Shown: in pieces, positions 1 through 64,000 of the stretch
How the letters are laid out: every line of letters starts with the position of its first letter
Numbering within the stretch: the first letter of the stretch is position 1
NCBI RefSeq assembly: GCF_030064895.1
Contig: NZ_JASJEB010000004.1
Location: forward strand, 1-64,000
Source: Crocosphaera sp.
GTDB taxonomy: Bacteria; Cyanobacteriota; Cyanobacteriia; Cyanobacteriales; Microcystaceae
Length of the DNA stretch: 64,000 bases
Reading direction: 5' to 3'
Made by a program: the position numbers and the translations under genes
The notes under the pieces: generated by a model
What the model saw: the letters and a program-made list of their open reading frames with translations, nothing else
Database searches by the model: none
Told to the model about the DNA's origin: nothing

Positions 1-1274
1 AACATCTGACGAGAACGTAAACTAAAATCAGCAACATTAATTCCTAAATATAATAGCAAGAGACTTAAAATAGCAATATTCTTAAATTTTATACCTCCTT
101 TTTCTACCCAAGTAACTAATAATAATAAACAGCCAGGTAAGACAAATATAACAGAACGGCCAAACCCAAATGCTAAAGTAAATTTTTTGGTAATAATATC
201 TAAAATTAACATTAATAATAAAGGGAATAACCCCAATAATAAGCTAATAATTAGTAATTTTTTTTGATTATTTTTATATAGTTGCCATATACAATAAATT
301 AAACCAAGAAAAACAAATAATCCAGCAATTGTCACCACATAACTAGGAAAAATACTCGACCAATCACCAACTAATAAATGAATTCCTAACACATCAAGAA
401 ATTCTTTTAAATGTCTAGTCATAGCATTTACCAAACCGCCTTTACTGGCAAAACGCCCTAAGTCAGCATTACTTAATTGTTGTCTCGTTCCCCACCAAAC
501 CCAAGGAATAGTAAGAATAATGCTAGTGATTAAATACAGCGCATATTGCCACCATTTTCGTCGATCTAACCATAACACTAAGACAGCAAATACTAAAAAT
601 AAAACAGCAAAGTAGTAAAATGTCATTAACCCTGATGCTGCGGAAAAAACTAACAAAATTGTCCAGAAAATGTTGATTTTTTTAGAAGAAAGATTGTCTT
701 TTTCTGAGGTATTTATAGTTATTAATTCTAGTAAACACAAACTACTTAATAAAACCCAAAAGACTAATGAACAATACATCCTGATGTTTAAAGAATGAAA
801 TAGATAATAAGGATTTAATCCTAAAATTGCAGCAAATAATAAACCCCCTTGAAATCCTAATAATCTTCTTCCTAAACTATAAGCACAGCCCATAGAACCC
901 AAACTAAATAACACAATAATACTGCGCATTGCTGCTTCAGAATTACCCCAAATTCTTAACCAAAAATGCTGTTCTAAAAAGAAAAGAAAAGGATGAGGTT
1001 CAGTAACTAAACCTTTAAGAAAACTCTCAAAAGTTGTTAAAATATCAGACAAGCTACTTTCAAGAGGAAGATTTAATAAACTATTATAATTGGCTAAAAT
1101 AACTGGTACATCTTGAGGGTTTTGATATTGTACTTTTTGTCCAGTGACAAGAAGTAAAGATAAGACCTCATCATACCAAAATTCTCTACTACCCAAATTG
1201 ACAATTCTGAGAATGACACCACAAGCGATCGCAACTAAAAGAATGATATTAATAGTTTTTGTCGAAATGTTCAT
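1..1274 (-). CDS. GT39-like membrane glycosyltransferase (C-terminus beyond the window)
   Basis: The gene runs leftward off the window; its N-terminus is complete from an ATG at 1274-1272. The translation opens with one hydrophobic helix followed by REFWYDE, the acidic motif typical of the first extracytoplasmic loop of GT39/PMT-like lipid-linked-sugar glycosyltransferases. A long series of hydrophobic segments follows, with loops such as HFWLRIWGNSEAAMR and RTLLGFQGG-like spacing typical of the family. About 424 codons are visible without a stop. Enzymes of this class move a sugar from a polyprenyl-phosphate donor onto a lipid or protein acceptor in the membrane. The acceptor cannot be predicted. 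It is divergent from cofH, with about 85 bp between the two starts. Family assignment is from the motif and topology only. Confidence 0.7.
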   Translation of the reverse strand, partial: MNISTKTINIILLVAIACGVILRIVNLGSREFWYDEVLSLLLVTGQKVQYQNPQDVPVILANYNSLLNLPLESSLSDILTTFESFLKGLVTEPHPFLFFLEQHFWLRIWGNSEAAMRSIIVLFSLGSMGCAYSLGRRLLGFQGGLLFAAILGLNPYYLFHSLNIRMYCSLVFWVLLSSLCLLELITINTSEKDNLSSKKINIFWTILLVFSAASGLMTFYYFAVLFLVFAVLVLWLDRRKWWQYALYLITSIILTIPWVWWGTRQQLSNADLGRFASKGGLVNAMTRHLKEFLDVLGIHLLVGDWSSIFPSYVVTIAGLFVFLGLIYCIWQLYKNNQKKLLIISLLLGLFPLLLMLILDIITKKFTLAFGFGRSVIFVLPGCLLLLVTWVEKGGIKFKNIAILSLLLLYLGINVADFSLRSRQM

Positions 1275-1358
1275 CAATTAATTAACCTGTTGAAAATAAG
1301 CAAACATTTGTTATAATAGACGGAAAATGGGTATTTATTTAAAATTTTTTCTCCTCCT

Positions 1359-2510
1359 ATGGTTAATCGAATAAAAACAATAGAAAATATTTTAGAAGAT
1401 GTAGAAAATGATAGGGAACTATCAGAAACCGATGCAGTTACTCTTCTATCTCAAACTGATGAAAGCACAATTAATGCCATTCGTCAAACCGCCGATAAAC
1501 TCCGTCAAAAGCAAGTAGGAAACACGGTAACATATATTATCAATCGTAATATAAACTTTACCAACATTTGTGAACAACATTGTAACTTTTGTGCCTTTAG
1601 ACGAGATGCAGGGGATGATGGGGCATTTTGGTTAAATACAGAGCAAATTATCCAAAAAGCGACAGATGCTGTAAAACGAGGGGCAACAGAAATTTGTATG
1701 CAGGGAGGTTTAAACCCAGAAGCTAAAATAAAAGGAAGTTGTTTACAATATTATCAACAATTAATTATTAGTCTCAAACAAACATTTCCTAACCTCCATT
1801 TACACGCTTTTTCTCCCCAAGAAATTCAATTTATTGCCAGGGAAGATAAAATTAGTTATGCTGAGGTAATTATGACTTTGAAAAACGCTGGTTTAGGATC
1901 AATGCCAGGTACAGCAGCCGAAGTCTTAGATGATAAAGTAAGACAGATTATTTGTCCTGAAAAAATCAATAGCCAAACCTGGTTAGAAATTATTAGTTTA
2001 GCCCATTCTTTAGGTTTATATACCACCAGTACCCTATTATCTGGACATATTGAAACTGTCCAACAACAAATACAGCATTTAAGTAAATTAAGACAGTTAC
2101 AAAAAATTGCCATAGAAAAGAATTATCCAGCCAGAATAACAGAATTTATAATCTTACCTTTTGTGGGAAAAGATGCCCCTTTACCCCTAAGAAAGCGTGT
2201 CAAACGAGAGCAACCCAGTTTAAAAGATAGTTTATTATTAACTGCAGTGTCTCGAATCTTCTTAGGAAAATGGATACCTAACCATCAACCCAGTTGGGTG
2301 AAATTAGGCTTAGACGGTGCAAAAGAAGCCTTAAGATGGGGATGTAATGATCTTGGTGGAACCCTCATGGAAGAGCATATTACCACGATGGCAGGAGCAA
2401 TGGGAGGAACTTGTATGGAGGTAGAAACCCTACAAGAAGCGATCGCTTCTCTTAAGCGTCCCTATCAACAACGAGACACTTTATATCATCAAAATTATAG
2501 TTATTGTTAG
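1359..2510 (+). CDS. cofH: FO synthase subunit 2, CofH (radical SAM)
   Basis: CofH with CofG makes 7,8-didemethyl-8-hydroxy-5-deazariboflavin (FO) from tyrosine and a flavin precursor. In cyanobacteria FO is thought to serve mainly as the antenna of DNA photolyases. The 383-residue protein has the radical-SAM cluster motif CEQHCNFC (Cys71, Cys75, Cys78) right after the typical NRNINFTN strand. It continues with [19 protein letters not shown] and a C-terminal [15 protein letters not shown], all CofH hallmarks that separate it from MqnE/MqnC relatives. Length is normal. No CofG is in the window, so the partner subunit must be elsewhere. No clear Shine-Dalgarno precedes the ATG. Confidence 0.93.
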
Positions 2511-2514
2511 CATC

Positions 2515-2985
2515 GTGAGCAAGTATTATTATTAACATAGTGAGGAGGATGCTAAAACTACTGTGTCTCAAAATTGTTGAAAACTAATATAAAGATAATC
2601 AATCAAATAAGGAAAAAACAGTTAGCACTGACTGCAAGATTAATCCAATGGAATAGTCATTTTACTTTCGGGTAATCCGACTTAATTCCCAAGTTCGCCA
2701 AGATTTAGACGACCAACTTTTAAGGATTTTACTTTCAGCAGCTAAACTAACTGCTCCACTGTTGTTCCCTAACCACTTCTATTATCAAACTTATCTCTCA
2801 AAGATACAACCCAAGTTTAAGGAGTTAAATCAGAAGTTAAGGAATTAAACATCAAAAGTGGCTCAAACGTATTTATATAGAGTATTTCAACCATTGAACA
2901 ACTAACTGAGTATTAGCTTAAGATTCCATCAGAGTTGATTAGGTTAGGAAATTTATACAGATTATCTTGCTTAAGAGCATTTACC
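2515..2985. other. Intergenic region with a possible decayed coding remnant
   Basis: This stretch between cofH and miaB has no intact gene. On the + strand about 2605-2850 reads like protein in two frames: KQLALTARLIQWNSHF up to about 2667, then a shifted frame with NSQVRQDLDDQLLRIL and KIQPKFKELNQKLRN. That pattern suggests an old frameshifted coding remnant. I do not recognise the family, and the signal is weak enough to be chance. Confidence 0.25.
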
Positions 2986-2988
2986 TTA

Positions 2989-4332
2989 TTAAAAAATGGC
3001 TTCTCCTGTCAAACTAAAAGCACGAACCTCTGTGATTTCTACCTTGATTAATTGTCCTTTTAATTCATCTATATTTCCCTTAAAAAAGGTTAAACGATTG
3101 CCTTGAGTTCTTCCCATAACTTGACTCTTATCTTTAGGGTTTTGATCTTCCACTAATACCTCTTCTATTCTCCCTAAATATCTTTGGGAACGTTGTGCCG
3201 CCTTTTGTGCCACTAAATGGTTTAATCTTTGTAAGCGATCACTTTTCACTTCTTCGCTTAATTGTTGCTCCCAAAGGGCTGCAGGGGTTCCAGGACGAGG
3301 GGAATAAGCAGCAGTATTTAGTTGATCAAAACCAATATCATCAACTAATTGTAAAGTGTTTTCAAACTGTTCTTCTGTTTCCCCAGGAAAGCCCACAATC
3401 GCATCTGCACTAATAGAAGCATCGGGCATATATTCACGAATTTTATCGATAATTCTCCGATATTTTTGGTGAGTATAACCCCGTTTCATCGCTTTTAAAA
3501 CCTCATTATCTCCTGATTGAAAAGGAATATGAAAATGTTCACAAACTTTGGGTAATTCGTCACAAGCTTTAATTAATCTCTCGGTAAAATAACGGGGATG
3601 ACTGGTAGCAAATCTTAGTCTTTCTATACCGGAAATATCATGTACTTGGTATAACAAATCAGTCAACGTATGTTGATGTCTTCCACTTGGAGTAACCCCT
3701 GGTAAATCTCGCCCATAAGCATCAATATTTTGTCCTAATAAAGTAATTTCTTTGTACCCTTGTTTTCCTAATAGTTCCATTTCTGCATAAATAGCTTCAG
3801 GAGTACGAGATTGTTCCACACCTCTAACATTAGGAACCACACAATAACTACACCTTTCATTGCAACCATAAATAATATTCACCCAAGCGGTGACCGTACT
3901 ATCTCGACGGGGTTTGGTAATATCTTCTACGATATGAATAGGTTCAGTCGCCACCACCTGATTGCCATCAAATACCTGGGTTAATAAATCTTCTAAGCGG
4001 TTAGCGTGTTGCGGTCCCATCACTAAATCTAATTCTGGAACCCGTCTTAAGATTTTCTCCCCTTCCTGTTGCGCTACACATCCAGCTACTACTAAAGTTA
4101 AATCAGGGTTTTCGTGTTTACGTTTAGCCTGTCTTCCCAAGTAAGAATAAACCTTTTGTTCGGCATTATCTCGGATGGTACAGGTATTATAAAGGATTAA
4201 ATCAGCCCCATTGGGGTCTTGAGACCATTTAAACCCCATATCTTCCAAAATACCGGCCATGCGTTCTGAGTCAGCTTTATTCATCTGACAGCCAAAGGTA
4301 GTGATATGGTAACGGCGTGGGGTTGAGGTCAT
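2989..4332 (-). CDS. miaB: tRNA-2-methylthio-N6-dimethylallyladenosine synthase MiaB
   Basis: MiaB adds the 2-methylthio group to i6A37 of tRNAs reading UNN codons, using two [4Fe-4S] clusters and SAM. The 447-residue protein has the three-domain order of methylthiotransferases. The N-terminal UPF0004 domain carries its three cluster cysteines in [12 protein letters not shown] (Cys15), NTCTIRDNA and [11 protein letters not shown]. The radical-SAM core carries [10 protein letters not shown]-terminal TRAM domain contains NRLTFFKG and ends LTGEAIF. GRTQGNR is typical of MiaB rather than RimO. It is convergent with cofH and stands alone. The length is typical of the family. Confidence 0.95.
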
Positions 4333-4392
4333 GGTTATTAAGCATATTTTAAACGTCCAATCTATAATTATATCAAAGACGCTTTTTTTCTT

Positions 4393-4653
4393 CTACTTCC
4401 GATAAACTTCTCTTCTGTGACCAATGCGGATTACCATAACAACTAATCTCTAATCAAAAACTTCATAGATAATTCGATAATCTTTTACACGAATTCCATA
4501 AGTATTCTCTTCTCCTACGATTTTTTTGCACTGACGAGGACGAGGATTAACCTTTAATTGCTCAAGTTTTCCTATAATTATTGTTTGAATATCAGCCGAA
4601 AGTTTTTTAAACTGTCGTTTAGCTGATGATTTCAACTCAACCTGATAATTCAT
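4393..4653 (-). pseudogene. RelE/ParE-type toxin truncated by an in-frame TAG
   Basis: The reading frame starts at the ATG at 4653 and encodes a typical small RelE/ParE-superfamily toxin (LKSSAKRQFKKL, GIRVKDYRIIYEV). It hits a TAG at 4452-4450 after 67 codons. In the same frame the next codons encode RLVVMVIRIGHRREVYRK, ending at a second TAG at 4395-4393. This is the expected C-terminal strand of the family (VIRIGHRREVYR), which carries conserved His/Arg residues. A single CAG-to-TAG change would explain the break, so the toxin is probably inactive. The antitoxin start/stop overlap is intact. The reading of the frame is direct; loss of activity is inferred. Confidence 0.82.
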
Positions 4654-4949
4654 TATTTTAATTCTTTTTTTAACTCATCTAATGAAGTTGTAGGCTCTAA
4701 ATCTTGCTTTGCTTTGTGTAATGCTTTTCTGTCTATTTCATCTTCTTTTTCAGCAATAATTCTTTCTAAAAAAGCAAAAGCTTCTAGAGAAATTATGACT
4801 GCTTTTTCTTCTCCTTTATGGGTAATTATAACAGGAATATCGTCAGTTTGAATTTGCGCTATTATTTCGCTTAAATGATTTTGAGCTTCTTTAATTGTTA
4901 TTGAAGTAACTTCTTCATTAGTCATTTTATCAACAATAATAGGTGTCAT
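4653..4949 (-). CDS. Phd/YefM-family antitoxin
   Basis: This 98-residue protein should bind and neutralise the toxin encoded immediately downstream and repress the shared promoter. The Phd/YefM fold is seen in SITIKEAQNHLSEIIAQIQ followed by VIITHKGEEKAVIISLEAFAFLERI, the usual DNA-binding N-terminal half. The acidic helical tail (EDEIDRKALHKAKQDLEP) is the usual toxin-binding half. Its stop overlaps the toxin ATG by one base, as in many type II pairs. The toxin partner carries a premature stop, so this may now be an orphan antitoxin. The first 17 residues could be trimmed if a later start is used, but no better ATG is present. Confidence 0.85.
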   Translation of the reverse strand: MTPIIVDKMTNEEVTSITIKEAQNHLSEIIAQIQTDDIPVIITHKGEEKAVIISLEAFAFLERIIAEKEDEIDRKALHKAKQDLEPTTSLDELKKELK

Positions 4950-5187
4950 TAGATTCCCCTGATTAAAATTTGTACAGTCAATTTAGTTTCAATTATAGCG
5001 TGTTTCTTAACTTGGATAGCTATCTTTTCAGACTTTGACCTTACTGAAAAGTTTCTAAATAAATTATGAAATAGGGAACTATTAGGGCGACAAATAGGAC
5101 AGAGACAAAGAATAGAAAAATCTTAACATAACGACCCTCAATCATCGCTCATGGGGTCTATAATGCGAAAAAACAATATACTGAGAT

Positions 5188-6801
5188 ATGCTGATGACTA
5201 AGACGACTCAACCCATTAAGGGTAAACACTTGTTCTTAACCCTGTTTTCCCTTCCGCTTATCTGGGGAGGAATCTTAGGTGTACCAAGTGCGGCCAAAGA
5301 TGTTGATATCGAAGTGGGTATCATACAAAGATTCGGGGAGAAAGAAGCAGAAAAACTGACTATTAGTGCGACGAGTGGGGACAGTTTAACCGTTACCTTT
5401 AAAGATAGTCAGGGACAAACCAAAACCTTAACCACAACTCAACTAACTCTAAATATTGTTGAAGAATCTTTACCCCAATCAATGCTAAAAGAGTACATTG
5501 TTTTGAGCGATCATGCAACCTTTGAAACAGCAGAAGATAGCGCAAACCAATGGAAAGATAAAGGTATAAAAGCAGAAGTAACCCAACCTGGAAGATGGCA
5601 AGTATGGGCTAAAAGAGATGTTTATGAAACTCCTTTATTACGCCGTTTATTATTAAAAAATCTTCAAGAAAAAGGTTATAATGATGCTTATTTAGAATCG
5701 GCTATTTTAAATTCTAAATCTCAAGCAACTTTTACTATTGCGGGCAAACAATATCAAAGTGATTATTTAGAGATTATTCCAGGAAAAAATCCCATACAGG
5801 TGAGTCATTCTCAACAAAAAACACGGCGTTATGGAGGCAGTTTAAAGCTACAACCAAACTCTTACGGGACTTATACTTTAGTCAATGATGTCCCCTTAGA
5901 AACCTATTTGAGAGGAGTCGTTCCCCACGAAATAGGTCCCCAAGCACCGAAAAATGCAGCCAAAGCGCAAACAATTATTGCCCGTACCTATGCTTTGCGT
6001 AATTTACGCCGTTTTAAAGCAGATAATTACGAATTATGTGCAAGTACTCATTGTCAAGTTTATTATGGATTGAGTGGAACCAGTCCCAAAGCTGATCGAG
6101 CGATCGCAGCCACCAAAGGATTAGTTTTAACCTATAATAATGAGTTGGTAGATGCTCTTTATTCTTCTACTACTGGGGGTGTTACAGCAAGTTTTAGTGA
6201 TGCTTGGAATGGGGAAGAAAGACCTTATCTACGAGCAGTGATTGACTCTCCTAAAACTGTTTGGGATCTCTCTCAAAAATCTTTAGCTGAGGAGGAAACT
6301 TTTCGGAATTTTATTCGTTTAAAACAAGGATTTAATGAAAGTGGCCGCCGTGTTTTCCGTTGGAACCGTAAAGCTACTCTAGTAAGTTTAACTAAAGATT
6401 TAAAGAAATATCTAGAAAGACGAAAACATCCACTAAAAGACATCAAAAGTATTCGCTCGATTGAAGTCACAGAACGTTCTGATTCTGGACGTATTTTAAC
6501 CATGATTGTGCAAACAGATCAAGGAACAATTACATTACAAAAGAATGAGGTTCGCAGTGCTTTCGGTCCACCAATAAGCACTCTTTTTTACCTCGATCCT
6601 ATCTACAATAGCCAAAAAGTATTAACAGGGTATGCTTTTGTCGGAGGTGGTTTTGGCCATGGGGTTGGCTTAAGTCAATTTGGCTCTTATAATTTAGCTA
6701 ATTTAGGTTGGAGTCCTGAGAAAATTCTTGCTTTTTATTATCCTGGAACAAAAATTATTCCCCTAGATAATTCAATTGTTTTTTGGAGAGAAGAAGAATA
6801 A
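5188..6801 (+). CDS. Secreted SpoIID/LytB-domain protein
   Basis: The 537-residue protein starts with a signal peptide (hydrophobic core LFLTLFSLPLIWGGILG, cut probably after PSAA). A divergent N-terminal domain of about 200 residues follows, with an SPOR-like repeat (WQVWAKRDVY). The SpoIID/LytB domain is at about residues 225-530. Family landmarks are VPLETYLRGVVPHEIG, ARTYALRN, YSSTTGGVTA, and the C-terminal GGGFGHGVGLSQFGSYNLA plus LAFYYPGTKI. SpoIID proteins are peptidoglycan lytic transglycosylases acting on denuded glycan strands; the cyanobacterial members are widespread but little studied. ATG codons at 5188 and 5194 are both possible starts. It is convergent with the next gene across a perfect hairpin. 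Confidence 0.85.
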   Translation: MLMTKTTQPIKGKHLFLTLFSLPLIWGGILGVPSAAKDVDIEVGIIQRFGEKEAEKLTISATSGDSLTVTFKDSQGQTKTLTTTQLTLNIVEESLPQSMLKEYIVLSDHATFETAEDSANQWKDKGIKAEVTQPGRWQVWAKRDVYETPLLRRLLLKNLQEKGYNDAYLESAILNSKSQATFTIAGKQYQSDYLEIIPGKNPIQVSHSQQKTRRYGGSLKLQPNSYGTYTLVNDVPLETYLRGVVPHEIGPQAPKNAAKAQTIIARTYALRNLRRFKADNYELCASTHCQVYYGLSGTSPKADRAIAATKGLVLTYNNELVDALYSSTTGGVTASFSDAWNGEERPYLRAVIDSPKTVWDLSQKSLAEEETFRNFIRLKQGFNESGRRVFRWNRKATLVSLTKDLKKYLERRKHPLKDIKSIRSIEVTERSDSGRILTMIVQTDQGTITLQKNEVRSAFGPPISTLFYLDPIYNSQKVLTGYAFVGGGFGHGVGLSQFGSYNLANLGWSPEKILAFYYPGTKIIPLDNSIVFWREEE

Positions 6802-6815
6802 CAACTAACTTTTTC

Positions 6816-6845
6816 TGTAGAGACATTTCGGTAAATGTCTCTACA
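6816..6845. terminator. Perfect 13-bp hairpin between convergent genes
   Basis: TGTAGAGACATTT and AAATGTCTCTACA form a perfect 13-bp stem around a CGGT loop. It lies 15 bp after the SpoIID-like stop and 12 bp before the stop of the facing gene. It could terminate both transcripts, but there is no U-tract on either side. It also resembles the TGTAGAGAC...GTCTCTACA palindromes scattered in many cyanobacterial genomes, so it may be a repeat element used as a transcript end. Confidence 0.5.
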
Positions 6846-6856
6846 GGAATTTGAGA

Positions 6857-7240
6857 TCAAGGCCACAGAACAACGCGCATAGTAGTATCGGTGAGGGCAA
6901 AACGATCGTTTTTACAAATGTTTAATTCACCAAACCCTCCTGGGGGAACTTCATTGCCATTGATATCTTTAGCAAGAATATCATATAGACAATTACCTTC
7001 TTGGAAAGTTATATCAATAGGAATACTATCACCAGGTTTTAAGGTATAAGATAGTAAATCACTTCCCCAATACCTTGACCATTCAGGAGAAACATATAAG
7101 TCAGTAATGTTGGCTTCTGTATGATTATGAATGATGAGGGTTCTTCTATTCGCTTTGGCAACTTCTGGAGTACCTAAAACGATGGGTAAAGCTACTAAAG
7201 TTCCAATAGTTAGATTAACCAATAATTTGCGGTAATTCAT
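6857..7240 (-). CDS. Small secreted protein of unknown function
   Basis: I place the start at the ATG at 7240-7238 because GGAGGA lies five bases upstream; an in-frame ATG at 7267 has no such site. This gives 127 residues with a clear signal peptide (LLVNLTIGTLVALPIVLG, cleavage probably after AKA). The mature part of about 97 residues begins RRTLIIHNHTEANITDLYVSPE. It has two Cys (NCLYDIL and NICKND), which could form a disulfide, and looks like an all-beta domain ending TTMRVVLWP. I do not recognise a named family. It is expected in the periplasm or outside the cell and appears to be monocistronic. Confidence 0.75.
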   Translation of the reverse strand: MNYRKLLVNLTIGTLVALPIVLGTPEVAKANRRTLIIHNHTEANITDLYVSPEWSRYWGSDLLSYTLKPGDSIPIDITFQEGNCLYDILAKDINGNEVPPGGFGELNICKNDRFALTDTTMRVVLWP

Positions 7241-7442
7241 AGCAAATCCTCCATTAGTATTCAGCACAGAAAAATAGATTTAATTAAGGCTTTATTTCCT
7301 TTCATAAACATCACTGTTGTGCTGAGAAGATCCGCTCCGCACACCCTTTTACTTTCATTGTAAAATTATTTACTTTCAAACAGAAAAGATTACTCAAAAT
7401 TGACAAGAAAATTAACAATCAGTTACTTATGCTAGAACATTA

Positions 7443-7466
7443 GTGAACAGTCTTTTAACTGTTCAC
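7443..7466 (-). terminator. Hairpin after the SPOR-domain gene
   Basis: GTGAACAGT and ACTGTTCAC form a perfect 9-bp stem with a six-base loop, 10 bp past the stop of the leftward gene at 7477. GTTCAC is repeated once more beside it. No strong U-run follows, so this is only a candidate terminator. Confidence 0.4.
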
Positions 7467-7476
7467 TGTTCACTTA

Positions 7477-8067
7477 TTAAGGTTTAACTTCTACAGATAA
7501 AGAGGTTCTTGTTTGTTGATAAACGGGAACCACTGTTGCGGGTAGTCCTTGATTTTTTAGTTCTTGTACTCGTTGTTCTGCTTGTTTAGAATTTTGGAAA
7601 ACTCCAGCATGAATAACCCCTTCACTTTCGCGAATAAAAGCCATGGGTTCAATAGTTTTAACTTGGGATAATAAAGAATTGTTTTGACCGGCCACTTCAA
7701 CCCGATAAAGATTAGCATTTTGAGTAGGTTGGGTATTGATCGTTCTGATCTCAGAAGGAGCCGTATCTTCAGTCAAAGGTTGAGTACGTACACTTTGGGG
7801 TGCAGAGAAAGTGTACTCTTTAATTGGGGTTGAACTCCCTTCAGTAGCAGGAGTTACTGGATTAATAGGAGATTCAGAATTGACCATTTTAGGCACAGGA
7901 GGTGGCGGTAACTCACGGTTAGAGGTAGTTTGCGCCAAACTGACTGAAGTTGAACCAATGGTTAATAGGAAAAAACAGAACCAAGTGGAAGACTGTTTTA
8001 AGTACGAAGGGAACTTACTGATCTGCTCAACGGTCTTGGGAATTAAGCCATAGCTCGTAGTAAACAT
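7477..8067 (-). CDS. Secreted SPOR-domain-like protein
   Basis: This is a 196-residue protein. Its N-terminus has a hydrophobic segment around residues 27-45 (STWFCFFLLTIGSTSVSLA) that could be a signal peptide or anchor. A Pro/Thr/Ser-rich linker (about 46-115) follows. The C-terminal domain of about 75 residues (LYRVEVAGQNNSLLSQVKTI, then AFIRESEGVIHAGVFQNSKQAEQRVQELKNQGLPATVVPVY in segments) has the strand-helix-strand pattern and the GVF/AG-F-xxxxA motif of SPOR domains. SPOR domains bind denuded peptidoglycan at division or remodelling sites. The neighbouring SpoIID-like enzyme acts on the same kind of glycan, so a joint role in wall turnover is plausible but only inferred. Confidence 0.72.
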   Translation of the reverse strand: MFTTSYGLIPKTVEQISKFPSYLKQSSTWFCFFLLTIGSTSVSLAQTTSNRELPPPPVPKMVNSESPINPVTPATEGSSTPIKEYTFSAPQSVRTQPLTEDTAPSEIRTINTQPTQNANLYRVEVAGQNNSLLSQVKTIEPMAFIRESEGVIHAGVFQNSKQAEQRVQELKNQGLPATVVPVYQQTRTSLSVEVKP

Positions 8068-8303
8068 AATTTAAACCTGAAATACACACATCCTCACACC
8101 GACAAGGAACAAAAATTGTCTTGAGTTCTTCTCGGCTTAAACAATATTGTAATACTTAAACAAATTACCGTGTGGATTGGTAGACATTCTTTATTATTTT
8201 TAAACTATAGGGTTTCTCCGACTCATGAGGGATAGCTTGGTTTTGTTTTTATTCCCTGTTCCCTAATAGTAAAAACTCCTGTCCCTCATAAGTAGCAGAA
8301 CTG

Positions 8304-9356
8304 TTATAATTCATTAAACCAACCTTCAAAGCGATCTCCTAATGCTTTGAGAGAATATTCCGTTTCTGCTTGTTGACGACATTGTTTCCTCTCAATCTTA
8401 TGCAGGTTATTAATAGCAGTTACTAACCCAGAAATACTATCAGGTTCCACTAAAAATCCTGTCTTTTCATGTTGAACAATTTCAGCAGGGCCACCCCGAC
8501 TATAAGCAATAACAGGAACCCCACAAGCTAAGGCTTCAATAGCTACATTTCCAAAAGCTTCTATCCATCGTGGAGTCATTAATAAAGCCTGACATTTGCC
8601 TAACTTTTCCTGCAATTCTATGGTATTAAAAAATCCTTCGTATTGATAAGGGGCATGAGGATATTTTTTACGAATAGTTTGCCAGTATTCCTCGTCAGTA
8701 ATTTTACCAAAAATTTTCAAAGGAATATTAACAATTTCTGCTGCTTCTATAGCATCTTCTAAGGCTTTTTCTGGGGATAGTCTTCCAACCCAAGCTAAAT
8801 AATTATCAGGGCTTTCACAATAATTATATAAAGATAAATTTAAGCCACTTCCTAAAATACGACACGCATCATTAAAAGGAAAAGTGGCAGCTTGAGAACG
8901 AGTATAAACCCCAATATTTTTTGGATATTTAACAGCTACTCGGTTCATCATCTCATCAAAAGTATCCGTCATTGACCCCATACTGATAAAATGAGCAATA
9001 GGAGTAGTAAAAAAAGGAGTAAGATAAAAAGGTAGCCAATCAAAAGCAAAATTAACGATTAAATCATAATCATTTTGCACCTTTCTCCCATAGTCCCACA
9101 TATTAGCCAAAACAGAATTTTCAGGCAAAATAATTGGTGTATCCCGATGATTATTTTGAATCATTTCTTGACAAGTTCCTGAAATTTCTTGACAAGAAAT
9201 ATGCTCAACCTTTGAACCTTCTGGTCCAACAACAGTTACTTGATGTCCCCGTTGACTCATTTCTTGGGCTAAATTGAGTAAAGTTAACTCAACCCCTCCT
9301 CCGATCCCTGATCCTAAAGGTCCCACAGGGGTTGACAAAAATAACAACTTCAGCAT
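8304..9356 (-). CDS. GT4-family glycosyltransferase
   Basis: The 350-residue protein has the GT-B two-Rossmann layout of GT4 enzymes. The N-terminal domain opens with LFLSTPVGPLGSGIGGGVELTLLNLA. The C-terminal domain has YLAWVGRLSPEKALEDAIEAA and the nucleotide-sugar signature EAFGNVAIEALACGVPVIAYSR followed by GGPAEIV. The spacing of the two Glu residues in EAFGNVAIE is the usual E-x7-E motif. It probably transfers a sugar from a nucleotide-sugar donor in cytoplasmic glycolipid or polysaccharide synthesis; the acceptor cannot be read from sequence. It is divergent from the DUF3119 gene and not in an obvious sugar cluster. Confidence 0.85.
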   Translation of the reverse strand: MLKLLFLSTPVGPLGSGIGGGVELTLLNLAQEMSQRGHQVTVVGPEGSKVEHISCQEISGTCQEMIQNNHRDTPIILPENSVLANMWDYGRKVQNDYDLIVNFAFDWLPFYLTPFFTTPIAHFISMGSMTDTFDEMMNRVAVKYPKNIGVYTRSQAATFPFNDACRILGSGLNLSLYNYCESPDNYLAWVGRLSPEKALEDAIEAAEIVNIPLKIFGKITDEEYWQTIRKKYPHAPYQYEGFFNTIELQEKLGKCQALLMTPRWIEAFGNVAIEALACGVPVIAYSRGGPAEIVQHEKTGFLVEPDSISGLVTAINNLHKIERKQCRQQAETEYSLKALGDRFEGWFNEL

Positions 9357-9479
9357 TGACTCTCAAAAAAACATAAATTCCAACATAGATGTTATCCTAA
9401 AAGCTAAATTTGTCGATAATCTATCTATTTTTCCATTGTCTCATAATTGTTCTACTCAATACAGATTATTGCCCTTACT

Positions 9480-9884
9480 ATGACTTCTGTAAACCCTCTC
9501 AATCAAAACCAACAAACCATAGAATTAGCCCCAAGCTATAAAATTCCTATTATCCTAGTCTTGATAGCGATCGCCATCCTAATCATACAACCTTGGGCTA
9601 GTCTTCCTGTAGCATTACTAGGTTTATTCCTACTATTACAAACTGTTACTATCCGCCTAAAATTTACTTCAACCACTTTAGAAGTGTATCGTTCAGATAA
9701 GTGTCTTCGTAGTTTTCCCTACAGCGATTGGCAAAACTGGGAAATTTTCTGGCAACCTGTCCCAATTTTATTTTATTTTAAAGAAGTAAAAAGTATTCAT
9801 TTTTTACCTATTATATTTGATCCCCAAGAACTTAAGGCTTGTTTAGAGCAGTTTTGTCCTCTTGAAAAAATACAAGCAACGTGA
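9480..9884 (+). CDS. DUF3119 family membrane protein
   Basis: I use the ATG at 9480 rather than in-frame codons upstream because the conserved region starts shortly after it (IELAPSYKIPIILV). The 134-residue protein has a hydrophobic hairpin at about residues 22-60. A short soluble domain follows with VYRSDKCLRSFPYSDWQNWEIFW and PILFYFKEVKSIHFLPI. This pattern matches the cyanobacterial and plastid family DUF3119, whose function is unknown. The hydrophobic hairpin suggests attachment to the thylakoid or plasma membrane. Its stop codon lies inside the first bases of a dispersed repeat that follows directly. Confidence 0.75.
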   Translation: MTSVNPLNQNQQTIELAPSYKIPIILVLIAIAILIIQPWASLPVALLGLFLLLQTVTIRLKFTSTTLEVYRSDKCLRSFPYSDWQNWEIFWQPVPILFYFKEVKSIHFLPIIFDPQELKACLEQFCPLEKIQAT

Positions 9885-9999
9885 GTTCGGAGTTCGGAGT
9901 TCGGAGTTCGGAGTTATAATTTTTTTAACGAGAGAATGAAGGTTTGAGACTTCTGATTTGAATCAGTTTTCTCGAAATTTCCTTATATCGAACTCAGGT
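9883..9999 (+). repeat. Dispersed structured repeat, copy 1
   Basis: After the DUF3119 stop come four short direct repeats (GAGTTCG units). A segment of about 88 nt follows, from about 9912 to 9999, that recurs at about 54098-54185 with only about two differences. Inside is a potential hairpin, CTGATT-TG-AATCAG, flanked by CGAGA and TCTCG that can extend the fold. In the second copy the one change in the stem keeps a T-G pair. Both copies start at a stop codon and lie on the same strand. It may be a small mobile repeat or a 3' UTR element. Confidence 0.7.
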
Positions 10000-10091
10000 A
10001 AGCAAATGAGTTGAAATAAGCAACAACTCAACCATAAAATTTCTGGAAAAATAGGCAAAAGCTAATAATTTTAGTGTGATTTTTTCTAGCA

Positions 10092-10192
10092 ATACCAATT
10101 TCTTAAATTTCGGCTACACATCTCCGTAGGGGTCAACGCCCTTTGAACGCTACAATATAAAATTATCTAGTCTAAGTTGATGAAAATGGTAT
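10092..10192. mobile_element. MITE-like element with terminal inverted repeats
   Basis: The 101-bp segment starts ATACCAATTTC and ends GAAAATGGTAT, an 11-bp inverted pair with one mismatch. It carries an internal GTAGGGGTCAA core. The last 25 bases, reversed, recur exactly at 48279-48303, and the ATACCA plus GTAGGGGT(T/C)AA combination occurs again near 24850 and 62355. It has no coding capacity. Non-autonomous element status is inferred from the ends and copies. Confidence 0.55.
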
Positions 10193-10241
10193 CAATTGCC
10201 AGACTCTCAAATATTGAACTCTGTCCTTAAAATATAAATCT

Positions 10242-11417
10242 ATGACCTCAGACGTTCCCCAATCTTCTAACATCGACCTTACTCCTAATACACCTCAAGA
10301 GGACGTTGCTATTGAGAAAACAGAAGAATTAGAATCACTAAAAATTCCCGATCTAGAAGGGGAAAAAAACCCAGTTGTTGACTCATCAGATCAAGATTTA
10401 TCCCCCATTGATGAGAAATTATTACCCGTGAATTTAGAAAAAACCATTGAGGAACTTACCCAAGAGGTTGAAGAATTAAAACAACATAAACAGGTATTAA
10501 TCGCTGAAATAGAAGCCTTAGAAGTCAGCAAAGCCCAAAAACTGTCAGAAAAAACCCAGACAGTAGAAGCAACTTTAGAAAAAATGATTGTTGAAGGACT
10601 CAAAGAACTTCAGCAAAAAAAACAAACCCTGGAACTATCTGTAGAACAATTAGAACGTCGTCGAGACCGAATTCGTGAGGAAATGAAGACCTCTTTTGCA
10701 GGAATCTCTCAAGACTTGGCTATCCGTGTACAAGGATTTAAAGATTATCTGGTGGGCAGTTTACAGGATCTCGCAGCAGCGGCCGAACAGTTAGACTTAC
10801 CAACTCAACAGAGTTGGGAAGAACCATCAGAACCAGTCAACTCTCCTTCAGTAAGTAACTCAACACTCCAATTTGCTCCTCAAGAATTCGCGGAACAAAC
10901 CCGTAAAATTCAGGAAATTTTAGAACAGTATCGCAGAAACCCTGACTACTATGGTCCTCCCTGGCAGTTACGTCGAACCTTTGAACCTATTCATGCCGAA
11001 AGAGTCCAGAAATGGTTCTTTTCTCAAGGAGGGAGAGGTACAATCAAGTCAATGGGAAGTCGTTTACAAAATATTTTAGTCGCTTCTGCTGTTATTTCTG
11101 TCTTGAACGAACTACACGGCGATCGCACTCGTTTTCTAATTTTGGCCAACACCCCAGAAAGACTAGGAGAATGGCGACGGGGACTGCAAGACTGCTTAGG
11201 TATTTCTCGTGGTGATTTTGGACCAGAAAGAGGAGTTGTTCTCTTCGAGTCCCCAGATGCTTTGGTTCAAAAAGCAGAAAGATTAGAGGAAGATGAGTTT
11301 ATCCCTCTGGTGATCATCGATGAAACAGAAGAACAAATTAGTCTCTCTTTACTACAATTTTCCTTGTGGTTGGCCTTTGCACCAGATCCACAGCAAATGA
11401 ATAGTTATCTTTATTAA
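10242..11417 (+). CDS. DUF3086 domain protein with N-terminal coiled coil
   Basis: This 391-residue cyanobacterial protein has an acidic, Pro-rich head (residues 1-65). A long predicted coiled coil follows (about 66-150; EKTIEELTQEVEELKQHK, then LEKMIVEGLKELQQKKQ). A globular C-terminal half (about 235-391) carries the DUF3086 landmarks NPDYYGPPWQLRRTFEPIH, GGRGTIKSMGSRLQN and NELHGDRTRFLILANTPERLGEW. The family has no established function. The sequence has no signal peptide or membrane segment, so it is probably cytoplasmic. plsY starts 15 bp downstream on the same strand, suggesting co-transcription. Confidence 0.8.
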   Translation: MTSDVPQSSNIDLTPNTPQEDVAIEKTEELESLKIPDLEGEKNPVVDSSDQDLSPIDEKLLPVNLEKTIEELTQEVEELKQHKQVLIAEIEALEVSKAQKLSEKTQTVEATLEKMIVEGLKELQQKKQTLELSVEQLERRRDRIREEMKTSFAGISQDLAIRVQGFKDYLVGSLQDLAAAAEQLDLPTQQSWEEPSEPVNSPSVSNSTLQFAPQEFAEQTRKIQEILEQYRRNPDYYGPPWQLRRTFEPIHAERVQKWFFSQGGRGTIKSMGSRLQNILVASAVISVLNELHGDRTRFLILANTPERLGEWRRGLQDCLGISRGDFGPERGVVLFESPDALVQKAERLEEDEFIPLVIIDETEEQISLSLLQFSLWLAFAPDPQQMNSYLY

Positions 11418-11432
11418 TTTTCTTAGTGACTT

Positions 11433-12080
11433 ATGGCTTTTTTGATTAGCGCATTACTAACTCTTATCGGCTATTTACTAGGTTCAATTCCCACAGGATA
11501 CTTGACCGCATTCTATCTTGAAGGTATTGATATCCGTGAACATGGTTCAGGATCTACAGGTGCCACCAATATTTTACGGACAGTTGGCAAACGGGCAGCG
11601 ATATTTGTCTTCATAGCAGATGTAGTTAAGGCTATGTTAGCTGTTGTTGTGGTTAAATTATGGTTTTTGCTGCCTTATGCTGATCTTCTGCCTTTACAAT
11701 GGAAATCTTGGTTAGTTGTTTTAGCCGCGATCGCTGCTATTTTTGGTCATAGTAAATCTATTTTTCTCAATTTTACAGGAGGAAAGTCTGTGGCCTCTAG
11801 TTTGGGAGTGTTATTGGTACTTAACCCCATTGTCGCTTTAGGTACGTTAGGCAGCTTTTTAGTGATGTTAGCTTTATCCCGTATAGTTTCCTTGAGTTCT
11901 ATTACTGGAGTTCTTGCTGTTAATATCCTCATGTTTGCCTTACATCAACCTTTACCCTATTGCTTATTTGGGGTAATTGCTGGAGTGTATGTTACGTTCC
12001 GTCATCGTACGAATATTATGCGTATTTTCGCAGGAACTGAACCGAGAGTTGGACAAAAATTACAACAAGAAGGAAGTTAA
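11433..12080 (+). CDS. plsY: Glycerol-3-phosphate acyltransferase PlsY
   Basis: PlsY transfers an acyl group from acyl-phosphate to the sn-1 position of glycerol-3-phosphate, the first step of phospholipid synthesis, in the inner membrane. The 215-residue protein has the expected multi-spanning topology and all three cytoplasmic motifs. These are GSIPTGYLTAFYLEGIDIREHGSGSTGATN (split here as GSIPTG and GSGSTGATN), FGHSKSIFLNFTGGKSVAS, and the C-terminal TFRHRTNIMRI. The length is normal. It follows the DUF3086 gene by 15 bp and ends in a strong terminator, so the two probably form one operon. Confidence 0.93.
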   Translation: MAFLISALLTLIGYLLGSIPTGYLTAFYLEGIDIREHGSGSTGATNILRTVGKRAAIFVFIADVVKAMLAVVVVKLWFLLPYADLLPLQWKSWLVVLAAIAAIFGHSKSIFLNFTGGKSVASSLGVLLVLNPIVALGTLGSFLVMLALSRIVSLSSITGVLAVNILMFALHQPLPYCLFGVIAGVYVTFRHRTNIMRIFAGTEPRVGQKLQQEGS

Positions 12081-12109
12081 TTATTTCTGAGTTTGATCTT
12101 ATTTAGAGT

Positions 12110-12154
12110 ACCGGGAGGCAGTTATAATTCTTATTAACTGTCTCCTGGTTTTTT
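12110..12154 (+). terminator. Rho-independent terminator after plsY
   Basis: ACCGGGAGGCAGTTA and TAACTGTCTCCTGGT form a 15-bp stem (two G-U pairs) with a ten-base loop. A T-run at about 12148-12154 follows directly. This is the clearest classic terminator in the left third of the window and ends the DUF3086-plsY transcript. Confidence 0.85.
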
Positions 12155-12181
12155 ATCATCTTTTTTATCATACAAAAGTTT

Positions 12182-15100
12182 ATGGATCGAGAAACATTTA
12201 AAGAAATTTACTACAATAAACTTACCTCAAAACAGAGGCAAGCCTTACAAGGATTTTTATCAGGGTTGTCAGATTTAGATATTGCTTACAAAATGGACGC
12301 AACAAATCGAGCAACAGCTACTAAGCACTTAACTAATGTGGGAAAAAAGTTCGGTTACCCCCCGGAAATTGAACCGGATTATCGATTTATTTTAGTAGAA
12401 TTATTTGCTCAATATTTACCTGAGTTAGTGAGTAAGAAAGTTTTAGATAGATATGGATTATTTAACCAAGAAATTCGCTTTCCTGAGGGAACAGAACCGT
12501 TAGGTTCCCCTTTCTATGAACTTCGCTCTGTTGAAGAAAGTTGTTATGCAGAAATTCAGGAACCTGGGGCATTAATACGAGTTAAAGCTCCCAGGAAAAT
12601 GGGAAAAACTTCCTTGATTAAAAGAATACTTGCTCGTGGTAAAAAGAAAAATTTTAAAACAGTTTACTTGAATTTTAGTTTAATCGAAAAGCAAAAAATG
12701 TCACAACAGGAACAATTTTTAAAGAGCTTTTTTGATTATATCTTATTACAGCTGTCTTGGCCCAATAGTGGTGAAAGACAAGACTTTAATATGTTGAAAT
12801 TAACTCATCAATTAGAAATATTGCTTAAGCAGATTCCTGAAGGAATTATCTTAGCTTTAGATGAGATTGATCAATTGTTTGAATACCCAGAAATATATCA
12901 AATTAATATTACTTATTTAGTCAGGTTAACAGGTTTTACCTTTGAAGAATCTAAAGCAGCTTTATTACCAGGATTAACCGATGATTTACAATGTGCTGAG
13001 TCTATTCTTAAACAAATTTTAGATTGGACAGGTGGACAACCTTTTTTAACTCAAAAATTATGTCGTATTGTTCAACAAAAAAACAAAATTAATAGTATTA
13101 ATATTAATGAATTAGTCAAAGAATCTATACTAGATAATTGGGAATTTCAAGATCAACCTGAACATTTGAAAACAATTCGCGATCGCTTATTAAATGATGA
13201 GACAAAAGCGATTCAACTATTAGGATTATATCAAGAAGTTTTATTATCTAATACTAATTCATCTTATTTTCCTATAAAAGTTGATAATTCTTTAGGACAA
13301 GTGCAGTTAAGATTATCTGGTATTGTTGGAATTAAAGACAACTATTTACAAGTTTATAATCCAATTTATGAATATATTTTTAATTTAGATTGGGTAAAAA
13401 GTAAATTAGCTAAGTTACGTCCCTATGCAGCAAAAATGAATGCTTGGATTGAGTCTAATTATAATTCAGATTACTTATTACAAGGAGAAACATTAGATGA
13501 GGTTATTAAATGGTCAGATAACCAGAAACTAAGTTCAATTGACTATCAATTTATTACCGCATCTCAACAGTTTTTTGTTAAACAAGAAACCTTAGAAAAA
13601 GAAGCAAAAATTAAGGCAAATTTGCTGTTGCAACAAGCAAATAAAAAAGCAAGACGGTTAGTATTAGGTGGGAGTATTTTTTCAATTTTTTCATTATTTT
13701 TAGTTGTAAGTAGTATTATTTTTGTCCAATATCAGCGTAAAAAAGCTAACATTTTTCAAAACCAAGTCAAAACAATACAACAAAGTTATAATGCAGAACA
13801 ACAATTTAATTCTCAACCCTTAGAAGGTTTATTATCAGGAATAAAAGCTGGAGAAAGCTTAGAAAATTTAGTTGATAATTTGTCATTTATTGAACAATAC
13901 AAAAGTTTTTCACCTGTATTAGTATTACTAAAAATTTTAACTGAAATTAAAATTTTTAATCAAGTTCAAACAAACATTGAAAATGTAAGAAGTCTTCAAT
14001 TTAGTCCCCAAGGAGATTTAATTGCTATTTCGGGAGATAACGATCTGATAATCTTATCAAAATCAGGGAAAATAATTCAGACATTTACTTTAAAATCAGA
14101 AGACTCAATTAAAACATTACAGTGGGATAAGATAACGCACAATCTGATTATAATAACAACAAAAGGAAATATTATGATTTGGGATAAAAATATTGATCAA
14201 TTACAGTTATTGACTTCATATAACAATGATTTATTAAAAGCAAAAATTAGTTCTGATGGTCAAATCATTGCTATTATTACTTCTCAAAATTTAAGACAAG
14301 TTTTAGAAGTTTGGAAACTAGATAAAACATTAAAAAAAGAATTTTCTGTTCAAACATCAGGAGTAGAAACTTTGAATATTAGTCCTGATAATCGTATTAT
14401 TGCTCTAGGAAACGAAGATGGAATAATTAAACTTTTAGATAGGGATGGAAATGTTAAACAGACATTATCAAAGCATGAAAAGTTTATTACTAAAATTAGC
14501 TTTAGTCCTGATAATAAAATGATCGCAACTGGAAGTGATGACGGGATAATAAAGTTGTGGGAGATGGATGGAACTTTGAAAGAAACACTAGAAGAACATC
14601 AAAACGGAATTACAGATATTCGCTTTAATCCTCACGGTAAATTAATTGCATCGAGTAGTGAAGATAAAACAATTAAAGTGTGGAAACAGGAGGAAAATTC
14701 AACTACTATTTTATCAAATTATAATAACGCTGGTACTCACTTTGATTTTAGTCCCGACGGCAAAATTTTAGTCTCGGGAAGTTACTCGAAACTGGTAAAA
14801 TTTTGGAAATTAAATCAGGTAGGATTACCAACAATTACTGTCTCAGGTTCTATTGTTAATCTTGATTTTGATCAAAAAAATCAACAAATTATTATCAGCG
14901 ATATCACAGGAAATATATCTTATTTTTCCTTAGCAAATAATTCTCTTCAAAAAGTAAACTTGAATCAACAAGAATCAATGTGATCGCAGATTAATCAAGA
15001 AAAAAATATAATAGCAACTGTTGATGATTTTTTCATCAAATTATGGACATTAAAGGGAGAATTAATCAAAGAAATTTCAACTAAAAATTCATTTATATCA

Positions 15101-15787
15101 AGTCTTACTTTTCACCCCAAAGAAAAAATAATAGCGATTGGAACTGATCAAGAAAAGATTGAATTATTAGACTTTCAAGGAAACTCAATTAATGTTATAC
15201 CAACTCAACCCGGTTGGATAACAAGTCTGAGTTTTCATCCCCAAAAAAACATAATTGCATCGGGGGATGAAAATGGGATAATTAACTTATGGACAAAGGA
15301 AGGAAAGTTACTTAAATCTTTAAACAATCATCAGCAAGAAATCCTGGATTTAACCTTTAGTCCCGATGGTCAATATTTAGTATCTGCTAGTAAAGACACA
15401 ACCTTAAATTTGTGGACAGTCGAGGGTGAAAAAATCAAAACTTTGAGTGGACATACCCAAGACATTCATCAAGTTGTTTTTAACCCTAATAGTTCAATAA
15501 TTGCTTCTGGAGATGCAGCAGGAGTGATTAAATTATGGGATAAAGAAGGGACACCTTTAATCACCCTTAACGCGTCTGAAACAAAGATTAATAGTCTTCG
15601 TTTTACTGAGGATGGATTAAACCTTATTTCAGGGGATAATCAAGGTGTCGTTATAGTTTGGCCTCTACAAATACAAACATTATTGAATCAAAGTTGTCGC
15701 TGGTTAGATGATTATTGGTTAACCCATCCCCAACAACTCAAAGAAGAATATTCTCGTTGTACTTCTGCAAACCAAAATATTAAGTAA
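12182..15787 (+). pseudogene. HTH / AAA-like ATPase / WD40 protein interrupted by an in-frame TGA
   Basis: The frame from 12182 is open to a TGA at 14981-14983 (933 codons). It then continues in the same frame for 267 more codons of clear WD40 sequence to the stop at 15785-15787. The order is an N-terminal helix-turn-helix (about 10-60), an AAA-like P-loop ATPase (Walker A APRKMGKTS at 136-144; Walker B IILALDEID at 223-231), a helical region with WTGGQPFLTQKLC, a membrane helix (about 493-516) and then WD40 blades. The end LNQSCRWLDDYWLTHPQ is the usual tail of cyanobacterial members. Between EYPEIYQ and INITYLVRLTGF (about residue 241) relatives have, as I recall, some 70-90 extra residues, so an internal deletion is also likely. 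Such STAND-type proteins are thought to sense signals. One TGG-to-TGA change would cause the stop; a sequencing error is the alternative. Confidence 0.8.
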
Positions 15788-16085
15788 TAGACTGTTTCAG
15801 CTAAAATGAGTTAACAGGAATTTGAGCATCTTGCTCACTTGCTGTACAAATAGCAAGCATGATGATTGCACGGCATTAACAGCCCTTCGGGCGAGGCAGG
15901 AGGCAGGGGGCAGGAGGCAGAAGGAGATATTTTAGTTAGTAGTAAAGCCTTTTTGCCTCGCCCAATTGGGTTTAAGTCCCCTGCCAAAATTTTTAATTTG
16001 GCAGTCTTCGGTTAGATGCGGGTTTAAATCCCCATCTATACCGACCTCCTGCCTCCTGCCTTTCAACTCCTGCCTCCTTTAAATT
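15788..16085. repeat. Repeat-rich intergenic spacer
   Basis: The spacer contains runs of a GCAGGAG-type heptamer at about 15894-15925 and their complements (CTCCTGCC) at about 16046-16080. The two blocks can pair over the whole spacer. Between them are two tRNA-T-arm-like strings, GGGTTTAAGTCCCC and GGGTTTAAATCCCC, and a TGCCAAA...TTTGGCA hairpin. No gene is visible. The same CTCCTGCCTCCTGCC string occurs near 63893. It looks like the short tandemly repeated repeats known from many cyanobacteria. Confidence 0.5.
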
Positions 16086-17195
16086 TTATTTGATGATTAA
16101 TTTATAATCTCCCGTTTCTCCAGGTTCAAAGGTATTAGATACAATTATATATTGACCGTCTTCTGGCAATCTAGCTCTAATTTTTGCATTGAAGTTATTA
16201 GGGGAAATATCGTCATTCTGAGCAATGATTTTTTCTTGTTTAGGAAAGACTAAAAATAAGTTACCATCAATACGATTACTATTCATTTCAATTATGACTT
16301 CTTGACCAGCACGGCCAGAAAATTGATATCTATGATAATAACTATTATTGGGTAAAGTTTTTTCTCCTGCTTTAAAACTAGCCGTTATAATAGTACCTTC
16401 TGGGGGTAATTCTGGTACTTGAGATTGTCGGGTATTATTCTGTTGTGGACGCTGAGCAATTTTTGGAGCATTTCCCTGTTCAATAGCAACTAAAAAGGGT
16501 TGTAAATGTTTAACCGATAAGGCTAAACTAATGCCCATATAAAATTTCTTTCCTGTGTGATTAATCAATGCGGTATTTACCCCGATTACTTCTCCCTTGG
16601 AGTTTAATAATGGTCCACCAGAATTGCCACCGTTAATGGCTGCATCGTGTTGAATCATTCCTCCTCCTTCATGAAGACGACTAACAACTCCGTAAGTAAA
16701 AGTATTGTGAAAATCTTCACGTAAAGGAGTGCCAATGGCATAAACAGATTGACCTACTTTAACTGAATTAGCAGAAGCGAAAGGAAGAAAGGGCAAATTA
16801 TTTTGATTGCGAATTTTTATGGCAGCTAAATCTATGCCATTTGGTTCAAAAGCTACGATATCAGCTACGGCTTTTGTTCCATCTGCTAACTTAATATCAA
16901 CAGGAGAATTACTATCCTCAATCACATGAGAATTTGTTATCACTAATCCATCAGAACTGACAATAAAACCACTTCCTATACTTCCCTTATCAGTAAGAAT
17001 AAGTACCACACTAGGACTCGCTTGTTCATAAACACGAATACGGGTTTTTTCTTCTGCTGTTTCTGCCGATACCGAAGCAGAAGGAATAATACTATTTCCC
17101 TTCAAATCAAAACTATCAATTACCATATATCCACCTACGCTAATTAATCCAGTTAGTAGGCCACTAATACTGAGTCGCAATAGTTGTTTTTTCAT
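16086..17195 (-). CDS. Secreted S1C (Deg/Htr-like) serine protease with PPC domain
   Basis: The 369-residue protein has an N-terminal membrane or signal segment (about 5-25). The trypsin-like domain (about 52-240) has an intact triad: His90 in TNSHVIED, Asp122 in GIDLAAI and Ser192 in GGNSGGPLL. There is no PDZ domain. Instead residues about 266-369 form a pre-peptidase C-terminal (PPC) beta domain (PNNSYYHRYQFSGRAGQEV, then DGQYIIVSNTFEPGETGDY), often found on secreted peptidases. It should act in the periplasm or outside the cell. Its upstream region has TTCACCA/TGGTGAA elements, including a palindrome shared with the COP23 promoter at 24.08 kb. That sharing suggests co-regulation with the COP23 locus. 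Confidence 0.88.
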   Translation of the reverse strand: MKKQLLRLSISGLLTGLISVGGYMVIDSFDLKGNSIIPSASVSAETAEEKTRIRVYEQASPSVVLILTDKGSIGSGFIVSSDGLVITNSHVIEDSNSPVDIKLADGTKAVADIVAFEPNGIDLAAIKIRNQNNLPFLPFASANSVKVGQSVYAIGTPLREDFHNTFTYGVVSRLHEGGGMIQHDAAINGGNSGGPLLNSKGEVIGVNTALINHTGKKFYMGISLALSVKHLQPFLVAIEQGNAPKIAQRPQQNNTRQSQVPELPPEGTIITASFKAGEKTLPNNSYYHRYQFSGRAGQEVIIEMNSNRIDGNLFLVFPKQEKIIAQNDDISPNNFNAKIRARLPEDGQYIIVSNTFEPGETGDYKLIIK

Positions 17196-17299
17196 GGGTT
17201 TATCTCCTCATCTTTGATTACTTAACAGAATAATTCAATTCACCAAACTTGTGAGAATAGGTGCCGAAAATTTCTCCTTATCTTCCTTGGTGAATATTT

Positions 17300-17319
17300 T
17301 GGTGAACAAAACGTCACCA
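17300..17319. promoter_or_regulatory. Palindrome TGGTGA-N8-TCACCA upstream of the S1C protease
   Basis: This 20-bp palindrome lies 105-124 bp upstream of the protease start. Further half-sites are nearby: TTCACCA at 17239-17245 and TGGTGAA at 17288-17294. The same palindrome with the same eight-base spacer is found at 24084-24103. It is probably the binding site of a dimeric regulator; which one is unknown. Confidence 0.5.
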
Positions 17320-17382
17320 GGAATCTAAACGGTGCATAACAGTAGGGTGGGTTAGACGGCTATAATCGTTGTTATCTTTAAT

Positions 17383-18785
17383 GTCGAGGTGAAGACCCCC
17401 GTTACACGAATGTTAACGGTGGGATGAAACCTCGACCAGTATATAAACTGCGGAGCAACAATATTTTAGCAACTGTTTGGTCAAGCAAGAAACCTTTGTG
17501 TTAAACTATATTTAGGCTTGCAAGGTTGGCATAAATGTTAGTCCTAGAGTTCAAAGTTAGAGCTAAAAAGCATCAATATTCAGCTATAGATGAGGCGATA
17601 CGTACCGCTCAGTTTGTCCAGAATAAGTGTTTGCGCTTTTGGATGGACAATCAAAAAGTCGGCAAGTATGACCTCAACAAGTATTGTCGTGTATTAGCCC
17701 ATACTTTTGACTTTGCTGACAAACTAAACTCACAAGCTAGACAGTCTAGTGCTGAAAGATCATGGTCAGCTATCTCTCGATTTTACGACAATTGTAAACG
17801 AAAGATTCCTGGTAAAAAAGGGTTTCCAACGTTTAAAAAAAACTGCCGTTCTGTAGAATACAAGACCACGGGATGGAAGTTAGACTTAACTACCAGAAAA
17901 GCCATTACTTTTACTGATAAGAATAATATTGGTAGAGTCAAGCTAGTAGGAACTTACGACTTAAACTTTTACCCGATTGAGTCCATCAAACGAGTAAGGT
18001 TAATTCGTAGGGCTAATGGGTACTATTGTCAGTTCATCTTGTCAGTTGATGTAAAAATAGACACTGAACCAGCTAATAGTGTAATTGGTTTAGATGTAGG
18101 TTTAGAGTCTTTCTACACTGACCAAAATGGCGACAAAATTGATAACCCTAGATTCCTAAGAAAAGGAGAAAAGAAGCTTAAAAAACTGCAAAGAAGACTA
18201 TCTAGAAAAAAGAAAGGGTCTTCTAATAGAAGAAAAGCTAGACAGCGATTAGCTAAAGCTCACCTTAAAATAAGTAGGCAACGTAAAGACTTTGCTGTGA
18301 AGTTAGCAAGGTGCGTAATTTACTCTAACGACGTAATTGCCTACGAAGATTTAAGGATAAAGAACTTAGTAAAAAATCATTGTCTAGCAAAATCAATCAA
18401 CGATGCAGCCTGGTATCAGTTTAGAGAATGGATAGAGTATTTGGGGAAAAAACACGGCAAAATCACTGTTGCTGTACCCCCTCACTACACTAGCCAAAAA
18501 TGCTCTAACTGTGGAGAAATAGTTAAAAAATCTCTCTCAACAAGGACTCATATTTGTGCTTGTGGATGCCATTTAGACCGTGACGAAAATGCTGCACGCA
18601 ATATTTTGAAAATTGGATTAAGTACGGTGGGTCACACCGGAACTTGGCTACAAGATAGCCTAAACGCTTTGGGAGAGGATACCGCTACTTTTTCAGGAGA
18701 AATCCTGTCTAAGCAAGTAACCTCAGTGATCAAAGAATCCCCCGTTACAGCGTGAGCTTAACGGTGGGAGTGTCAAGACAGGAAT
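17383..18785 (+). mobile_element. IS200/IS605-type element carrying only tnpB (approximate ends)
   Basis: The element is inferred from tnpB and matching hairpins at both sides. On the left, CCCCCGTTA (17396-17404) pairs with TTAACGGTGGG (17413-17423), inside an outer GTCGAGGT/ACCTCGAC stem (17383-17390/17429-17436). On the right the identical arms recur at 18739-18747 and 18758-18768, with the tnpB stop codon in the loop. Subterminal hairpins of this kind are what the Y1 transposase of IS200/IS605 elements recognises. No tnpA is present, so it would need a transposase in trans. Exact ends are not determined. Confidence 0.6.
17535..18755 (+). CDS. tnpB: RNA-guided endonuclease TnpB
   Basis: TnpB is the RuvC-type nuclease of IS200/IS605 elements, guided by an RNA made from the element's right end; it is the ancestor of Cas12. 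The 406-residue protein has an N-terminal OrfB HTH/WED region. The RuvC catalytic acids are Asp187 (GLDVGLES), Glu271 (AYEDLRIKN) and Asp350 (DRDENAARN), with a zinc ribbon of CSNC (323-326) and CACG (341-344). A basic segment RRLSRKKKGSSNRRKARQRL lies between. All key residues are present, so it may be active. No tnpA is adjacent. A hairpin overlapping its stop probably forms part of the guide RNA scaffold. Confidence 0.92.
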   Translation: MLVLEFKVRAKKHQYSAIDEAIRTAQFVQNKCLRFWMDNQKVGKYDLNKYCRVLAHTFDFADKLNSQARQSSAERSWSAISRFYDNCKRKIPGKKGFPTFKKNCRSVEYKTTGWKLDLTTRKAITFTDKNNIGRVKLVGTYDLNFYPIESIKRVRLIRRANGYYCQFILSVDVKIDTEPANSVIGLDVGLESFYTDQNGDKIDNPRFLRKGEKKLKKLQRRLSRKKKGSSNRRKARQRLAKAHLKISRQRKDFAVKLARCVIYSNDVIAYEDLRIKNLVKNHCLAKSINDAAWYQFREWIEYLGKKHGKITVAVPPHYTSQKCSNCGEIVKKSLSTRTHICACGCHLDRDENAARNILKIGLSTVGHTGTWLQDSLNALGEDTATFSGEILSKQVTSVIKESPVTA

Positions 18786-18790
18786 CTAAC
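18739..18790 (+). ncRNA. Candidate right-end guide (omega/re) RNA scaffold of TnpB
   Basis: The hairpin CCCCCGTTA...TTAACGGTGGG overlaps the tnpB stop and is followed by GAGTGTCAAGAC. By analogy with characterised TnpB systems, the RNA scaffold covers the 3' end of tnpB and the right end, and the guide is the DNA just beyond the element. The exact RNA ends are unknown; this is inference from family behaviour. Confidence 0.4.
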
Positions 18791-18838
18791 AATCAGTCGT
18801 AACCCACCATTTCAGACTATGACTTAGGAGTTTAACTC

Positions 18839-19279
18839 ATGACTCAAACAATACCGGAATCAACTTATGAGAGAGATTATCACCAATGGACAATAGATCA
18901 AGTTAAGGCTTTGCGAGAGCTTCTGGATACTCATGGCGAACTAAGGCATCTAGGAACACTAGATTTAGAAAATATTATTGAGGAGATTGAAGCCTTGGGA
19001 CGTAGTGAATATAATGCCGTAGTCAGTTTATTAATGAGACAAATTGAACATCGTTTAAAGATTGATTATGTTCCTTTAGAAGAGTGCTATAAAAAATGGC
19101 AGGTTGAGATACAAGCTTTCAGGATTGGGATTAAACGCAAGATTGCACCCAGTATGAAGCCAAGACTTGAAGCCGAATTAGAAGAAATTTATCAAGATGC
19201 TGTGAGTTTGGTGGTTTTAGAGTACGGCGTAAAAGTACCAAATCAATGCCCTTATAGCCTAAACGAACTACTACCTTAA
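18839..19279 (+). CDS. DUF29 family protein
   Basis: The 146-residue protein matches the cyanobacterial DUF29 pattern: ESTYERDYHQWTIDQVKALRE near the start, then LDLENIIEEIEALGRSEYNAV and an alpha-helical remainder with MRQIEHRLKIDYVP. It is soluble with no signal peptide. DUF29 proteins occur in many paralogues in cyanobacteria, often near mobile DNA, and have no proven role. It starts about 50 bp after the TnpB element and could be carried with it or be the gene next to the insertion point. It is convergent with the protease/TPR gene. Confidence 0.82.
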   Translation: MTQTIPESTYERDYHQWTIDQVKALRELLDTHGELRHLGTLDLENIIEEIEALGRSEYNAVVSLLMRQIEHRLKIDYVPLEECYKKWQVEIQAFRIGIKRKIAPSMKPRLEAELEEIYQDAVSLVVLEYGVKVPNQCPYSLNELLP

Positions 19280-19347
19280 AATGGGTTTCCTGGTGTATTA
19301 GCAGAGCGTAATACACCCTACTGAACCAATTTGTAATTATCGATTTT

Positions 19348-22300
19348 TTAACGACTTAACTCAATGGCCTTATTAGCATCTTCTCTAGCTTTTTCAGGCT
19401 CATTTAATCGACGATAAACTTCACTTCTCTCCTTATACAAATCTGCATTTTCTGGGTCAAGACTAATGGCTTTTGTATAGTCTTCTAATGCTCCTTGAGT
19501 ATCATTCATTTTTAAGAGAAGGTTCCCTCTATCTCTATAGACAAAAGCATAGAGAGTACCATCATTGTTATCCATTTCTAATTTTTGTAATATATGTGAA
19601 GAAAACATTTCAAAATCTTCGGGAAGCTCTCCAATCCATAATTTATAGGTTCCAGGAGTTGGATCATTCATCAATTCAATAGCTTTATTAAAATCTTTTA
19701 AAGCGTTTTGCACTAATTGATCTTTTTTATTAGATACTGATGCTATTATTAACATATAATTACCTCTTTCATAATAGGCACCACCATATTTAGGAGCAAT
19801 TTCAATTGCTTTATCAAGGTCTGCGATCGCTTGAGAGAGATAAAGCTTAATTATTGGCACTGCTTTCTCGAATTTTTCTTGTTCAGTCAGGTTTGTATTC
19901 GATTGCAGTTCTCGCATTTGCTGAAGTAAATTTCCGTTATGAATCTCTGCCCTTGATGAATAGGCTGAAGCATAATTTGGTTTTAATTTAATGGCTTCAT
20001 TCACATCTTCCATCGCACCTTCATAGTCTTTTAAAAAATGAATTTTCACTTTAGCACGATCATAATAGTATTGAGCTTTATCTGGTTTAATTTCGATAGC
20101 TTTGGACATATCTTTGACTGCTAATTCACCTTGACTCGCCAAGAAATAGTAATTGCCTCTCACAAAATAAAGTAAATCATTTTGAGGATCTAACTCGATA
20201 GCTTTTGTATAGTCAGCTATGGCCTTCGGATCGTTTTTTAACAGACGATACAAACCTCCACGAAGTATATAATAATCAGTATCAGTGGAGTCAAATTCAA
20301 TTAGTTTATTATAAGCATTGATAGACTGTTCATAATTTCCCAACGCATCATGAATACGTCCTTCACAAAAGTATCCTTCTATTAACCCTAATTCAAGGGA
20401 CTGATTGCAATCATTTAACGCTTTTTGATATTCCCCTATTTTCCCATAAACTAAACTTCGTTGAAAGTAAGCAATACCAGAGGACTGAATTTCTATTGCT
20501 TGAGTATAGGCATTTATGGCATCAGGATAACGTTTAAGTTTATCTAAAATACTGGCTTTTTCAAGATAAAATTTTGGTTCATCTTCAATCTGTTTAATAC
20601 CCTCATTGATAGCAACTAATGCTTCGTTTGTCTTTCCTAATTCATCGAGAACAATAGCTTTCTGATACCAAGCTTTTCCTTTTAAATACCAATTAGAAGT
20701 AAGGGGAATTACTTGCTCAAAAGCTTCAATCGCTTTTAAGTTAGTTTCATCCTTATTCTGTTGAGCATAAGCTAATCCTAAAGCATAATAAGGTTCAGCT
20801 AGATTCTCATTAAGTTGGATGGCTGTTTTAAAAGCAGAAATAGCCTCCGTTGATCTTTCGAGTCGCCATAAATTATTACCATAATTTAACCAGTCTGTTT
20901 CTGATGCGTTACTGGGAGGTTTTTCTACAACAAAAGCAGGGTGTTGTTTCAGACTTTTTGATTCATTTTCATTGAGAGGGGTTGGAACTTGATTAGAAAT
21001 ATTAAAAGAGGTAGTATTGACGTTTTTATCCTCAGCAAATTTCAATAAAGTGCTTGCAGGAACCCCATGAGCATAACCCAGTTGACGAGTTTCTGTTAAA
21101 GTAATCTGTTGTCCTTCTTCACCAGTATTAATACCAATAACATGACCATTAGTATCCAAAACCGGACCACCACTCATCCCTTTATAGGTAAGGTTACTAT
21201 AAACTAATTCATAGCCAGAAATATTGATATCTAGTTTCTGTTGATCGAATAAAACTGCTAAGCCTCTTTCTCTTTGAAAACGATAACCTGGGGTAAATTT
21301 TCTCAGTCCATTTAATTCACCAGGAAACCCTGAAACGAATACCCATTGTCGTCGAGAAATGGGAATATTATATTGACCAATAGTTGCCAGTTGATAAAGA
21401 TTTTTGCTCTTAAATTTAACAATGGCTGCGTCTATTCCTTTGGGTAAGATAATGTCTTGAGATTGGATATCATGCCGTATTCCATCAGGAGTAACTAACG
21501 TATAATTACTATTAATTTTTCCTGGTTCACAAGAGTTATGATTTTCACTTTCATTATAATCATATACAACATGACAAGCAGTCAAAACATAATAAGTATC
21601 CCCTTCTTTCCCAACAATAACCCCTGAGCCTATGACCTCTTTATCACTATCGATTCTAACTGTAATTTGTCGAGCAATATTATCAACTTTTTCCGCTATA
21701 TTTAACCCTACTTTCCACTCATTAGGAATGAAAGCTAAGTTAGGAGCAACTGCCATAAGGGTTTGAATAGGAACAGCAAAACTTAAATCTCTATAGCTTT
21801 CTATGTGTTGTTCGTAGGGTCGAGAACCATCCAAATAAGTATAAGCATCGTCAAGAATAGGATTTTGTAGTAATCCATTTACCCCAATTAATTCCCCTTT
21901 CTCATTTAATAATGCTCCCCCACTCATTCCTGATTTAACTTCAATGTCATAACCAATTTGATAGCCACCTATAAAGGGTTTAGATGCTTGTTTTTTAATA
22001 GATCCTTGAGTAAAATAAAATTGCTCCGTTTCTTCAGGAAAACCAACAGAATAAACCGTACTATTTTCCTCTAAATTAGTGTTAACCGCTAAAGTTGCAA
22101 CTTGATAACTATTAACAGATTCAAAAGTTAAAACAGCTAAATCATTACCTTCTAATGAGTTACCTTCACTAATAACTTTAGCTGTGTAAGATTCACCATC
22201 ATTAGTAATAATAGTATTATCTGCTTTACTATTAATAACATGAGCATTAGTAAGTACAGTATAAGTATTGCCTTCCTTGCCAATAATGACCCCTGAACCT

Positions 22301-22491
22301 GCACTATTATCTGTTTCAACTTTAACACTAATAGCTTGGGCTTTTTCTTGAATTGTTTCTCTATTTAAAGCTTGACTAATCAACAAATTAGAAGGATTTT
22401 GCTTTAAAGAAACTGGTAAACTTCCGTAGGCAACCGACGCAATAAAAAGACTAGCGAGAGAACTTAAAATGAAGAATCGATTCTTTTTCAT
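19348..22491 (-). CDS. Secreted tandem-trypsin-domain protein with TPR array
   Basis: I start at the ATG at 22491 because it begins a clean signal peptide (KKNRFFILSSLASLFIASVAYG); the upstream in-frame extension looks non-coding. The 1047-residue product has two trypsin-like domains in tandem. Domain 1 (about 45-250) has His84 in NAHV, Asp117 in GNDLAVL and Ser190 in GMSGGALL. Domain 2 (about 270-480) has His307 in TACHVV, Asp354 in GIDAAIV and Ser440 in GMSGGPVL. Both triads are intact. The rest is about 14 TPR-type repeats (AWYQKAIVLDELGKTNEAL and similar), presumably for binding proteins. It is downstream of two COP23 genes on the same strand and is a paralogue of the 25.0 kb gene in the mirror half of the locus. 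Expected location is periplasmic or extracellular. Confidence 0.88.
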   Translation of the reverse strand: MKKNRFFILSSLASLFIASVAYGSLPVSLKQNPSNLLISQALNRETIQEKAQAISVKVETDNSAGSGVIIGKEGNTYTVLTNAHVINSKADNTIITNDGESYTAKVISEGNSLEGNDLAVLTFESVNSYQVATLAVNTNLEENSTVYSVGFPEETEQFYFTQGSIKKQASKPFIGGYQIGYDIEVKSGMSGGALLNEKGELIGVNGLLQNPILDDAYTYLDGSRPYEQHIESYRDLSFAVPIQTLMAVAPNLAFIPNEWKVGLNIAEKVDNIARQITVRIDSDKEVIGSGVIVGKEGDTYYVLTACHVVYDYNESENHNSCEPGKINSNYTLVTPDGIRHDIQSQDIILPKGIDAAIVKFKSKNLYQLATIGQYNIPISRRQWVFVSGFPGELNGLRKFTPGYRFQRERGLAVLFDQQKLDINISGYELVYSNLTYKGMSGGPVLDTNGHVIGINTGEEGQQITLTETRQLGYAHGVPASTLLKFAEDKNVNTTSFNISNQVPTPLNENESKSLKQHPAFVVEKPPSNASETDWLNYGNNLWRLERSTEAISAFKTAIQLNENLAEPYYALGLAYAQQNKDETNLKAIEAFEQVIPLTSNWYLKGKAWYQKAIVLDELGKTNEALVAINEGIKQIEDEPKFYLEKASILDKLKRYPDAINAYTQAIEIQSSGIAYFQRSLVYGKIGEYQKALNDCNQSLELGLIEGYFCEGRIHDALGNYEQSINAYNKLIEFDSTDTDYYILRGGLYRLLKNDPKAIADYTKAIELDPQNDLLYFVRGNYYFLASQGELAVKDMSKAIEIKPDKAQYYYDRAKVKIHFLKDYEGAMEDVNEAIKLKPNYASAYSSRAEIHNGNLLQQMRELQSNTNLTEQEKFEKAVPIIKLYLSQAIADLDKAIEIAPKYGGAYYERGNYMLIIASVSNKKDQLVQNALKDFNKAIELMNDPTPGTYKLWIGELPEDFEMFSSHILQKLEMDNNDGTLYAFVYRDRGNLLLKMNDTQGALEDYTKAISLDPENADLYKERSEVYRRLNEPEKAREDANKAIELSR

Positions 22492-22743
22492 AGTTTTGAA
22501 GTAATGATATTTACAAGGATAAAAAAAGTAGTAGGTTAGTTTAAAGAATGAAACCCAACAAAATCGGATTTTAATGCACAAAATTAGTCGTGTCATTCCA
22601 CTTAATTTTAGTTGCTTGTTAGAATCGTCAACTATAAATTATATTTCTGTGCCATAGTGCGCCCTACGTAGTGAGGAACTTCCCCTCCTGTTCCCCTCCT
22701 GGAAGGGGTTAGGTGTGGGTTGACTTCTGACTTCTGACTTCAT

Positions 22744-23280
22744 TCAAGATTGTAGAAATTTTTCGATCTCAATTTCGTAATAAATCTGATAATCGTTATC
22801 GTTGGTGCTATGTCGAATAACTTTGCCACCTCGTCCCCGTAATCTATCTTTGAGGTGCGTTAATACTTGAATAGGATCATCAGAATTTCGTAAAGTTAAA
22901 AGAACAGTTATACACTTTCCTCGTATTTTTCTGGCAGTACAAATTACAGGTTGTCCATTAACTTTACTATTGGTGATGAAATTAAGACTCTCGTTATTAG
23001 CTGCCTCTTGAAAGCGACGAGAAACCGAACGACATCTTTCTAAAGGGGTAATAGTATCATTACCAACCCAATCATATTTCCAATAAATTATGGGAACTCT
23101 ATCATTAAGTTGATGAGATTTAAAGGCATAGGTAGTAGGATAGGTTTGATTATTTTCCCTTCCAGAAGCACAAGTAAAGCGTAATCTTTCCTGGGCTTTT
23201 GCTTGAGGAGTTAGATAAAAAAAACTGCTATTTATTAGTAAACAAACAACCGTGGATAACCTTATTAAGGGTAGTTTCAT
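22744..23280 (-). CDS. COP23-domain secreted protein (copy 1)
   Basis: The 178-residue protein has a signal peptide (LIRLSTVVCLLINSSFFYL, cut after AKA). A single COP23-type domain follows: RFTCASG, PTTYAF, RCRSVSRRFQEAANNESL, PVICTARKIRGKCITVLLTL, GRGGKVIRHS and YYEIEIEKFL. Four Cys positions (FTC, ERC, VIC, GKC) are shared with the two neighbouring paralogues and could form two disulfides. COP23 was first described as a circadian-oscillating peripheral membrane protein of a unicellular diazotrophic cyanobacterium; its function is not known. This is the most divergent of the three copies here and probably shares a transcript with copy 2. Confidence 0.85.
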   Translation of the reverse strand: MKLPLIRLSTVVCLLINSSFFYLTPQAKAQERLRFTCASGRENNQTYPTTYAFKSHQLNDRVPIIYWKYDWVGNDTITPLERCRSVSRRFQEAANNESLNFITNSKVNGQPVICTARKIRGKCITVLLTLRNSDDPIQVLTHLKDRLRGRGGKVIRHSTNDNDYQIYYEIEIEKFLQS

Positions 23281-23380
23281 TTTCTTCTTTGTTGTTATTA
23301 GGTAATAGGAGAAAGCCTTTATTTTTTTTCTGGGAAGATTGGATGAATTTACACCCCTTCTTCCCTTCTACCCGTCAAAG

Positions 23381-24007
23381 TTATTCAAGAGGGGTCTTAT
23401 CTTCTACAGGAGCAAGTCTAAGAAATCTATCAAAATCAATTTCATAGTATTGTTGGGATTGTCCTGTAGCACTATGTCTAATCATTCCGCCTCGGCCATT
23501 CAATTTTTCTACAACTTTTGTTGTCATTTCAATAGGGTCATCCTCGGGACGAAGTGTTATTAAAGTGGTCACACAGTCGCCTCCTCTTTCTCGCGCAGTA
23601 CAAATAACAGGTTGATTATTTTCCCAACCATTGGCGATGTATTTGATACTCCCATTATCATAAGCTTCTTGAAACCTTGAAGAAACTGCTTCACACCGTT
23701 TTTGTGGTGTCCATTCAGAATTATTATGCCAATCTTTCACCCAGCGAACCACCGCTTGTTTCCCTTTAGAAGTCCAAGCATAGGTAGTGTACTGCTCTTG
23801 TTCGCTTTGTTTATCATATCCTTGACGACAAATAAACTCTACTCTTCTATTACTGTTTTGAGCGAGTAATAAATTATTGTTGTCTCCACTCACTTCTTGG
23901 TCGATAACTGAGATATTTGATGGGACTGGGTTTGACTGAATCGCATTAGTAAAAGTCACTGTGATTGATAAACCTAACACGAAAATTGCTGACGCTTTGT
24001 ATAGCAT
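23381..24007 (-). CDS. COP23-domain secreted protein (copy 2)
   Basis: The 208-residue protein starts at 24007 with GAGGA upstream and has a signal peptide (ASAIFVLGLSITVTFTNA). The COP23 domain has VEFICRQGYDK, TTYAWTSKGKQAVVRWVK, QKRCEAVSSRFQEAYDNGSI, QPVICTARERGGDCVTTLIT, RPEDDPIEM and YYEIDFDRFLRLAPVE, with the same four Cys. It is much closer to copy 3 than to copy 1, so copies 2 and 3 look like a recent duplicated pair facing away from each other. The start is 77 bp from the TGGTGA-N8-TCACCA palindrome in the shared divergent promoter. Confidence 0.88.
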   Translation of the reverse strand: MLYKASAIFVLGLSITVTFTNAIQSNPVPSNISVIDQEVSGDNNNLLLAQNSNRRVEFICRQGYDKQSEQEQYTTYAWTSKGKQAVVRWVKDWHNNSEWTPQKRCEAVSSRFQEAYDNGSIKYIANGWENNQPVICTARERGGDCVTTLITLRPEDDPIEMTTKVVEKLNGRGGMIRHSATGQSQQYYEIDFDRFLRLAPVEDKTPLE

Positions 24008-24063
24008 GAGTTACATTCCTCACTAAGTTCTTATGTGTTTGATTAGTTTAGAGTATAGACGAC

Positions 24064-24122
24064 TTCACCACAGGGGTAATGATTGGTGAAGTTTTTTTCA
24101 CCATCTGTGCAACCCAGGTGAA
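24064..24122. promoter_or_regulatory. Divergent COP23 promoter with alternating TTCACCA/TGGTGAA sites
   Basis: Between the two divergent COP23 genes the order is TTCACCA (24064), TGGTGAA (24084), TTCACCA (24097) and AGGTGAA (24116). The central pair forms TGGTGA-N8-TCACCA at 24084-24103. Its edges are 77 bp from the left start codon (24007) and 76 bp from the right one (24179), so one regulator could control both directions. The same palindrome occurs upstream of the S1C protease at 17.3 kb. Confidence 0.6.
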
Positions 24123-24178
24123 TTGATATATATTGTTGGATAACAACATGAGATTATTGATTGTGAGGAGACAAAAAA

Positions 24179-24772
24179 ATGCAGTACAAAACTGTAATTA
24201 CTTCTGTTGCGACTGTTTTAACCGCTAATTTGGTGACCATAGTTTTACCCCTATCTGCTAGGGAAAATATTGTCAACAATAGCAGCATCAACAGAATGCT
24301 ATTAACACAAAATAGTGACCAAGGTGAGTTTGTTTGTAAAGAAGGATACGATAAACGAACCAATCAAGACCAACCTACCACTTATTTCTGGACTCCTGAA
24401 GGCAAACGGGGGGTCATTCGTTGGGTAAAAGCTTGGGGGAATAGTGAACAATGGACACCTCAAACTCGGTGCGAAACTGTCTCTAAAAAGTTCCAAGAAG
24501 CATACAAAAATGGCAGTTTACAAAAATACATTACTCATGGTGTGGAAAATAATCAACCAGTTGTGTGTACAGCCTATGAAAAAGGGGGAAAATGTGTTAC
24601 CACATTGATGACATTACGTCCTGAAGATGACCCCATTGAGATGGCTAAAAAGGTTTCTAATGGCTTAAAAGGTCGCGGTGGAGGAATCATTCACCATAGT
24701 TCTGAAGGCAAATCACAACAATACTACAAAATTAATTTTGACCGTTTTCTCAGACTAACACCTGTTGAATAA
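24179..24772 (+). CDS. COP23-domain secreted protein (copy 3)
   Basis: The 197-residue protein begins at an ATG with GAGGAG eight bases upstream. It has a signal-type N-terminus (VITSVATVLTANLVTIVLP). The COP23 domain has GEFVCKEGYDKR, TTYFWTPEGKRGVIRWVKAW, TRCETVSKKFQEAYKNGSL, QPVVCTAYEKGGKCVTTLMT, RPEDDPIEM, GRGGGIIHHS and YYKINFDRFLRLTPVE. The four shared Cys are present. It is the rightward partner of copy 2 and is followed by the larger tandem-protease/TPR gene, mirroring the leftward half of the locus. A location outside the cytoplasm is inferred from the leader. Confidence 0.88.
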   Translation: MQYKTVITSVATVLTANLVTIVLPLSARENIVNNSSINRMLLTQNSDQGEFVCKEGYDKRTNQDQPTTYFWTPEGKRGVIRWVKAWGNSEQWTPQTRCETVSKKFQEAYKNGSLQKYITHGVENNQPVVCTAYEKGGKCVTTLMTLRPEDDPIEMAKKVSNGLKGRGGGIIHHSSEGKSQQYYKINFDRFLRLTPVE

Positions 24773-24839
24773 TTTAGCAGTACCAAAATTAGTTGGAACC
24801 TTCTTGATATTCCTAAATTGTCATTCCGAGGAACGAGGA

Positions 24840-24915
24840 ATCTCTTTAATACCAATATACCAATTCCAAAAAGTAGGGGTTAACGCTTCGACTACCCTCA
24901 ACTTTAACCCCTACA
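24840..24915. repeat. MITE-family partial copy with GTAGGGGTTAA hairpin
   Basis: The arms GTAGGGGTTAA (24873-24883) and TTAACCCCTAC (24904-24914) form a hairpin, preceded by ATACCAATTCC-like sequence. The same arrangement occurs at 10092-10192, 48279-48325 and about 62355-62416. It sits between COP23 copy 3 and the large protease gene and might also act as a partial terminator between them. Confidence 0.5.
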
Positions 24916-25011
24916 AACAAAAAACCTAGGCCGATGAACTGCTCACCTTAAATAATATCTGTTCATTTTCTTCTCTCTTTTATTCAATTAACATTACTAA
25001 GCTTCAAAATA

Positions 25012-28000
25012 ATGAAAAACATCAACTTTTTAATTCTCACTTCTTTAATAACTCTTTTGACAGCACCATTTGCCTATGCTGTGTTACCAGAATTATCTGA
25101 GAACGGGATCAGAAATGTGCTAATTAGTCAAGATATAAATTCTGAAAAAATTAAACAAAAAGCTGAAGCAATTACCGTTAAAATTAAATCGGATAATAGT
25201 GCAGGTTCTGGGGTAATTATCGCTAAAGAAGGGAATACTTACACTGTCTTAACTAATGCTCATGTTATTAATAGCAAAATTCCTAATCAAATTGTTACCA
25301 TTGATGGTAAAAGTCATGAAGCAAAAGTCATTAAACAAGGTAATTCTTTGGAAGGTAATGACTTAGCTGTATTAACCTTTAATTCTTCTGATAGTTATCA
25401 AGTTGCCACTTTAGCTACTAACTCTGATATTCAAGAAAATCAACGGGTTTATTCGGTGGGTTTTACTGAAGAAACTGATGAATTTTATTTCACTCAAGGA
25501 AACATCAATTTACAAGCACCCAAACCCTTTTTAGGGGGTTATCAAATTGGTTATGATATTGATGTTAAATCAGGTATGAGTGGAGGTGCATTATTAAACG
25601 AAAAAGGGGAATTAATTGGTGTAAATGGACTACTGAAAAGACCTATTTTAAACGATGCTTATAATTATTTAGATGGTTCTAAACCTTTTGAGCAAAATAT
25701 TCCTACCTATCGAAATTTAAGTTTTGCTGTTCCTGTAGAAACTTTAATGGAAGTTGCTCCGAATTTAGCCTTAATTCCTGATGAGTGGAAAACAGGGTTA
25801 AATGTAGCAGAAAATGTGGATAATATTGCTCGACAAATTACTGTCAGAATTGATAATGAAGATCAGGTAATAGGATCAGGTGCGATCATAGGAAAAGATG
25901 GGGATACTTATTATGTATTCACTGCTTGTCATGTGGTTTCTGATTATGATTGTATGTCAGGAGAAGTCAAAGATAATTATACGTTAGTAACTCCTGATGG
26001 TGAGAAGTATCCCTTGACTAAAAATAATATAATTTTGCCTGAAAAACTGGATGCAGCCATCATTAAATTTGAGAGTGAAAAAGAGTATAAAGTGGCAACT
26101 ATTGGCAAATACAACACAAGCAGATTACAGAAACACTTAGTCTTTGTTTCTGGGTTTCCTGGTGAATTAAATGGGGTGAGAAAATTTACCGCCGGTTATC
26201 AATTACACCTAGATCAAGGGTTAGCTTCATCCTTCAGAAGTAATAGTGAAGATATCAAAAAATATGTCGATACTTCTGGTTATGAATTACGGTACACTAA
26301 CCTCAGCAGGAAAGGAATGAGTGGCGGACCAGTTTTAGATATTAATGGTCAAGTAATTGGCATTAATACAGGACAAGACGGAGAACAGAGAAGCTTAACA
26401 GAAATAGGTAAATTAGGTTATGCCTTTGGAGTTCCTGCCTCAACTTTAATCGGTTTTGCTAATCAAAAACAAATCAATTTAAACTATGTCGATGAAATGC
26501 CTGTACCCTTAAAAGAACAGCAACTCAAAATAGCCAAACAACATCCAGCCTTTATTATAGAAAAACCTCCAGAAAATAGTAATGAAAATGCTTGGTTAAC
26601 TTATGGTAATGAGTTATGGCGAATCAGACAATATAAAGAAGCTATTGCAGCCTTGAATAAAGCCATTGAACTTGATGATGATGATAATTTTGCTGAAGCT
26701 TATTATGCTTTGGGCTTAGTTTATAGAACCCAAGCAATAAATACAGGTAATGACTCCTTAGATATGAAGGCGCTCGCTGCTTTTGACCAAGCAATTTCTC
26801 TGAGTGAGGATTTCATGTTGAAAGGACAAGCTTGGTATTTGAAGAGTATTAGTCTCAGAAATTTAAGAAGAGATGAAGAAGCATTAGTTGCTATCAATCA
26901 AGCAATTAAAGGAATTTATCCTGATGATGCTACATTTTATAGACAACGGGCATTGATTTTACAGGACTTGGAGCGTTATGTAGAGGCAAAAGAAGCTTAT
27001 GACGAGTCTCTGAAAATTTCTCCCTTACCTATAACCTATTTTTCAAAATGTTTACTTCTATTATTCGATATAAAAGAACCAAAAGCAGCTTTAGATGATT
27101 GCAACAAAGCCATTGACTTAGGTTTTATTGAAGCTTACTCTTATCGTGGTATTGCTCATTTTGCTTTAGGTAAAGAACAAGCTGCTTTAGATGACCATAA
27201 TCAGGCGATCGCATTCGCCCCTAATAGCTCTCATTTATATCAAATGCGCGCTGGTATGTATTTCTTTACGGGGAAATATGAACTAGCGATCGCCGACTAT
27301 AATAAAGCGATTGAAGTATATCCACAGAATCGTGATTTAGCCAGTTTCCATTTAGCCAGTTTATATTCTGGATTGGCTTTTGTGTATCAGAGGATGGATG
27401 ATTATCAACAACAGATCGTCAACCTTACTAAAGCCCTTGAATTAGACCCCAGTGACCATCTAACGTACCAAATAAGAGGTCAAAGTCACAATTTTAATGG
27501 TCAATATAATCTAGCTATACAAGATATGACCAAAGCCATCGAACTTCAGCCAGATAATGCAGATTATTATCATCAACGGGGGGGGTTTAAATCTTCATTG
27601 GGTGATAATCAAGGGGCTTTAGAAGATTATAATCGAGCCATTGAGTTAGATCGGAATAATGCTTCAGCTTACTCGAAGAGAGCGAGCTTATATACAGATC
27701 AATTTCAGGATTATAAAAAAGCAATGGAAGATTATGATCGAGCTATTGAAATTAATCCTAAATATGGACAAGCTTATGAGTCTAGAGGATTATTGCGACA
27801 CAAGCTATTGTCTGATTTACCAGGGGCTTTAGAAGATTATAATCGAGCCATTGCCTTAATAGAAGCTCCCGATCCTATTGTTGATTCTGTCTATCTGGGA
27901 TCGCTCCCAGAAGATGTACCATCTAATTTTCCTTACCAATTAAAAACCTCTTATAACAAATATGATTCAGCTTACGGACAGAGAGGAGATGTTCGTTTGC

Positions 28001-29676
28001 AATTAAAAGATTATCAGGGAGCATTAGAAGATTATAACGAAGCAATAAGAAGAAATCCTAATAATGGAGATCATTATGTCGGCAGAGGTGATTATTATGC
28101 CCAAACCAACCAAGCAGAAAAAGCACAGGCTGATTACAAGAAAGCCATAGAAGCTTATTCAGAAACCCTCAAAACTGACCCCAAATATCCTAATCAAGTA
28201 GCTTTTGTTTATTCTAATCGTGCAAAGGTTTATAGAAAACTCAAAAACAATCAAGCCGCCATTGCTGATTATAGTAAAGCTATTACTCTTACTACTAATA
28301 ATCCTAAATCTTTCTATATATTCAGAGGTAGTCTTTACTCAGAGATCAAAGAACATAAATTAGCAATTAAAGACTTTTCTAAAGTGATTGAACTTGAACC
28401 AAATTCTCCAGGTTCATACGTTTTCAGAGGATTGGAATATTTAAAAATTAAAAATATTCAAGCCGCCATTGAGGATTATTCTAAGATAATTGAATTAAAT
28501 CAAAAGGCCGCTGATCCTCAATACTTTGATTATTATACGTTCCGAGGAGAACTATATCAACAAACAAAAAATTACCAAGGGGCAATTGAAGACTTTTCTA
28601 CCTTCATTAAATTACAACCGAACACACCGGAATCAATAAAAGCTTATGCAAAGAGAGGTGTTATTTATACTCAAGTTAAAAATTATTCAGCAGCCATTGA
28701 GGATTTCTCTACAGTAATTAAATTAAATGAAAAAGCAGCTAATCCTCAATACTTTGCTGCTTATATGGGACGAGGAGAATTATATCAACAAACAAAAAAT
28801 TATCAAGGAGCAATTGAAGACTTTTCTAGCTTCATTAAGTTACAGCCTAATTCACCCCAATCAATGCAAGCTTATGCACAAAGAGGTGTAACTTATACTC
28901 AAGTTAAAAATTATTCAGCAGCCATTGAGGATTTCTCTACAGTAATTAAATTAAATGAAAACATAGCTAATCCTCAATACTTTACTGCTTATATGGGACG
29001 AGGACGTTTACATCAACAATCAAAGAATTATCCAGAGGCAATTCAAGACTTTTCTACTTTCATTAAATTACAACCTGAAAATCATCAAGGTTATACCTAT
29101 CGTTGTATGGTTTATACCGATTTAAAAGATTATAATCAGGCTATGAAAGATTGTAATCAAGCCCTTGCAATTGCTCCCAATAACCCAGAAGTTTATTTAT
29201 CTAGTGCTGCTCTTAATAGTGGTTTAAAGAATTATTCAGCAGCCATTAAAGATGCTAATAAAATCATTGAACTTGCTCCGGCTTTTCCTGTTGGTTATTG
29301 GTTAAGAGGAGCTATGTATTGGGCGCAAAATAACCCAACTAAAGCCTTATCTGATTGTGAATTAGCATTGAGTAAGAATGATCAATTTGCCCCTGCAATC
29401 TCCTGTATTGCTTCCATAAAATATGAACAGGGAGACAAACAAAAAGCTATTGAATTATGGCAAAAAGCTCTTACTATTCAAGACGATTTAGCTGACACTA
29501 AATTAGCTTTAGCTGTGGGATTATACCATCAAGGACAACCAGAAAAAGCCTTATCTTTAGCCAAAGAAGCTATTAAAATAGATGAACGCTTAAAAGATAT
29601 TAATCATCTTCAAGACAATTTATGGGGTAAACAATTAATAGAAGATACAAAACCCCTCTTGAATAAAGTTAAATAA
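25012..29676 (+). CDS. Very large secreted tandem-trypsin-domain protein with long TPR array
   Basis: The 1554-residue protein has a signal peptide (NFLILTSLITLLTAPFAYA) and the same layout as its paralogue at 19.3-22.5 kb. Domain 1 has His84 (NAHV), Asp117 (GNDLAVL) and Ser190 (GMSGGALL). Domain 2 has His307 (TACHVV), Asp347 (KLDAAII) and Ser437 (GMSGGPVL). From about residue 515 to the end it is almost entirely TPRs, roughly twice as many as the paralogue. Three copies of a 228-bp (76-residue) unit lie at about 28553-29236 and are nearly identical in DNA, showing recent internal expansion. Both catalytic triads look intact. Such long TPR arrays suggest a scaffold that delivers partners or substrates to the proteases; COP23 proteins are obvious candidates by position. 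Confidence 0.88.
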   Translation: MKNINFLILTSLITLLTAPFAYAVLPELSENGIRNVLISQDINSEKIKQKAEAITVKIKSDNSAGSGVIIAKEGNTYTVLTNAHVINSKIPNQIVTIDGKSHEAKVIKQGNSLEGNDLAVLTFNSSDSYQVATLATNSDIQENQRVYSVGFTEETDEFYFTQGNINLQAPKPFLGGYQIGYDIDVKSGMSGGALLNEKGELIGVNGLLKRPILNDAYNYLDGSKPFEQNIPTYRNLSFAVPVETLMEVAPNLALIPDEWKTGLNVAENVDNIARQITVRIDNEDQVIGSGAIIGKDGDTYYVFTACHVVSDYDCMSGEVKDNYTLVTPDGEKYPLTKNNIILPEKLDAAIIKFESEKEYKVATIGKYNTSRLQKHLVFVSGFPGELNGVRKFTAGYQLHLDQGLASSFRSNSEDIKKYVDTSGYELRYTNLSRKGMSGGPVLDINGQVIGINTGQDGEQRSLTEIGKLGYAFGVPASTLIGFANQKQINLNYVDEMPVPLKEQQLKIAKQHPAFIIEKPPENSNENAWLTYGNELWRIRQYKEAIAALNKAIELDDDDNFAEAYYALGLVYRTQAINTGNDSLDMKALAAFDQAISLSEDFMLKGQAWYLKSISLRNLRRDEEALVAINQAIKGIYPDDATFYRQRALILQDLERYVEAKEAYDESLKISPLPITYFSKCLLLLFDIKEPKAALDDCNKAIDLGFIEAYSYRGIAHFALGKEQAALDDHNQAIAFAPNSSHLYQMRAGMYFFTGKYELAIADYNKAIEVYPQNRDLASFHLASLYSGLAFVYQRMDDYQQQIVNLTKALELDPSDHLTYQIRGQSHNFNGQYNLAIQDMTKAIELQPDNADYYHQRGGFKSSLGDNQGALEDYNRAIELDRNNASAYSKRASLYTDQFQDYKKAMEDYDRAIEINPKYGQAYESRGLLRHKLLSDLPGALEDYNRAIALIEAPDPIVDSVYLGSLPEDVPSNFPYQLKTSYNKYDSAYGQRGDVRLQLKDYQGALEDYNEAIRRNPNNGDHYVGRGDYYAQTNQAEKAQADYKKAIEAYSETLKTDPKYPNQVAFVYSNRAKVYRKLKNNQAAIADYSKAITLTTNNPKSFYIFRGSLYSEIKEHKLAIKDFSKVIELEPNSPGSYVFRGLEYLKIKNIQAAIEDYSKIIELNQKAADPQYFDYYTFRGELYQQTKNYQGAIEDFSTFIKLQPNTPESIKAYAKRGVIYTQVKNYSAAIEDFSTVIKLNEKAANPQYFAAYMGRGELYQQTKNYQGAIEDFSSFIKLQPNSPQSMQAYAQRGVTYTQVKNYSAAIEDFSTVIKLNENIANPQYFTAYMGRGRLHQQSKNYPEAIQDFSTFIKLQPENHQGYTYRCMVYTDLKDYNQAMKDCNQALAIAPNNPEVYLSSAALNSGLKNYSAAIKDANKIIELAPAFPVGYWLRGAMYWAQNNPTKALSDCELALSKNDQFAPAISCIASIKYEQGDKQKAIELWQKALTIQDDLADTKLALAVGLYHQGQPEKALSLAKEAIKIDERLKDINHLQDNLWGKQLIEDTKPLLNKVK
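28553..29236 (+). repeat. 228-bp tandem repeat inside the TPR array
   Basis: The start TATATCAACA (or TACATCAACA) recurs at 28553, 28781 and 29009, exactly 228 bp apart. Each unit encodes 76 residues (two TPR-like motifs, including GAIEDFS and SAAIEDFSTVIKLNE). Units 1 and 2 are close to identical; unit 3 has drifted at its 3' end. The frame is kept, so copy-number change would add or remove whole TPR pairs. Confidence 0.8.
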
Positions 29677-29710
29677 CGTAGGAGCTTAACGGGGGAGTAT
29701 GTCAATGCGA
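29677..29710. repeat. Possible IS right-end remnant
   Basis: GGAGCTTAACGGGGGAG followed by TATGTCAATGC resembles the right end of the TnpB element at 18.75 kb (GTGAGCTTAACGGTGGGAG, then TGTCAAGAC). It lies immediately after the stop of the large protease/TPR gene with no transposase nearby. It may mark an old insertion or excision. Confidence 0.35.
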
Positions 29711-29727
29711 TACAACTACTCATGAGT

Positions 29728-30636
29728 TTATTCTTCCACAAACTGTCTTTCACAAGTCAAAGTCAAACATTGATTAGTAACTGGATGAACAAAAGAAAGT
29801 TGATAAGCATGGAGAAAATAACCACAATCTCCAGGAACATTAATTGTGTCCTTTTCCTTATTAAACCCCGTTTTAGGAATTCCCCCAACAACATATAAAG
29901 GATCACCCAATAAAGGATAACCAATAGTAGCTAGATGAATTCTAATTTGATGAGGACGACCGGTTAATATAGTAACTTCCAAAAGTGTTTTATCTGCATA
30001 TCTTTCTAAAACACAACACTCACTATAAGCATATTTTCCATCAACCTTTGCCCCATAAATATAACCCAAAACCGGATCAGGTATTTTGCCAATGGGATGA
30101 TCAATAACAAACTCATCAGGAAGATCACTTTTTCCAATTAAAGCATGATAGACTTTGCTGATTTTATGTTCTCGAATTTGTTTAGTTAAATTGGAACGAG
30201 CGATCGCAGTTTTTCCCATTAACATTAATCCTGATGTTCCTCTGCCCAAACGATGAATAGGAATCGGTTCATTTTGAGGATACTGTTTTTTCAACTGCCA
30301 TAATAAAGTATTTTCTAAAAATCCTCCCCCTGGTAACACAGGAAGGCCAGAGGGTTTATTAACAATTAATAGATGATCATCTTCATAGATAATCTCAAAA
30401 GATAAAGGTACTTCTGGTTCTTGCCAAGGAGGACGATGATAACTTAACCATTGTCCCCTTTCTAAAACAGTAGTCGGAGCAACAGCTTGATTATCAAGAA
30501 GAATTTGACCCGACAAAATTCTCTCTAACCATTGTTGAGAACTAGAATGATGATAATATTTAGTGTAATATTCTATCACCGTTAAACCAGCATTTTTCGG
30601 TTTAATCTGTTCTCGATAAATCCAGCCATTATTCAT
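29728..30636 (-). CDS. RluA-family pseudouridine synthase with Gly at the catalytic Asp position
   Basis: I start at the ATG at 30636 because the longer in-frame extension runs into the upstream ferredoxin gene; this gives 302 residues. The fold is that of RluA/RluD enzymes, which convert U to pseudouridine in rRNA or tRNA: an S4-like N-terminal part (WLERILSGQILLDNQAV), then IIYEDDHLLIVNKPSGLPV, TILTGRPHQIRIHLATIGYPLLGDPLY. The signature motif HRLDxxTSG reads HRLGRGTSG, so the catalytic Asp is Gly (codon GGC, complement of 30252-30254 region). Activity is doubtful unless another acid substitutes. I recall similar Gly variants in some cyanobacterial and plant relatives. It begins four bases after the ferredoxin stop and is probably co-transcribed with it. 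Confidence 0.8.
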   Translation of the reverse strand: MNNGWIYREQIKPKNAGLTVIEYYTKYYHHSSSQQWLERILSGQILLDNQAVAPTTVLERGQWLSYHRPPWQEPEVPLSFEIIYEDDHLLIVNKPSGLPVLPGGGFLENTLLWQLKKQYPQNEPIPIHRLGRGTSGLMLMGKTAIARSNLTKQIREHKISKVYHALIGKSDLPDEFVIDHPIGKIPDPVLGYIYGAKVDGKYAYSECCVLERYADKTLLEVTILTGRPHQIRIHLATIGYPLLGDPLYVVGGIPKTGFNKEKDTINVPGDCGYFLHAYQLSFVHPVTNQCLTLTCERQFVEE

Positions 30637-30640
30637 GCTC

Positions 30641-31063
30641 TCAGTTTCTTCTTGGCCTTTTCCTCTTTCTCTTAGCAGTGCGATGTGCTTGAGGGAAACC
30701 AAGAGGTTTAATCTGTTGAGTTTGACGAACATCTTCGAGTTCTTTTAACTCTGTATAATCAACCCAGTGGATACAATCAACAGGACAAGTATCGATCGCC
30801 TCTTGGATGGTATCCTCTTCGTCTCCATCTTGATTGTAAACCCGGGCCCGCCCATTGTTTTCCTCGATATAAAAGGTATTAGGGGAAACATGAGCGCAGT
30901 GTTTACAGCCAATACAGGTTAACTCATCGACATAAACCCCTTTTTGTCGTAGTTGCCCCCCTAACTCCGGTTCTAACCCAGAGCGATCGGGAGCATCCCG
31001 AAAAATACCTCCTAGTTCTGGTTCTAACCCGGAGCGATCAGGGGTTAGGGAAAAATCAGTCAT
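30641..31063 (-). CDS. Ferredoxin-like [4Fe-4S] protein with duplicated N-terminal motif
   Basis: The ATG at 31063 with GAGGA upstream gives 140 residues; a longer frame would start inside the neighbouring insertion element. The ferredoxin core has CIGCKHC followed by a distant CPVDC, enough ligands for one [4Fe-4S] cluster, and then the conserved IHWVDYTELKELE segment of a cyanobacterial family. The N-terminal motif PDRSGLEPELGG occurs twice in tandem (17-residue period); I recall one copy in homologues. The basic tail (RTAKRKRKRPRRN) is unusual. It is normally grouped with DUF1257 and DUF2997 genes, both found just upstream here beyond the TnpB element. Confidence 0.85.
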   Translation of the reverse strand: MTDFSLTPDRSGLEPELGGIFRDAPDRSGLEPELGGQLRQKGVYVDELTCIGCKHCAHVSPNTFYIEENNGRARVYNQDGDEEDTIQEAIDTCPVDCIHWVDYTELKELEDVRQTQQIKPLGFPQAHRTAKRKRKRPRRN

Positions 31064-31079
31064 AAAAATCCTCAACTCT

Positions 31080-32700
31080 TGTCCATAACGTACGTCGTGA
31101 CATCCTCCCACGCTGACTGCTAGGCAGTATAGCTTGGGCTTCCCAACTCACGATGGGATATTTCTGCCCACAGAGGTAAGTTACCCCTACGCCAGTTATC
31201 TAGGCTCATCACCCCCGACACCTCGACTTGACAGACGGTTTCCTTTCCTCTGAGTCCCAGAGTAGTAGTTTCGATACCTCGATTACAGATTTCTTGTGCG
31301 CTGGCCACATCTCTATCACATCGGTAATGACATTCAGGACAATCATGAACTCTATCAGAAAGGGTTTTTCTAACTTCTGCACGACAATTAGGGCAAGTTT
31401 GGCTAGTACCACGATGGTCAACCAAGCCAAAATACTTACCTCTTATCTTACAGACATATTTTAAAATATCCCTGAATTGCCCAAAACCTGCATCAAGGGT
31501 ATGCTTGCCCAAAAAGCCTTTAGCCATTGTACGAAAGTCAATATCCTCCATAAAGATAGAGTCTCCCATATCACAGATTTTATGAGCTAATTTGAACTGA
31601 TAATCTTTACGCTTGAAAGCTATATGATTATGGTGCCTTTCTACCTTCTGCCGAGCCTTTTCGTAGTTCTTAGACTGTCTTTGCTTTCTACTTAAGCGAC
31701 GTTGCAGCAATTTCAGCTTGCGGTATTCGCTTTTGAAGAATTTACGACCTTTTTCTATATAGTTATCACTGGTAGCTAGGTAACTATATAGCCCGACATC
31801 TAACCCTAAAGCATGGCCAAAAGGAGCCTCAACTTCAGGTAAGTCAATGTCTGATTGAATGCTAATTACCGCAAACCATCCTATTGCTTTCTTGACTACT
31901 CTTACCTGTTTAATGACAAAACCATTAGGGATTGGACGGTGAAGATTTATCTGGACTTTTCCTAGTTTTGGTAGTTTTATTTGCCACCCAGTCAAAGGAT
32001 TACTTCTGAATTGAGGAAATAATAAAGACTTCATCTGTCCGTATTTCTTGAACCGAGGAAAGCCAAATCCTCTATCACGAAAAAAGTCCCAGGCATCATG
32101 AAGTCTTCTGACATTAGTTTGCAAGACTTGGCTTGGAACTAAAGCTAAATCAGGATATTTCTTTTTAGCTTTTGGTAATTGGTTTTGTTGCTGATGATAA
32201 CTAGGAAAAGGATAATCAGCAGACATAATATATTCTGACTCTAAACTGCACCTATCTACTCGACACTTACGAGAAGCAATCCAATCTTTTAACTGACGCA
32301 AAGCATAGTTATAAGAACAGCGACAAATTTCCAGCCATTCGCCTAACATTCTCTCTTGTTTGCTGTCAGGATAAATTCGGTATGAGTAGTTTAGAGTCAA
32401 CATATCCTGGTGTTAGCACACAATCAATCTAGTGGTAATATAAGTTGTCTGAGCAAGTTTGTACAGTCGCACGTTAATATATTGGTCGGGCTGTATCCGC
32501 GCGCTAAAACCTTGGCGAGCGACCCCAGCTAATCATATTCACCAGCGTGAACGCGCGAGCAGGTACTCACCTGCGCTTCGATGCGTTCCCCTCGTTTATA
32601 GTGTGGGACTTAGCTCGAAATTAAAGTTAACAAGAACTTAAGCTGGTTAACTATGGAGAAAGCTTAGGGGCCTCAAACCCCTCCGCTTTCAACCAGGGGT
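31080..32700 (-). mobile_element. TnpB-only IS200/IS605-type element inserted in the DUF1257-ferredoxin gene string (approximate ends)
   Basis: The right end, just after tnpB, has a hairpin CCCA-GCT...AGC-TGGG between about 31107 and 31138 on the + strand, followed by GATGTCAC on the element strand. The left part (32404-32700) is GC-richer than its surroundings and has small hairpins (GCAGGT/ACCTGC at 32559-32574; AGGGG/CCCCT at 32666-32682). The right end lies less than 60 bp from the ferredoxin start, so ferredoxin and rluA-like expression may now depend on the element. Exact ends are not determined. Confidence 0.55.
31120..32403 (-). CDS. tnpB: RNA-guided endonuclease TnpB (second, different clade)
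   Basis: The 427-residue protein differs strongly from the TnpB at 17.5 kb and belongs to the clade with a DRDVASAQ-type C-terminus. RuvC acids are present in GLDVGLYSY, FMEDIDFRT and CDRDVASAQ. The zinc ribbon is CPNC...CPEC. The N-terminal part has NYSYRIYPDSKQERMLGEWLE, the usual OrfB start. No tnpA is adjacent. With all catalytic residues kept it may be an active nuclease guided by an RNA from its right end, next to the ferredoxin gene. Insertion splits what is likely an older DUF2997-DUF1257-ferredoxin operon. Confidence 0.92.
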   Translation of the reverse strand: MLTLNYSYRIYPDSKQERMLGEWLEICRCSYNYALRQLKDWIASRKCRVDRCSLESEYIMSADYPFPSYHQQQNQLPKAKKKYPDLALVPSQVLQTNVRRLHDAWDFFRDRGFGFPRFKKYGQMKSLLFPQFRSNPLTGWQIKLPKLGKVQINLHRPIPNGFVIKQVRVVKKAIGWFAVISIQSDIDLPEVEAPFGHALGLDVGLYSYLATSDNYIEKGRKFFKSEYRKLKLLQRRLSRKQRQSKNYEKARQKVERHHNHIAFKRKDYQFKLAHKICDMGDSIFMEDIDFRTMAKGFLGKHTLDAGFGQFRDILKYVCKIRGKYFGLVDHRGTSQTCPNCRAEVRKTLSDRVHDCPECHYRCDRDVASAQEICNRGIETTTLGLRGKETVCQVEVSGVMSLDNWRRGNLPLWAEISHRELGSPSYTA

Positions 32701-32705
32701 GCTGA
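32404..32705. other. GC-rich structured spacer, probably the left end of the TnpB element
   Basis: No gene is supported here; a short frame on the + strand is not convincing. The stretch 32490-32600 is clearly richer in GC than the rest of the window and holds the perfect small hairpin GCAGGT-ACTC-ACCTGC. Towards the DUF1257 stop there is AGGGG-CCTCAAA-CCCCT and CCGCTTTCAACCAGGGG. These look like insertion-element end structures or a small structured RNA. Confidence 0.4.
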
Positions 32706-33092
32706 CTATGCACTCCAGCGTTGAACAACAAGGCGAATAGAACCGTCTTCATTCTTTTGTTGTTGGGCAACTTGAAACCCTTGTTTCGCAGACTCATCAA
32801 GAATGGTATGCAGGGCATATCCTTGAGTTACTTTTTTCAAAAATCCGTCAACTGATAAAGGTTGTTGCCAATATTGTAAATCGGCAATTAATTCATATTC
32901 ACTACCGTTCCAGCTAAAACCAATGTCATAGTTATTTTCTTGTTCAACTACGATTTGGGCTTTACGGGTTTGACCTTGATATCCTCTAACGGTATGGGGG
33001 CCTTCTTTCCAGTCGATACCCATGTCTTTGAGTGCTGCTTTGAGGGAGGTTAGGTTACGAATTTGGGTTTTAATGTTGCTAAAGTGTGACAT
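32706..33092 (-). CDS. DUF1257 (Ycf35-like) protein
   Basis: The start at 33092 gives MSHFSNIKTQI, the usual beginning of Ycf35/DUF1257 proteins. A longer in-frame version would overlap the upstream DUF2997 gene. The 128-residue protein has ALKDMGIDWKEG, GYQGQTRKAQIVVEQ, YDIGFSWNG and YELIADLQYW, and ends RLVVQRWSA. The family is conserved in cyanobacteria and red-algal plastids; its function is not established. It lies between DUF2997 and the TnpB element, on the same strand as the ferredoxin gene beyond it. Confidence 0.87.
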   Translation of the reverse strand: MSHFSNIKTQIRNLTSLKAALKDMGIDWKEGPHTVRGYQGQTRKAQIVVEQENNYDIGFSWNGSEYELIADLQYWQQPLSVDGFLKKVTQGYALHTILDESAKQGFQVAQQQKNEDGSIRLVVQRWSA

Positions 33093-33147
33093 ATTCTTGG
33101 GAATGTTAAAGGTTACAAAGGGTAAGAAAACCAAGGCAAATAAACCA

Positions 33148-33363
33148 TTACCAATCGCTAAAAGACGTTTGATTAGTCGCTTTTGTGGATTCAGTAATGG
33201 GTTGCTCATAGTATTGCGAAGTCTTTTCAGTAGAAACGACTCGCCCTAATTGGGCTTCGATCGCTGCTGTTACCTCTTGACAAGAGGAACCAATTATGCC
33301 CGTGACCATTTCTTTAACACGGCCATCAGGATAAATAACAAATTCTAGGGTTTCCATATTCAT
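33148..33363 (-). CDS. DUF2997 family protein
   Basis: This short protein (71 residues, or 69 from a second ATG) has METLEFVIYPDGRVKEMVTGIIGSSCQEVTAAIE in segments, which is the DUF2997 pattern: a beta hairpin containing YPDGRV and a helix after G-x-x-C. The C-terminal tail (TSQYYEQPITESTKAT) is low-complexity. It is the first gene of the string DUF2997-DUF1257-ferredoxin. I recall these families being neighbours in many cyanobacteria, suggesting a shared but unknown redox-linked role. The C-terminus ends 55 bp before the DUF1257 start. Confidence 0.83.
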   Translation of the reverse strand: MNMETLEFVIYPDGRVKEMVTGIIGSSCQEVTAAIEAQLGRVVSTEKTSQYYEQPITESTKATNQTSFSDW

Positions 33364-33668
33364 GGTTGATACTAGAACAAAAGTTTACACAAAGTTTAGG
33401 CGTTATCTTTCTCCGGAGGAGGATTAATTTCGCCCATTCTGGTCAAGACATAAATCTTGATCAACTTTAGCATTATTAATCAAATCTTAGCAAAAATTAA
33501 CATTTGATTAGTGGTCGGCTCAGTTTATTGTAAGTTTCCCTTAACCTTCCGAAAAAAGTCAAGGGTAACTTTGCTGTCAAGGTCGGAAGTTAACAAAAAT
33601 ATACAAAATATACTAGCTGGAGTTCTGAGTTAGGGACTCCGCACACTTCCTACCCCTCCCACACTCTC
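33364..33668. promoter_or_regulatory. Upstream region of the DUF2997 string with an inverted repeat
   Basis: There is no gene in this 305-bp gap. TTAACCTTCCGA at 33541-33552 and TCGGAAGTTAA at 33583-33593 form an inverted repeat with one bulge; between them GTCAAGG occurs twice. It could be a regulatory site for the leftward DUF2997 string or a transcript end for the permease gene, but no U-run follows. The rest is AT-rich with no recognisable motif. Confidence 0.4.
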
Positions 33669-34781
33669 TTACTCAAGGCTGCGAGGATCGAGGGCATCCC
33701 TCAAACCATCTCCCAGTAAATTAAAGGAGAGAACCGTAAGAATAATTAAAAGAGCAGGAGGCCAAATTAACCAGGGTTGAAGGACTAAAATGGAGGCATT
33801 GGTTGATACAGACAGTAAATTACCCCAACTTGGGTCAGGTTGTTGAATCCCTAAACCAATGAGACTGAGGACAGACTCAGAAACAATAAAACCAGGAACA
33901 GCTAAGGTAGCTGAGATGATGATATAGGTGGCCGTTTGGGGGAGTACATGACGAACAATAATGCGCCAAGGGGTTGCCCCCATTGCTTTTGCGGCCTGAA
34001 CAAACTCTTGTTCTTTGAGGGATAAAACCTGACCACGGATAACTCTGGCCAGTCCCGACCAACCAATAAAAGAAGTAATTAAGACAATCAACAAAAATCT
34101 TTGCGCACTGGTCAAACTAGGGGGAAGTACAGCAGCTAAAGCCACTAAAAGATAAATGCCAGGGATTGTCATTAAAACTTCTACCAGACGCATCAAAACC
34201 GCATCGAGCCAGCCACCAAAATAACCTGCAATACCACCTACTAGCATTCCCAGGGGAAAAGAGATAATAATCCCCACTAGACCGATAAATAAGCTAATCC
34301 TGCCGCCAAACAGTAAACGACTGAATTGATCTCGTCCTTGTTCATCCGTTCCCAGTAAATTGAGTTTGGCCGGACCGACAGTGCCAAAAAGATGACGGTT
34401 GAGGGGTATCCCAGAAAACAACTCTACCTCTTCAAAAGAAGGAGGTAAAGGGAGACGAACTTGCAAGAATTGGTAACTGTCACCCTTAACCAAAAGACGA
34501 ATGGGTGAGGGTTGCTCAAAATCGACGTTTAAACTGCGTTTTCCTGTTTCAACATCTGTAGGACTTTGAGTTGTGGGATAGACGTGAGGGCCAATAAAGC
34601 GACCATCTTGGGTTGTCCAATGAATTTGTGTGGGGGGAAGGAGAGAGCCATCAGCCTGGGATGTGTAAGGATTATAAGGGGCAACGAAATCCGCAGCAAT
34701 GACGGCTACATAAAAAATTATCAGTAATACTGCTCCAAAGCGGGCTAAAGGATTATCTTTAAGTTTTTGCCACCAGTTCAT
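33669..34781 (-). CDS. OppC/DppC-type ABC transporter permease
   Basis: The 370-residue membrane protein belongs to the peptide/nickel-type permease family. It has an N-terminal helix (residues 12-33), then a long periplasmic segment of about 110 residues with LLGTDEQGRDQFSRLLFGGRISL. Five more helices follow, with the EAA loop QAAKAMGATPWRIIVRHVLPQ that contacts the ATPase. The C-terminus GDGLRDALDPR is typical of DppC. Partner permease, binding protein and ATPases are not in the window, as is common for dispersed cyanobacterial ABC systems. The substrate is probably an oligopeptide or similar compound; this cannot be refined from sequence. Confidence 0.88.
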   Translation of the reverse strand: MNWWQKLKDNPLARFGAVLLIIFYVAVIAADFVAPYNPYTSQADGSLLPPTQIHWTTQDGRFIGPHVYPTTQSPTDVETGKRSLNVDFEQPSPIRLLVKGDSYQFLQVRLPLPPSFEEVELFSGIPLNRHLFGTVGPAKLNLLGTDEQGRDQFSRLLFGGRISLFIGLVGIIISFPLGMLVGGIAGYFGGWLDAVLMRLVEVLMTIPGIYLLVALAAVLPPSLTSAQRFLLIVLITSFIGWSGLARVIRGQVLSLKEQEFVQAAKAMGATPWRIIVRHVLPQTATYIIISATLAVPGFIVSESVLSLIGLGIQQPDPSWGNLLSVSTNASILVLQPWLIWPPALLIILTVLSFNLLGDGLRDALDPRSLE

Positions 34782-34833
34782 AATTAAAGGTTAAGAATTT
34801 ACTCAACAATTATAAACTGTTGGATTAGCTGGT

Positions 34834-36285
34834 CTATTTTGTTTCGTTTAGTTCCACTAAAATAACTGCATCATCAAAATTGGGAGAATCCTTTTGCTTC
34901 TGAAAAGAGATTATTTCCAAAGTGACTGGATCTATATTTTCGGGTGTAGTTGTCAAAAATTCAAACTCTACAAAATAGAGAACCTTGTTATCAGGAAGAA
35001 AGAAGTTGTAAGTATCACCTTCACCCTTCTTAATTAAGTCTTTACTATTTAACTGATTGACAATTTCCTGAAAATTGTCTGATGAACTAGGAACAATATC
35101 ATTGAGCTTAGTATAATTACTGGTGTCATTAGTAGCATACTTGACGTTATCTGTAACTGTGGCATTGATCTCATATTGCATATTTTCACGGCTACATCCT
35201 CCGGATCGCGTTTCTTTGATATGAGGGTTAGCTCTTTCATTTTTATCAAATCGAACGGCAGAACCTCGGTTTGCCCCATCAACCCCACCCTCAGCTTTAG
35301 TATAAAAAACGGTTGTAACTTCATCACTGGTGGTATTGTCGTAACAAGGAATTTTCGCATACACAACATCAATAATTGCATTACCAGGTTCCTTAAATGT
35401 AATGTCTGGGTTAACCCGAAAACCAGGGATATCTCCTCCATTGCCACCACTGACTTCCGAACGGGCATGAGCCATACTTACCACTTCATACTCCATCTTA
35501 TGGGCATGACGGCTTTCTTTCCTCCTAATACCTTCTTGTTCGTACCCCAAATGCTGGAATTCATGGAGGGTGGTACCGACAAGACTAAATTGTGCTAGTT
35601 GTTTATCTTCTCGCACACAACTAAAAAATCCCTTGACATCTGCTGTTTCTTTGGGAAAACGAAACCATTGATTACCTTCACTATCGGTATATACACCTTC
35701 TTCAGTGGGATCACGTGTTAGGTTGCGACAATCTTTTCGCTTGTCATCCAAGTCTACTACCATCATGTCTACAAGAGTGAGACTTCTCCACTTACTGGGT
35801 TTTCTGCCTTTATCCTTGTCTACATTCTCCGGCTCGTCTGGATGTTTATGGGTTCCATTCCCGTAGAATCCTGGTCCAAAACGTTTAATCTCCCCAGGAC
35901 CACGCCAAACTCGAGCGTCATCGACCTCATCTATATAGTAAATCACTCGTTCATAAATTCCGTCAATTTTAAGAGCGAGAATGGGGGTTTTGTCAGGATG
36001 TTTGCTAAAAAAGGTGGGAGCAGATAATTTAATATCGTCAATGTTGGTTTCAATAGTTTTAGCAGTACGAATTTCTTCGCTAATAAATTCGGTTGCTCTG
36101 TTAAGTTCATATTGCATTGCTCCAGTGGCATTAGCAACTTTATTCTCCTTTAAAATCATAATCAACCCGAACCCCGACACCATGACAACCACCAAAGTCA
36201 TGGCCGCAGCAATCATTAATTCAACAAGAGTCCAACCACCAGCAGGAGGGGATTTTTGTAAGAGTTTTAAGTAGATTTTTAACAT
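34834..36285 (-). CDS. PilW-like pseudopilin
   Basis: The 483-residue protein has a prepilin leader ending in GG with the mature N-terminus WTLVELMIAAAMTLVVVMVSG, and Glu at position +5 as required by prepilin peptidase. The large C-terminal part is soluble and contains several Cys pairs. The position and layout match PilW-like minor pseudopilins, including HpsC-type proteins of the hormogonium polysaccharide secretion system. HEFQH occurs in the soluble part but is probably not a zinc site. It is the last gene of a leftward operon of four prepilin-like genes, starting nine bases after the previous stop. Confidence 0.8.
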   Translation of the reverse strand: MLKIYLKLLQKSPPAGGWTLVELMIAAAMTLVVVMVSGFGLIMILKENKVANATGAMQYELNRATEFISEEIRTAKTIETNIDDIKLSAPTFFSKHPDKTPILALKIDGIYERVIYYIDEVDDARVWRGPGEIKRFGPGFYGNGTHKHPDEPENVDKDKGRKPSKWRSLTLVDMMVVDLDDKRKDCRNLTRDPTEEGVYTDSEGNQWFRFPKETADVKGFFSCVREDKQLAQFSLVGTTLHEFQHLGYEQEGIRRKESRHAHKMEYEVVSMAHARSEVSGGNGGDIPGFRVNPDITFKEPGNAIIDVVYAKIPCYDNTTSDEVTTVFYTKAEGGVDGANRGSAVRFDKNERANPHIKETRSGGCSRENMQYEINATVTDNVKYATNDTSNYTKLNDIVPSSSDNFQEIVNQLNSKDLIKKGEGDTYNFFLPDNKVLYFVEFEFLTTTPENIDPVTLEIISFQKQKDSPNFDDAVILVELNETK

Positions 36286-36294
36286 AATTTTTTC

Positions 36295-36909
36295 TTAGTT
36301 TGGTGTTAATTTTTCACAGTAGTTAGCATCGATGGTGTTGTTGGCTGCGTTTGCATCGTAAATTCCTGTTCTCATGATTCCTAGTCCATCACTGATAACC
36401 AAGCATCTTTGTACACCTTGACCTTTTGTGGGTCGAACCACAAGAGTCCCTTTTTCTGTTGTTGTACCTTTAAAGGAAAAAGTCACACCCCCTTGGAGTT
36501 GGTTGCCATTCATGACAACCTCAACGCTTTCGGGTAATTCCCTGTCAACGCCACCTAGACAACCATCATTGTCTTCGTCTGGATCATCTCTATCAATATC
36601 AAGAGAAAAATAATCATCGCCGGACTTTTTCTCGATTTTAATGGTGCATTTTTTAGAGTTGCGAATGGCTTGTTTTTGGGCATCTTGCAAGGCCAGTTGA
36701 ATTTGATTAAGACCTTGTTTGACTTGATCTCCTTGTAGCATTGCCATTAAACTCGGGGTGCCAATGGCAGCAATAATCCCAGTAATTACTGTGACAATCA
36801 TTATTTCTAAGAGGGTCATTCCCCTATTCGGATGTCGGTGACAAAGCGCACTCAGCAACAGCGGCCGGCATAACTTCTGCGTAATTTTCAGCGATGATTG
36901 ATTCGTCAT
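36295..36909 (-). CDS. GspH-like pseudopilin
   Basis: The mature N-terminus MTLLEIMIVTVITGIIAAIGTP follows NRG, a standard type III (prepilin) signal, and the residues LMAMLQGDQVKQGLNQIQLALQDAQKQAI match the conserved spine helix of GspH/FimT pseudopilins. I start at the ATG at 36909 (204 residues), which overlaps the previous gene by 86 bp; earlier in-frame ATGs overlap more. The C-terminal domain is a beta fold with GTLVVRPTKGQG. It would be assembled with the neighbouring pseudopilins at the tip or base of a pilus-like fibre or secretion pseudopilus. Confidence 0.78.
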   Translation of the reverse strand: MTNQSSLKITQKLCRPLLLSALCHRHPNRGMTLLEIMIVTVITGIIAAIGTPSLMAMLQGDQVKQGLNQIQLALQDAQKQAIRNSKKCTIKIEKKSGDDYFSLDIDRDDPDEDNDGCLGGVDRELPESVEVVMNGNQLQGGVTFSFKGTTTEKGTLVVRPTKGQGVQRCLVISDGLGIMRTGIYDANAANNTIDANYCEKLTPN

Positions 36910-37600
36910 CTCGTAAGGTGTCACCATCTTGATCTTGTCCTCCTTGACCTGGTACATAGGGTTCTCCCATTCGATAATAAACTTGTAAAACGTCGTAATT
37001 GGTCTGGTCATCCACTGTCATTAATCGGACCAGACGATAATTTTTATTGAGAAGATTATTGTCAAAATTTGGGTCTGATTCATTATCACTGCCGTTCATG
37101 AGTATTTGCACCACGACGTTTCCGGGAGCGTTGGAAAAGATTTTGTCTTTATTACTAATAGCTGGAGAGGATTTAGTGGTAGTGTCGTTATTACCGTGGC
37201 TATTTATATCTTTGCTTAATAAATCATCTAATTCGTTGACTAAATCTGCCCCAAAACCCTTATCTTTCTTGTCAATGGCGGCCGCTCCCCGAGAACGGTT
37301 ACAAATTTCTTCATTAGTCAGATTACCAGGGTTAAGAACTGAACTATTTTGAATATTATCAAGACCCATATTACTGGCGGTTGCCTGTATTCTTTCAATG
37401 TCTTGTTGGATCAAAAAGTTAGCTTGAGCTTGTCTTTCCGATTTAACTTGTAAAACAGCGTTAATGGTCATCGCTTGTAAGGTTCCCATTAGAAAGGCTG
37501 AGGTCATTAACATCGAGATAAGGACCTCAAGGAGACTCAAACCTTGATTATTTTTCGGTTTTGAGCGATGAAGAATTAGTTTCAGTAGTAGTTTGTTCAT
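36824..37600 (-). CDS. PilV-like pseudopilin
   Basis: The 258-residue protein has a basic leader ending NNQG and the mature N-terminus LSLLEVLISMLMTSAFLMG, typical of PilV/GspI-like minor pilins. It carries Cys residues near EEICNRSRG and near the C-terminus (AVAECALSP). The HpsB pseudopilins of cyanobacteria share this layout. Its start lies about 20 bp beyond the hairpin end of an IscB-type relic, so its native promoter or upstream linkage to the PilX-like gene has been altered by that insertion. Overlap with the next gene supports translational coupling. Confidence 0.8.
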   Translation of the reverse strand: MNKLLLKLILHRSKPKNNQGLSLLEVLISMLMTSAFLMGTLQAMTINAVLQVKSERQAQANFLIQQDIERIQATASNMGLDNIQNSSVLNPGNLTNEEICNRSRGAAAIDKKDKGFGADLVNELDDLLSKDINSHGNNDTTTKSSPAISNKDKIFSNAPGNVVVQILMNGSDNESDPNFDNNLLNKNYRLVRLMTVDDQTNYDVLQVYYRMGEPYVPGQGGQDQDGDTLRDDESIIAENYAEVMPAAVAECALSPTSE

Positions 37601-37618
37601 CCTAAAATATGCGAGAGG

Positions 37619-37646
37619 AAACCCCGTCGTCTCAAAACGTCGGGGA
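37619..37646. repeat. Hairpin at the 3' end of the IscB relic
   Basis: CCCCGTCGT (37622-37630) and ACGTCGGGG (37637-37645) form a stem with one mismatch and a six-base loop. It lies between the IscB-family relic and the PilV-like start, about where an IS200/IS605-type right-end hairpin would be. It may also weaken readthrough into the pseudopilin genes. Confidence 0.5.
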
Positions 37647-37661
37647 GGAAACGAGCATCAA

Positions 37662-38057
37662 CTAACAAATAGTTGCTCCAACGAAGTCCGTTTCCTGTTT
37701 ACAAATAAGCCCCGTAGAGCGTTGAAGCAACACAACTTTCGAGGCAGTAAATTGTCCCAATCTTTTCCAATTAAAATCGGAAACTGAGATTTGTTGAGAT
37801 TTGTTTAGCGGTATGGCCAGAACACCAGCCAGAGAAAATATACTGCGCTTACCAGAAAAGAGTTTTCCTGGGTCAATTCCTAGAGCAATATACTGAGTTT
37901 TGGTGTCAGATGGCTCAACTAAAAGTTGAACATAAAATTGTCCTAAGTTATTGAACTTTCCAACAGCTTTTTTCTCTTCAATCCACGGTCTAGTCCGACT
38001 TGGTTTAGTGGGCATTAAGGGTGTTCCTTTGAGGGATAAAACAGGTACTCTTAACAT
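37662..38057 (-). pseudogene. Internally deleted IscB/RRXRR-family relic
   Basis: The 131-codon frame begins with the PLMP-type start of IscB/RRXRR proteins: LRVPVLSLKGTPLMPTKPSR, then FYVQLLVEPS and the first RuvC motif LGIDPGKLFSG. It then jumps to the family's C-terminal end, SVSDFNWKRLGQFTASKV and LLQRSTGLIC. The RRXRR bridge, RuvC II/III and any HNH domain are missing. Near the junction the decapeptide region reads better in another frame (SGWCSGHTAKQIS). A perfect 10-bp tandem duplication, TGAGATTTGT at 37785-37794 and 37795-37804, restores the frame. It is therefore a decayed RNA-guided-nuclease gene, the ancestor family of Cas9. It sits between two pseudopilin genes on the same strand. 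Confidence 0.75.
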
Positions 38058-38099
38058 GGAGATAATCCTCAGAGTTTAAGTTAAAGTTTCTTTGCCCAC

Positions 38100-39809
38100 C
38101 TAATCTACTTCTATACTTCGATAAGAGGAAACTTGGCCAACAACTGTGAAGTTTTGAGGCCGTCCTCGTTGACTTCCTGAATCACCCATAACCAGGGTTG
38201 AACCAACATCCATTTGTTTGATGGAGCGATCGCAATCAGATCCACTATTGGAAGCATCCATTACTTTAACCCATGCTGCTCCTCGTATTTGTGCTTGAGA
38301 TATCAGTAACTTAGTTTGCGGGGCGTGAACAAAGCCACTAATTATGGTGCCACCAGATATATTGATTTCTTTTGAACTTGACCGGCTATAAAGTTCTAGT
38401 TTACTGGGATCTTCAGGATCACCAATGAAGGTCACTACAGTCTGGTTACCACTTTCACTCCGACATTGGGTAGTCTGAGCGTTATCAAATGTGCTTGTTC
38501 CGCTCATAGTAATTCCACCGTCGATAAAAATAACAACTTTTTTACCTACAGGGGGATTAATTCTGATTTGTGCGTTACTCAGTATGATAGAGTCATCCCC
38601 TTTAAAGTGATAGTAATAGATATTGCCAATGGCGGTGTCTGTAGCATTATTTTGAAAGTCATCGCATTGTTCGCTGCTACTACCACTCGAAGTGTTTCCA
38701 GAAACACCACGAGGTAAAGTGATACCACAATTGCTAAAGTTAAGAGGATCTAAGTTGGAAACACCACTAGGAACCTCGGGAATATCAGGCAGATTATCTC
38801 TTACTTGTTGAACACCACCATTTTCAGTCGGGTTAACATTTGTCTCACCAATTGCGATGGCAGTGGAATCTAATTTGTTGCTATTGACATAACTCTCGCT
38901 AGTATTCCAGTCACCATTCTGTGAGCAATCTATCCAGGTAACAGCGTTAATTGGTTTATTGGGTTTACTTGAATCACTGGACTGTTTTGAGTTGTCATTA
39001 TTACCTCCCGAGCCGTTATTTGTATCACTAACCCATAATCCTGGGGTCAGAGCAGTGTTTTCAGTTCCAGTAGCGTTACTTGAATTATCAGACCGTTCAA
39101 GGATAGGCAAATTAACACTAATTTTCCTGATAGAATTATTAAACTTAAGATCACTACTGCTATTGTCTTGATCAAGTCCGCGAGCTTCTATTTCTAGCTT
39201 AACTATGTTTGGAGCAGTTGTATCTGGCAGCAATTCATAACTGGTTAAGCGAAATTCTCCAGCAGATGAATCCTGATCATCAACTTCGATCCACTGCTTG
39301 TTACGGAGTTTGTCAACCATATCATTAAACTCGTCTTTATCAAAGGGAGCAATTGGCTCATATGTATCGGAATTGCCTCCCCCTAGTCCCCATTCCCCAG
39401 GGATTTGAGTACCATCACAGGCCTTAGCTTCTAATTCATGACCACCGCCATTATTATTGTTATTATTATTGCCATCACCACTAGGTTGGTATTTATTAAC
39501 GATTTGAGTAGCAACAGTTGGCCAGTCCTCAAGCTTTGTTTTAATAAGTTCTTGATGCTGTTCTTGATTCAAAAACTGGGCAATGCGTATCACCCCAACT
39601 TCAGCTTTAGCCATGCCTTTAGCGATGTTTTGTTGAACGGTAACTTTCTCTTTTTCGCTGCTGCTTCTGACTAACATAACGGCTCCTGTGAGTGTCATCA
39701 AAACTCCAGCAACTAAAGCAAATCCGCTAACAAACCCTTTATTGTTTCTACGGGAAAGACGAGAGAGAAACAAAAATATTTCTGTGTATCTTGTATTCAT
39801 AATTTTCAT
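38100..39809 (-). CDS. PilX-like prepilin-domain protein, Asn/Ser-rich
   Basis: The 569-residue protein has a basic leader (LSRLSRRNNKG) and then a hydrophobic helix, FVSGFALVAGVLMTLTGAVML, resembling PilX-type minor pilin N-termini, though without the usual Glu at +5. The body is rich in Asn, Ser and Gly (NNNNNNGGGHE, SNATGTEN) and contains Cys residues in EAKACDGTQ, IDCSQNGD and NCGITL. It is the first gene of the leftward pseudopilin operon and is separated from the PilV-like gene by the IscB relic. Similar large proteins open hps-like clusters in other cyanobacteria, but identity with HpsA is not supported. A CRP-type palindrome lies about 215 bp upstream. Confidence 0.72.
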   Translation of the reverse strand: MKIMNTRYTEIFLFLSRLSRRNNKGFVSGFALVAGVLMTLTGAVMLVRSSSEKEKVTVQQNIAKGMAKAEVGVIRIAQFLNQEQHQELIKTKLEDWPTVATQIVNKYQPSGDGNNNNNNNGGGHELEAKACDGTQIPGEWGLGGGNSDTYEPIAPFDKDEFNDMVDKLRNKQWIEVDDQDSSAGEFRLTSYELLPDTTAPNIVKLEIEARGLDQDNSSSDLKFNNSIRKISVNLPILERSDNSSNATGTENTALTPGLWVSDTNNGSGGNNDNSKQSSDSSKPNKPINAVTWIDCSQNGDWNTSESYVNSNKLDSTAIAIGETNVNPTENGGVQQVRDNLPDIPEVPSGVSNLDPLNFSNCGITLPRGVSGNTSSGSSSEQCDDFQNNATDTAIGNIYYYHFKGDDSIILSNAQIRINPPVGKKVVIFIDGGITMSGTSTFDNAQTTQCRSESGNQTVVTFIGDPEDPSKLELYSRSSSKEINISGGTIISGFVHAPQTKLLISQAQIRGAAWVKVMDASNSGSDCDRSIKQMDVGSTLVMGDSGSQRGRPQNFTVVGQVSSYRSIEVD

Positions 39810-40328
39810 CCGAAAGTCACTATAAAAATTTAGACCGGGTTTTCACTAACTATCACACTAAAAGTTATTGTTAAAACGTTGATGATATCTATTGTGTTTT
39901 TTGCATGACAAGACAATTAAACAGACAAACAATGTGCTAACTAAATTTTTTTACTGCTATAGTTTTGGCACTCATTTTGAATGATATATTCACTATTGGC
40001 AGTGATCTAATAAGGGATAGTTATGTGATATTCGTCACACCTCCATTGTTACTCTTAATTCATTAAATAAAAACCGTGATTTTGAGTATTTTTGGAGTTT
40101 TTAGTTTTAAGATATTTTAACTATTTTTTCTTATCGTCTAATTTATTGTAGAAATTACTTAGTTAATTTTACTGATATTTCTAGTCGCTGATAGCATTCA
40201 GCATTATGGTTACTGTAGTTATTTTAGGGTGGGCATTTTCCATCGGACTACGGTAATTTTATCTTGATCAAATAATTAGATTGCAAGTTTTCTCGGAATA
40301 ATAATTTAAAGATAGGATCTAAGTTTCT
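39810..40328. promoter_or_regulatory. Upstream region of the pseudopilin operon
   Basis: This 519-bp gap holds no gene. It is AT-rich and contains a perfect CRP-type palindrome at 40024-40039, listed separately. The remaining sequence shows only scattered T-runs downstream of the caspase-like gene. The operon promoter presumably lies between 39830 and 40040, but I cannot fix the -10 box. Confidence 0.5.
40024..40039. promoter_or_regulatory. CRP-type site TGTGA-N6-TCACA
   Basis: The 16-bp sequence TGTGATATTCGTCACA matches the CRP/SYCRP1 consensus exactly in both half-sites and in spacing. It lies about 215 bp upstream of the first pseudopilin gene. In Synechocystis the cAMP receptor SYCRP1 is known to activate pilin-like gene clusters, so cAMP control of this operon is likely but not shown. 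Confidence 0.6.
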
Positions 40329-41999
40329 TTACTGAGTGAGACCCTTGTGCCAATTTATTTTGGTTTCTTGTGCAATTGGATAAATTTGACTATCATTCGG
40401 TACTAAATTAATGGTTTTAATAGCTAAGGTTAATTGTCCTTTCTCTGCCCTAGTTTTAGCTAACTGATAAATATTATTACTTAATTCTTCAATTATTTTC
40501 TGGGCGTGATTATAGCCTATTTCCTTTTTTTCTATCTGTTTTAAAATTCTAATTGCTTGTTGATATGATGAAGCTTGATTAGGTTTAATTAAAGACAATG
40601 CAGCTTCGATTAAAACTTGATTTTTTTCTTGTTGTTTGCTTAGTTTTTGCCATTCTTTTAGGCGTGTTTGCCCTAATTTATATAGTTTTTGGTTATCTTG
40701 GGGAATCAATTTTATAGCTGATATAGCTCCTTGAAAATCTCCTAAAATAGCTCTTCCTTGAGCAATATCTAAAATAGTTTTACTCCATTCTTTAATATTA
40801 TTTTGTGCTTTTCTGTAGAGGGGTGTATGGGGTTTAATGTGACGAGCATAGCTAATAGCTTCATTAAACCTTGATGCTTGCTGCGTACTTAGTTTTATCT
40901 TACCATAATCTAATATTTGTTGATTCTCCTGGGTTGTTTGATAATTTATCCGGTTGAGATGTTGACGTATTTTTAGAGACATCCACCACAAAATACTTAT
41001 TGTTCCTAATATTGCTCCTATCCATAACAAATATTGTATTATCCATAACTTTTTTTTGGTTTGATTATTGGTTTTTGGGGTTGAACCGGAAGAGGTATTA
41101 GCAACAACCGGTTTAATGTTTGTTTTTACTACAGGAACGTTTAAATGGAGTTCTGGTTGAAAGGATGTTTTTGGTAGCTTTGGTAAAATAAGGGTGTTTA
41201 TGGGGTGTTTTTGGGGGGAATGGGGTGACGTTTTTTTTATTTTGAAGGATGGGGTGTGATCTGCTTGAGTTTTGACTAACTGTTTCTGAGGAGTAGGGAA
41301 TAGGGGTTGATGACGAGTCTTATAACGACTAATAATAATGGGAAGAGCGATCGCTGGAAAATTATTCTGACAAGATGGGTTTAATTTTTGTCTCAGGTAA
41401 GAGTCTAATTTAGCAAGGTTAAGATCATGTTTATAATAGCGAAATGCTTCGGTTAAGATAGTAATTAAGGGACTTTTTTCTAGACTAAGATTTTGATAAT
41501 AAAGGGAACGACAGGAAAAAATCAAAGAAATGCCTTTTTTCTGCGCTATTTTTAAAGTAGTTTGTCCTAGTTTCCCATCTTTTAAAGGGTTTTGTAAATC
41601 TAAAATAATTAAGAGATTTTGGCTACTATTTTGTAATTTTTCAAAAAGTGATCGCACTTTTATTCCTGTTTGTAAAACTGTATTAATGTTACTATCAATA
41701 GGCAGTAAATAATCTTCTCCTTGATAATTAATACCGTATCCTTGGAAGAAAAAACAACAATATTCTAGATTACTAGCAGTATCATCAATCCATTCTAAAA
41801 TGTTATTACGATTAGGATATGTTGAAAGTTTTCCTGGGGAGGGAGAGGTATCAGTGAGTAATAATAATTGATGGGATCGAAGATTAACTTCTGTAAAAAA
41901 ATATCGATAAAGTTCCTGCGCGCTATTTTCCGCACCTCTTAAGGGTTGATAATGTAAATATTCTTCTATTCCTATACATATAGCACGAAAATTGTTCAT
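40329..41999 (-). CDS. Caspase-fold (C14-like) membrane protein lacking the catalytic dyad
   Basis: The 556-residue protein starts with a caspase-like p20 domain (NNFRAICIGIEEYLHYQPL; LLLLTDTS; EDYLLPIDS). The catalytic His of the S-G-H-G motif is Tyr88 (FFQGYG) and the catalytic Cys is replaced by Leu135 (IILDLQNP). It therefore belongs with the pseudo-orthocaspases described in cyanobacteria and is presumably not a protease. A Pro/Thr/Lys linker (about 230-310), one membrane helix (about 318-340; YLLWIGAILGTISILWWM) and a C-terminal helical repeat domain follow. Binding or signalling is more likely than cleavage. It is the last leftward gene after the Gld-like operon. Confidence 0.8.
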   Translation of the reverse strand: MNNFRAICIGIEEYLHYQPLRGAENSAQELYRYFFTEVNLRSHQLLLLTDTSPSPGKLSTYPNRNNILEWIDDTASNLEYCCFFFQGYGINYQGEDYLLPIDSNINTVLQTGIKVRSLFEKLQNSSQNLLIILDLQNPLKDGKLGQTTLKIAQKKGISLIFSCRSLYYQNLSLEKSPLITILTEAFRYYKHDLNLAKLDSYLRQKLNPSCQNNFPAIALPIIISRYKTRHQPLFPTPQKQLVKTQADHTPSFKIKKTSPHSPQKHPINTLILPKLPKTSFQPELHLNVPVVKTNIKPVVANTSSGSTPKTNNQTKKKLWIIQYLLWIGAILGTISILWWMSLKIRQHLNRINYQTTQENQQILDYGKIKLSTQQASRFNEAISYARHIKPHTPLYRKAQNNIKEWSKTILDIAQGRAILGDFQGAISAIKLIPQDNQKLYKLGQTRLKEWQKLSKQQEKNQVLIEAALSLIKPNQASSYQQAIRILKQIEKKEIGYNHAQKIIEELSNNIYQLAKTRAEKGQLTLAIKTINLVPNDSQIYPIAQETKINWHKGLTQ

Positions 42000-42081
42000 A
42001 AGATAGCATTATTATCTTCTCATCTTAATTATTGAGACTGATTAAACAAAGATACCGTTCCCTATTTTGTGGTTAGATAAA

Positions 42082-42642
42082 TTAATTTTTTTGAGTCCAT
42101 TCTTCTGGTTCTCTATCTACTGCGTACTGAAAATTTTTGGGGACTAAGTTAATGGTAATTTCTTGTTGCTGTGAGGTTTGAGGATCAATTTGAGCATACA
42201 ATAATTCTTCTTGAAAATTTGGTTGACCTAAAATGATTTTATGTTGTTTTTTATTCTCAAGTTCAATGGTAATTGTTCCTAGTGGTTTATCTAAACCATA
42301 TTCTTTTTTTTGAGCGTTGGGAACTGTTAAAGTTCTCGCAGTTTCACTGTTAACCAAAAGATTGGTTAAAAAAGCAATGACAGCATCATTTGCTACAGTT
42401 TCTTGGGGTTTTTTCATTTGCCAAGATTGTTTTTCTTCGCTAGTTCTCTCAAATTTATAGGTTGTATCTTTGGTTTCAATAGTTAATACTTTGATATCTT
42501 TTTCATCGAAAGTAAATAGTTGTTTATTTTGGGCGGCAATTTCTTCCTGTTGCGTATTAATTTGTAATTCATAGACATAAACTCCTACTCCTAAAATAGT
42601 AGCGATTCCTAATAAGATTAAAGTTGTTTTTTGTAACTTCAT
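42082..42642 (-). CDS. DUF4340 domain protein
   Basis: The 186-residue protein has an N-terminal membrane anchor (TLILLGIATILGVGVYVYEL). The DUF4340 pattern follows: LFTFDEKDIKVLTIETKDTTYKFER, WQMKKPQETVANDAVIAFL and YGLDKPLGTITIELENKKQHKIILG. In many bacteria this family is encoded directly after GldG/GldF-like ABC transporter components, as here (24 bp after the GldG-like gene). The domain faces the periplasm. The transported substrate is unknown. In cyanobacteria these Gld-like proteins need not serve gliding. Confidence 0.85.
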   Translation of the reverse strand: MKLQKTTLILLGIATILGVGVYVYELQINTQQEEIAAQNKQLFTFDEKDIKVLTIETKDTTYKFERTSEEKQSWQMKKPQETVANDAVIAFLTNLLVNSETARTLTVPNAQKKEYGLDKPLGTITIELENKKQHKIILGQPNFQEELLYAQIDPQTSQQQEITINLVPKNFQYAVDREPEEWTQKN

Positions 42643-42666
42643 AATTGACCTCTCTATTGTTAATTT

Positions 42667-44607
42667 TTATCTTCTTCGCCACCAGGTTATTCCAGCAGCA
42701 ATTAAACCTAACAAAGGAAAAACAGCTAATGACAATATAGGCACTATAGTAGCTTGTAAGGGGGATAAATTGAGTCTTCTATCTTTTACTTGTTTAGGAC
42801 GAATTGATAGAGGTTGTTCGTCTTGATTACTTAACCATTGTACAGTGTTTAGGAAAACATCTCCATTTAATTGTTGATTGAATAAATTATTAGTTGCAAA
42901 GGTTGAATTACCAATAATGACTAAACGAGATTCTATTTTATCTTTGTTTGCATCATTATGTTTTTGTTCTGTTTCTTGTTCAGAATTATTATTATTTTTT
43001 ATTTCATTTTTTTCATCTTTATTGGAATCATTTTGATTATCAGTTGTATTATTGCTTTCACTTTCACTGTCTTTTTTTTCAGAATCATTGTTATTTTCTG
43101 TTTCATCTTTATTGGAATCAGTTTGATTATCAGTTGTATCGCTCATCTCATTTTCAGTATCTTCTTGTTCAGCATTATTATTATTTTTTGTTTCATCTTT
43201 GTTGGAATCAGTTTCTTTGTTACTATTATTATCTATTTCCTTACTATTGTTGTCTTCTGTTTTATTATTATCTGAATTGTCTTGACTATTATTAGTTTCT
43301 TCTGGTTCTATTTTATTATCAACCGTTTCCGAAGAGATACTACGGGTTAATGCAACCCCTAAATCAAACGGTCCAGAAATGTCTTCTTGGGGATCAAAGA
43401 TAACTTCTTCTGATTCTAAATTACTTTCGGCCCACATTTGTTCACTAGTGACTATTAAGGAGGTTGCTTGCACATTTTCAACCTCAATAGTATCAACCGG
43501 ACGAGACAAGGGATAGAACGAAATACTATTAGCAAATTCTTCTGTGATAGGATGGTTTCCGTAACTGGTAATAAAAGGAGTAGTCGGACCCAAACCGACA
43601 ATATTTCCGGCCCCTGAACCGTCTATAACTATACGATTATCTAACTTAATTCCCCAGTCTTTTAGTATGGGTTCTAAACCTGGATCTGTGTTAGGATCAA
43701 GCATTAAAAATAAGTTACCTCCTTTGTCTGAATATTCTTTTAATGCTGTTACTTCTTGGTCAAATAGTTGACGTTTTGGACTAGCAATAATAATCACATC
43801 TGCATCTTCAGGAATTCCTCCATTTTCTACTATATTTAAGGGTCTGACTTCATATCCTTTACTTTCAAGACTTTGAGTTGCTTCTGATAAACTTCCTTCG
43901 GGAGTTGGTTCTAGTGAATATTCTCCATGACCTTGTAACAGATAAATTTTTGGAATATAATCTTGTTGAATTGTTGCGATCGCATTGGTTAATTTTATCT
44001 CTGATAAGGATTCCCTTTGGTTAAAAGTAATTAAGGTTTGTACTAATTGTTTTTTGTCTTCGTATTCTAGATAAACGTCTCCTAATGATTGAACATTAAA
44101 CTGTTGAGTGATTCCTACTTTTATATCGGGATCAATTAGTTCAAATTTAAAGTTATCATTGTATCGTTGATAGTTTTCTAATAAGTCTTCGTCTTGGGGT
44201 TTTATCTCCTTGTCAAAAATATAAACTTTAGTGGGTTTATCAAGATTTTTGATAATTTCTTGGGTTTCTAATGATAAGGTATAGAGTTCATTTTCTGTTA
44301 AATCAATGCGAGGAGAATAACTAACAGCAATAAAATTAATTAAGGCTAAAATTATTAGTAAAGATAGGGTTGCAATAAAAGCATTAGTTCCTATTTGGGT
44401 GGATCTTTTTTGCCAAAAACTTCTCCCTGTTACTAACAGATAGACTAACCAAGTAAATAAAAAAATCCCCCCCATGATCACTAAACTCAGATAAAGAATA
44501 CTCTGAGTTTGTGTGAGAAAGATAGGAACTAAACCCGAAACTGTTAAAATTAATCCGGGGACAAATAGATATTTGAGAATTATTTTATAGTTATTTATTT
44601 TTTGCAT
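42667..44607 (-). CDS. GldG-family ABC-transporter accessory protein
   Basis: The 646-residue protein has several N-terminal membrane helices (within residues 10-95). A periplasmic domain of the GldG type follows (NFIAVSYSPRIDLTENELYTLS, VYIFDKEIKPQ, IYLLQGHGEYSLEP, LFLMLDPNTDPGLEPILKDWGI), and a last helix ends in basic residues. Between about 430 and 560 there is a long Asn/Asp/Glu/Lys-rich insertion containing imperfect repeats (TDSNKDET, SNKDETENNN). I would not expect this insertion in most homologues. It is co-transcribed with the permease and ATPase upstream. Such systems are linked to gliding in Bacteroidetes but are found widely. Confidence 0.85.
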   Translation of the reverse strand: MQKINNYKIILKYLFVPGLILTVSGLVPIFLTQTQSILYLSLVIMGGIFLFTWLVYLLVTGRSFWQKRSTQIGTNAFIATLSLLIILALINFIAVSYSPRIDLTENELYTLSLETQEIIKNLDKPTKVYIFDKEIKPQDEDLLENYQRYNDNFKFELIDPDIKVGITQQFNVQSLGDVYLEYEDKKQLVQTLITFNQRESLSEIKLTNAIATIQQDYIPKIYLLQGHGEYSLEPTPEGSLSEATQSLESKGYEVRPLNIVENGGIPEDADVIIIASPKRQLFDQEVTALKEYSDKGGNLFLMLDPNTDPGLEPILKDWGIKLDNRIVIDGSGAGNIVGLGPTTPFITSYGNHPITEEFANSISFYPLSRPVDTIEVENVQATSLIVTSEQMWAESNLESEEVIFDPQEDISGPFDLGVALTRSISSETVDNKIEPEETNNSQDNSDNNKTEDNNSKEIDNNSNKETDSNKDETKNNNNAEQEDTENEMSDTTDNQTDSNKDETENNNDSEKKDSESESNNTTDNQNDSNKDEKNEIKNNNNSEQETEQKHNDANKDKIESRLVIIGNSTFATNNLFNQQLNGDVFLNTVQWLSNQDEQPLSIRPKQVKDRRLNLSPLQATIVPILSLAVFPLLGLIAAGITWWRRR

Positions 44608-44655
44608 TTGTTTATAATACTTTTAAGTCTTTTTATAAAAATTAAGGTAAGCATT

Positions 44656-45441
44656 TTAAGAACGTTGATATCGGAAAGCTTCAATAGATTGTGCAGTTAA
44701 GAAAATCCCTAATAGTATATAGCTTATAAACAAAACTATACTACTAACATCTAACACTCCCCTAACTAAATCTGTATAACGATCAAATAAAGAAAGAGAG
44801 GATACAATACTTTTAAAAGGTTCTTGTAAATTAGCTGCGATCGCATCCATAATCCATAAAAATAATATTAAAACAAAGGTCAAAATATAGGCTAAAATTC
44901 CGCTATCGGTTAAGGAAGAAATAAACATTCCTAAAGAAAGAATAGCAGTAGCGACTAAAATTAAAGCCCCATGAGATAATAAAATAATATTCAGGTTTAC
45001 TGGTGGACTCGCATTACTAAAAATGATGATTTCATAAATCCAAAATGGTATCATTAATACGATAAAAAATGCTAAAACTCCTAACAATTTTCCTACAGCA
45101 ACCACCCAGTTTGTTACAGGAGAAGTCGCTAATAATTCTAGGGTTCCCCGTTTTCTTTCCTCTGAATAAAGTCCCATAGATAAAGCAGGTAACAATACTA
45201 ATAATAAGGAAATAATTACCGCAAAAAAACTATCGATAAATTGACCAGCAACATCAACAGGAACCGATAATTGACCACTTTGTTCAAAAAAGGAAAGGGT
45301 TTGTAATATCTCTTCTAGAATAGCACTAAAAAAGAAGCCCCCAATTAACCAAAACACAGCAGCGATAATGTAAGCAAAAGGAGAAGCAAAATAACTTTGA
45401 AATTCTTTGCGAAAAATAGCAGCTAAATTAGTTAGTATCAT
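44656..45441 (-). CDS. GldF-like ABC transporter permease (ABC-2 type)
   Basis: The 261-residue membrane protein has six hydrophobic segments and the ABC-2 permease pattern: AAIFRKEFQSYFASPFAYIIA at the start, SMGLYSEERKRGTLELLATSPV before helix three, and LTDSGILAYILTFVLILFLW. It sits between the ATPase gene and the GldG-like gene on the same strand, as in gldA-gldF-gldG clusters. It should form the transmembrane pore with the ATPase at 45.5 kb. The substrate is unknown. Confidence 0.9.
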   Translation of the reverse strand: MILTNLAAIFRKEFQSYFASPFAYIIAAVFWLIGGFFFSAILEEILQTLSFFEQSGQLSVPVDVAGQFIDSFFAVIISLLLVLLPALSMGLYSEERKRGTLELLATSPVTNWVVAVGKLLGVLAFFIVLMIPFWIYEIIIFSNASPPVNLNIILLSHGALILVATAILSLGMFISSLTDSGILAYILTFVLILFLWIMDAIAANLQEPFKSIVSSLSLFDRYTDLVRGVLDVSSIVLFISYILLGIFLTAQSIEAFRYQRS

Positions 45442-45501
45442 CTCAATAATAGTTATAAGGTTTATTTAGTTATTGATAATATAATATTTAATAGAATAAA
45501 T

Positions 45502-46524
45502 TTACCCTCCGTCTCCCATCTTCTCTGTCTCCCCATCAAATTCCAAGGATGAATTTTTTTCCAAAATAGTTTCCTCATCTTCCGTTGCTGCTTCTTCTGT
45601 AATCACATTTAAGAAAACATCTTCTAAAGTAGCACGAGTTCGTTTCATTTCGTATAAGTCCAACCCTTGATTAATAATTAAAGCAGCAATATCTTTACCT
45701 ATTTCTTGATGGGAATCAGTAGTTAATAATAAAGTATGACGCTTAGTTTCGCTATTGGATTTAATTTCTAATTGACTAATTCCAGCTAGGTCGTTTAACA
45801 TGGTTTCTAAACTAAAGATATCCCCTTCAATTTCAATTTCATATCCTCCTTTTGCTGTTAAATGGGACATTAAATGATTCGGGGTATCCGTTGCCACAAC
45901 TTTACCACCATTGATGATCGTGACCCGATCGCAGGTCATGCTCACTTCTGGTAAAATATGAGTAGATAAAAGTAGGGTATGTTCCCCGGCTAAACTCTTA
46001 ATCAGGTTGCGGACTTCGATTATTTGTTTAGGGTCGAGGCCAACAGTAGGCTCGTCTAGTATAATTACGGGGGGATCGTGAACGATGGCTTGAGCAATAC
46101 CGACCCGTTGTTTATAACCCTTAGATAGCTTACGGATCAAAACTTTGCGCTTATCTTGCAGTTGACAGCGTTCCATAGACCAGTCTACCCGAGATTGTCT
46201 TTGTTTGCTGGCTACTCCTTTAATTCTAGCCACAAACTCCAAAAACCCTCCTACTGTCATATCTGGGTACAGAGGAGGAGTTTCCGGAAGATAACCGATG
46301 TTGCGTCTAACTTCTAAAGACTGTTCATGAACATCATATCCTGCAATTTTAGCCGTTCCAGCGGTGGCAGGGATAAAACCGCTAAGGATACGCATAGTGG
46401 TTGTTTTTCCTGCGCCATTTGGTCCCAAAAAGCCGAGAATCTCTCCTTTTTCAACGGAAAAATTCACATCTTTTATAGCAGCAGTTGAACCATAAATTTT
46501 GCTTAAGTGTTCGACTTCAATCAT
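45502..46524 (-). CDS. GldA-like ABC transporter ATP-binding protein
   Basis: The 340-residue protein has the full ABC ATPase set: Walker A GPNGAGKTT, a Q-loop in YLPETPPLYPD, the signature LSKGYKQRVGIAQ, Walker B VIILDEPTVGLDP and the switch His in STHIL. The C-terminal extension of about 100 residues (RHTLLLTTDSHQEIGKDIAAL, EDVFLNVITEEA) is normal for ABC-2 exporters, and the acidic tail is low-complexity. It is the first recognised gene of the ATPase-permease-GldG-DUF4340 operon. A small hypothetical gene lies 29 bp upstream on the same strand. Confidence 0.92.
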   Translation of the reverse strand: MIEVEHLSKIYGSTAAIKDVNFSVEKGEILGFLGPNGAGKTTTMRILSGFIPATAGTAKIAGYDVHEQSLEVRRNIGYLPETPPLYPDMTVGGFLEFVARIKGVASKQRQSRVDWSMERCQLQDKRKVLIRKLSKGYKQRVGIAQAIVHDPPVIILDEPTVGLDPKQIIEVRNLIKSLAGEHTLLLSTHILPEVSMTCDRVTIINGGKVVATDTPNHLMSHLTAKGGYEIEIEGDIFSLETMLNDLAGISQLEIKSNSETKRHTLLLTTDSHQEIGKDIAALIINQGLDLYEMKRTRATLEDVFLNVITEEAATEDEETILEKNSSLEFDGETEKMGDGG

Positions 46525-46553
46525 GTATGTTAAAAAGTTTATATATGATGTTA

Positions 46554-46811
46554 CTAGATTTCAACTTCTAGCTGCTTGGTTGGCACAAAACATTCCCCCG
46601 GTAAAAGAACGGGATCATGACGAAAAATTAATTGGCCTCGATGACTTTTTCTATGAATGGCGATACCATGAGGTCGCTTGGCACTTCTCGGATGTAACAT
46701 ACAATAAGTACGATAGATCCGTTGTGCTGCCCGTAACAGGGTCGGGTCTAAAATAATAGTAGAGTCCATCCCTTGCGCTTGTGACTCGTTAATGTGATGT
46801 GTATAAGCCAT
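46554..46811 (-). CDS. Small hypothetical protein
   Basis: The 85-residue leftward frame is preferred over the overlapping rightward frame because GAGGAG precedes its ATG by nine bases. It has no signal peptide or membrane helix. The middle is basic and His-rich (HPRSAKRPHGIAIHRKSHRGQ). I do not recognise a family. It is 29 bp upstream of the ABC ATPase gene on the same strand and may be its leader gene or an independent short gene. Confidence 0.55.
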   Translation of the reverse strand: MAYTHHINESQAQGMDSTIILDPTLLRAAQRIYRTYCMLHPRSAKRPHGIAIHRKSHRGQLIFRHDPVLLPGECFVPTKQLEVEI

Positions 46812-46898
46812 AATAATGATCTCCTCACAAAGTTATCGAGGTTTGCCTTTAATATATTAATGGAAAGAATACACATCAAAGGACGGAAAAATACTAAA

Positions 46899-47984
46899 CT
46901 ATGATTCCAATATCCTTAACAAAACTTCTCCCATTGCTTTACATCCTACTGCTTTCATGCCATCAGACATAATATCCCCTGTGCGATATCCTTGGGCTAA
47001 AGCCTCGAAAACGGCTTTTTCTAACCTAGCAGCTGCCTTGGGTTCGTTCAACCCATAGCGTAGCATCATCGCTGCACTTAGAACCTGGGCTAAGGGGTTG
47101 GCTTTGTCTTCTCCTGCAATATCGGGGGCCGAACCGTGAACGGGTTCAAATAAACCAGGTTTTTCTAAACCTAAACTAGCAGAAGGCAACATCCCAATAC
47201 TACCAGTTAACATGGCTGCTGCGTCGGAGAGAATGTCTCCAAATAAATTCCCTGTAACAATGGTATCAAACTGTTTAGGGGCGCGCACTAACTGCATCGC
47301 TGCGTTATCTACATAGAGGTGAGACAGTTCCACATCGGAGTATTTTTCCCCCATTAAGGTAACGCGATCGCGCCATAGTTGAGAAACATCGAGGACATTG
47401 GCTTTATCTACAGAACATAGCTTACCACCACGTTTTTGGGCGGTTTCAAAGGCCACTTTAGCGATGCGATCAACTTCTGACTCAGTATAAGCCATAGTGT
47501 TGACCCCTCGTTTCTCTTTGGTTTCTGTCTCAAAAATGCCTTTGGGTTTGCCAAAATAAATGCCGCCGGTTAACTCCCTAACTACCATGATATCCACCCC
47601 TGCAACGATTTCTGGTTTCAGGGAAGACGCACCGATTAATTGAGGTATAATGGTTGCTGGCCTTAGGTTAGCAAAAAGGTTGAGTCCAGCGCGAATAGCT
47701 AATAAACCTGTTTCTGGGCGTTGTTCACGGGGTAGGTTATCCCATTTATAACCGCCGATGGCAGCTAATAACACCGCGTCGCTATCACGACACATTTTCA
47801 GGGTTGCTTCTGGCAGTGGTTTGCCTGTTTCGTCAATGGCAACCCCACCGATCAATGCTTCTTGGAATTGAAAATCAATGTCTAACTGCTTACCAACAAC
47901 TTTGAGGATATCAACGGTAACAGCTAAAATCTCAGGGCCGATGCCATCCCCTGGCAGTAGGGTTATACGATATTTCCTCGTCAT
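46899..47984 (-). CDS. leuB: 3-isopropylmalate dehydrogenase LeuB
   Basis: LeuB oxidises and decarboxylates 3-isopropylmalate with NAD+ in the third step of leucine synthesis, in the cytoplasm. The 361-residue protein has the family features [11 protein letters not shown], the substrate loop [34 protein letters not shown], the metal-binding [10 protein letters not shown] and [27 protein letters not shown], and [13 protein letters not shown]. The length is standard. It is a single gene, as usual in cyanobacteria, divergent from the tRNA-Glu with about 180 bp between them. Confidence 0.97.
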
Positions 47985-48161
47985 AGTTCAGTTCTTCTTT
48001 ATTTGTTTAGTGAGCGATCGCTAATCTCACGCTGTGGAGGTTACTATCTATCCGTTTAACCTGCAATCCTACTCTACCATGAGTTGGTCAAAAAAAATTT
48101 TCTCAAAACGCTTGACACTGACAAAAAATCTTGTTATATTAATAAAGGTCTAGAAAAACAA

Positions 48162-48234
48162 GCCCCCATCGTCTAGTGGCCTAGGACACCTCCCTTTCAC
48201 GGAGGCGACAGGGATTCAAATTCCCTTGGGGGTA
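48162..48234 (+). tRNA. tRNA-Glu (UUC)
   Basis: The 73-nt gene folds as a tRNA: acceptor GCCCCCA with TGGGGGT, anticodon stem CCTCC/GGAGG with anticodon TTC at 48196-48198, and a T-arm with GGATTCAAATTCC. CCA is not encoded. In cyanobacteria tRNA-Glu also supplies glutamate for 5-aminolevulinate, hence chlorophyll and haem synthesis. A strong terminator follows within 7 bp. Confidence 0.95.
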
Positions 48235-48240
48235 TTCAAA

Positions 48241-48278
48241 GGAGTAGGTTTTAAAACCTACTCCTTGATTTTTTTTTA
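48241..48278 (+). terminator. Rho-independent terminator after tRNA-Glu
   Basis: A perfect 12+12 palindrome at 48241-48264 (GGAGTAGGTTTT and its complement) is followed by a T-run at about 48269-48277. It directly follows the tRNA and ends its transcript. A MITE-family half-copy begins at 48279. Confidence 0.9.
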
Positions 48279-48325
48279 ATACCATTTTCATCAACTTAGA
48301 CTACAGATGTTAAGGTTGTAGGGGT
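48279..48325. repeat. MITE-family half copy
   Basis: The first 25 bases (ATACCATTTTC onward) are an exact reverse complement of the right end of the 10092-10192 element. About 20 bases later comes GTAGGGGTTAA. Only one terminal repeat is present. The next gene's possible start ATG lies just at its edge. Confidence 0.6.
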
Positions 48326-48327
48326 TA

Positions 48328-49290
48328 ATGAAGCGGTTTTATGATTATGTCATTATGTCATCAATTAAAGTTTATTTAAAATGGCTAGTTTTAGGAATTA
48401 CCTTATTTTTTATAATTTCGACCTTTAGAAATCATTGGCAAGCTGTAACAGAGGTAAAGATCGATTTTCCGGGTTTGGGATTGTTATTATTAGCTTTAAT
48501 TGTAACCTTATTTGCACATATTTGGTCAGCTATTGTTTGGATAAAAATACTAGAACTATTTAAGTATTCTTGTCAGTATAAATGGGGATTAAAGATATAT
48601 TTAGTTACCAATATTTATAAGTATTTGCCTGGAAATGTTGGTCATTTTTATGGTCGAATTTCTTCTATTTCTAAACAGGGTATTTCTTTATCTGTTGCTA
48701 GTTTAACTGTGTTATTAGAACCTTTATTAATGGCTGCTGCTGCTTTATTAATTGCTTTATTAAGTCATAGTATTGGTCTCATTGAAACAACCAAAAATCT
48801 TAATATCTTATTCTTACAATGCTTGCTATTAATTATTGTTTTAGTAGGAATTCATCCTATTATTATTAATAGAGTTATTTTTTTTACCAAAAATCTTAAA
48901 AAAAAGAAGAAAAATGAAGAGATTAAAACAGTTTATTTCGAGAAATATCCTGGTATTATTTTAGCAGGAGAAATTATTTTTTTATTATTAAGAGGATTGG
49001 GATTTATTTTTGCTTTGATGGCATTTATGTCTATTACTTTTCAGCAAATACCAATCATAATTAGTGCCTTTAGTTTTGCTTGGTTACTAGGTTTAGTAAT
49101 TCCTGGTGCGCCTGGTGGTTTGGGAGTTTTTGAAGCAACAATTATTGCTTTATTGGAAACATCATCTTTACCCATTGAAATCGTTTTAACAACCATTGCT
49201 ATTTTTAGAATAATTAGTATTTTAGCCGAATTAATGGGGGCAGGATTAGGTTATTTTGGGTTGAATAGTGAGGATAAAATTAGGACATGA
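48328..49290 (+). CDS. LPG-synthase-TM / YbhN-family membrane protein
   Basis: The 320-residue integral membrane protein has about eight helices and the family pattern: a first helix near YLKWLVLGITLFFIIS, VTNIYKYLPGNVGHFYGR, FAWLLGLVIPGAPGGLGVFEATIIAL and a final helix RIISILAELMGAGLGYF. The family (UPF0104, lysylphosphatidylglycerol synthase transmembrane region) includes lipid flippase-like proteins; without the cytoplasmic synthase domain its substrate is unknown. The start may be the ATG at 48328, at the edge of a repeat, or an ATG at 48355; neither has a clear ribosome-binding site. Confidence 0.8.
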   Translation: MKRFYDYVIMSSIKVYLKWLVLGITLFFIISTFRNHWQAVTEVKIDFPGLGLLLLALIVTLFAHIWSAIVWIKILELFKYSCQYKWGLKIYLVTNIYKYLPGNVGHFYGRISSISKQGISLSVASLTVLLEPLLMAAAALLIALLSHSIGLIETTKNLNILFLQCLLLIIVLVGIHPIIINRVIFFTKNLKKKKKNEEIKTVYFEKYPGIILAGEIIFLLLRGLGFIFALMAFMSITFQQIPIIISAFSFAWLLGLVIPGAPGGLGVFEATIIALLETSSLPIEIVLTTIAIFRIISILAELMGAGLGYFGLNSEDKIRT

Positions 49291-49347
49291 AGAGAATTAT
49301 AAAACCTAGTAAGGTGAGTATTGCCCACCCTACCTAATAAAAGCTAA

Positions 49348-50034
49348 TTATTCCTTGTTAATATAATTAGACATAAAGCCTTGAACTGCTTTAGCAAAAG
49401 AACTGTTTGCTTCAATACTTTCATCAGAAGACTCATTAAGTGGAGCAATAGGTTTTTTTGATTCTTTTGTTTCTTCGGTAACTTCGGAAGTTTCAGAAGT
49501 TTCTAGAGATTGTTCCGTTTCAGGTTCTTCTATAGCAGAAGTTTCTAGAGATTGTTCCGTTTCAGGTTCTTCTATGGCAGAAGTTTCTAGAGATTGTTCC
49601 GTTTCAGGTTCTTCTATAGCAGAAGTTTCTAGAGATTGTTCCGTTTCAGGTTCTTCTATGGCAGAAGTTTCTAGAGATTGTTCCGTTTCAGGTTCTTTTA
49701 TGGCAGAAGTTTCTAGAGATTGTTCCGTTTCAGGTTCTTTTATGGCAGAAGTTTCTAGAGATTGTTCCGTTTCAGGTTCTTCTATGGCAGAAGTTTCTGG
49801 GGGTTGTAAAACTTGGATAAACTGTTTTAACTGTTCTTCTTCTATAACTAATATTTTCCTAAGTTCTTCAACTTTTTGGGCGATTTCTCCTTCCCCAATA
49901 TAGGCTAACCATTTCTCAAAATCCCCACTTTTTAAATGATATATGATTTCTTGAGGAGACTGATTGCAAACTCCGATTAAATCTGCTACCGTATAGGCGA
50001 CGTGACCACTGCTAAATCTAAATGGTTCTGGCAT
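49348..50034 (-). CDS. Acidic protein with seven 14-residue tandem repeats
   Basis: I start at the ATG at 50034 (228 residues). The N-terminal domain of about 75 residues starts MPEPFRFSSGHVAYTVADLIG and looks like a cyanobacterial domain of unknown function. The middle holds seven copies of a 14-residue unit (ETSAIEEPETEQSL, with two copies having K for the first E), encoded by 42-bp repeats at about 49497-49790. The C-terminus is a Lys/Glu-rich stretch and a short helix (SSFAKAVQGFMSNYI). The repeats make an extended acidic spacer. The frame on the other strand is only a mirror of these repeats. Confidence 0.7.
   Translation of the reverse strand: MPEPFRFSSGHVAYTVADLIGVCNQSPQEIIYHLKSGDFEKWLAYIGEGEIAQKVEELRKILVIEEEQLKQFIQVLQPPETSAIEEPETEQSLETSAIKEPETEQSLETSAIKEPETEQSLETSAIEEPETEQSLETSAIEEPETEQSLETSAIEEPETEQSLETSAIEEPETEQSLETSETSEVTEETKESKKPIAPLNESSDESIEANSSFAKAVQGFMSNYINKE
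49497..49790 (-). repeat. 42-bp tandem repeat, seven units
   Basis: The unit (AGAAGTTTCTAGAGATTG, then TTCCGTTTCAGGTTCTTCTATGGC in two parts) is repeated head to tail seven times with only a few base changes. It lies entirely inside a coding frame and the period is divisible by three, so length changes keep the frame. It is not a CRISPR array: there are no unique spacers. Confidence 0.85.
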
Positions 50035-50233
50035 GGTTACTTGTGTAATGTATAACAATAATTAATTGAGAAGATAAATCCTCTTATCAAGATACTATCA
50101 AAAAGCCTTACCCTTGCGCTATGGCTTTTCAAGTCCAATTATAATAATGCTTTCAGGGAAAACTCAGCTTTTTATCATTTATGGTTTAGTTAATTGTGAC
50201 AGGATGAGAGTGAACTCACATAGATTGTCCGTC

Positions 50234-51655
50234 ATGTTCCTGATTAAATCCTTCCCTAGTGTGAAACAACTTTCTCATCTAACTTCTCTACGAGTGCGAC
50301 TAACCGTAGGTATCGCTGCGATGTCTATTTTGGGGTTGAGTGGGGTGGTGACTGGAATCTGTTGGCAAATGCAGAGTATTTTAGTCGTCACTCATAAAAA
50401 TAATACACGCTACATTGCGGAACGTTTTCCTTCTGATGTAGAAATCTATAGCGATATGGTTTCTTTGGAAGAAGGAACTCAAAAGGCCATTGATAACCTG
50501 TCTAACCCCGAAACCTTACTCTGGGTAAAAAGTCCCCAAGGAGAAATATTGGCCCAGTCTGAAGCTTTAAAAATGGGGATGGGAGAAACCAGTTTAGTTT
50601 CTTTGACGGATATTCCTCTTCAACCTGATTTACAACGGATTAATAATCGTTATTGGTTATTATGTTCCACAAAATTAGTTGTTAAAGGGGTTACGGTGGG
50701 AGAATTTTATATTGCGCAAGACATAACCAAGGATCAAACCATGTTTTTGAGTATCATGAGTAGTTTGCTGCTGGTGGGTTTGATGGTAACTGTTTTGATG
50801 ACAGCAGCGATCGCTTGGTATATCAAAAATGCTTTACACCCTTTAAAACGCATGAGCAAGAAGACAAAAGATATTTCTCCTGAAACCTTGGGAAAGGTAC
50901 AAATTGAGTTAGAAAATGCTCCTCGTGAGGTGAAAGAATTAGCTCAAACGCTACAAACTACCCTAACCGATCTTTCCCACGCTTGGGAAGATCAACGTCA
51001 GTTAGTTAGCAATGTTTCCCACGAGTTACGCACCCCGTTAACGGTGGTTTCTGGTTATTTACAGAGTACTCTACGTCGGGGCAGTAATTTAACGGATATC
51101 CAACGGGAAGCTTTAGAAACGGCTGCTTCTGAGGCTGAGCGTACCATTCAATTATTACAGGATTTATTAGATTTAGCCAGGGCCGAAAATGGACGGATGT
51201 ATTTTCATCTGGAAACCATCGTCTTGAACGAGTTATTGACTGAAATTGAGGGAATGGTAGATCAATACCAAACTCCTATTAAGTTTTCTCTTCCTGATTC
51301 CTTAGTTAAGGTAAAAGGGGATAAAAATCGCCTCAAACAAGTGTTTTTGAATCTAATCGATAATGCTGTTAAGTATTCCCATTCTCCTGAACCCATTTTG
51401 CTCAAACTTTCTCAAGAAAAACAAGAGGCCAAGATCCAAGTCTGCGATCGGGGTGTGGGTATTGCTTTGACCCATCAAACTCGCATTTTTGAGCGGTTTT
51501 ATCGGGTAGATGAAGCGAGAAGTCGTAACGTTGGGGGAACCGGACTGGGTTTATCTATCGTCAAAAGTTTAGTAGAAGGGATGGGAGGAACCATTAGAGT
51601 TATTTCGCAACCTAACCAAGGCACAACTTTCACAATTGTTTTCCCTTTATCTTGA
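50234..51655 (+). CDS. Membrane sensor histidine kinase
   Basis: The kinase has two membrane helices (RLTVGIAAMSILGLSGVV and LLLVGLMVTVLMTAAIAWYI) around a periplasmic sensor of about 130 residues. A HAMP linker follows (HPLKRMSKKTKDISPETLG). The HisKA motif is SNVSHELRTPLTVVSGYLQ with the phosphorylated His. The HATPase has N-box NLIDNAVKYS, G1 DRGVGIA, F-box FERFYRVDEARSR and G2 GGTGLGLSIVKSLVEGMGG. The response regulator is not adjacent. The frame is open from 50114, but the first codon there is TTG. I favour the ATG at 50234, though 50204 is also possible. Confidence 0.87.
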   Translation: MFLIKSFPSVKQLSHLTSLRVRLTVGIAAMSILGLSGVVTGICWQMQSILVVTHKNNTRYIAERFPSDVEIYSDMVSLEEGTQKAIDNLSNPETLLWVKSPQGEILAQSEALKMGMGETSLVSLTDIPLQPDLQRINNRYWLLCSTKLVVKGVTVGEFYIAQDITKDQTMFLSIMSSLLLVGLMVTVLMTAAIAWYIKNALHPLKRMSKKTKDISPETLGKVQIELENAPREVKELAQTLQTTLTDLSHAWEDQRQLVSNVSHELRTPLTVVSGYLQSTLRRGSNLTDIQREALETAASEAERTIQLLQDLLDLARAENGRMYFHLETIVLNELLTEIEGMVDQYQTPIKFSLPDSLVKVKGDKNRLKQVFLNLIDNAVKYSHSPEPILLKLSQEKQEAKIQVCDRGVGIALTHQTRIFERFYRVDEARSRNVGGTGLGLSIVKSLVEGMGGTIRVISQPNQGTTFTIVFPLS

Positions 51656-51729
51656 TCGGGTTTGCTTATTTTATTAACTATGATAACTTTAAGTCATTCT
51701 CTATTCCCTATTTTCATATTTAATTTAGG

Positions 51730-52908
51730 ATGACAACAACAACTCAAGAGTCTAACAAATATTTATTATTGTCGGGAGATGCGGAACGTCAGAAATTAGA
51801 GGTTAATTTCTGGTTGATATCCTTGATGGGTTTATTACTTTTTGTCGCTATCTATACCCTCACTTTGTTATTTTTAAGACCCACTTTTATCGGAATTTTA
51901 TTATATGAAAGAGGGTTTACTCAATTTTTAGTTATTTATTTAGCTTGTTTTGTGATTTCTTTGACCATCATGAAACTGATTAAATTACAACAGGAATCTT
52001 TGGCTTTGCGTCGTTCTTGGGTTCCCCAAACTGTTACTTTTGATAATCCAAGATCCCGAGATTTATTGAACTTACAAAATAATTTAAGTAAACTAAATCA
52101 GCTTTTACCTATTCGTTGTAGTCGTGTTTTAGGAGCTTATGTTCAGTCGGGAAGTCGTAAAGTTGCTTCAGAGTTAGCTTTAGATGATTCTACGTTTTAT
52201 TTAAGTGCAACGGAGACTTCTTATAGCTTTCCCCGTGTTTTGGTTTGGGCGATTCCCTTATTAGGATTTATTGGTACAGTTATCGGTATTAGTCAAGCAG
52301 TAAATGGGTTTTCTAGTTTCCTTGAGCAAGCAGGAGAAATTGAACAAATTAAAGAAGGAATTGGTACTGTTACCAGTGGTTTAGCTGTTGCTTTTGATAC
52401 TACTTTATTAGCTTTGTTATTGAGTGTTTTGGTGATGATTCCTTTAGTTTTAGTGGAAAGGATGGAATCCCGTTTGCTACTAAGAATCGATATTTATATC
52501 AATGATTTTGTCTTACCTCGTCTGAAAGAAAAGGGCGATAATTTAGATTATGATGGTATTAATCAATCGGTTCGTGAGGTATTTAAAGAATATTTACCCA
52601 ACCCTGAAGCTTTAATTGAACCAGCAGAAATTTATGCTAAAAAAGCAGCAGAAAACTTTTCTCAAAGCTTTATTACAGAAATCGAAAAATTACAACAATT
52701 AAGCGGTAATTTAATGGAACAAATTGAGAAAATTAATAACATGAGTCTGGAAGAAAAGAGCAAATTCTTAGAAACATTAGACCAACAAGTAAACGTCAAT
52801 CGACAACTTTCCCAGTCTATGATCACAGAAATAAAACACATTCAACCCATTCTAGAAAAATTAAGTAAACCCCGTTTAATCACCTTTACTGATTCCGAAG
52901 AACTTTAA
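51730..52908 (+). CDS. MotA/TolQ/ExbB-like proton-channel protein
   Basis: The 392-residue protein has four membrane helices in the MotA/ExbB arrangement: LISLMGLLLFVAIYTLTLLF, FLVIYLACFVISLTIMKLI, then after a cytoplasmic loop of about 100 residues VWAIPLLGFIGTVIGISQAV, and GLAVAFDTTLLALLLSVLVMIPL. The last two match the most conserved part of the family (LLGFIGTVIG; A-F-x-T-T-LLAL). The C-terminal 130 residues form a coiled coil. It is followed by two small single-helix proteins in the same operon, which look like the MotB/ExbD-type partners, so the three should form a proton-driven stator complex. The work output is unknown. Confidence 0.85.
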   Translation: MTTTTQESNKYLLLSGDAERQKLEVNFWLISLMGLLLFVAIYTLTLLFLRPTFIGILLYERGFTQFLVIYLACFVISLTIMKLIKLQQESLALRRSWVPQTVTFDNPRSRDLLNLQNNLSKLNQLLPIRCSRVLGAYVQSGSRKVASELALDDSTFYLSATETSYSFPRVLVWAIPLLGFIGTVIGISQAVNGFSSFLEQAGEIEQIKEGIGTVTSGLAVAFDTTLLALLLSVLVMIPLVLVERMESRLLLRIDIYINDFVLPRLKEKGDNLDYDGINQSVREVFKEYLPNPEALIEPAEIYAKKAAENFSQSFITEIEKLQQLSGNLMEQIEKINNMSLEEKSKFLETLDQQVNVNRQLSQSMITEIKHIQPILEKLSKPRLITFTDSEEL

Positions 52909-52911
52909 TTT

Positions 52912-53388
52912 ATGCGTCGTCTTTCTTTTGCCAAAAAATCCCTAGAAGTTGAGTTATTTCCCTTTCTTTCGATTTTAGCTTGTACCATTGGTACACTCAT
53001 TTTATTGATCATTGTTTTAACCACCCAATTATTAAAAGATGAACGAGAAATTACTATTATTGCTAAACAAGAAACCAGTGGAGAAAATCAGGGTAAAATT
53101 CCTAAATATATAGAGTGTCGCGAAGATGGAATTTTATTACATCCCAGTCAAGTTTTTGTTCCCAAATCTGATATTAATAACCGACGATCACCTTTAAATA
53201 AATTAATTAGTGAGGTAGAAATAAACAAAGACAAACAGTATTTAATTGTTGTGCTTCGTCCCCAAGGAATCGATGTGTTTCAACAAGTTAGAGACATAGT
53301 AGAAAAACGGGGGATCGATATTGGATACGAACCCATTGATGAAGATTGGACATTAAAAATAGAAGAATTAAACAACAATGAGAACTAG
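52912..53388 (+). CDS. ExbD-like single-helix subunit without the pore Asp
   Basis: The 158-residue protein has one helix near the N-terminus (LEVELFPFLSILACTIGTL, then ILLIIVLTTQL) and a periplasmic domain with KYIECREDGILLHP and YLIVVLRPQGIDVFQQVRDIVEKRGIDIGYEP. The fold matches the small partner of the neighbouring channel. At the place of the usual proton-carrying Asp (F-L-D) it has Ser (FLS), while its neighbour at 53.4 kb keeps Asp. A heteromeric pair of one Asp and one Asp-less subunit is therefore likely. It starts three bases after the channel gene's stop. Confidence 0.75.
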   Translation: MRRLSFAKKSLEVELFPFLSILACTIGTLILLIIVLTTQLLKDEREITIIAKQETSGENQGKIPKYIECREDGILLHPSQVFVPKSDINNRRSPLNKLISEVEINKDKQYLIVVLRPQGIDVFQQVRDIVEKRGIDIGYEPIDEDWTLKIEELNNNEN

Positions 53389-54079
53389 AAGATATCGTCA
53401 ACTAAACTCACCTAGTCAAAACCTAGATTCTTTTTTAGATATTTTAACTAATACCGTCGGGGTATTAATGTTTATTAGTTTATTTATTACCGTTGTTGCA
53501 GTGGAATCGAGTACCATTGTTACAACTCCTTTGGTTTCTAATACTGAGAAAAAACCTCGCTTTTTTGAAGTTAGAAATAACAAAATATCCTATATTAACG
53601 ATGAAGAAGTGGATCGTCAAATCGCTCTTTTAACGAAAAATTTACCAGAATGTTCTGTACCTGAAATTCCCCAAAATTTCGATACTTACACGTATCAATT
53701 TTATCTTAATCGAATTGAAGAATACGAAAAGTGTCGAGCGCAAACTATGCAAAGTTTTCGACGTTTTCAAGGAGAAACTAAACATTATCAAGTTAAATTT
53801 TATGACCTTGATGCGCTCATTTATGAACCCTTAACCCCTGAAACAGGAGAATCTTATAAAACCATTGCTCAAACAGATTCTAACTTTAATCAAACCCTAA
53901 AAAACTTTGATCCTAATACAGATTATTTAGCTTTTCTGGTGCGTCCTGATAGTTTTTCTGCGTTTAGAGCAGCGAGAAAACAAGCATGGAAAGCAGGTTA
54001 TAATGTAGGATGGGAACCTTTAAAACAAGAAACTCCCATTGTTTTTGGTTCTAATGGAAGAAGTGTCGGAGTACAGTAA
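53378..54079 (+). CDS. ExbD/MotB-like single-helix subunit with the pore Asp
   Basis: The 233-residue protein overlaps the previous gene by 11 bp. It has one N-terminal helix, LDSFLDILTNTVGVLMFISLF, with Asp in FLDILTN where MotB/ExbD/ZorB proteins carry the proton-accepting Asp. The periplasmic domain (FFEVRNNKISYINDEEVDRQI, DYLAFLVRPDSFSAFRAARKQAWKAGYNVGWEPL) ends in the same LVRP...GYNVGWEP pattern as its neighbour, so the two small subunits are related. No Zorya-type nuclease or helicase genes are adjacent. Function is unknown; the three genes form one operon. Confidence 0.78.
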   Translation: MRTRRYRQLNSPSQNLDSFLDILTNTVGVLMFISLFITVVAVESSTIVTTPLVSNTEKKPRFFEVRNNKISYINDEEVDRQIALLTKNLPECSVPEIPQNFDTYTYQFYLNRIEEYEKCRAQTMQSFRRFQGETKHYQVKFYDLDALIYEPLTPETGESYKTIAQTDSNFNQTLKNFDPNTDYLAFLVRPDSFSAFRAARKQAWKAGYNVGWEPLKQETPIVFGSNGRSVGVQ

Positions 54080-54185
54080 CGTGAGTTAGGAGTTAGGAGT
54101 TATAAATTTTTTAACGAGAGAATGAAGGTTTGAGACTTCTGATTTGAGTCAGTTTTCTCGAAATTTCCTTATATCGAACTCAGGT
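54080..54185 (+). repeat. Dispersed structured repeat, copy 2
   Basis: This is the second copy of the element at 9883-9999, in the same orientation relative to the upstream stop codon, with a shorter run of the leading direct repeat (GAGTTAG units). The shared core has about two base differences, one in the inner hairpin stem where T-A becomes T-G. It follows the ExbD-like gene immediately. Confidence 0.7.
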
Positions 54186-54280
54186 CAATAAGACCCCGTG
54201 GTTAACGATCGCTTGAAAAATTAATGTTATATTATAGGATAAGGGTGAAATATAAACTTTAGAAAATAAATCAATTTACC

Positions 54281-54955
54281 ATGTTAAGGATAGAAGATAA
54301 TCGAGAAAAGTGGGAAGAGTTGGCGTTACAAAGGTTTCTAGAGATGTTAAGAGCAAAAGATGGAGACCTCGAAGTAGTTGGTAAACTATTTGAGGTTCTT
54401 TTCGATGTTGATAGTCTCAAAAAAATAGCTACATTTCTTAAAGAAAATCAAGAAGGAAAACAAGCATTTAAGGAATATCATTGCTTAGGTGATGTTGACT
54501 TGAATGAACTTCATAAATTACCAGAAAATACGTTAGGTTATTGTTACAGTAATCATCTTAAAGAAAGAGGTTTAACTCCATTAAACCTAGAACAAATACC
54601 AATAAATAATGATTCTGAATTTATTCTTTTACACATTCGGGAAACCCACGATATCTGGCACGTTATTACTGGTTTTGATACTGATATTATAGGAGAAATT
54701 CAATTAGAAGCATTCTGTGTTAAACAACTGCGTTTTTCTCGTTTTTGGTTATCTTTATTAGCCAAAAATCTCCTCAAAACTACTATTTATCAAATTGAAA
54801 ATAGTGAGAAGTATTTAAACGCAATTACCGAAGGGTGGATAATGGCCAATAATGCTTCTCCTCTATTTGGTATTCGTTGGGATCAATTTTGGAATATTTC
54901 TCTAGAAGATATACGAACTTCTCTTAATATTAAAAGAGTTCAATTAGAAAGCTGA
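54281..54955 (+). CDS. Coq4-family protein
   Basis: The 224-residue protein is all-helical and has the Coq4 metal motif HDIWHVITGFDTDIIGEI: two His, an Asp and a Glu in H-D-x-x-H-(x)n-E. Later segments AKNLLKTTIY and GWIMANNASPLFGIRWDQFW are also typical. In mitochondria COQ4 removes the C1 carboxyl during ubiquinone synthesis; cyanobacteria make plastoquinone instead, so the bacterial role is uncertain. It is soluble and probably membrane-associated. It starts about 100 bp after the dispersed repeat and is convergent with hupW. Confidence 0.87.
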   Translation: MLRIEDNREKWEELALQRFLEMLRAKDGDLEVVGKLFEVLFDVDSLKKIATFLKENQEGKQAFKEYHCLGDVDLNELHKLPENTLGYCYSNHLKERGLTPLNLEQIPINNDSEFILLHIRETHDIWHVITGFDTDIIGEIQLEAFCVKQLRFSRFWLSLLAKNLLKTTIYQIENSEKYLNAITEGWIMANNASPLFGIRWDQFWNISLEDIRTSLNIKRVQLES

Positions 54956-55015
54956 TGAACACAAAGTTATTAAAAGAGAGGAGTCTCAATATCCAGAAAA
55001 ATTTCTTTTATTACC

Positions 55016-55486
55016 TTACGAATAAAAATTATTAATTTCTTGTTGAATAGAATCAATTACTTTTTCAACAGAATCTTTTAAACTAGGACTAATTTCTAAC
55101 CCTAATCCTAGATTTTCTGCTTCAATTAAATAGACAGTAACATCATCAGGAAACTCCTCTTTAAATATTTTTCTTCCTGCTGCTAAAGCATTATCCCAGC
55201 GAAAGTCATGTAAACTATAACTAGCTTCTGGTAATTCTTCTAATTCCTTTCCTGGTACTTTATAAATAGTTCCTGGTTCTGATTCTGTAGAACAAGCATC
55301 AATAATAATTAATTTTGTGCTTCCCCTTGCTTGAAACATCACCTCCATTCCTGCGGTTCCACAATCATAAATGTGTAGATTAGCTAAATTTTTATCTTTA
55401 AAAATCTCTTGCAATCTTTGAGCAATAATAACCCCAACTGCATCATCACATCGATTTAGATTACCGCAACCAATAACTGTTAACAT
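55016..55486 (-). CDS. hupW: Uptake-hydrogenase maturation protease HupW
   Basis: HupW removes the C-terminal peptide of the uptake [NiFe]-hydrogenase large subunit HupL after Ni insertion. The 156-residue protein has the peptidase M52 features VIGCGNLNRCDDAVGVIIA near the start (Asp of DDAVG binds Ni), IYDCGTAGMEVMFQ, LIIIDACSTESEPGTIY and SLHDFRWDNALAAG with the second metal-ligand His. The D-F-R-W-D segment favours HupW over HoxW. Its presence indicates an uptake hydrogenase and hence probably nitrogen fixation. No hupSL genes are in the window. Confidence 0.88.
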   Translation of the reverse strand: MLTVIGCGNLNRCDDAVGVIIAQRLQEIFKDKNLANLHIYDCGTAGMEVMFQARGSTKLIIIDACSTESEPGTIYKVPGKELEELPEASYSLHDFRWDNALAAGRKIFKEEFPDDVTVYLIEAENLGLGLEISPSLKDSVEKVIDSIQQEINNFYS

Positions 55487-55653
55487 ATCTGACTATTTTT
55501 TCCTTAGATTATTAATCATAATAACTCAAATTGATTATTATATTAAATACTTAAAAACTGAAAATCTTATTTTCTCAAGATGTTACGATATGTTAATTTT
55601 ACCAATTCTCTGTTAGGAAATTGCAGATTAATGATACAATCAGGGGAAATTCA

Positions 55654-56463
55654 ATGAAGTCACTAATGCTGAAAAACATAAAAAGCAATTTTAAAAACTT
55701 AGCAAGACCAGCTTATGAAGCATATATAAAATATTTATCATCTCGCTATTTAATAGCAGGAAAATACAGAAGAATTTACCATTATCATATTAGAAAAACA
55801 GGAGGAACAAGTTTAAATTCTTCTTTTTGGGAGTTGGGCGGTTTTGATTTACAGTCAAAAAAACAAGAGAGAAGATTGATAAAAAAAAGTTTAGTCTTTG
55901 TTCATAGTGTAAAGCCATTAATAGAAGAAGGTAATTATTTTTTTGCTCATTCTCATCATCCAGCCCATCAAATTAGCTTACCTCCAGATACTTTTACGAT
56001 TACTATGTTACGTAATCCTATTAAAAGAGTTTTATCATTTTATAAATATTTGACTTGGACAAAAGAAAATATTAACAATCCAAATAAATATTTAGAAGAT
56101 CCATTCATCGATAGTGTTTTTAAAGAAACCGTCTTCTTAGGGGATAATTTTGATGACTTTCTTGATAAAATTCGCAAACCTTATTTATTGACACATCTAT
56201 ACATGTTTTCTCCTGAATATTCCATAGAGGAAGCTCTCGAAAAAATATTATCTTGTTCTGCTGTATGTTTTACCGAGACTATGAATTCAGATATGCATTC
56301 TCTGTCAAAGAAATTGGAGTTACCTTTGATAGAGAAAAGAGAAAGAAGATTAGTGCCAAATTCAGTCCAAATACCTGACAATTTAGATAAACTTAAGTTG
56401 CTTCTTGAACCAGAATTAATCTTATTTGAAAAAGTTAAAAAGGAACTCAATAAAAATATCTAA
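55654..56463 (+). CDS. Sulfotransferase-like protein
   Basis: I start at the ATG at 55654 because AGGGGA lies just upstream; an earlier in-frame TTG has no such site. The 269-residue protein has HYHIRKTGGTSLNSSFWELGG, which fits the PAPS 5'-phosphosulfate loop (K-T-G-G-T-S). A second loop, TFTITMLRNPIKRVLSFYKY, fits the 3'-phosphate motif (R-x-P-x-x-R-x-x-S). These are the two key sites of the Sulfotransfer_2/heparan-sulfotransferase-like family. It would sulfate a carbohydrate, perhaps an exopolysaccharide. No signal peptide is present. It stands alone between hupW and the cobD-like gene. Confidence 0.8.
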   Translation: MKSLMLKNIKSNFKNLARPAYEAYIKYLSSRYLIAGKYRRIYHYHIRKTGGTSLNSSFWELGGFDLQSKKQERRLIKKSLVFVHSVKPLIEEGNYFFAHSHHPAHQISLPPDTFTITMLRNPIKRVLSFYKYLTWTKENINNPNKYLEDPFIDSVFKETVFLGDNFDDFLDKIRKPYLLTHLYMFSPEYSIEEALEKILSCSAVCFTETMNSDMHSLSKKLELPLIEKRERRLVPNSVQIPDNLDKLKLLLEPELILFEKVKKELNKNI

Positions 56464-56530
56464 ACCTAATTTCAGTTATACTTAAATCTACCCAGATTAG
56501 TATACTTTTAAACCCTAAAATACCTATAGA

Positions 56531-57592
56531 TCAACTAAAAAGATATGATAACCCCTCAAGTAACTTATTGTTGTCGGTGACAGTACGAACTGCAATGCGA
56601 AAATAGCGATCGCCTAACGTTTCAAAACTCAAACAATCTCTAATCAAAATATGATATTTTTGTAATAATTTTTTTTGTATTTGAGAACTAGAAATGTCGC
56701 TTTCAACTAAAGTAAAATTAACAGTATTAGGAATAGGATTTAAACCTTTAATTTCTGATAATCCTGTTAATAAGTGTTCACGGGTTACTGATAACCATTC
56801 CCTGGTTTGTTCTGTAAATACTTCGTCATTTATAGCAGCGATCGCAGCTTGAACAGCTAAACTATTAACCGGCCAAGGATCGCGCCAAGATTGCCATTTT
56901 TGAAGTCGATCAGGATGGGCGATCGCATAACCTAAACGCAGACCCGGAAGACTATAAAACTTAGTGAGTGATCGTACAATAATTAAATTAGGATAATCAG
57001 CAATAAAAGGGATTAAACTTGCTTGTTGCTCAGGCTCAACAAAATCCATAAAAGCTTCATCTACCACCACCAATTTAAACCGTTCTAATAAAGGTAATAA
57101 ACTCTCTGTAGTGAATAACTTACCCGTCGGATTATGGGGATTATTGATAATAATCCCAGCATCCCTTTCCTGAAGATTATAGAGACAGTTAAGAGCATCA
57201 GAACTTTGCCAAGGAAAAGAGACGGGCAGAATATTCGCCCCAAAAGCTTGTAAACCTCGCCAATAATCCCTAAATCCAGGAATCATGACATAAGTATATT
57301 TTTCCTGGGCTAACTGACGGCCAGCCCAAGTTAATAATTCTGCTGCCCCATTACCTGGCAGAATCCACTCAGAGGGCAGTTTATGCCATTCTGAGAGTGC
57401 TTGCCTTAGTTCTGTGTATTCAGGATCAGGATAGTGCTGAACACTGCTTAAAGCCGATTTAATGGCGGTTAAAACAGATTGAGGGGGACCCAGAGGATTG
57501 ATACTAGCAGAAAAATCTAAAATAGAAGAAAATGGACAGCCTATTTGCTCTGCTGCCCAGGCTAAATTACCACCATGAACGGGTTGTTTCAT
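56531..57592 (-). CDS. cobD: PLP-dependent threonine-phosphate decarboxylase-like (CobD) aminotransferase-fold enzyme
   Basis: The start at 57592 (MKQPVHGGNLAWAAEQIG) gives 353 residues and avoids overlap with the HU gene. The N-terminus HGGNLAWAAEQIGCPFSSILDFSASINPLGPP is typical of CobD/CobC-type enzymes. The PLP Lys lies in RSLTKFYSLPGLRLGYA, and NNPHNPTGKLF and DEAFMDFVEPEQ are the usual cofactor loops. CobD makes (R)-1-amino-2-propanol phosphate for the cobalamin lower-ligand arm. Cyanobacteria make pseudocobalamin, which fits. Close relatives include histidinol-phosphate aminotransferase, so the function is probable rather than certain. HU is encoded directly upstream on the same strand. 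Confidence 0.8.
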   Translation of the reverse strand: MKQPVHGGNLAWAAEQIGCPFSSILDFSASINPLGPPQSVLTAIKSALSSVQHYPDPEYTELRQALSEWHKLPSEWILPGNGAAELLTWAGRQLAQEKYTYVMIPGFRDYWRGLQAFGANILPVSFPWQSSDALNCLYNLQERDAGIIINNPHNPTGKLFTTESLLPLLERFKLVVVDEAFMDFVEPEQQASLIPFIADYPNLIIVRSLTKFYSLPGLRLGYAIAHPDRLQKWQSWRDPWPVNSLAVQAAIAAINDEVFTEQTREWLSVTREHLLTGLSEIKGLNPIPNTVNFTLVESDISSSQIQKKLLQKYHILIRDCLSFETLGDRYFRIAVRTVTDNNKLLEGLSYLFS

Positions 57593-57605
57593 CTGCTGAT
57601 TATGA

Positions 57606-57887
57606 CTAATCTTTGGGTGCAACCGCTTCTTTAAATTTCTTGCCGGCTGAGAAAGCAGGAACCTTCGTGGCCGGAATGTGCATTTTTTCGTTGGTTTTGG
57701 GGTTACGGCCTTCACGGGCTTTGCGATCGCGTGATTCAAAAGAACCAAAGCCCACCAGAGTCACCTTATCATCTCCGGCCACTGCCTCCATAATGGTTTC
57801 AATAGTGGCACTAATAACCATATCTGCTTGTTTTTTGGTAACTTCAGCCTTATCAGCTACTGCGTCAATTAATTCACTTTTATTCAT
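57606..57887 (-). CDS. HU-family DNA-binding protein
   Basis: The 93-residue protein is a textbook HU: MNKSELIDAVADKAEVTKKQ, the helix ADMVISATIETIMEAVA, GFGSFESRDRKAREGRNP and the DNA-binding arm ending KVPAFSAGKKFKEAV. It bends and compacts DNA as a dimer in the nucleoid. AGGAGA precedes the ATG. The cobD-like gene starts 13 bp downstream on the same strand and may be co-transcribed, which is probably incidental. Confidence 0.95.
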   Translation of the reverse strand: MNKSELIDAVADKAEVTKKQADMVISATIETIMEAVAGDDKVTLVGFGSFESRDRKAREGRNPKTNEKMHIPATKVPAFSAGKKFKEAVAPKD

Positions 57888-58132
57888 CGAATAATCTCCT
57901 TAACATTGAGTTTTGCGTCCTATGTGGTTTTGGCCAGTCCTAATTTTAAAAGGATGGATGATCAGTTATATTAATAAACGTAAATCGCCCAAATCCCCAT
58001 AGGCTAAATGTTTCACTGCATTATTTTAAGACGAATTGTCACCTATAGATCGTCTAAAATAGTAATTTATATAGATTTTTTAGATAAAATAGAAATATAA
58101 GTCGCTAGACAAAGCAACCTGAGAGAGGGATT

Positions 58133-58519
58133 GTGAATAATTATTCTCCAAAACTACTATGGCTTAATAGATCGGGATTAGGGTGTTTCCTGAATTTGCT
58201 ACTATTGGGCATTTTATTGGTCTCCCTGGGCTTGGGATGGGTGGTTAATGGATTTTTAATTTTATTAGGGGTAATTGCGGTTACGCCCATAATTGGGTTA
58301 TGGATCTTACGGTGGTGGGTTCAGCGCAACTTAATCGAGGATCAATGTCCTGTGTGTAGCTATGAGTTTACGGGGTTTAAAGGGGTTAATTCTTCCTGTC
58401 CCAACTGTGGTGAAACCCTAGAAGTTAAAGACGGCAAATTTCAAAGGATTACACCCCCAGGAATCGTTGACGTTGAGGTGGTGGATGTCTCGGTCAAACA
58501 ATTGGATGATCCTGATTGA
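58133..58519 (+). CDS. Small membrane protein with zinc ribbon
   Basis: The start codon is GTG at 58133 with GAGAGAGGGA upstream. The 128-residue protein has two membrane helices (about 15-60; GCFLNLLLLGILLVSLGLG, then GFLILLGVIAVTPIIGLWIL). A cytoplasmic zinc ribbon follows with CPVC and CPNC separated by 15 residues, and a short tail. It resembles cyanobacterial hypothetical proteins next to psaC-type genes, but I do not know a function. The ribbon could bind a nucleic acid or a partner protein. Confidence 0.75.
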   Translation: MNNYSPKLLWLNRSGLGCFLNLLLLGILLVSLGLGWVVNGFLILLGVIAVTPIIGLWILRWWVQRNLIEDQCPVCSYEFTGFKGVNSSCPNCGETLEVKDGKFQRITPPGIVDVEVVDVSVKQLDDPD

Positions 58520-58672
58520 TTGATAATTTGTTACATATTTTAAAGTTGTATAACAATTTGTAGGAAGAGGCTCTACTACTAAGGTAAACTAACCCTTGAC
58601 CCTAACTACATTTTACAATAGACACATAAGATCCTCTTAAGTGTTTGTTCAGTTGGGGAGTCTCGACTTTGA

Positions 58673-58978
<306 letters not shown>

Positions 58979-59039
58979 AAAATCTGCCATTAAACTTTTC
59001 ATTTGCAACATTTTCCCCACCTAATTATCTTGGATTTAG

Positions 59040-59193
59040 GTGGGGCTTTTCGTCAATACTACTCGGTTAATCAAATTAATCTATTAATCTCCCCATCTCC
59101 CCACACCCCCCACACCCCCCACACTCCCCACACTCCCCTATCTCCCCGTCTCCCCACACTCCCAGTATACCCTTTTAAATTTACCAATAAATT
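59040..59193. other. Low-complexity CCCCACA-rich spacer
   Basis: Between psaC and the next small gene lies a run of CTCCCCA/CACCCCC units at about 59089-59162. Such pyrimidine-rich runs are common in cyanobacterial spacers. The 'gene' one could read through it (HTPHTPHTP) is not real. Confidence 0.6.
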
Positions 59194-59424
59194 ATGTCCA
59201 ATTATGTTAAACATCAAAGATTAAGTCCATCAGAACAAGAAAAAATGTCGGCTTTATCTGAAGCGTTAAGTAGTGTTTTAAGTTATGGAGATGAAGGGTT
59301 ATTAATTGCTATTCAAATTTTGCACAATGAACAAGGTCAAATGAGATTATCTGCTTATGATTTACTCTGGGAAAAGTTAGATAATGAGGGTAAAAAGAAA
59401 CTAATTACACTGCTAAATGGTTAA
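59194..59424 (+). CDS. Small hypothetical protein
   Basis: The 76-residue soluble protein reads SNYVKHQRLSPSEQEKMSAL, then SSVLSYGDEGLLIAIQILHNEQ and RLSAYDLLWEKLDNEGKKKL. It is helical with a charged C-terminus and no signal peptide. I do not recognise the family. Its last 12 bases overlap the 3' end of the channel gene on the other strand (tail-to-tail). Confidence 0.6.
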   Translation: MSNYVKHQRLSPSEQEKMSALSEALSSVLSYGDEGLLIAIQILHNEQGQMRLSAYDLLWEKLDNEGKKKLITLLNG

Positions 59425-61395
59425 TAATTCTGTTTTAATTAATATCTGACTGAGCTCTCGAATTAAATATTGAGCTTGATGTTGATAAAATGGCATCGGT
59501 AATGTTTGAGGACAAGACTTCATTAGCTTTCTTGCTAACCTTAAATCACAACCAGAAATACGGGCAATAGCATTGGCACCTTCAAAAGCTGCGTCTTGAT
59601 TGGGAACAGAATAAATTCTTACTCCCCAACAACGAGATGTTAGTAAAATATTGCCTTGTTCTATTCTTTGTAAACTATCAACTGTGGCTAAAACAATTAT
59701 GCGATCGCCGACTTTTAATCTGATTTCAGGAGATGGCATGAGGTTAACTTCTTGCCCCATTTTTTGATACAAAATCACCACGACATCATAACCATAAGCA
59801 ACTTCTGCGATCAGTAGGCCATTAAGAGTGTCATGATCTTCTATTTGATATTCTGTAACTAAAACTGTCTTATTTTGTTGTCGAAATAGATTTAAAATAT
59901 TTTCTCCAAAAGCTGCACCGGCGAAAGCTTCAGCAGCAACAGCATAGGAACTAATAACTTGAGTATTTTTGAGTAAATTGGTTAATCTTTCACTTAATCC
60001 TTTCCGATAAGCACCAATAACTAAACGACTATTAGGATTAATTAACCTTGCCATCAAAGCGATTTCTAGGTTTAACATTTCATTATCTGTGGTGACAATA
60101 ATGCTTTTAGCTGTGCTTAAATTAGCTTGGACTAAAGACTCTTTTAGGTTACCAATAATTAGGGGAATATCAGGTAAACGGGTGCGATCAAAGTCAGAAT
60201 TAAAACTTATGCCCACTTGGCTTTGTTTCACTTCTTTTAAGTAGTTAGCTACCCGTTGACCAACTTTTCCTAAACCAACAATAACTAAATGTTCTTTTTG
60301 CGGAATCCCTGGACGAGTACGAACTAATTGAAATTTTGCTGATAGTAATGTTTCGGTTAGTGCAGCATATAAAACACCCACAAAGGCAGTACCAATAACC
60401 GTTAAACTCAAGGCAAAAAATTGTAACCAAGGGGGAATAGAACTAATAGGATCAAATTGACCAAAGAGATCAGCATAACCCCCTAATAATAAAATTGCCG
60501 TCGCATAAAACGCATAGAGAAATGTTGTTTCAGGATAATAAAATTGAAATAAAAATGTTCCAATAATCAACAAAATCATGATCAGGAAAGTACAAACTAA
60601 TACCACTGTACGCACTTGACGTAATAAGGTAAAAGTTCCCAGTTGAGATAGTTCTAATTTTAAGCGATTGAGAAATTTTTTTAGCTTTTGGTTCCAGGAA
60701 ATATTGCGTTTTTTTGATTTTTTTAAAGCTGTAAAAGATTTTAAAGAAAATTCATCAACTAATTCGATATATATTAAGGTATCTCCTGGGTTGAGTTGAG
60801 ATTGATTTTGCCATTGATAAAAACCTTTAAATTCATAACTATCATCATAAATATGATTTAAAATACGACGCTTTTTGTTATTTAGTTGCTCAAGTTTGAG
60901 TCCATATAACCAAGAATCATTAGGTTTCAGTTGATGCTTAATAACTTGAAAGCGATGATTATTTAAAGTAAAAAAGCCAATAGTTTCGTCTCCTAAACCA
61001 GCTAAAGCAAACGCAGAAGCAGTTAGTTGGTTGGGATCATCAGCAAAGAAGTTTCCTAATTGTTTATTTAATAATTCATTTAAGTTTTCTTGACCAGAAC
61101 GAACCACTAAACGAATCTTAGAATTAATTTCCCTAACCGTTAATGCGGTTTGAGCATTTACTTCTTCATCGCTAGTAACAATTAAAACAGAACGACATTG
61201 TTGTAATTTGGCTTTTTCAAGAATCTCGATCTGACGACAATCACCAATAATTAATTCTTCCAACAATTGTGGTAATTCAGGAAAATCCCAACTTGTGGGT
61301 ATAATTTGTTCAATAGCAATCACTTTGACCCCAAATTTTTTCAAGGCCACAACACAGTGTTGTCCTAAACTACCTAAACCACAAACGAGAAACAT
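59413..61395 (-). CDS. Two-Rossmann (RCK/TrkA-N) ion-channel-like protein
   Basis: The 660-residue protein has an N-terminal TrkA-N domain (VCGLGSLGQHCVVALKK), a TrkA-C-like stretch and two membrane helices (about 260-350; TVVLVCTFLIMILLIIGTFLF and FFALSLTVIGTAFVGVLYAAL). A second TrkA-N (VIVGLGKVGQRVANYLKEV) and a second TrkA-C complete it. The loop between the helices, ATAILLLGGYADLFG, has GGYAD where K+ channels have T-x-GYGD, so the selectivity filter is not canonical. It probably regulates or conducts a monovalent cation. The MlaE-like gene lies 21 bp upstream on the same strand. Confidence 0.8.
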   Translation of the reverse strand: MFLVCGLGSLGQHCVVALKKFGVKVIAIEQIIPTSWDFPELPQLLEELIIGDCRQIEILEKAKLQQCRSVLIVTSDEEVNAQTALTVREINSKIRLVVRSGQENLNELLNKQLGNFFADDPNQLTASAFALAGLGDETIGFFTLNNHRFQVIKHQLKPNDSWLYGLKLEQLNNKKRRILNHIYDDSYEFKGFYQWQNQSQLNPGDTLIYIELVDEFSLKSFTALKKSKKRNISWNQKLKKFLNRLKLELSQLGTFTLLRQVRTVVLVCTFLIMILLIIGTFLFQFYYPETTFLYAFYATAILLLGGYADLFGQFDPISSIPPWLQFFALSLTVIGTAFVGVLYAALTETLLSAKFQLVRTRPGIPQKEHLVIVGLGKVGQRVANYLKEVKQSQVGISFNSDFDRTRLPDIPLIIGNLKESLVQANLSTAKSIIVTTDNEMLNLEIALMARLINPNSRLVIGAYRKGLSERLTNLLKNTQVISSYAVAAEAFAGAAFGENILNLFRQQNKTVLVTEYQIEDHDTLNGLLIAEVAYGYDVVVILYQKMGQEVNLMPSPEIRLKVGDRIIVLATVDSLQRIEQGNILLTSRCWGVRIYSVPNQDAAFEGANAIARISGCDLRLARKLMKSCPQTLPMPFYQHQAQYLIRELSQILIKTELLTI

Positions 61396-61416
61396 TAGAG
61401 ACTTTTTGCTAACTGA

Positions 61417-62208
61417 TTAAAAAGAGGCTGATCCTGTTCCTTGGAACATAACCCAAGATAAGAAAAAGTTGACCACAAAAACAGCTAATAAAGCTGTTAC
61501 AACCGCCGTTGTTGTTGACTGTCCAACTCCTTTTGCACCTCCAGTAGTGGTGAGTCCCCAACTACAACCAATGACGGCAATTAACCCACCAAAAGCAACA
61601 GATTTAAGCACAGAAGTAACTAGATCCCACAATTCTAAAAAGTTACGAATGGAGGTTAGGAAAACATAGGGAGAAATATCATACAATCCATTGGCAATCA
61701 ATAAACCTCCTCCAATTCCTGTTATTAAAGAAAGGATATTTAAAACCGGTAACATTAAACAACAAGCTAACACACGAGGTACCACTAAATAGTCAACCGG
61801 ATCAGTTTTGAGCATATATAAAGCATCTATTTGTTCAGTAACCCGCATGGTACCAATCTCCGCAGCAAAGGCAGATCCCACTCTTCCTGCTACCACAACC
61901 GCCGTTAACACCGGTGCTAGTTCTCTGGTTAAAGCTAAGGCTAACACTCCTCCAACGGTTGATGCTGCCCCAAAACTGATAAATTCCCTAGCCACTTGAA
62001 TGGTGAACACCATCCCCACAAAACCGGCTGTTATCAAAGCGATGGTCAATGATTCCGGGCCGACAACACTCATTTGATCTAAGGTATTTCGTCGATGAAT
62101 CTTCGTTTTGAGCAGATGAAAGAAAACTTGACCCCCTAATAAAATGGCTGCTATTAATCTCTCAAACCAAATACCGAGTCCTCTTCTTGAATGGGTTGGA
62201 TTTGTCAT
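61417..62208 (-). CDS. MlaE-family lipid ABC transporter permease
   Basis: The 263-residue protein has five to six helices and the MlaE signature: GQVFFHLLKTKIHRRNTLDQM at the start, GFVGMVFTIQVAREFISFGA, LTRELAPVLTAVVVAGRVGSAFAAEIGTMRVTEQIDAL and VPRVLACCLMLP. It would form the permease of a lipid (phospholipid or, in photosynthetic cells, glycolipid) transporter across the envelope, like TGD1 of chloroplasts. The ATPase and substrate-binding partners are not adjacent. It is the first gene before the channel protein. Confidence 0.92.
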   Translation of the reverse strand: MTNPTHSRRGLGIWFERLIAAILLGGQVFFHLLKTKIHRRNTLDQMSVVGPESLTIALITAGFVGMVFTIQVAREFISFGAASTVGGVLALALTRELAPVLTAVVVAGRVGSAFAAEIGTMRVTEQIDALYMLKTDPVDYLVVPRVLACCLMLPVLNILSLITGIGGGLLIANGLYDISPYVFLTSIRNFLELWDLVTSVLKSVAFGGLIAVIGCSWGLTTTGGAKGVGQSTTTAVVTALLAVFVVNFFLSWVMFQGTGSASF

Positions 62209-62354
62209 TACTTTTTATGCTTGATGGATTTTTTTAGTTTAAGATTTTCCAGTTTTTTTGACCACCAAAAAGGGAGGGCGCAAGCTCTCCTTTTTCTCTT
62301 GTTACCTTAACCTATTTCTACCATAAGCTCTAAGGGTTAACTAATAGTTTAGGA

Positions 62355-62418
62355 TACCCATTCCAAAAAGTCTGGCTAAACATTCGGTGTAGGGGTCAAA
62401 GCTCGTTGACCCCTACAA
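62355..62418. repeat. MITE-family partial copy with GTAGGGGTCAA hairpin
   Basis: ATACCCATTCC is followed after about 25 bases by GTAGGGGTCAA (62389-62399) and TTGACCCCTAC (62406-62416), a perfect 11-bp stem with a six-base loop. It lies in the gap between the MlaE-like gene and pyrD. Confidence 0.55.
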
Positions 62419-62521
62419 GATAAACCTGTGTGTTTATTAATGTACAATTAATAATTTTTCCTAGCAGATAGGGTTATGCTAATTGTGGGTTTCCTATCCT
62501 GAACAAGATATAAGATTGATA

Positions 62522-63655
62522 ATGTTTAACTTTGCTCAACCTTTCTATCCTTTTGTCCTAGCCTTAGCTCGAAATAACCCAGAAAATGCCCATAAACAAT
62601 TACTGAAAACTCTTCACAGTCTGGATGAAAATCGTGAGAAAATTTGGGGCAAATGGATATTATCTAATTTTGAGGATTCTTTTTGCTTTGAAGATGATCG
62701 TCTCCAACAAAAGTTATGGGGGTTAACCTTTAAAAACCCTGTGGGTTTGGCAGCCGGATGTGATAAAGATGGTTTGGGGGCTGGTATCTGGGATCATTTT
62801 GGGTTTGGATTCGCTGAAATTGGGGCTGTAACCCTTCATGCTCAACCTGGGAATCCAAAACCTCGTTTATTCCGCTTACCCCAGGATAAAGGGGCTTTAA
62901 ATCGTTTGGGGGCTAATAATCAGGGGGCTGAAACAATTACCCAAACTTTAGCCCAAACTTGGCAAAGGCAACCCCGTCAAATTCCCATGGGAATTAATCT
63001 ATGTAAGTCGAAAATTACTCCATTAGATCAGGCAGCGACGGACTATGTGGGCAGTTTTCGTCATCTTGTGGATTATGCAGACTATTTTGTGGTCAATGTT
63101 AGTTCTCCCAATACTCCTGGACTACGATCGCTACAAGCAGGGGAGCAACTTAATGTTATTTTACACGAATTACAAGGGGTTAATCAACAGAAAAAACCCC
63201 TATTTGTCAAAATTTCTCCTGACTTAAATTGGGACGCAATTAAGCTCATTATTGACTTGGCTAAAACTTATGAGTTAGCAGGAATTATTGCGACTAATAC
63301 GACTATTAAAAGAGAGGGTTTGAAAACAAAAATATTGGCGAAAACTGGTAATCCTATCGAAGAAGAAGCGGGTGGAATTAGCGGCAAACCGGTTCGTAAA
63401 CGCTCTACAGAGGTGATTAGATTTATTTATGAAGAAACGCAAAGAAGTTTACCAATTATTGGCGTAGGAGGCATTTTTACGGCAGAAGATGCTTGGGAAA
63501 AGATTACGGCAGGGGCAAGTTTATTACAATTATATACTGGTTGGATTTATGGAGGACCTTGGTGTATTCCTAATATTGCTCAGGGTTTAATTAAACAGTT
63601 AGACAAATACAAATTATCCCATATTTCTCAAGCGGTGGGAATGGATATAAACTGA
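62522..63655 (+). CDS. pyrD: Dihydroorotate dehydrogenase (quinone-type) PyrD
   Basis: PyrD oxidises dihydroorotate to orotate in pyrimidine synthesis, passing electrons to quinone at the membrane. The ATG at 62522 gives 377 residues. The class-2 features are an N-terminal amphipathic region ([21 protein letters not shown]), [47 protein letters not shown], the catalytic Ser in [16 protein letters not shown], and IIATNTT. C-terminal [15 protein letters not shown] and [16 protein letters not shown] bind FMN. The length fits class 2. Confidence 0.95.
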
Positions 63656-63946
63656 GTGTTAAAGAGGTCAATAAGAAAGTTGAGAAAACATGAACAATGG
63701 ACAATTACCTCTTTCTGAAAGGAAAAAGAATTGAAACAAACCAAAAAGTTTTATTGTCTTTTCTCTTTAATCAAGATAGGGTTTCAAGCACATTAATTAT
63801 CAATTATCCATTGATAAATCATTAAGCAGCTAAGTAGCCGAGCATAAGTAAACAGAACTATATTAACTTATGTAAACATAGCTTGAGCATTACTCCTGCC
63901 TCCTGCCTCTTCTCAACTTTAACGTTTATTTTTGTCCAGGTACTTA
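63656..63946. other. Intergenic region, no gene seen
   Basis: This region is AT-rich and ends with a short CTCCTGCCTCCTGCC run near 63893 that matches the heptamer repeats at 15.9-16.1 kb. I see no gene, tRNA or clear regulatory signal. Confidence 0.5.
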
Positions 63947-64000
63947 TTAATGTGCTTTCTCGGTTTCAGGATGATTTCTTAGATCATGTTCTTTATAAGC
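63947..64000 (-). CDS. Possible C-terminal end of a gene beyond the window
   Basis: Reading leftward from the window edge, 17 codons (AYKEHDLRNHPETEKAH) are followed by a TAA at 63949-63947. The composition looks like a helical protein tail, but the piece is too short to identify and could be chance. Confidence 0.3.
   Translation of the reverse strand, partial: AYKEHDLRNHPETEKAH

Follow-up and report, generated by a model that had tools for sequence, protein, structure and literature searches.

COP23 and PDZ-less HtrA-type secreted proteases as very probable partners: a mirror-image locus of Crocosphaera sp. and the pairing of the two families across cyanobacteria

The exported serine proteases of the HtrA/Deg type (S1C; DegP, DegQ, and HhoA of Synechocystis, PDB 5t63) combine a chymotrypsin fold and a His-Asp-Ser (HDS) triad with one or two C-terminal PDZ domains. 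COP23, a small exported protein encoded by many cyanobacteria, is the circadian oscillating protein of Synechococcus RF-1 and the namesake of the Pfam family PF14218. Its 1996 description concerned its rhythm, according to an entry in the reference list of PMC11131595; the passages of that paper dealing with the protein still term it of unknown function and report a COP23 homologue as the top-expressed gene in one spheroid body. No paper stating a link between COP23 and proteases was found in the open-licence literature.

The window, i.e., the whole stretch of 64,000 nucleotides of a Crocosphaera sp. contig that was analysed, contains three COP23 genes and two genes of giant secreted proteases, all directed outwards from one divergent spacer. 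On the minus strand a COP23 gene at 23381..24007 (208 aa, PF14218 E 1.3e-37) is followed by a second one at 22744..23280 (178 aa, E 2.4e-33) and by giant protease 1 at 19348..22596 (1082 aa), while on the plus strand a third COP23 gene at 24179..24772 (197 aa, E 1.4e-35) precedes giant protease 2 at 25012..29676 (1554 aa). Open reading frames were called with a simple script, and the true start of giant protease 1 is probably at 22491, since the homologous match begins there. The COP23 products score 115–129 bits against a curated PF14218 cut-off of 27 bits and have a signal peptide as judged by eye. Each giant has an export signal, called by eye and with a hydropathy script, two Trypsin_2 stretches, and TPR repeats forming a long array in giant protease 2; the His-Asp-Ser triads are intact in all four trypsin domains. 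The gene layout and the domain composition given in the first-pass annotation are thus borne out. A third protease had been added to the locus, an S1C-type secreted serine protease with a C-terminal PPC domain (16086..17195, minus strand, 369 aa; Trypsin_2 8.3e-35, PPC 2.2e-6); the gene is present, but two genes that do not belong to the locus separate it from giant protease 1, one for an IS605-type TnpB (17535-18755) and one for a DUF29 protein (18839-19279). An 85% identical orthologue of it lies directly behind a COP23 pair in locus L027. PDZ is absent from the Pfam matches (E<=0.001) of the three window proteases, and their scores against the HhoA/HhoB/HtrA equivalog NF041521 (125, 62, and 57 bits) are below its curated cut-off of 450.

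The mirror layout is a local inverted duplication, the arms 21553-22389 and 25114-25950 being 79% complementary and the stretches of the COP23 genes starting at 23381 and 24179 being 71–75% complementary. Of the mirror-image system proposed earlier the mirror is real, but as an arrangement it is local, and it is the pairing itself that is general. The divergent spacer contains two palindromes, TTCACC-N15-GGTGAA (24064..24090) and TTCACC-N14-GGTGAA (24097..24122). When the window was shuffled 100 times, one shuffle contained two such palindromes. The pair may represent a candidate operator for both arms. A similar palindrome is found upstream of COP23 in a Crocosphaera MAG (L027, 4783-4809). 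In the whole genome the palindrome occurs at 11 places, versus 7 for the backward control, and the GGTGAA hexamer by itself is no commoner in the window than expected (30 versus 30.8). The S1C-PPC gene had been thought to share this upstream palindrome, but the full form is missing there and only four GGTGAA half-sites are present (17239-17393). Scans of the window for promoters and terminators gave counts close to those of shuffled sequences (57 versus 48.9 and 7 versus 8.7, respectively), and the Rfam scan returned a tRNA only. A contig search with a single protein as the query returned one relative.

The association of COP23 with proteases extends far beyond this locus. Among 292 genomes of the phylum, with the list for each family limited to 150 places and only five protease candidates scored per genome in most genomes, 76 of the 150 listed COP23 places have a listed related protease no more than 3 kb away, against about 0.6 expected; in 74 of these 76 pairs, found in 40 genomes, COP23 is upstream on the same strand. 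The enrichment on which the first-pass annotation had staked its idea of a repeated pairing was thereby found, far above chance. In 148 stretches read (140 of the 141 regions around the best COP23 matches entered the main count; that of G286, read later, has no trypsin), a same-strand trypsin gene occupies position +1 for 79 of 162 COP23 genes, while control positions +5, +6, -5, and -6 yielded eight trypsins, on either strand, among 422 genes. COP23 with a directly downstream trypsin gene occurs in 43 of 73 genomes and 28 of 44 genera, with a median gap of 93 bp. A trypsin-like gene also adjoins COP23 in all eight plasmid records with a COP23 match, downstream in seven and only upstream in one, and an S1C-type protease adjoining COP23 recurs in other loci. 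N-terminal hydrophobic segments are present in 135 of 162 COP23 proteins and 76 of 79 downstream trypsins, compared with 327 of 1248 products of other genes. Moreover, the partners appear to be inherited as pairs: over 78 pairs the Pearson correlation of their distances is 0.69, against at most 0.40 in 500 shuffles of partners within genomes, although the rank correlation is only 0.27.

The association is not universal. COP23 is present in 62 of 66 genomes with the protease, while no match to the protease at E<=1e-20 was obtained in 35 of 97 COP23 genomes, and for six of the 43 tandem proteases the stretch read contains no COP23. Linkage is defined here by a same-strand trypsin at +1 or +2; 67 of the 162 COP23 genes, two of them fusions, lack one, and by this definition a convergent pair in L014 is counted as unlinked. 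Where COP23 has no trypsin downstream, 107 neighbouring genes encode at least 90 aa; the 103 that were scanned, four of more than 1200 aa being dropped, include seven M48 peptidases and eight PpiC rotamases. In a control set of 103 genes, taken from 167 located four or five positions away, Trypsin_2 was found in three. M48-TPR peptidases are BepA-like, and PpiC chaperones serve envelope quality control.

In three genera the two partners are fused into one polypeptide (L136 with orthologues in three more genomes; L168 and L169; L100), COP23 being C-terminal to the protease, in the usual place of PDZ. Among 38 linked proteases scanned with Pfam, a COP23 domain was confirmed in six and PDZ in none at E<=0.001. 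In the model of the L136 fusion (pTM 0.65) the protease part has an HtrA fold (Z 25.0 to 1y8t), and the best sequence matches among solved structures are Do/DegQ/HtrA proteases. The HDS triad is retained in 189 of 196 trypsin domains and in 101 of 102 of those in directly downstream proteases. A published Arthrospira transcriptome (PMC13114239) gives a COP23 gene and two serine protease genes with consecutive locus tags as jointly down-regulated (log2 -1.97, -2.08, and -2.10). Because of the gene order conserved in many genera, the fusions, the pair-wise co-inheritance, and this one published co-regulation, COP23 and such proteases are very probably functional partners.

It is an evenly poised proposal that the COP23 proteins of this clade serve PDZ-less HtrA-type proteases as dedicated partners in the envelope, probably in the role of a regulatory or adaptor domain. 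The functional unit would be a small operon-like array in which at least one COP23 copy directly precedes one or two secreted trypsin-like proteases; some of the loci also have an S1C protease at the front and, at the rear, a tandem-trypsin giant. COP23 would bind the protease, either periplasmically or outside the cell, and do the job of the C-terminal PDZ in DegP, DegQ, or HhoA, that is, regulation or substrate delivery, in most cases as a subunit of its own and in the fusions as a covalently attached domain. The giants would use their TPR array to hold clients or other subunits, and the system would likely process envelope or extracellular proteins or control their quality. A bolder version, in which COP23 is an unrecognised regulatory domain replacing PDZ in a widespread cyanobacterial HtrA branch, in most cases as an independent subunit and in some as a fusion, with the giants as scaffolded versions, is tentative and rather to be doubted than accepted; were it true, one protease family would have given up an inbuilt control domain in exchange for one that can detach.

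The first-pass annotation had left it open whether COP23 is a partner, a substrate, or an inhibitor of the proteases; the partner role is supported, with the other two as less probable alternatives. The main rival, though an unlikely one, is that COP23 is a cognate inhibitor or a trans-acting pro-region silencing the exported protease until it is needed, the inhibitor-first order protecting the cell. COP23 indeed comes first, on the same strand and with a short gap, in most pairs, the proteases look active judging by their intact triads, and COP23 has four near-invariant cysteines; many small exported inhibitors are likewise cysteine-bearing. However, COP23 is kept on the L100 fusion, whose aligned triad reads Asp-Asn-Ser, and at L153, where the altered triads DNG and DNS stand in the first domains of the two tandem proteases and the second domains do not figure among the exceptions; an adaptor therefore fits better than an inhibitor. 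The M48 peptidases and PpiC rotamases near COP23 genes without a downstream trypsin also speak against an inhibitor. Fold searches with the COP23 model weigh neither for an inhibitor nor for an adaptor: no solved fold was clearly matched, known inhibitor folds included, Foldseek giving no match at E<=0.001 in the PDB and viral sets and the best VIA match having Z 4.0. By sequence, COP23 matched mostly antibody light chains among solved structures (E>=0.012), largely over a poorly ordered N-terminal part.

It is improbable that COP23 is instead the main substrate or effector, cut by the protease in its body or in a Pro/Ser-rich tail to be released or activated. Its predicted export, the long tails of this kind in some members, and the high expression in the spheroid body mentioned above, where the types in comparable genomes fall outside the window clade, are consistent with such a role, but in the fusions the protease carries a complete, permanently attached COP23 domain. 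Equally improbable is the reading of the module as an exported branch of cyanobacterial conflict or cell-death networks of STAND ATPases, CHAT peptidases, kinases, and trypsins. An AAA_35-trypsin-COP23 fusion exists, the window and L079 both have AAA_35 genes close to COP23, a kinase gene is at -1 in 19 of 159 COP23 cases, and some COP23-less tandem proteases adjoin DUF1822 (L174, L180) or CHAT (L177, L180), a setting described in a passage of PMC8195603; against this, the N-terminal hydrophobic segments of most COP23 proteins and downstream trypsins place most of them outside the cytoplasm, and PADLOC matches cover the protease domains only, with none for the three window COP23 proteins. The PADLOC defence-system matches were rejected as generic protease similarity, there being no full-length match to a defence model. 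Mere neighbourhood of two paralogue-rich mobile families travelling together, to which the plasmids, the adjacent IS elements, and the many copies per genome might point, is very hard to reconcile with the near-constant order and strand, the fusions in three genera, the co-inheritance, and the published co-regulation.

The window COP23 copies fall in a protease-linked clade, whereas none of the 41 COP23 genes of another clade has a same-strand downstream trypsin. In G143, an R. orientalis-like genome that resembles the founding species, the COP23 homologues lie outside the window clade and far from any trypsin gene, and this sequence evidence gives no ground for carrying the circadian label, assumed earlier, over to the COP23 clade of the window. 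PMC6315102 states that the detection of COP23 was confined to nitrogen fixers; this does not hold as a rule of exclusivity: COP23 is present in 56 of 59 nifK genomes, but 41 of 97 COP23 genomes have no nifK. A 'circadian' annotation should not be assumed for every COP23 gene. With a protease partner that is conserved, in some cases fused to it, and in one case co-regulated, COP23 gains a first testable role.

Compared with the described systems, the locus shares with HtrA/Deg the exported serine protease with its HDS triad, and the L136 model matches that group at Z 22–25, the fold being seen on this fusion and the window proteases being assigned by sequence; it differs in having COP23 as a neighbour or C-terminal fusion instead of PDZ and, in the window giants, tandem catalytic domains with TPR. 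The window COP23 domain matches that of Synechococcus RF-1 above the Pfam cut-off, but its copies are protease-linked, unlike the G143 homologues. The neighbourhoods of EACC2-caspases, sigma factors, and DUF1822 set out in part of PMC8195603 resemble those of the COP23-less tandem-trypsin-TPR genes adjoining DUF1822 and/or CHAT, while the window proteases are exported and have no such neighbours. M48 peptidases and PpiC chaperones occur near COP23 genes that have no trypsin downstream, but are of another catalytic class and absent from the window. One branch of the exported HtrA-like proteases of cyanobacteria is thus seen to do without PDZ.

The three COP23 genes (PF14218) and the two giants, i.e., the secreted tandem-trypsin–TPR proteases (19348–22596, minus strand, and 25012–29676, plus strand), all point outward from a spacer at 24008–24178, and the gene and domain calls agree with the content of the locus proposed in the first-pass annotation. 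Each giant comprises two Trypsin_2 domains and TPR repeats, and the His-Asp-Ser triads, earlier described as complete, are indeed intact in all four tandem domains. The mirror layout is an inverted duplication, with complementary long arms connecting giant with giant and outer COP23 with outer COP23. Farther left lies the gene of an S1C-type protease with a PPC domain (S1C-PPC, 16086–17195, minus strand), separated from the first giant by two unrelated genes, coding for an IS605-type TnpB and a DUF29 protein. An AAA_35-WD40 protein is encoded near the locus (12182–14983), and AAA_35 proteins are likewise found close to COP23 in locus L079.

The spacer carries two TTCACC/GGTGAA palindromes; the whole genome has 11, these two included, compared with 7 for a backward control. 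A similar palindrome (4783–4809) precedes a related COP23 gene in L027, a locus from a Crocosphaera MAG, in which the order is a giant piece (376 aa, matching residues 246–561 of the protein encoded at 25012), the palindrome, COP23, a truncated COP23, and, directly behind, an S1C-PPC gene whose product is 85% identical to that of the gene at 16086. The palindrome had been claimed to be shared with S1C-PPC in the window as well; half-sites are present upstream of that gene, while the full palindrome is not. The S1C gene is a member of the COP23/protease unit, since in L027 it stands directly behind the COP23 pair. The giants look dispensable, with one COP23 and S1C-PPC retained, because all that is left of them and of the second COP23 in L027 (3419–5746) is the giant piece and the truncated gene.

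The genome from which the window comes has ten COP23 and nine protease matches, including a further COP23–trypsin pair on contig 148, which lies between an M48 gene and one for a putative DUF4344 metallopeptidase, and another on contig 74 in which the two genes converge. Among 292 genomes of the phylum, 97 have COP23 and 66 have the protease (E ≤ 1e-20), with both present in 62; at the same threshold the protease is absent from 35 of the 97 COP23 genomes. The predicted enrichment of COP23 beside such proteases was borne out: for 76 of the 150 listed COP23 places a listed protease is found at 3 kb or less, with ca. 0.6 expected for genomes of 4 Mb, and, among the matches listed, 74 of these 76 (40 genomes) have COP23 upstream on the same strand. 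Conversely, 81 of the 150 listed protease places, and 31 of the 43 tandem protease matches listed, have a listed COP23 no more than 3 kb away. The remaining 12 tandem loci were read one by one or judged by listed coordinates: COP23 lies upstream on the same strand in three (L176, L179, and L181), 1.9 kb away on the opposite strand in L177, at 4.2 and 7.5 kb by listed coordinates in genomes G024 and G095, and is absent within the stretch read for six (two in L173, and L174, L175, L178, and L182). Tandem-trypsin–TPR genes without an upstream COP23 adjoin DUF1822 (L174:4273–9480 and L180:4958–12025) and CHAT-CHASE2 or CHAT-periplasmic-binding genes (L180 and L177:162–9441).

Gene order was analysed for 162 COP23 genes (140 of 141 COP23 regions, six stretches of the window's own genome, the window, and L027). 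A same-strand trypsin occupies place +1 in 79, +2 in 44, and −1 in 21, while at +5, +6, −5, and −6 trypsins on either strand number 3, 2, 2, and 1. The +1 pair is present in 43/73 genomes, 28/44 genera, and 12/21 families, with a median gap of 93 bp (≤100 bp in 42 of 78). In an independent collection of plasmid records a trypsin-like gene adjoins COP23 in all eight with a COP23 match, downstream in seven and upstream only in Acaryochloris (L209). In Stanieria and Aulosira a serine protease and COP23 precede a tandem-trypsin giant. Of the 21 loci that have a trypsin at −1, 17 show this arrangement too, with a single-trypsin protease, COP23, and a tandem protease in succession; PPC was found in 5 of 22 such single-trypsin proteases scanned, the window's among them.

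COP23 distances and those of the +1 proteases are correlated (Pearson 0.69, 78 pairs; at most 0.06 in 500 free shuffles and 0.40 in 500 partner swaps within genomes); by rank, the correlation is no more than 0.27, so that much of the co-inheritance signal comes from close pairs. In an Arthrospira platensis transcriptome (PMC13114239) COP23 RS07465 is down (log2 −1.97), as are serine proteases RS07460 and RS07455 (−2.08 and −2.10); sections 17 and 28 of that paper draw no link among the three, whose consecutive tags suggest adjacent genes.

Trypsin and COP23 are fused in three genera. L136 has a signal peptide (by eye), trypsin, and COP23, with full-length relatives, 80–86% identical, in three further genomes of its genus; the layout recurs in two genes, L168 and L169, from a single genome of a different genus, and L100 (4388–7357) joins AAA_35, a coiled coil (by eye), trypsin, and COP23 in a single protein, apparently a STAND-like ATPase tied to an exported sensor head. 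Among 38 linked proteases (same-strand trypsin at +1 or +2) scanned together with Pfam, COP23 was confirmed in six and PDZ found in none. The protease part of the L136 model resembles HtrA/Deg proteases (Z 25.0 to 1y8t and 22.3 to HhoA, 5t63). The COP23 model, built from 83 sequences (mean pLDDT 80; 113 of 208 residues ≥90), has a predicted beta3-alpha-beta3-alpha fold with a short tail, and conservation is complete or almost complete at four cysteines and one tryptophan; fold and sequence searches gave no clear match to solved structures.

It is very probable that COP23 and the proteases are partners, whatever the mode. The reading we favour, at about even odds, is that PDZ-less HtrA-type proteases have in COP23 a dedicated subunit that regulates them or serves as an adaptor. 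The main rival, COP23 as an inhibitor, is weakened in its pure form because COP23 is kept where triads are altered: the HDS triad is present in 189 of 196 protease domains. The other seven, of which some are gaps, comprise among others the fusion in L100 (DNS) and, in L153, the first domain of each of the two tandem proteases (DNG and DNS). Both domain families are already known; no description of the conserved two-gene unit, the fusions, or the clade split was found in the open-licence papers searched.

A COP23 domain tree of 170 tips shows 17 changes between COP23 with and without a linked downstream trypsin, compared with at least 43 in 200 shuffles. The window copies belong to a clade of 16 (support 0.85), all linked, while linkage is absent throughout another clade, of 41 members (support 0.98). 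Genome G143, which is probably that of Rippkaea orientalis, and three congeners have two COP23 types, with no trypsin match within 25 kb of any; of seven of their sequences tested, three group with the trypsin-less clade and none with that of the window. Since those tested lie outside the window's clade and Synechococcus RF-1 belongs to the species R. orientalis, the window genes should not be taken to be circadian. RF-1 is the strain that yielded the description of COP23 and of its rhythm (reference in PMC11131595). The COP23 match of L191, from a 2.8-Mb genome (G147), has six in-frame stops, and the gene stays open in the three congeners searched; the L191 match is a decaying copy.

Where COP23 has no downstream trypsin, PpiC rotamases (8/103) and M48 peptidases (7/103) occur among its neighbours; the list of 25 families for 103 control genes farther off contains neither. 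This is in keeping with a general role close to the handling of envelope proteins. PpiC lies directly downstream of a trypsin-less COP23 in L159 (6821–11852), L109, and others (8/160 at +1), followed by an ABC transporter with a cNMP-binding domain (C39 below the cut-off); in eight of the loci an HlyD protein comes next (Pfam on one representative each). A serine/threonine kinase stands at −1 in 19/159 (e.g., L073:5069–6628 and L055:7794–9407; at most 7 at every other distance), and two of four such kinases scanned have a PsbP-like C-terminal domain. A C-terminal tail with Trp as its last residue, often within P-[LIV]-W, occurs in 19 of 162 COP23 proteins and also on neighbouring proteases, kinases, and a metallopeptidase, its share falling from 11.7% at COP23 itself to 4.3% one gene away and 1.3% at six or more; in L144 (6902–10402) four consecutive genes are all Trp-final. 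The tail resembles a tag for sorting or recognition; McdB of carboxysomes, which came up in a literature search, is a different case.
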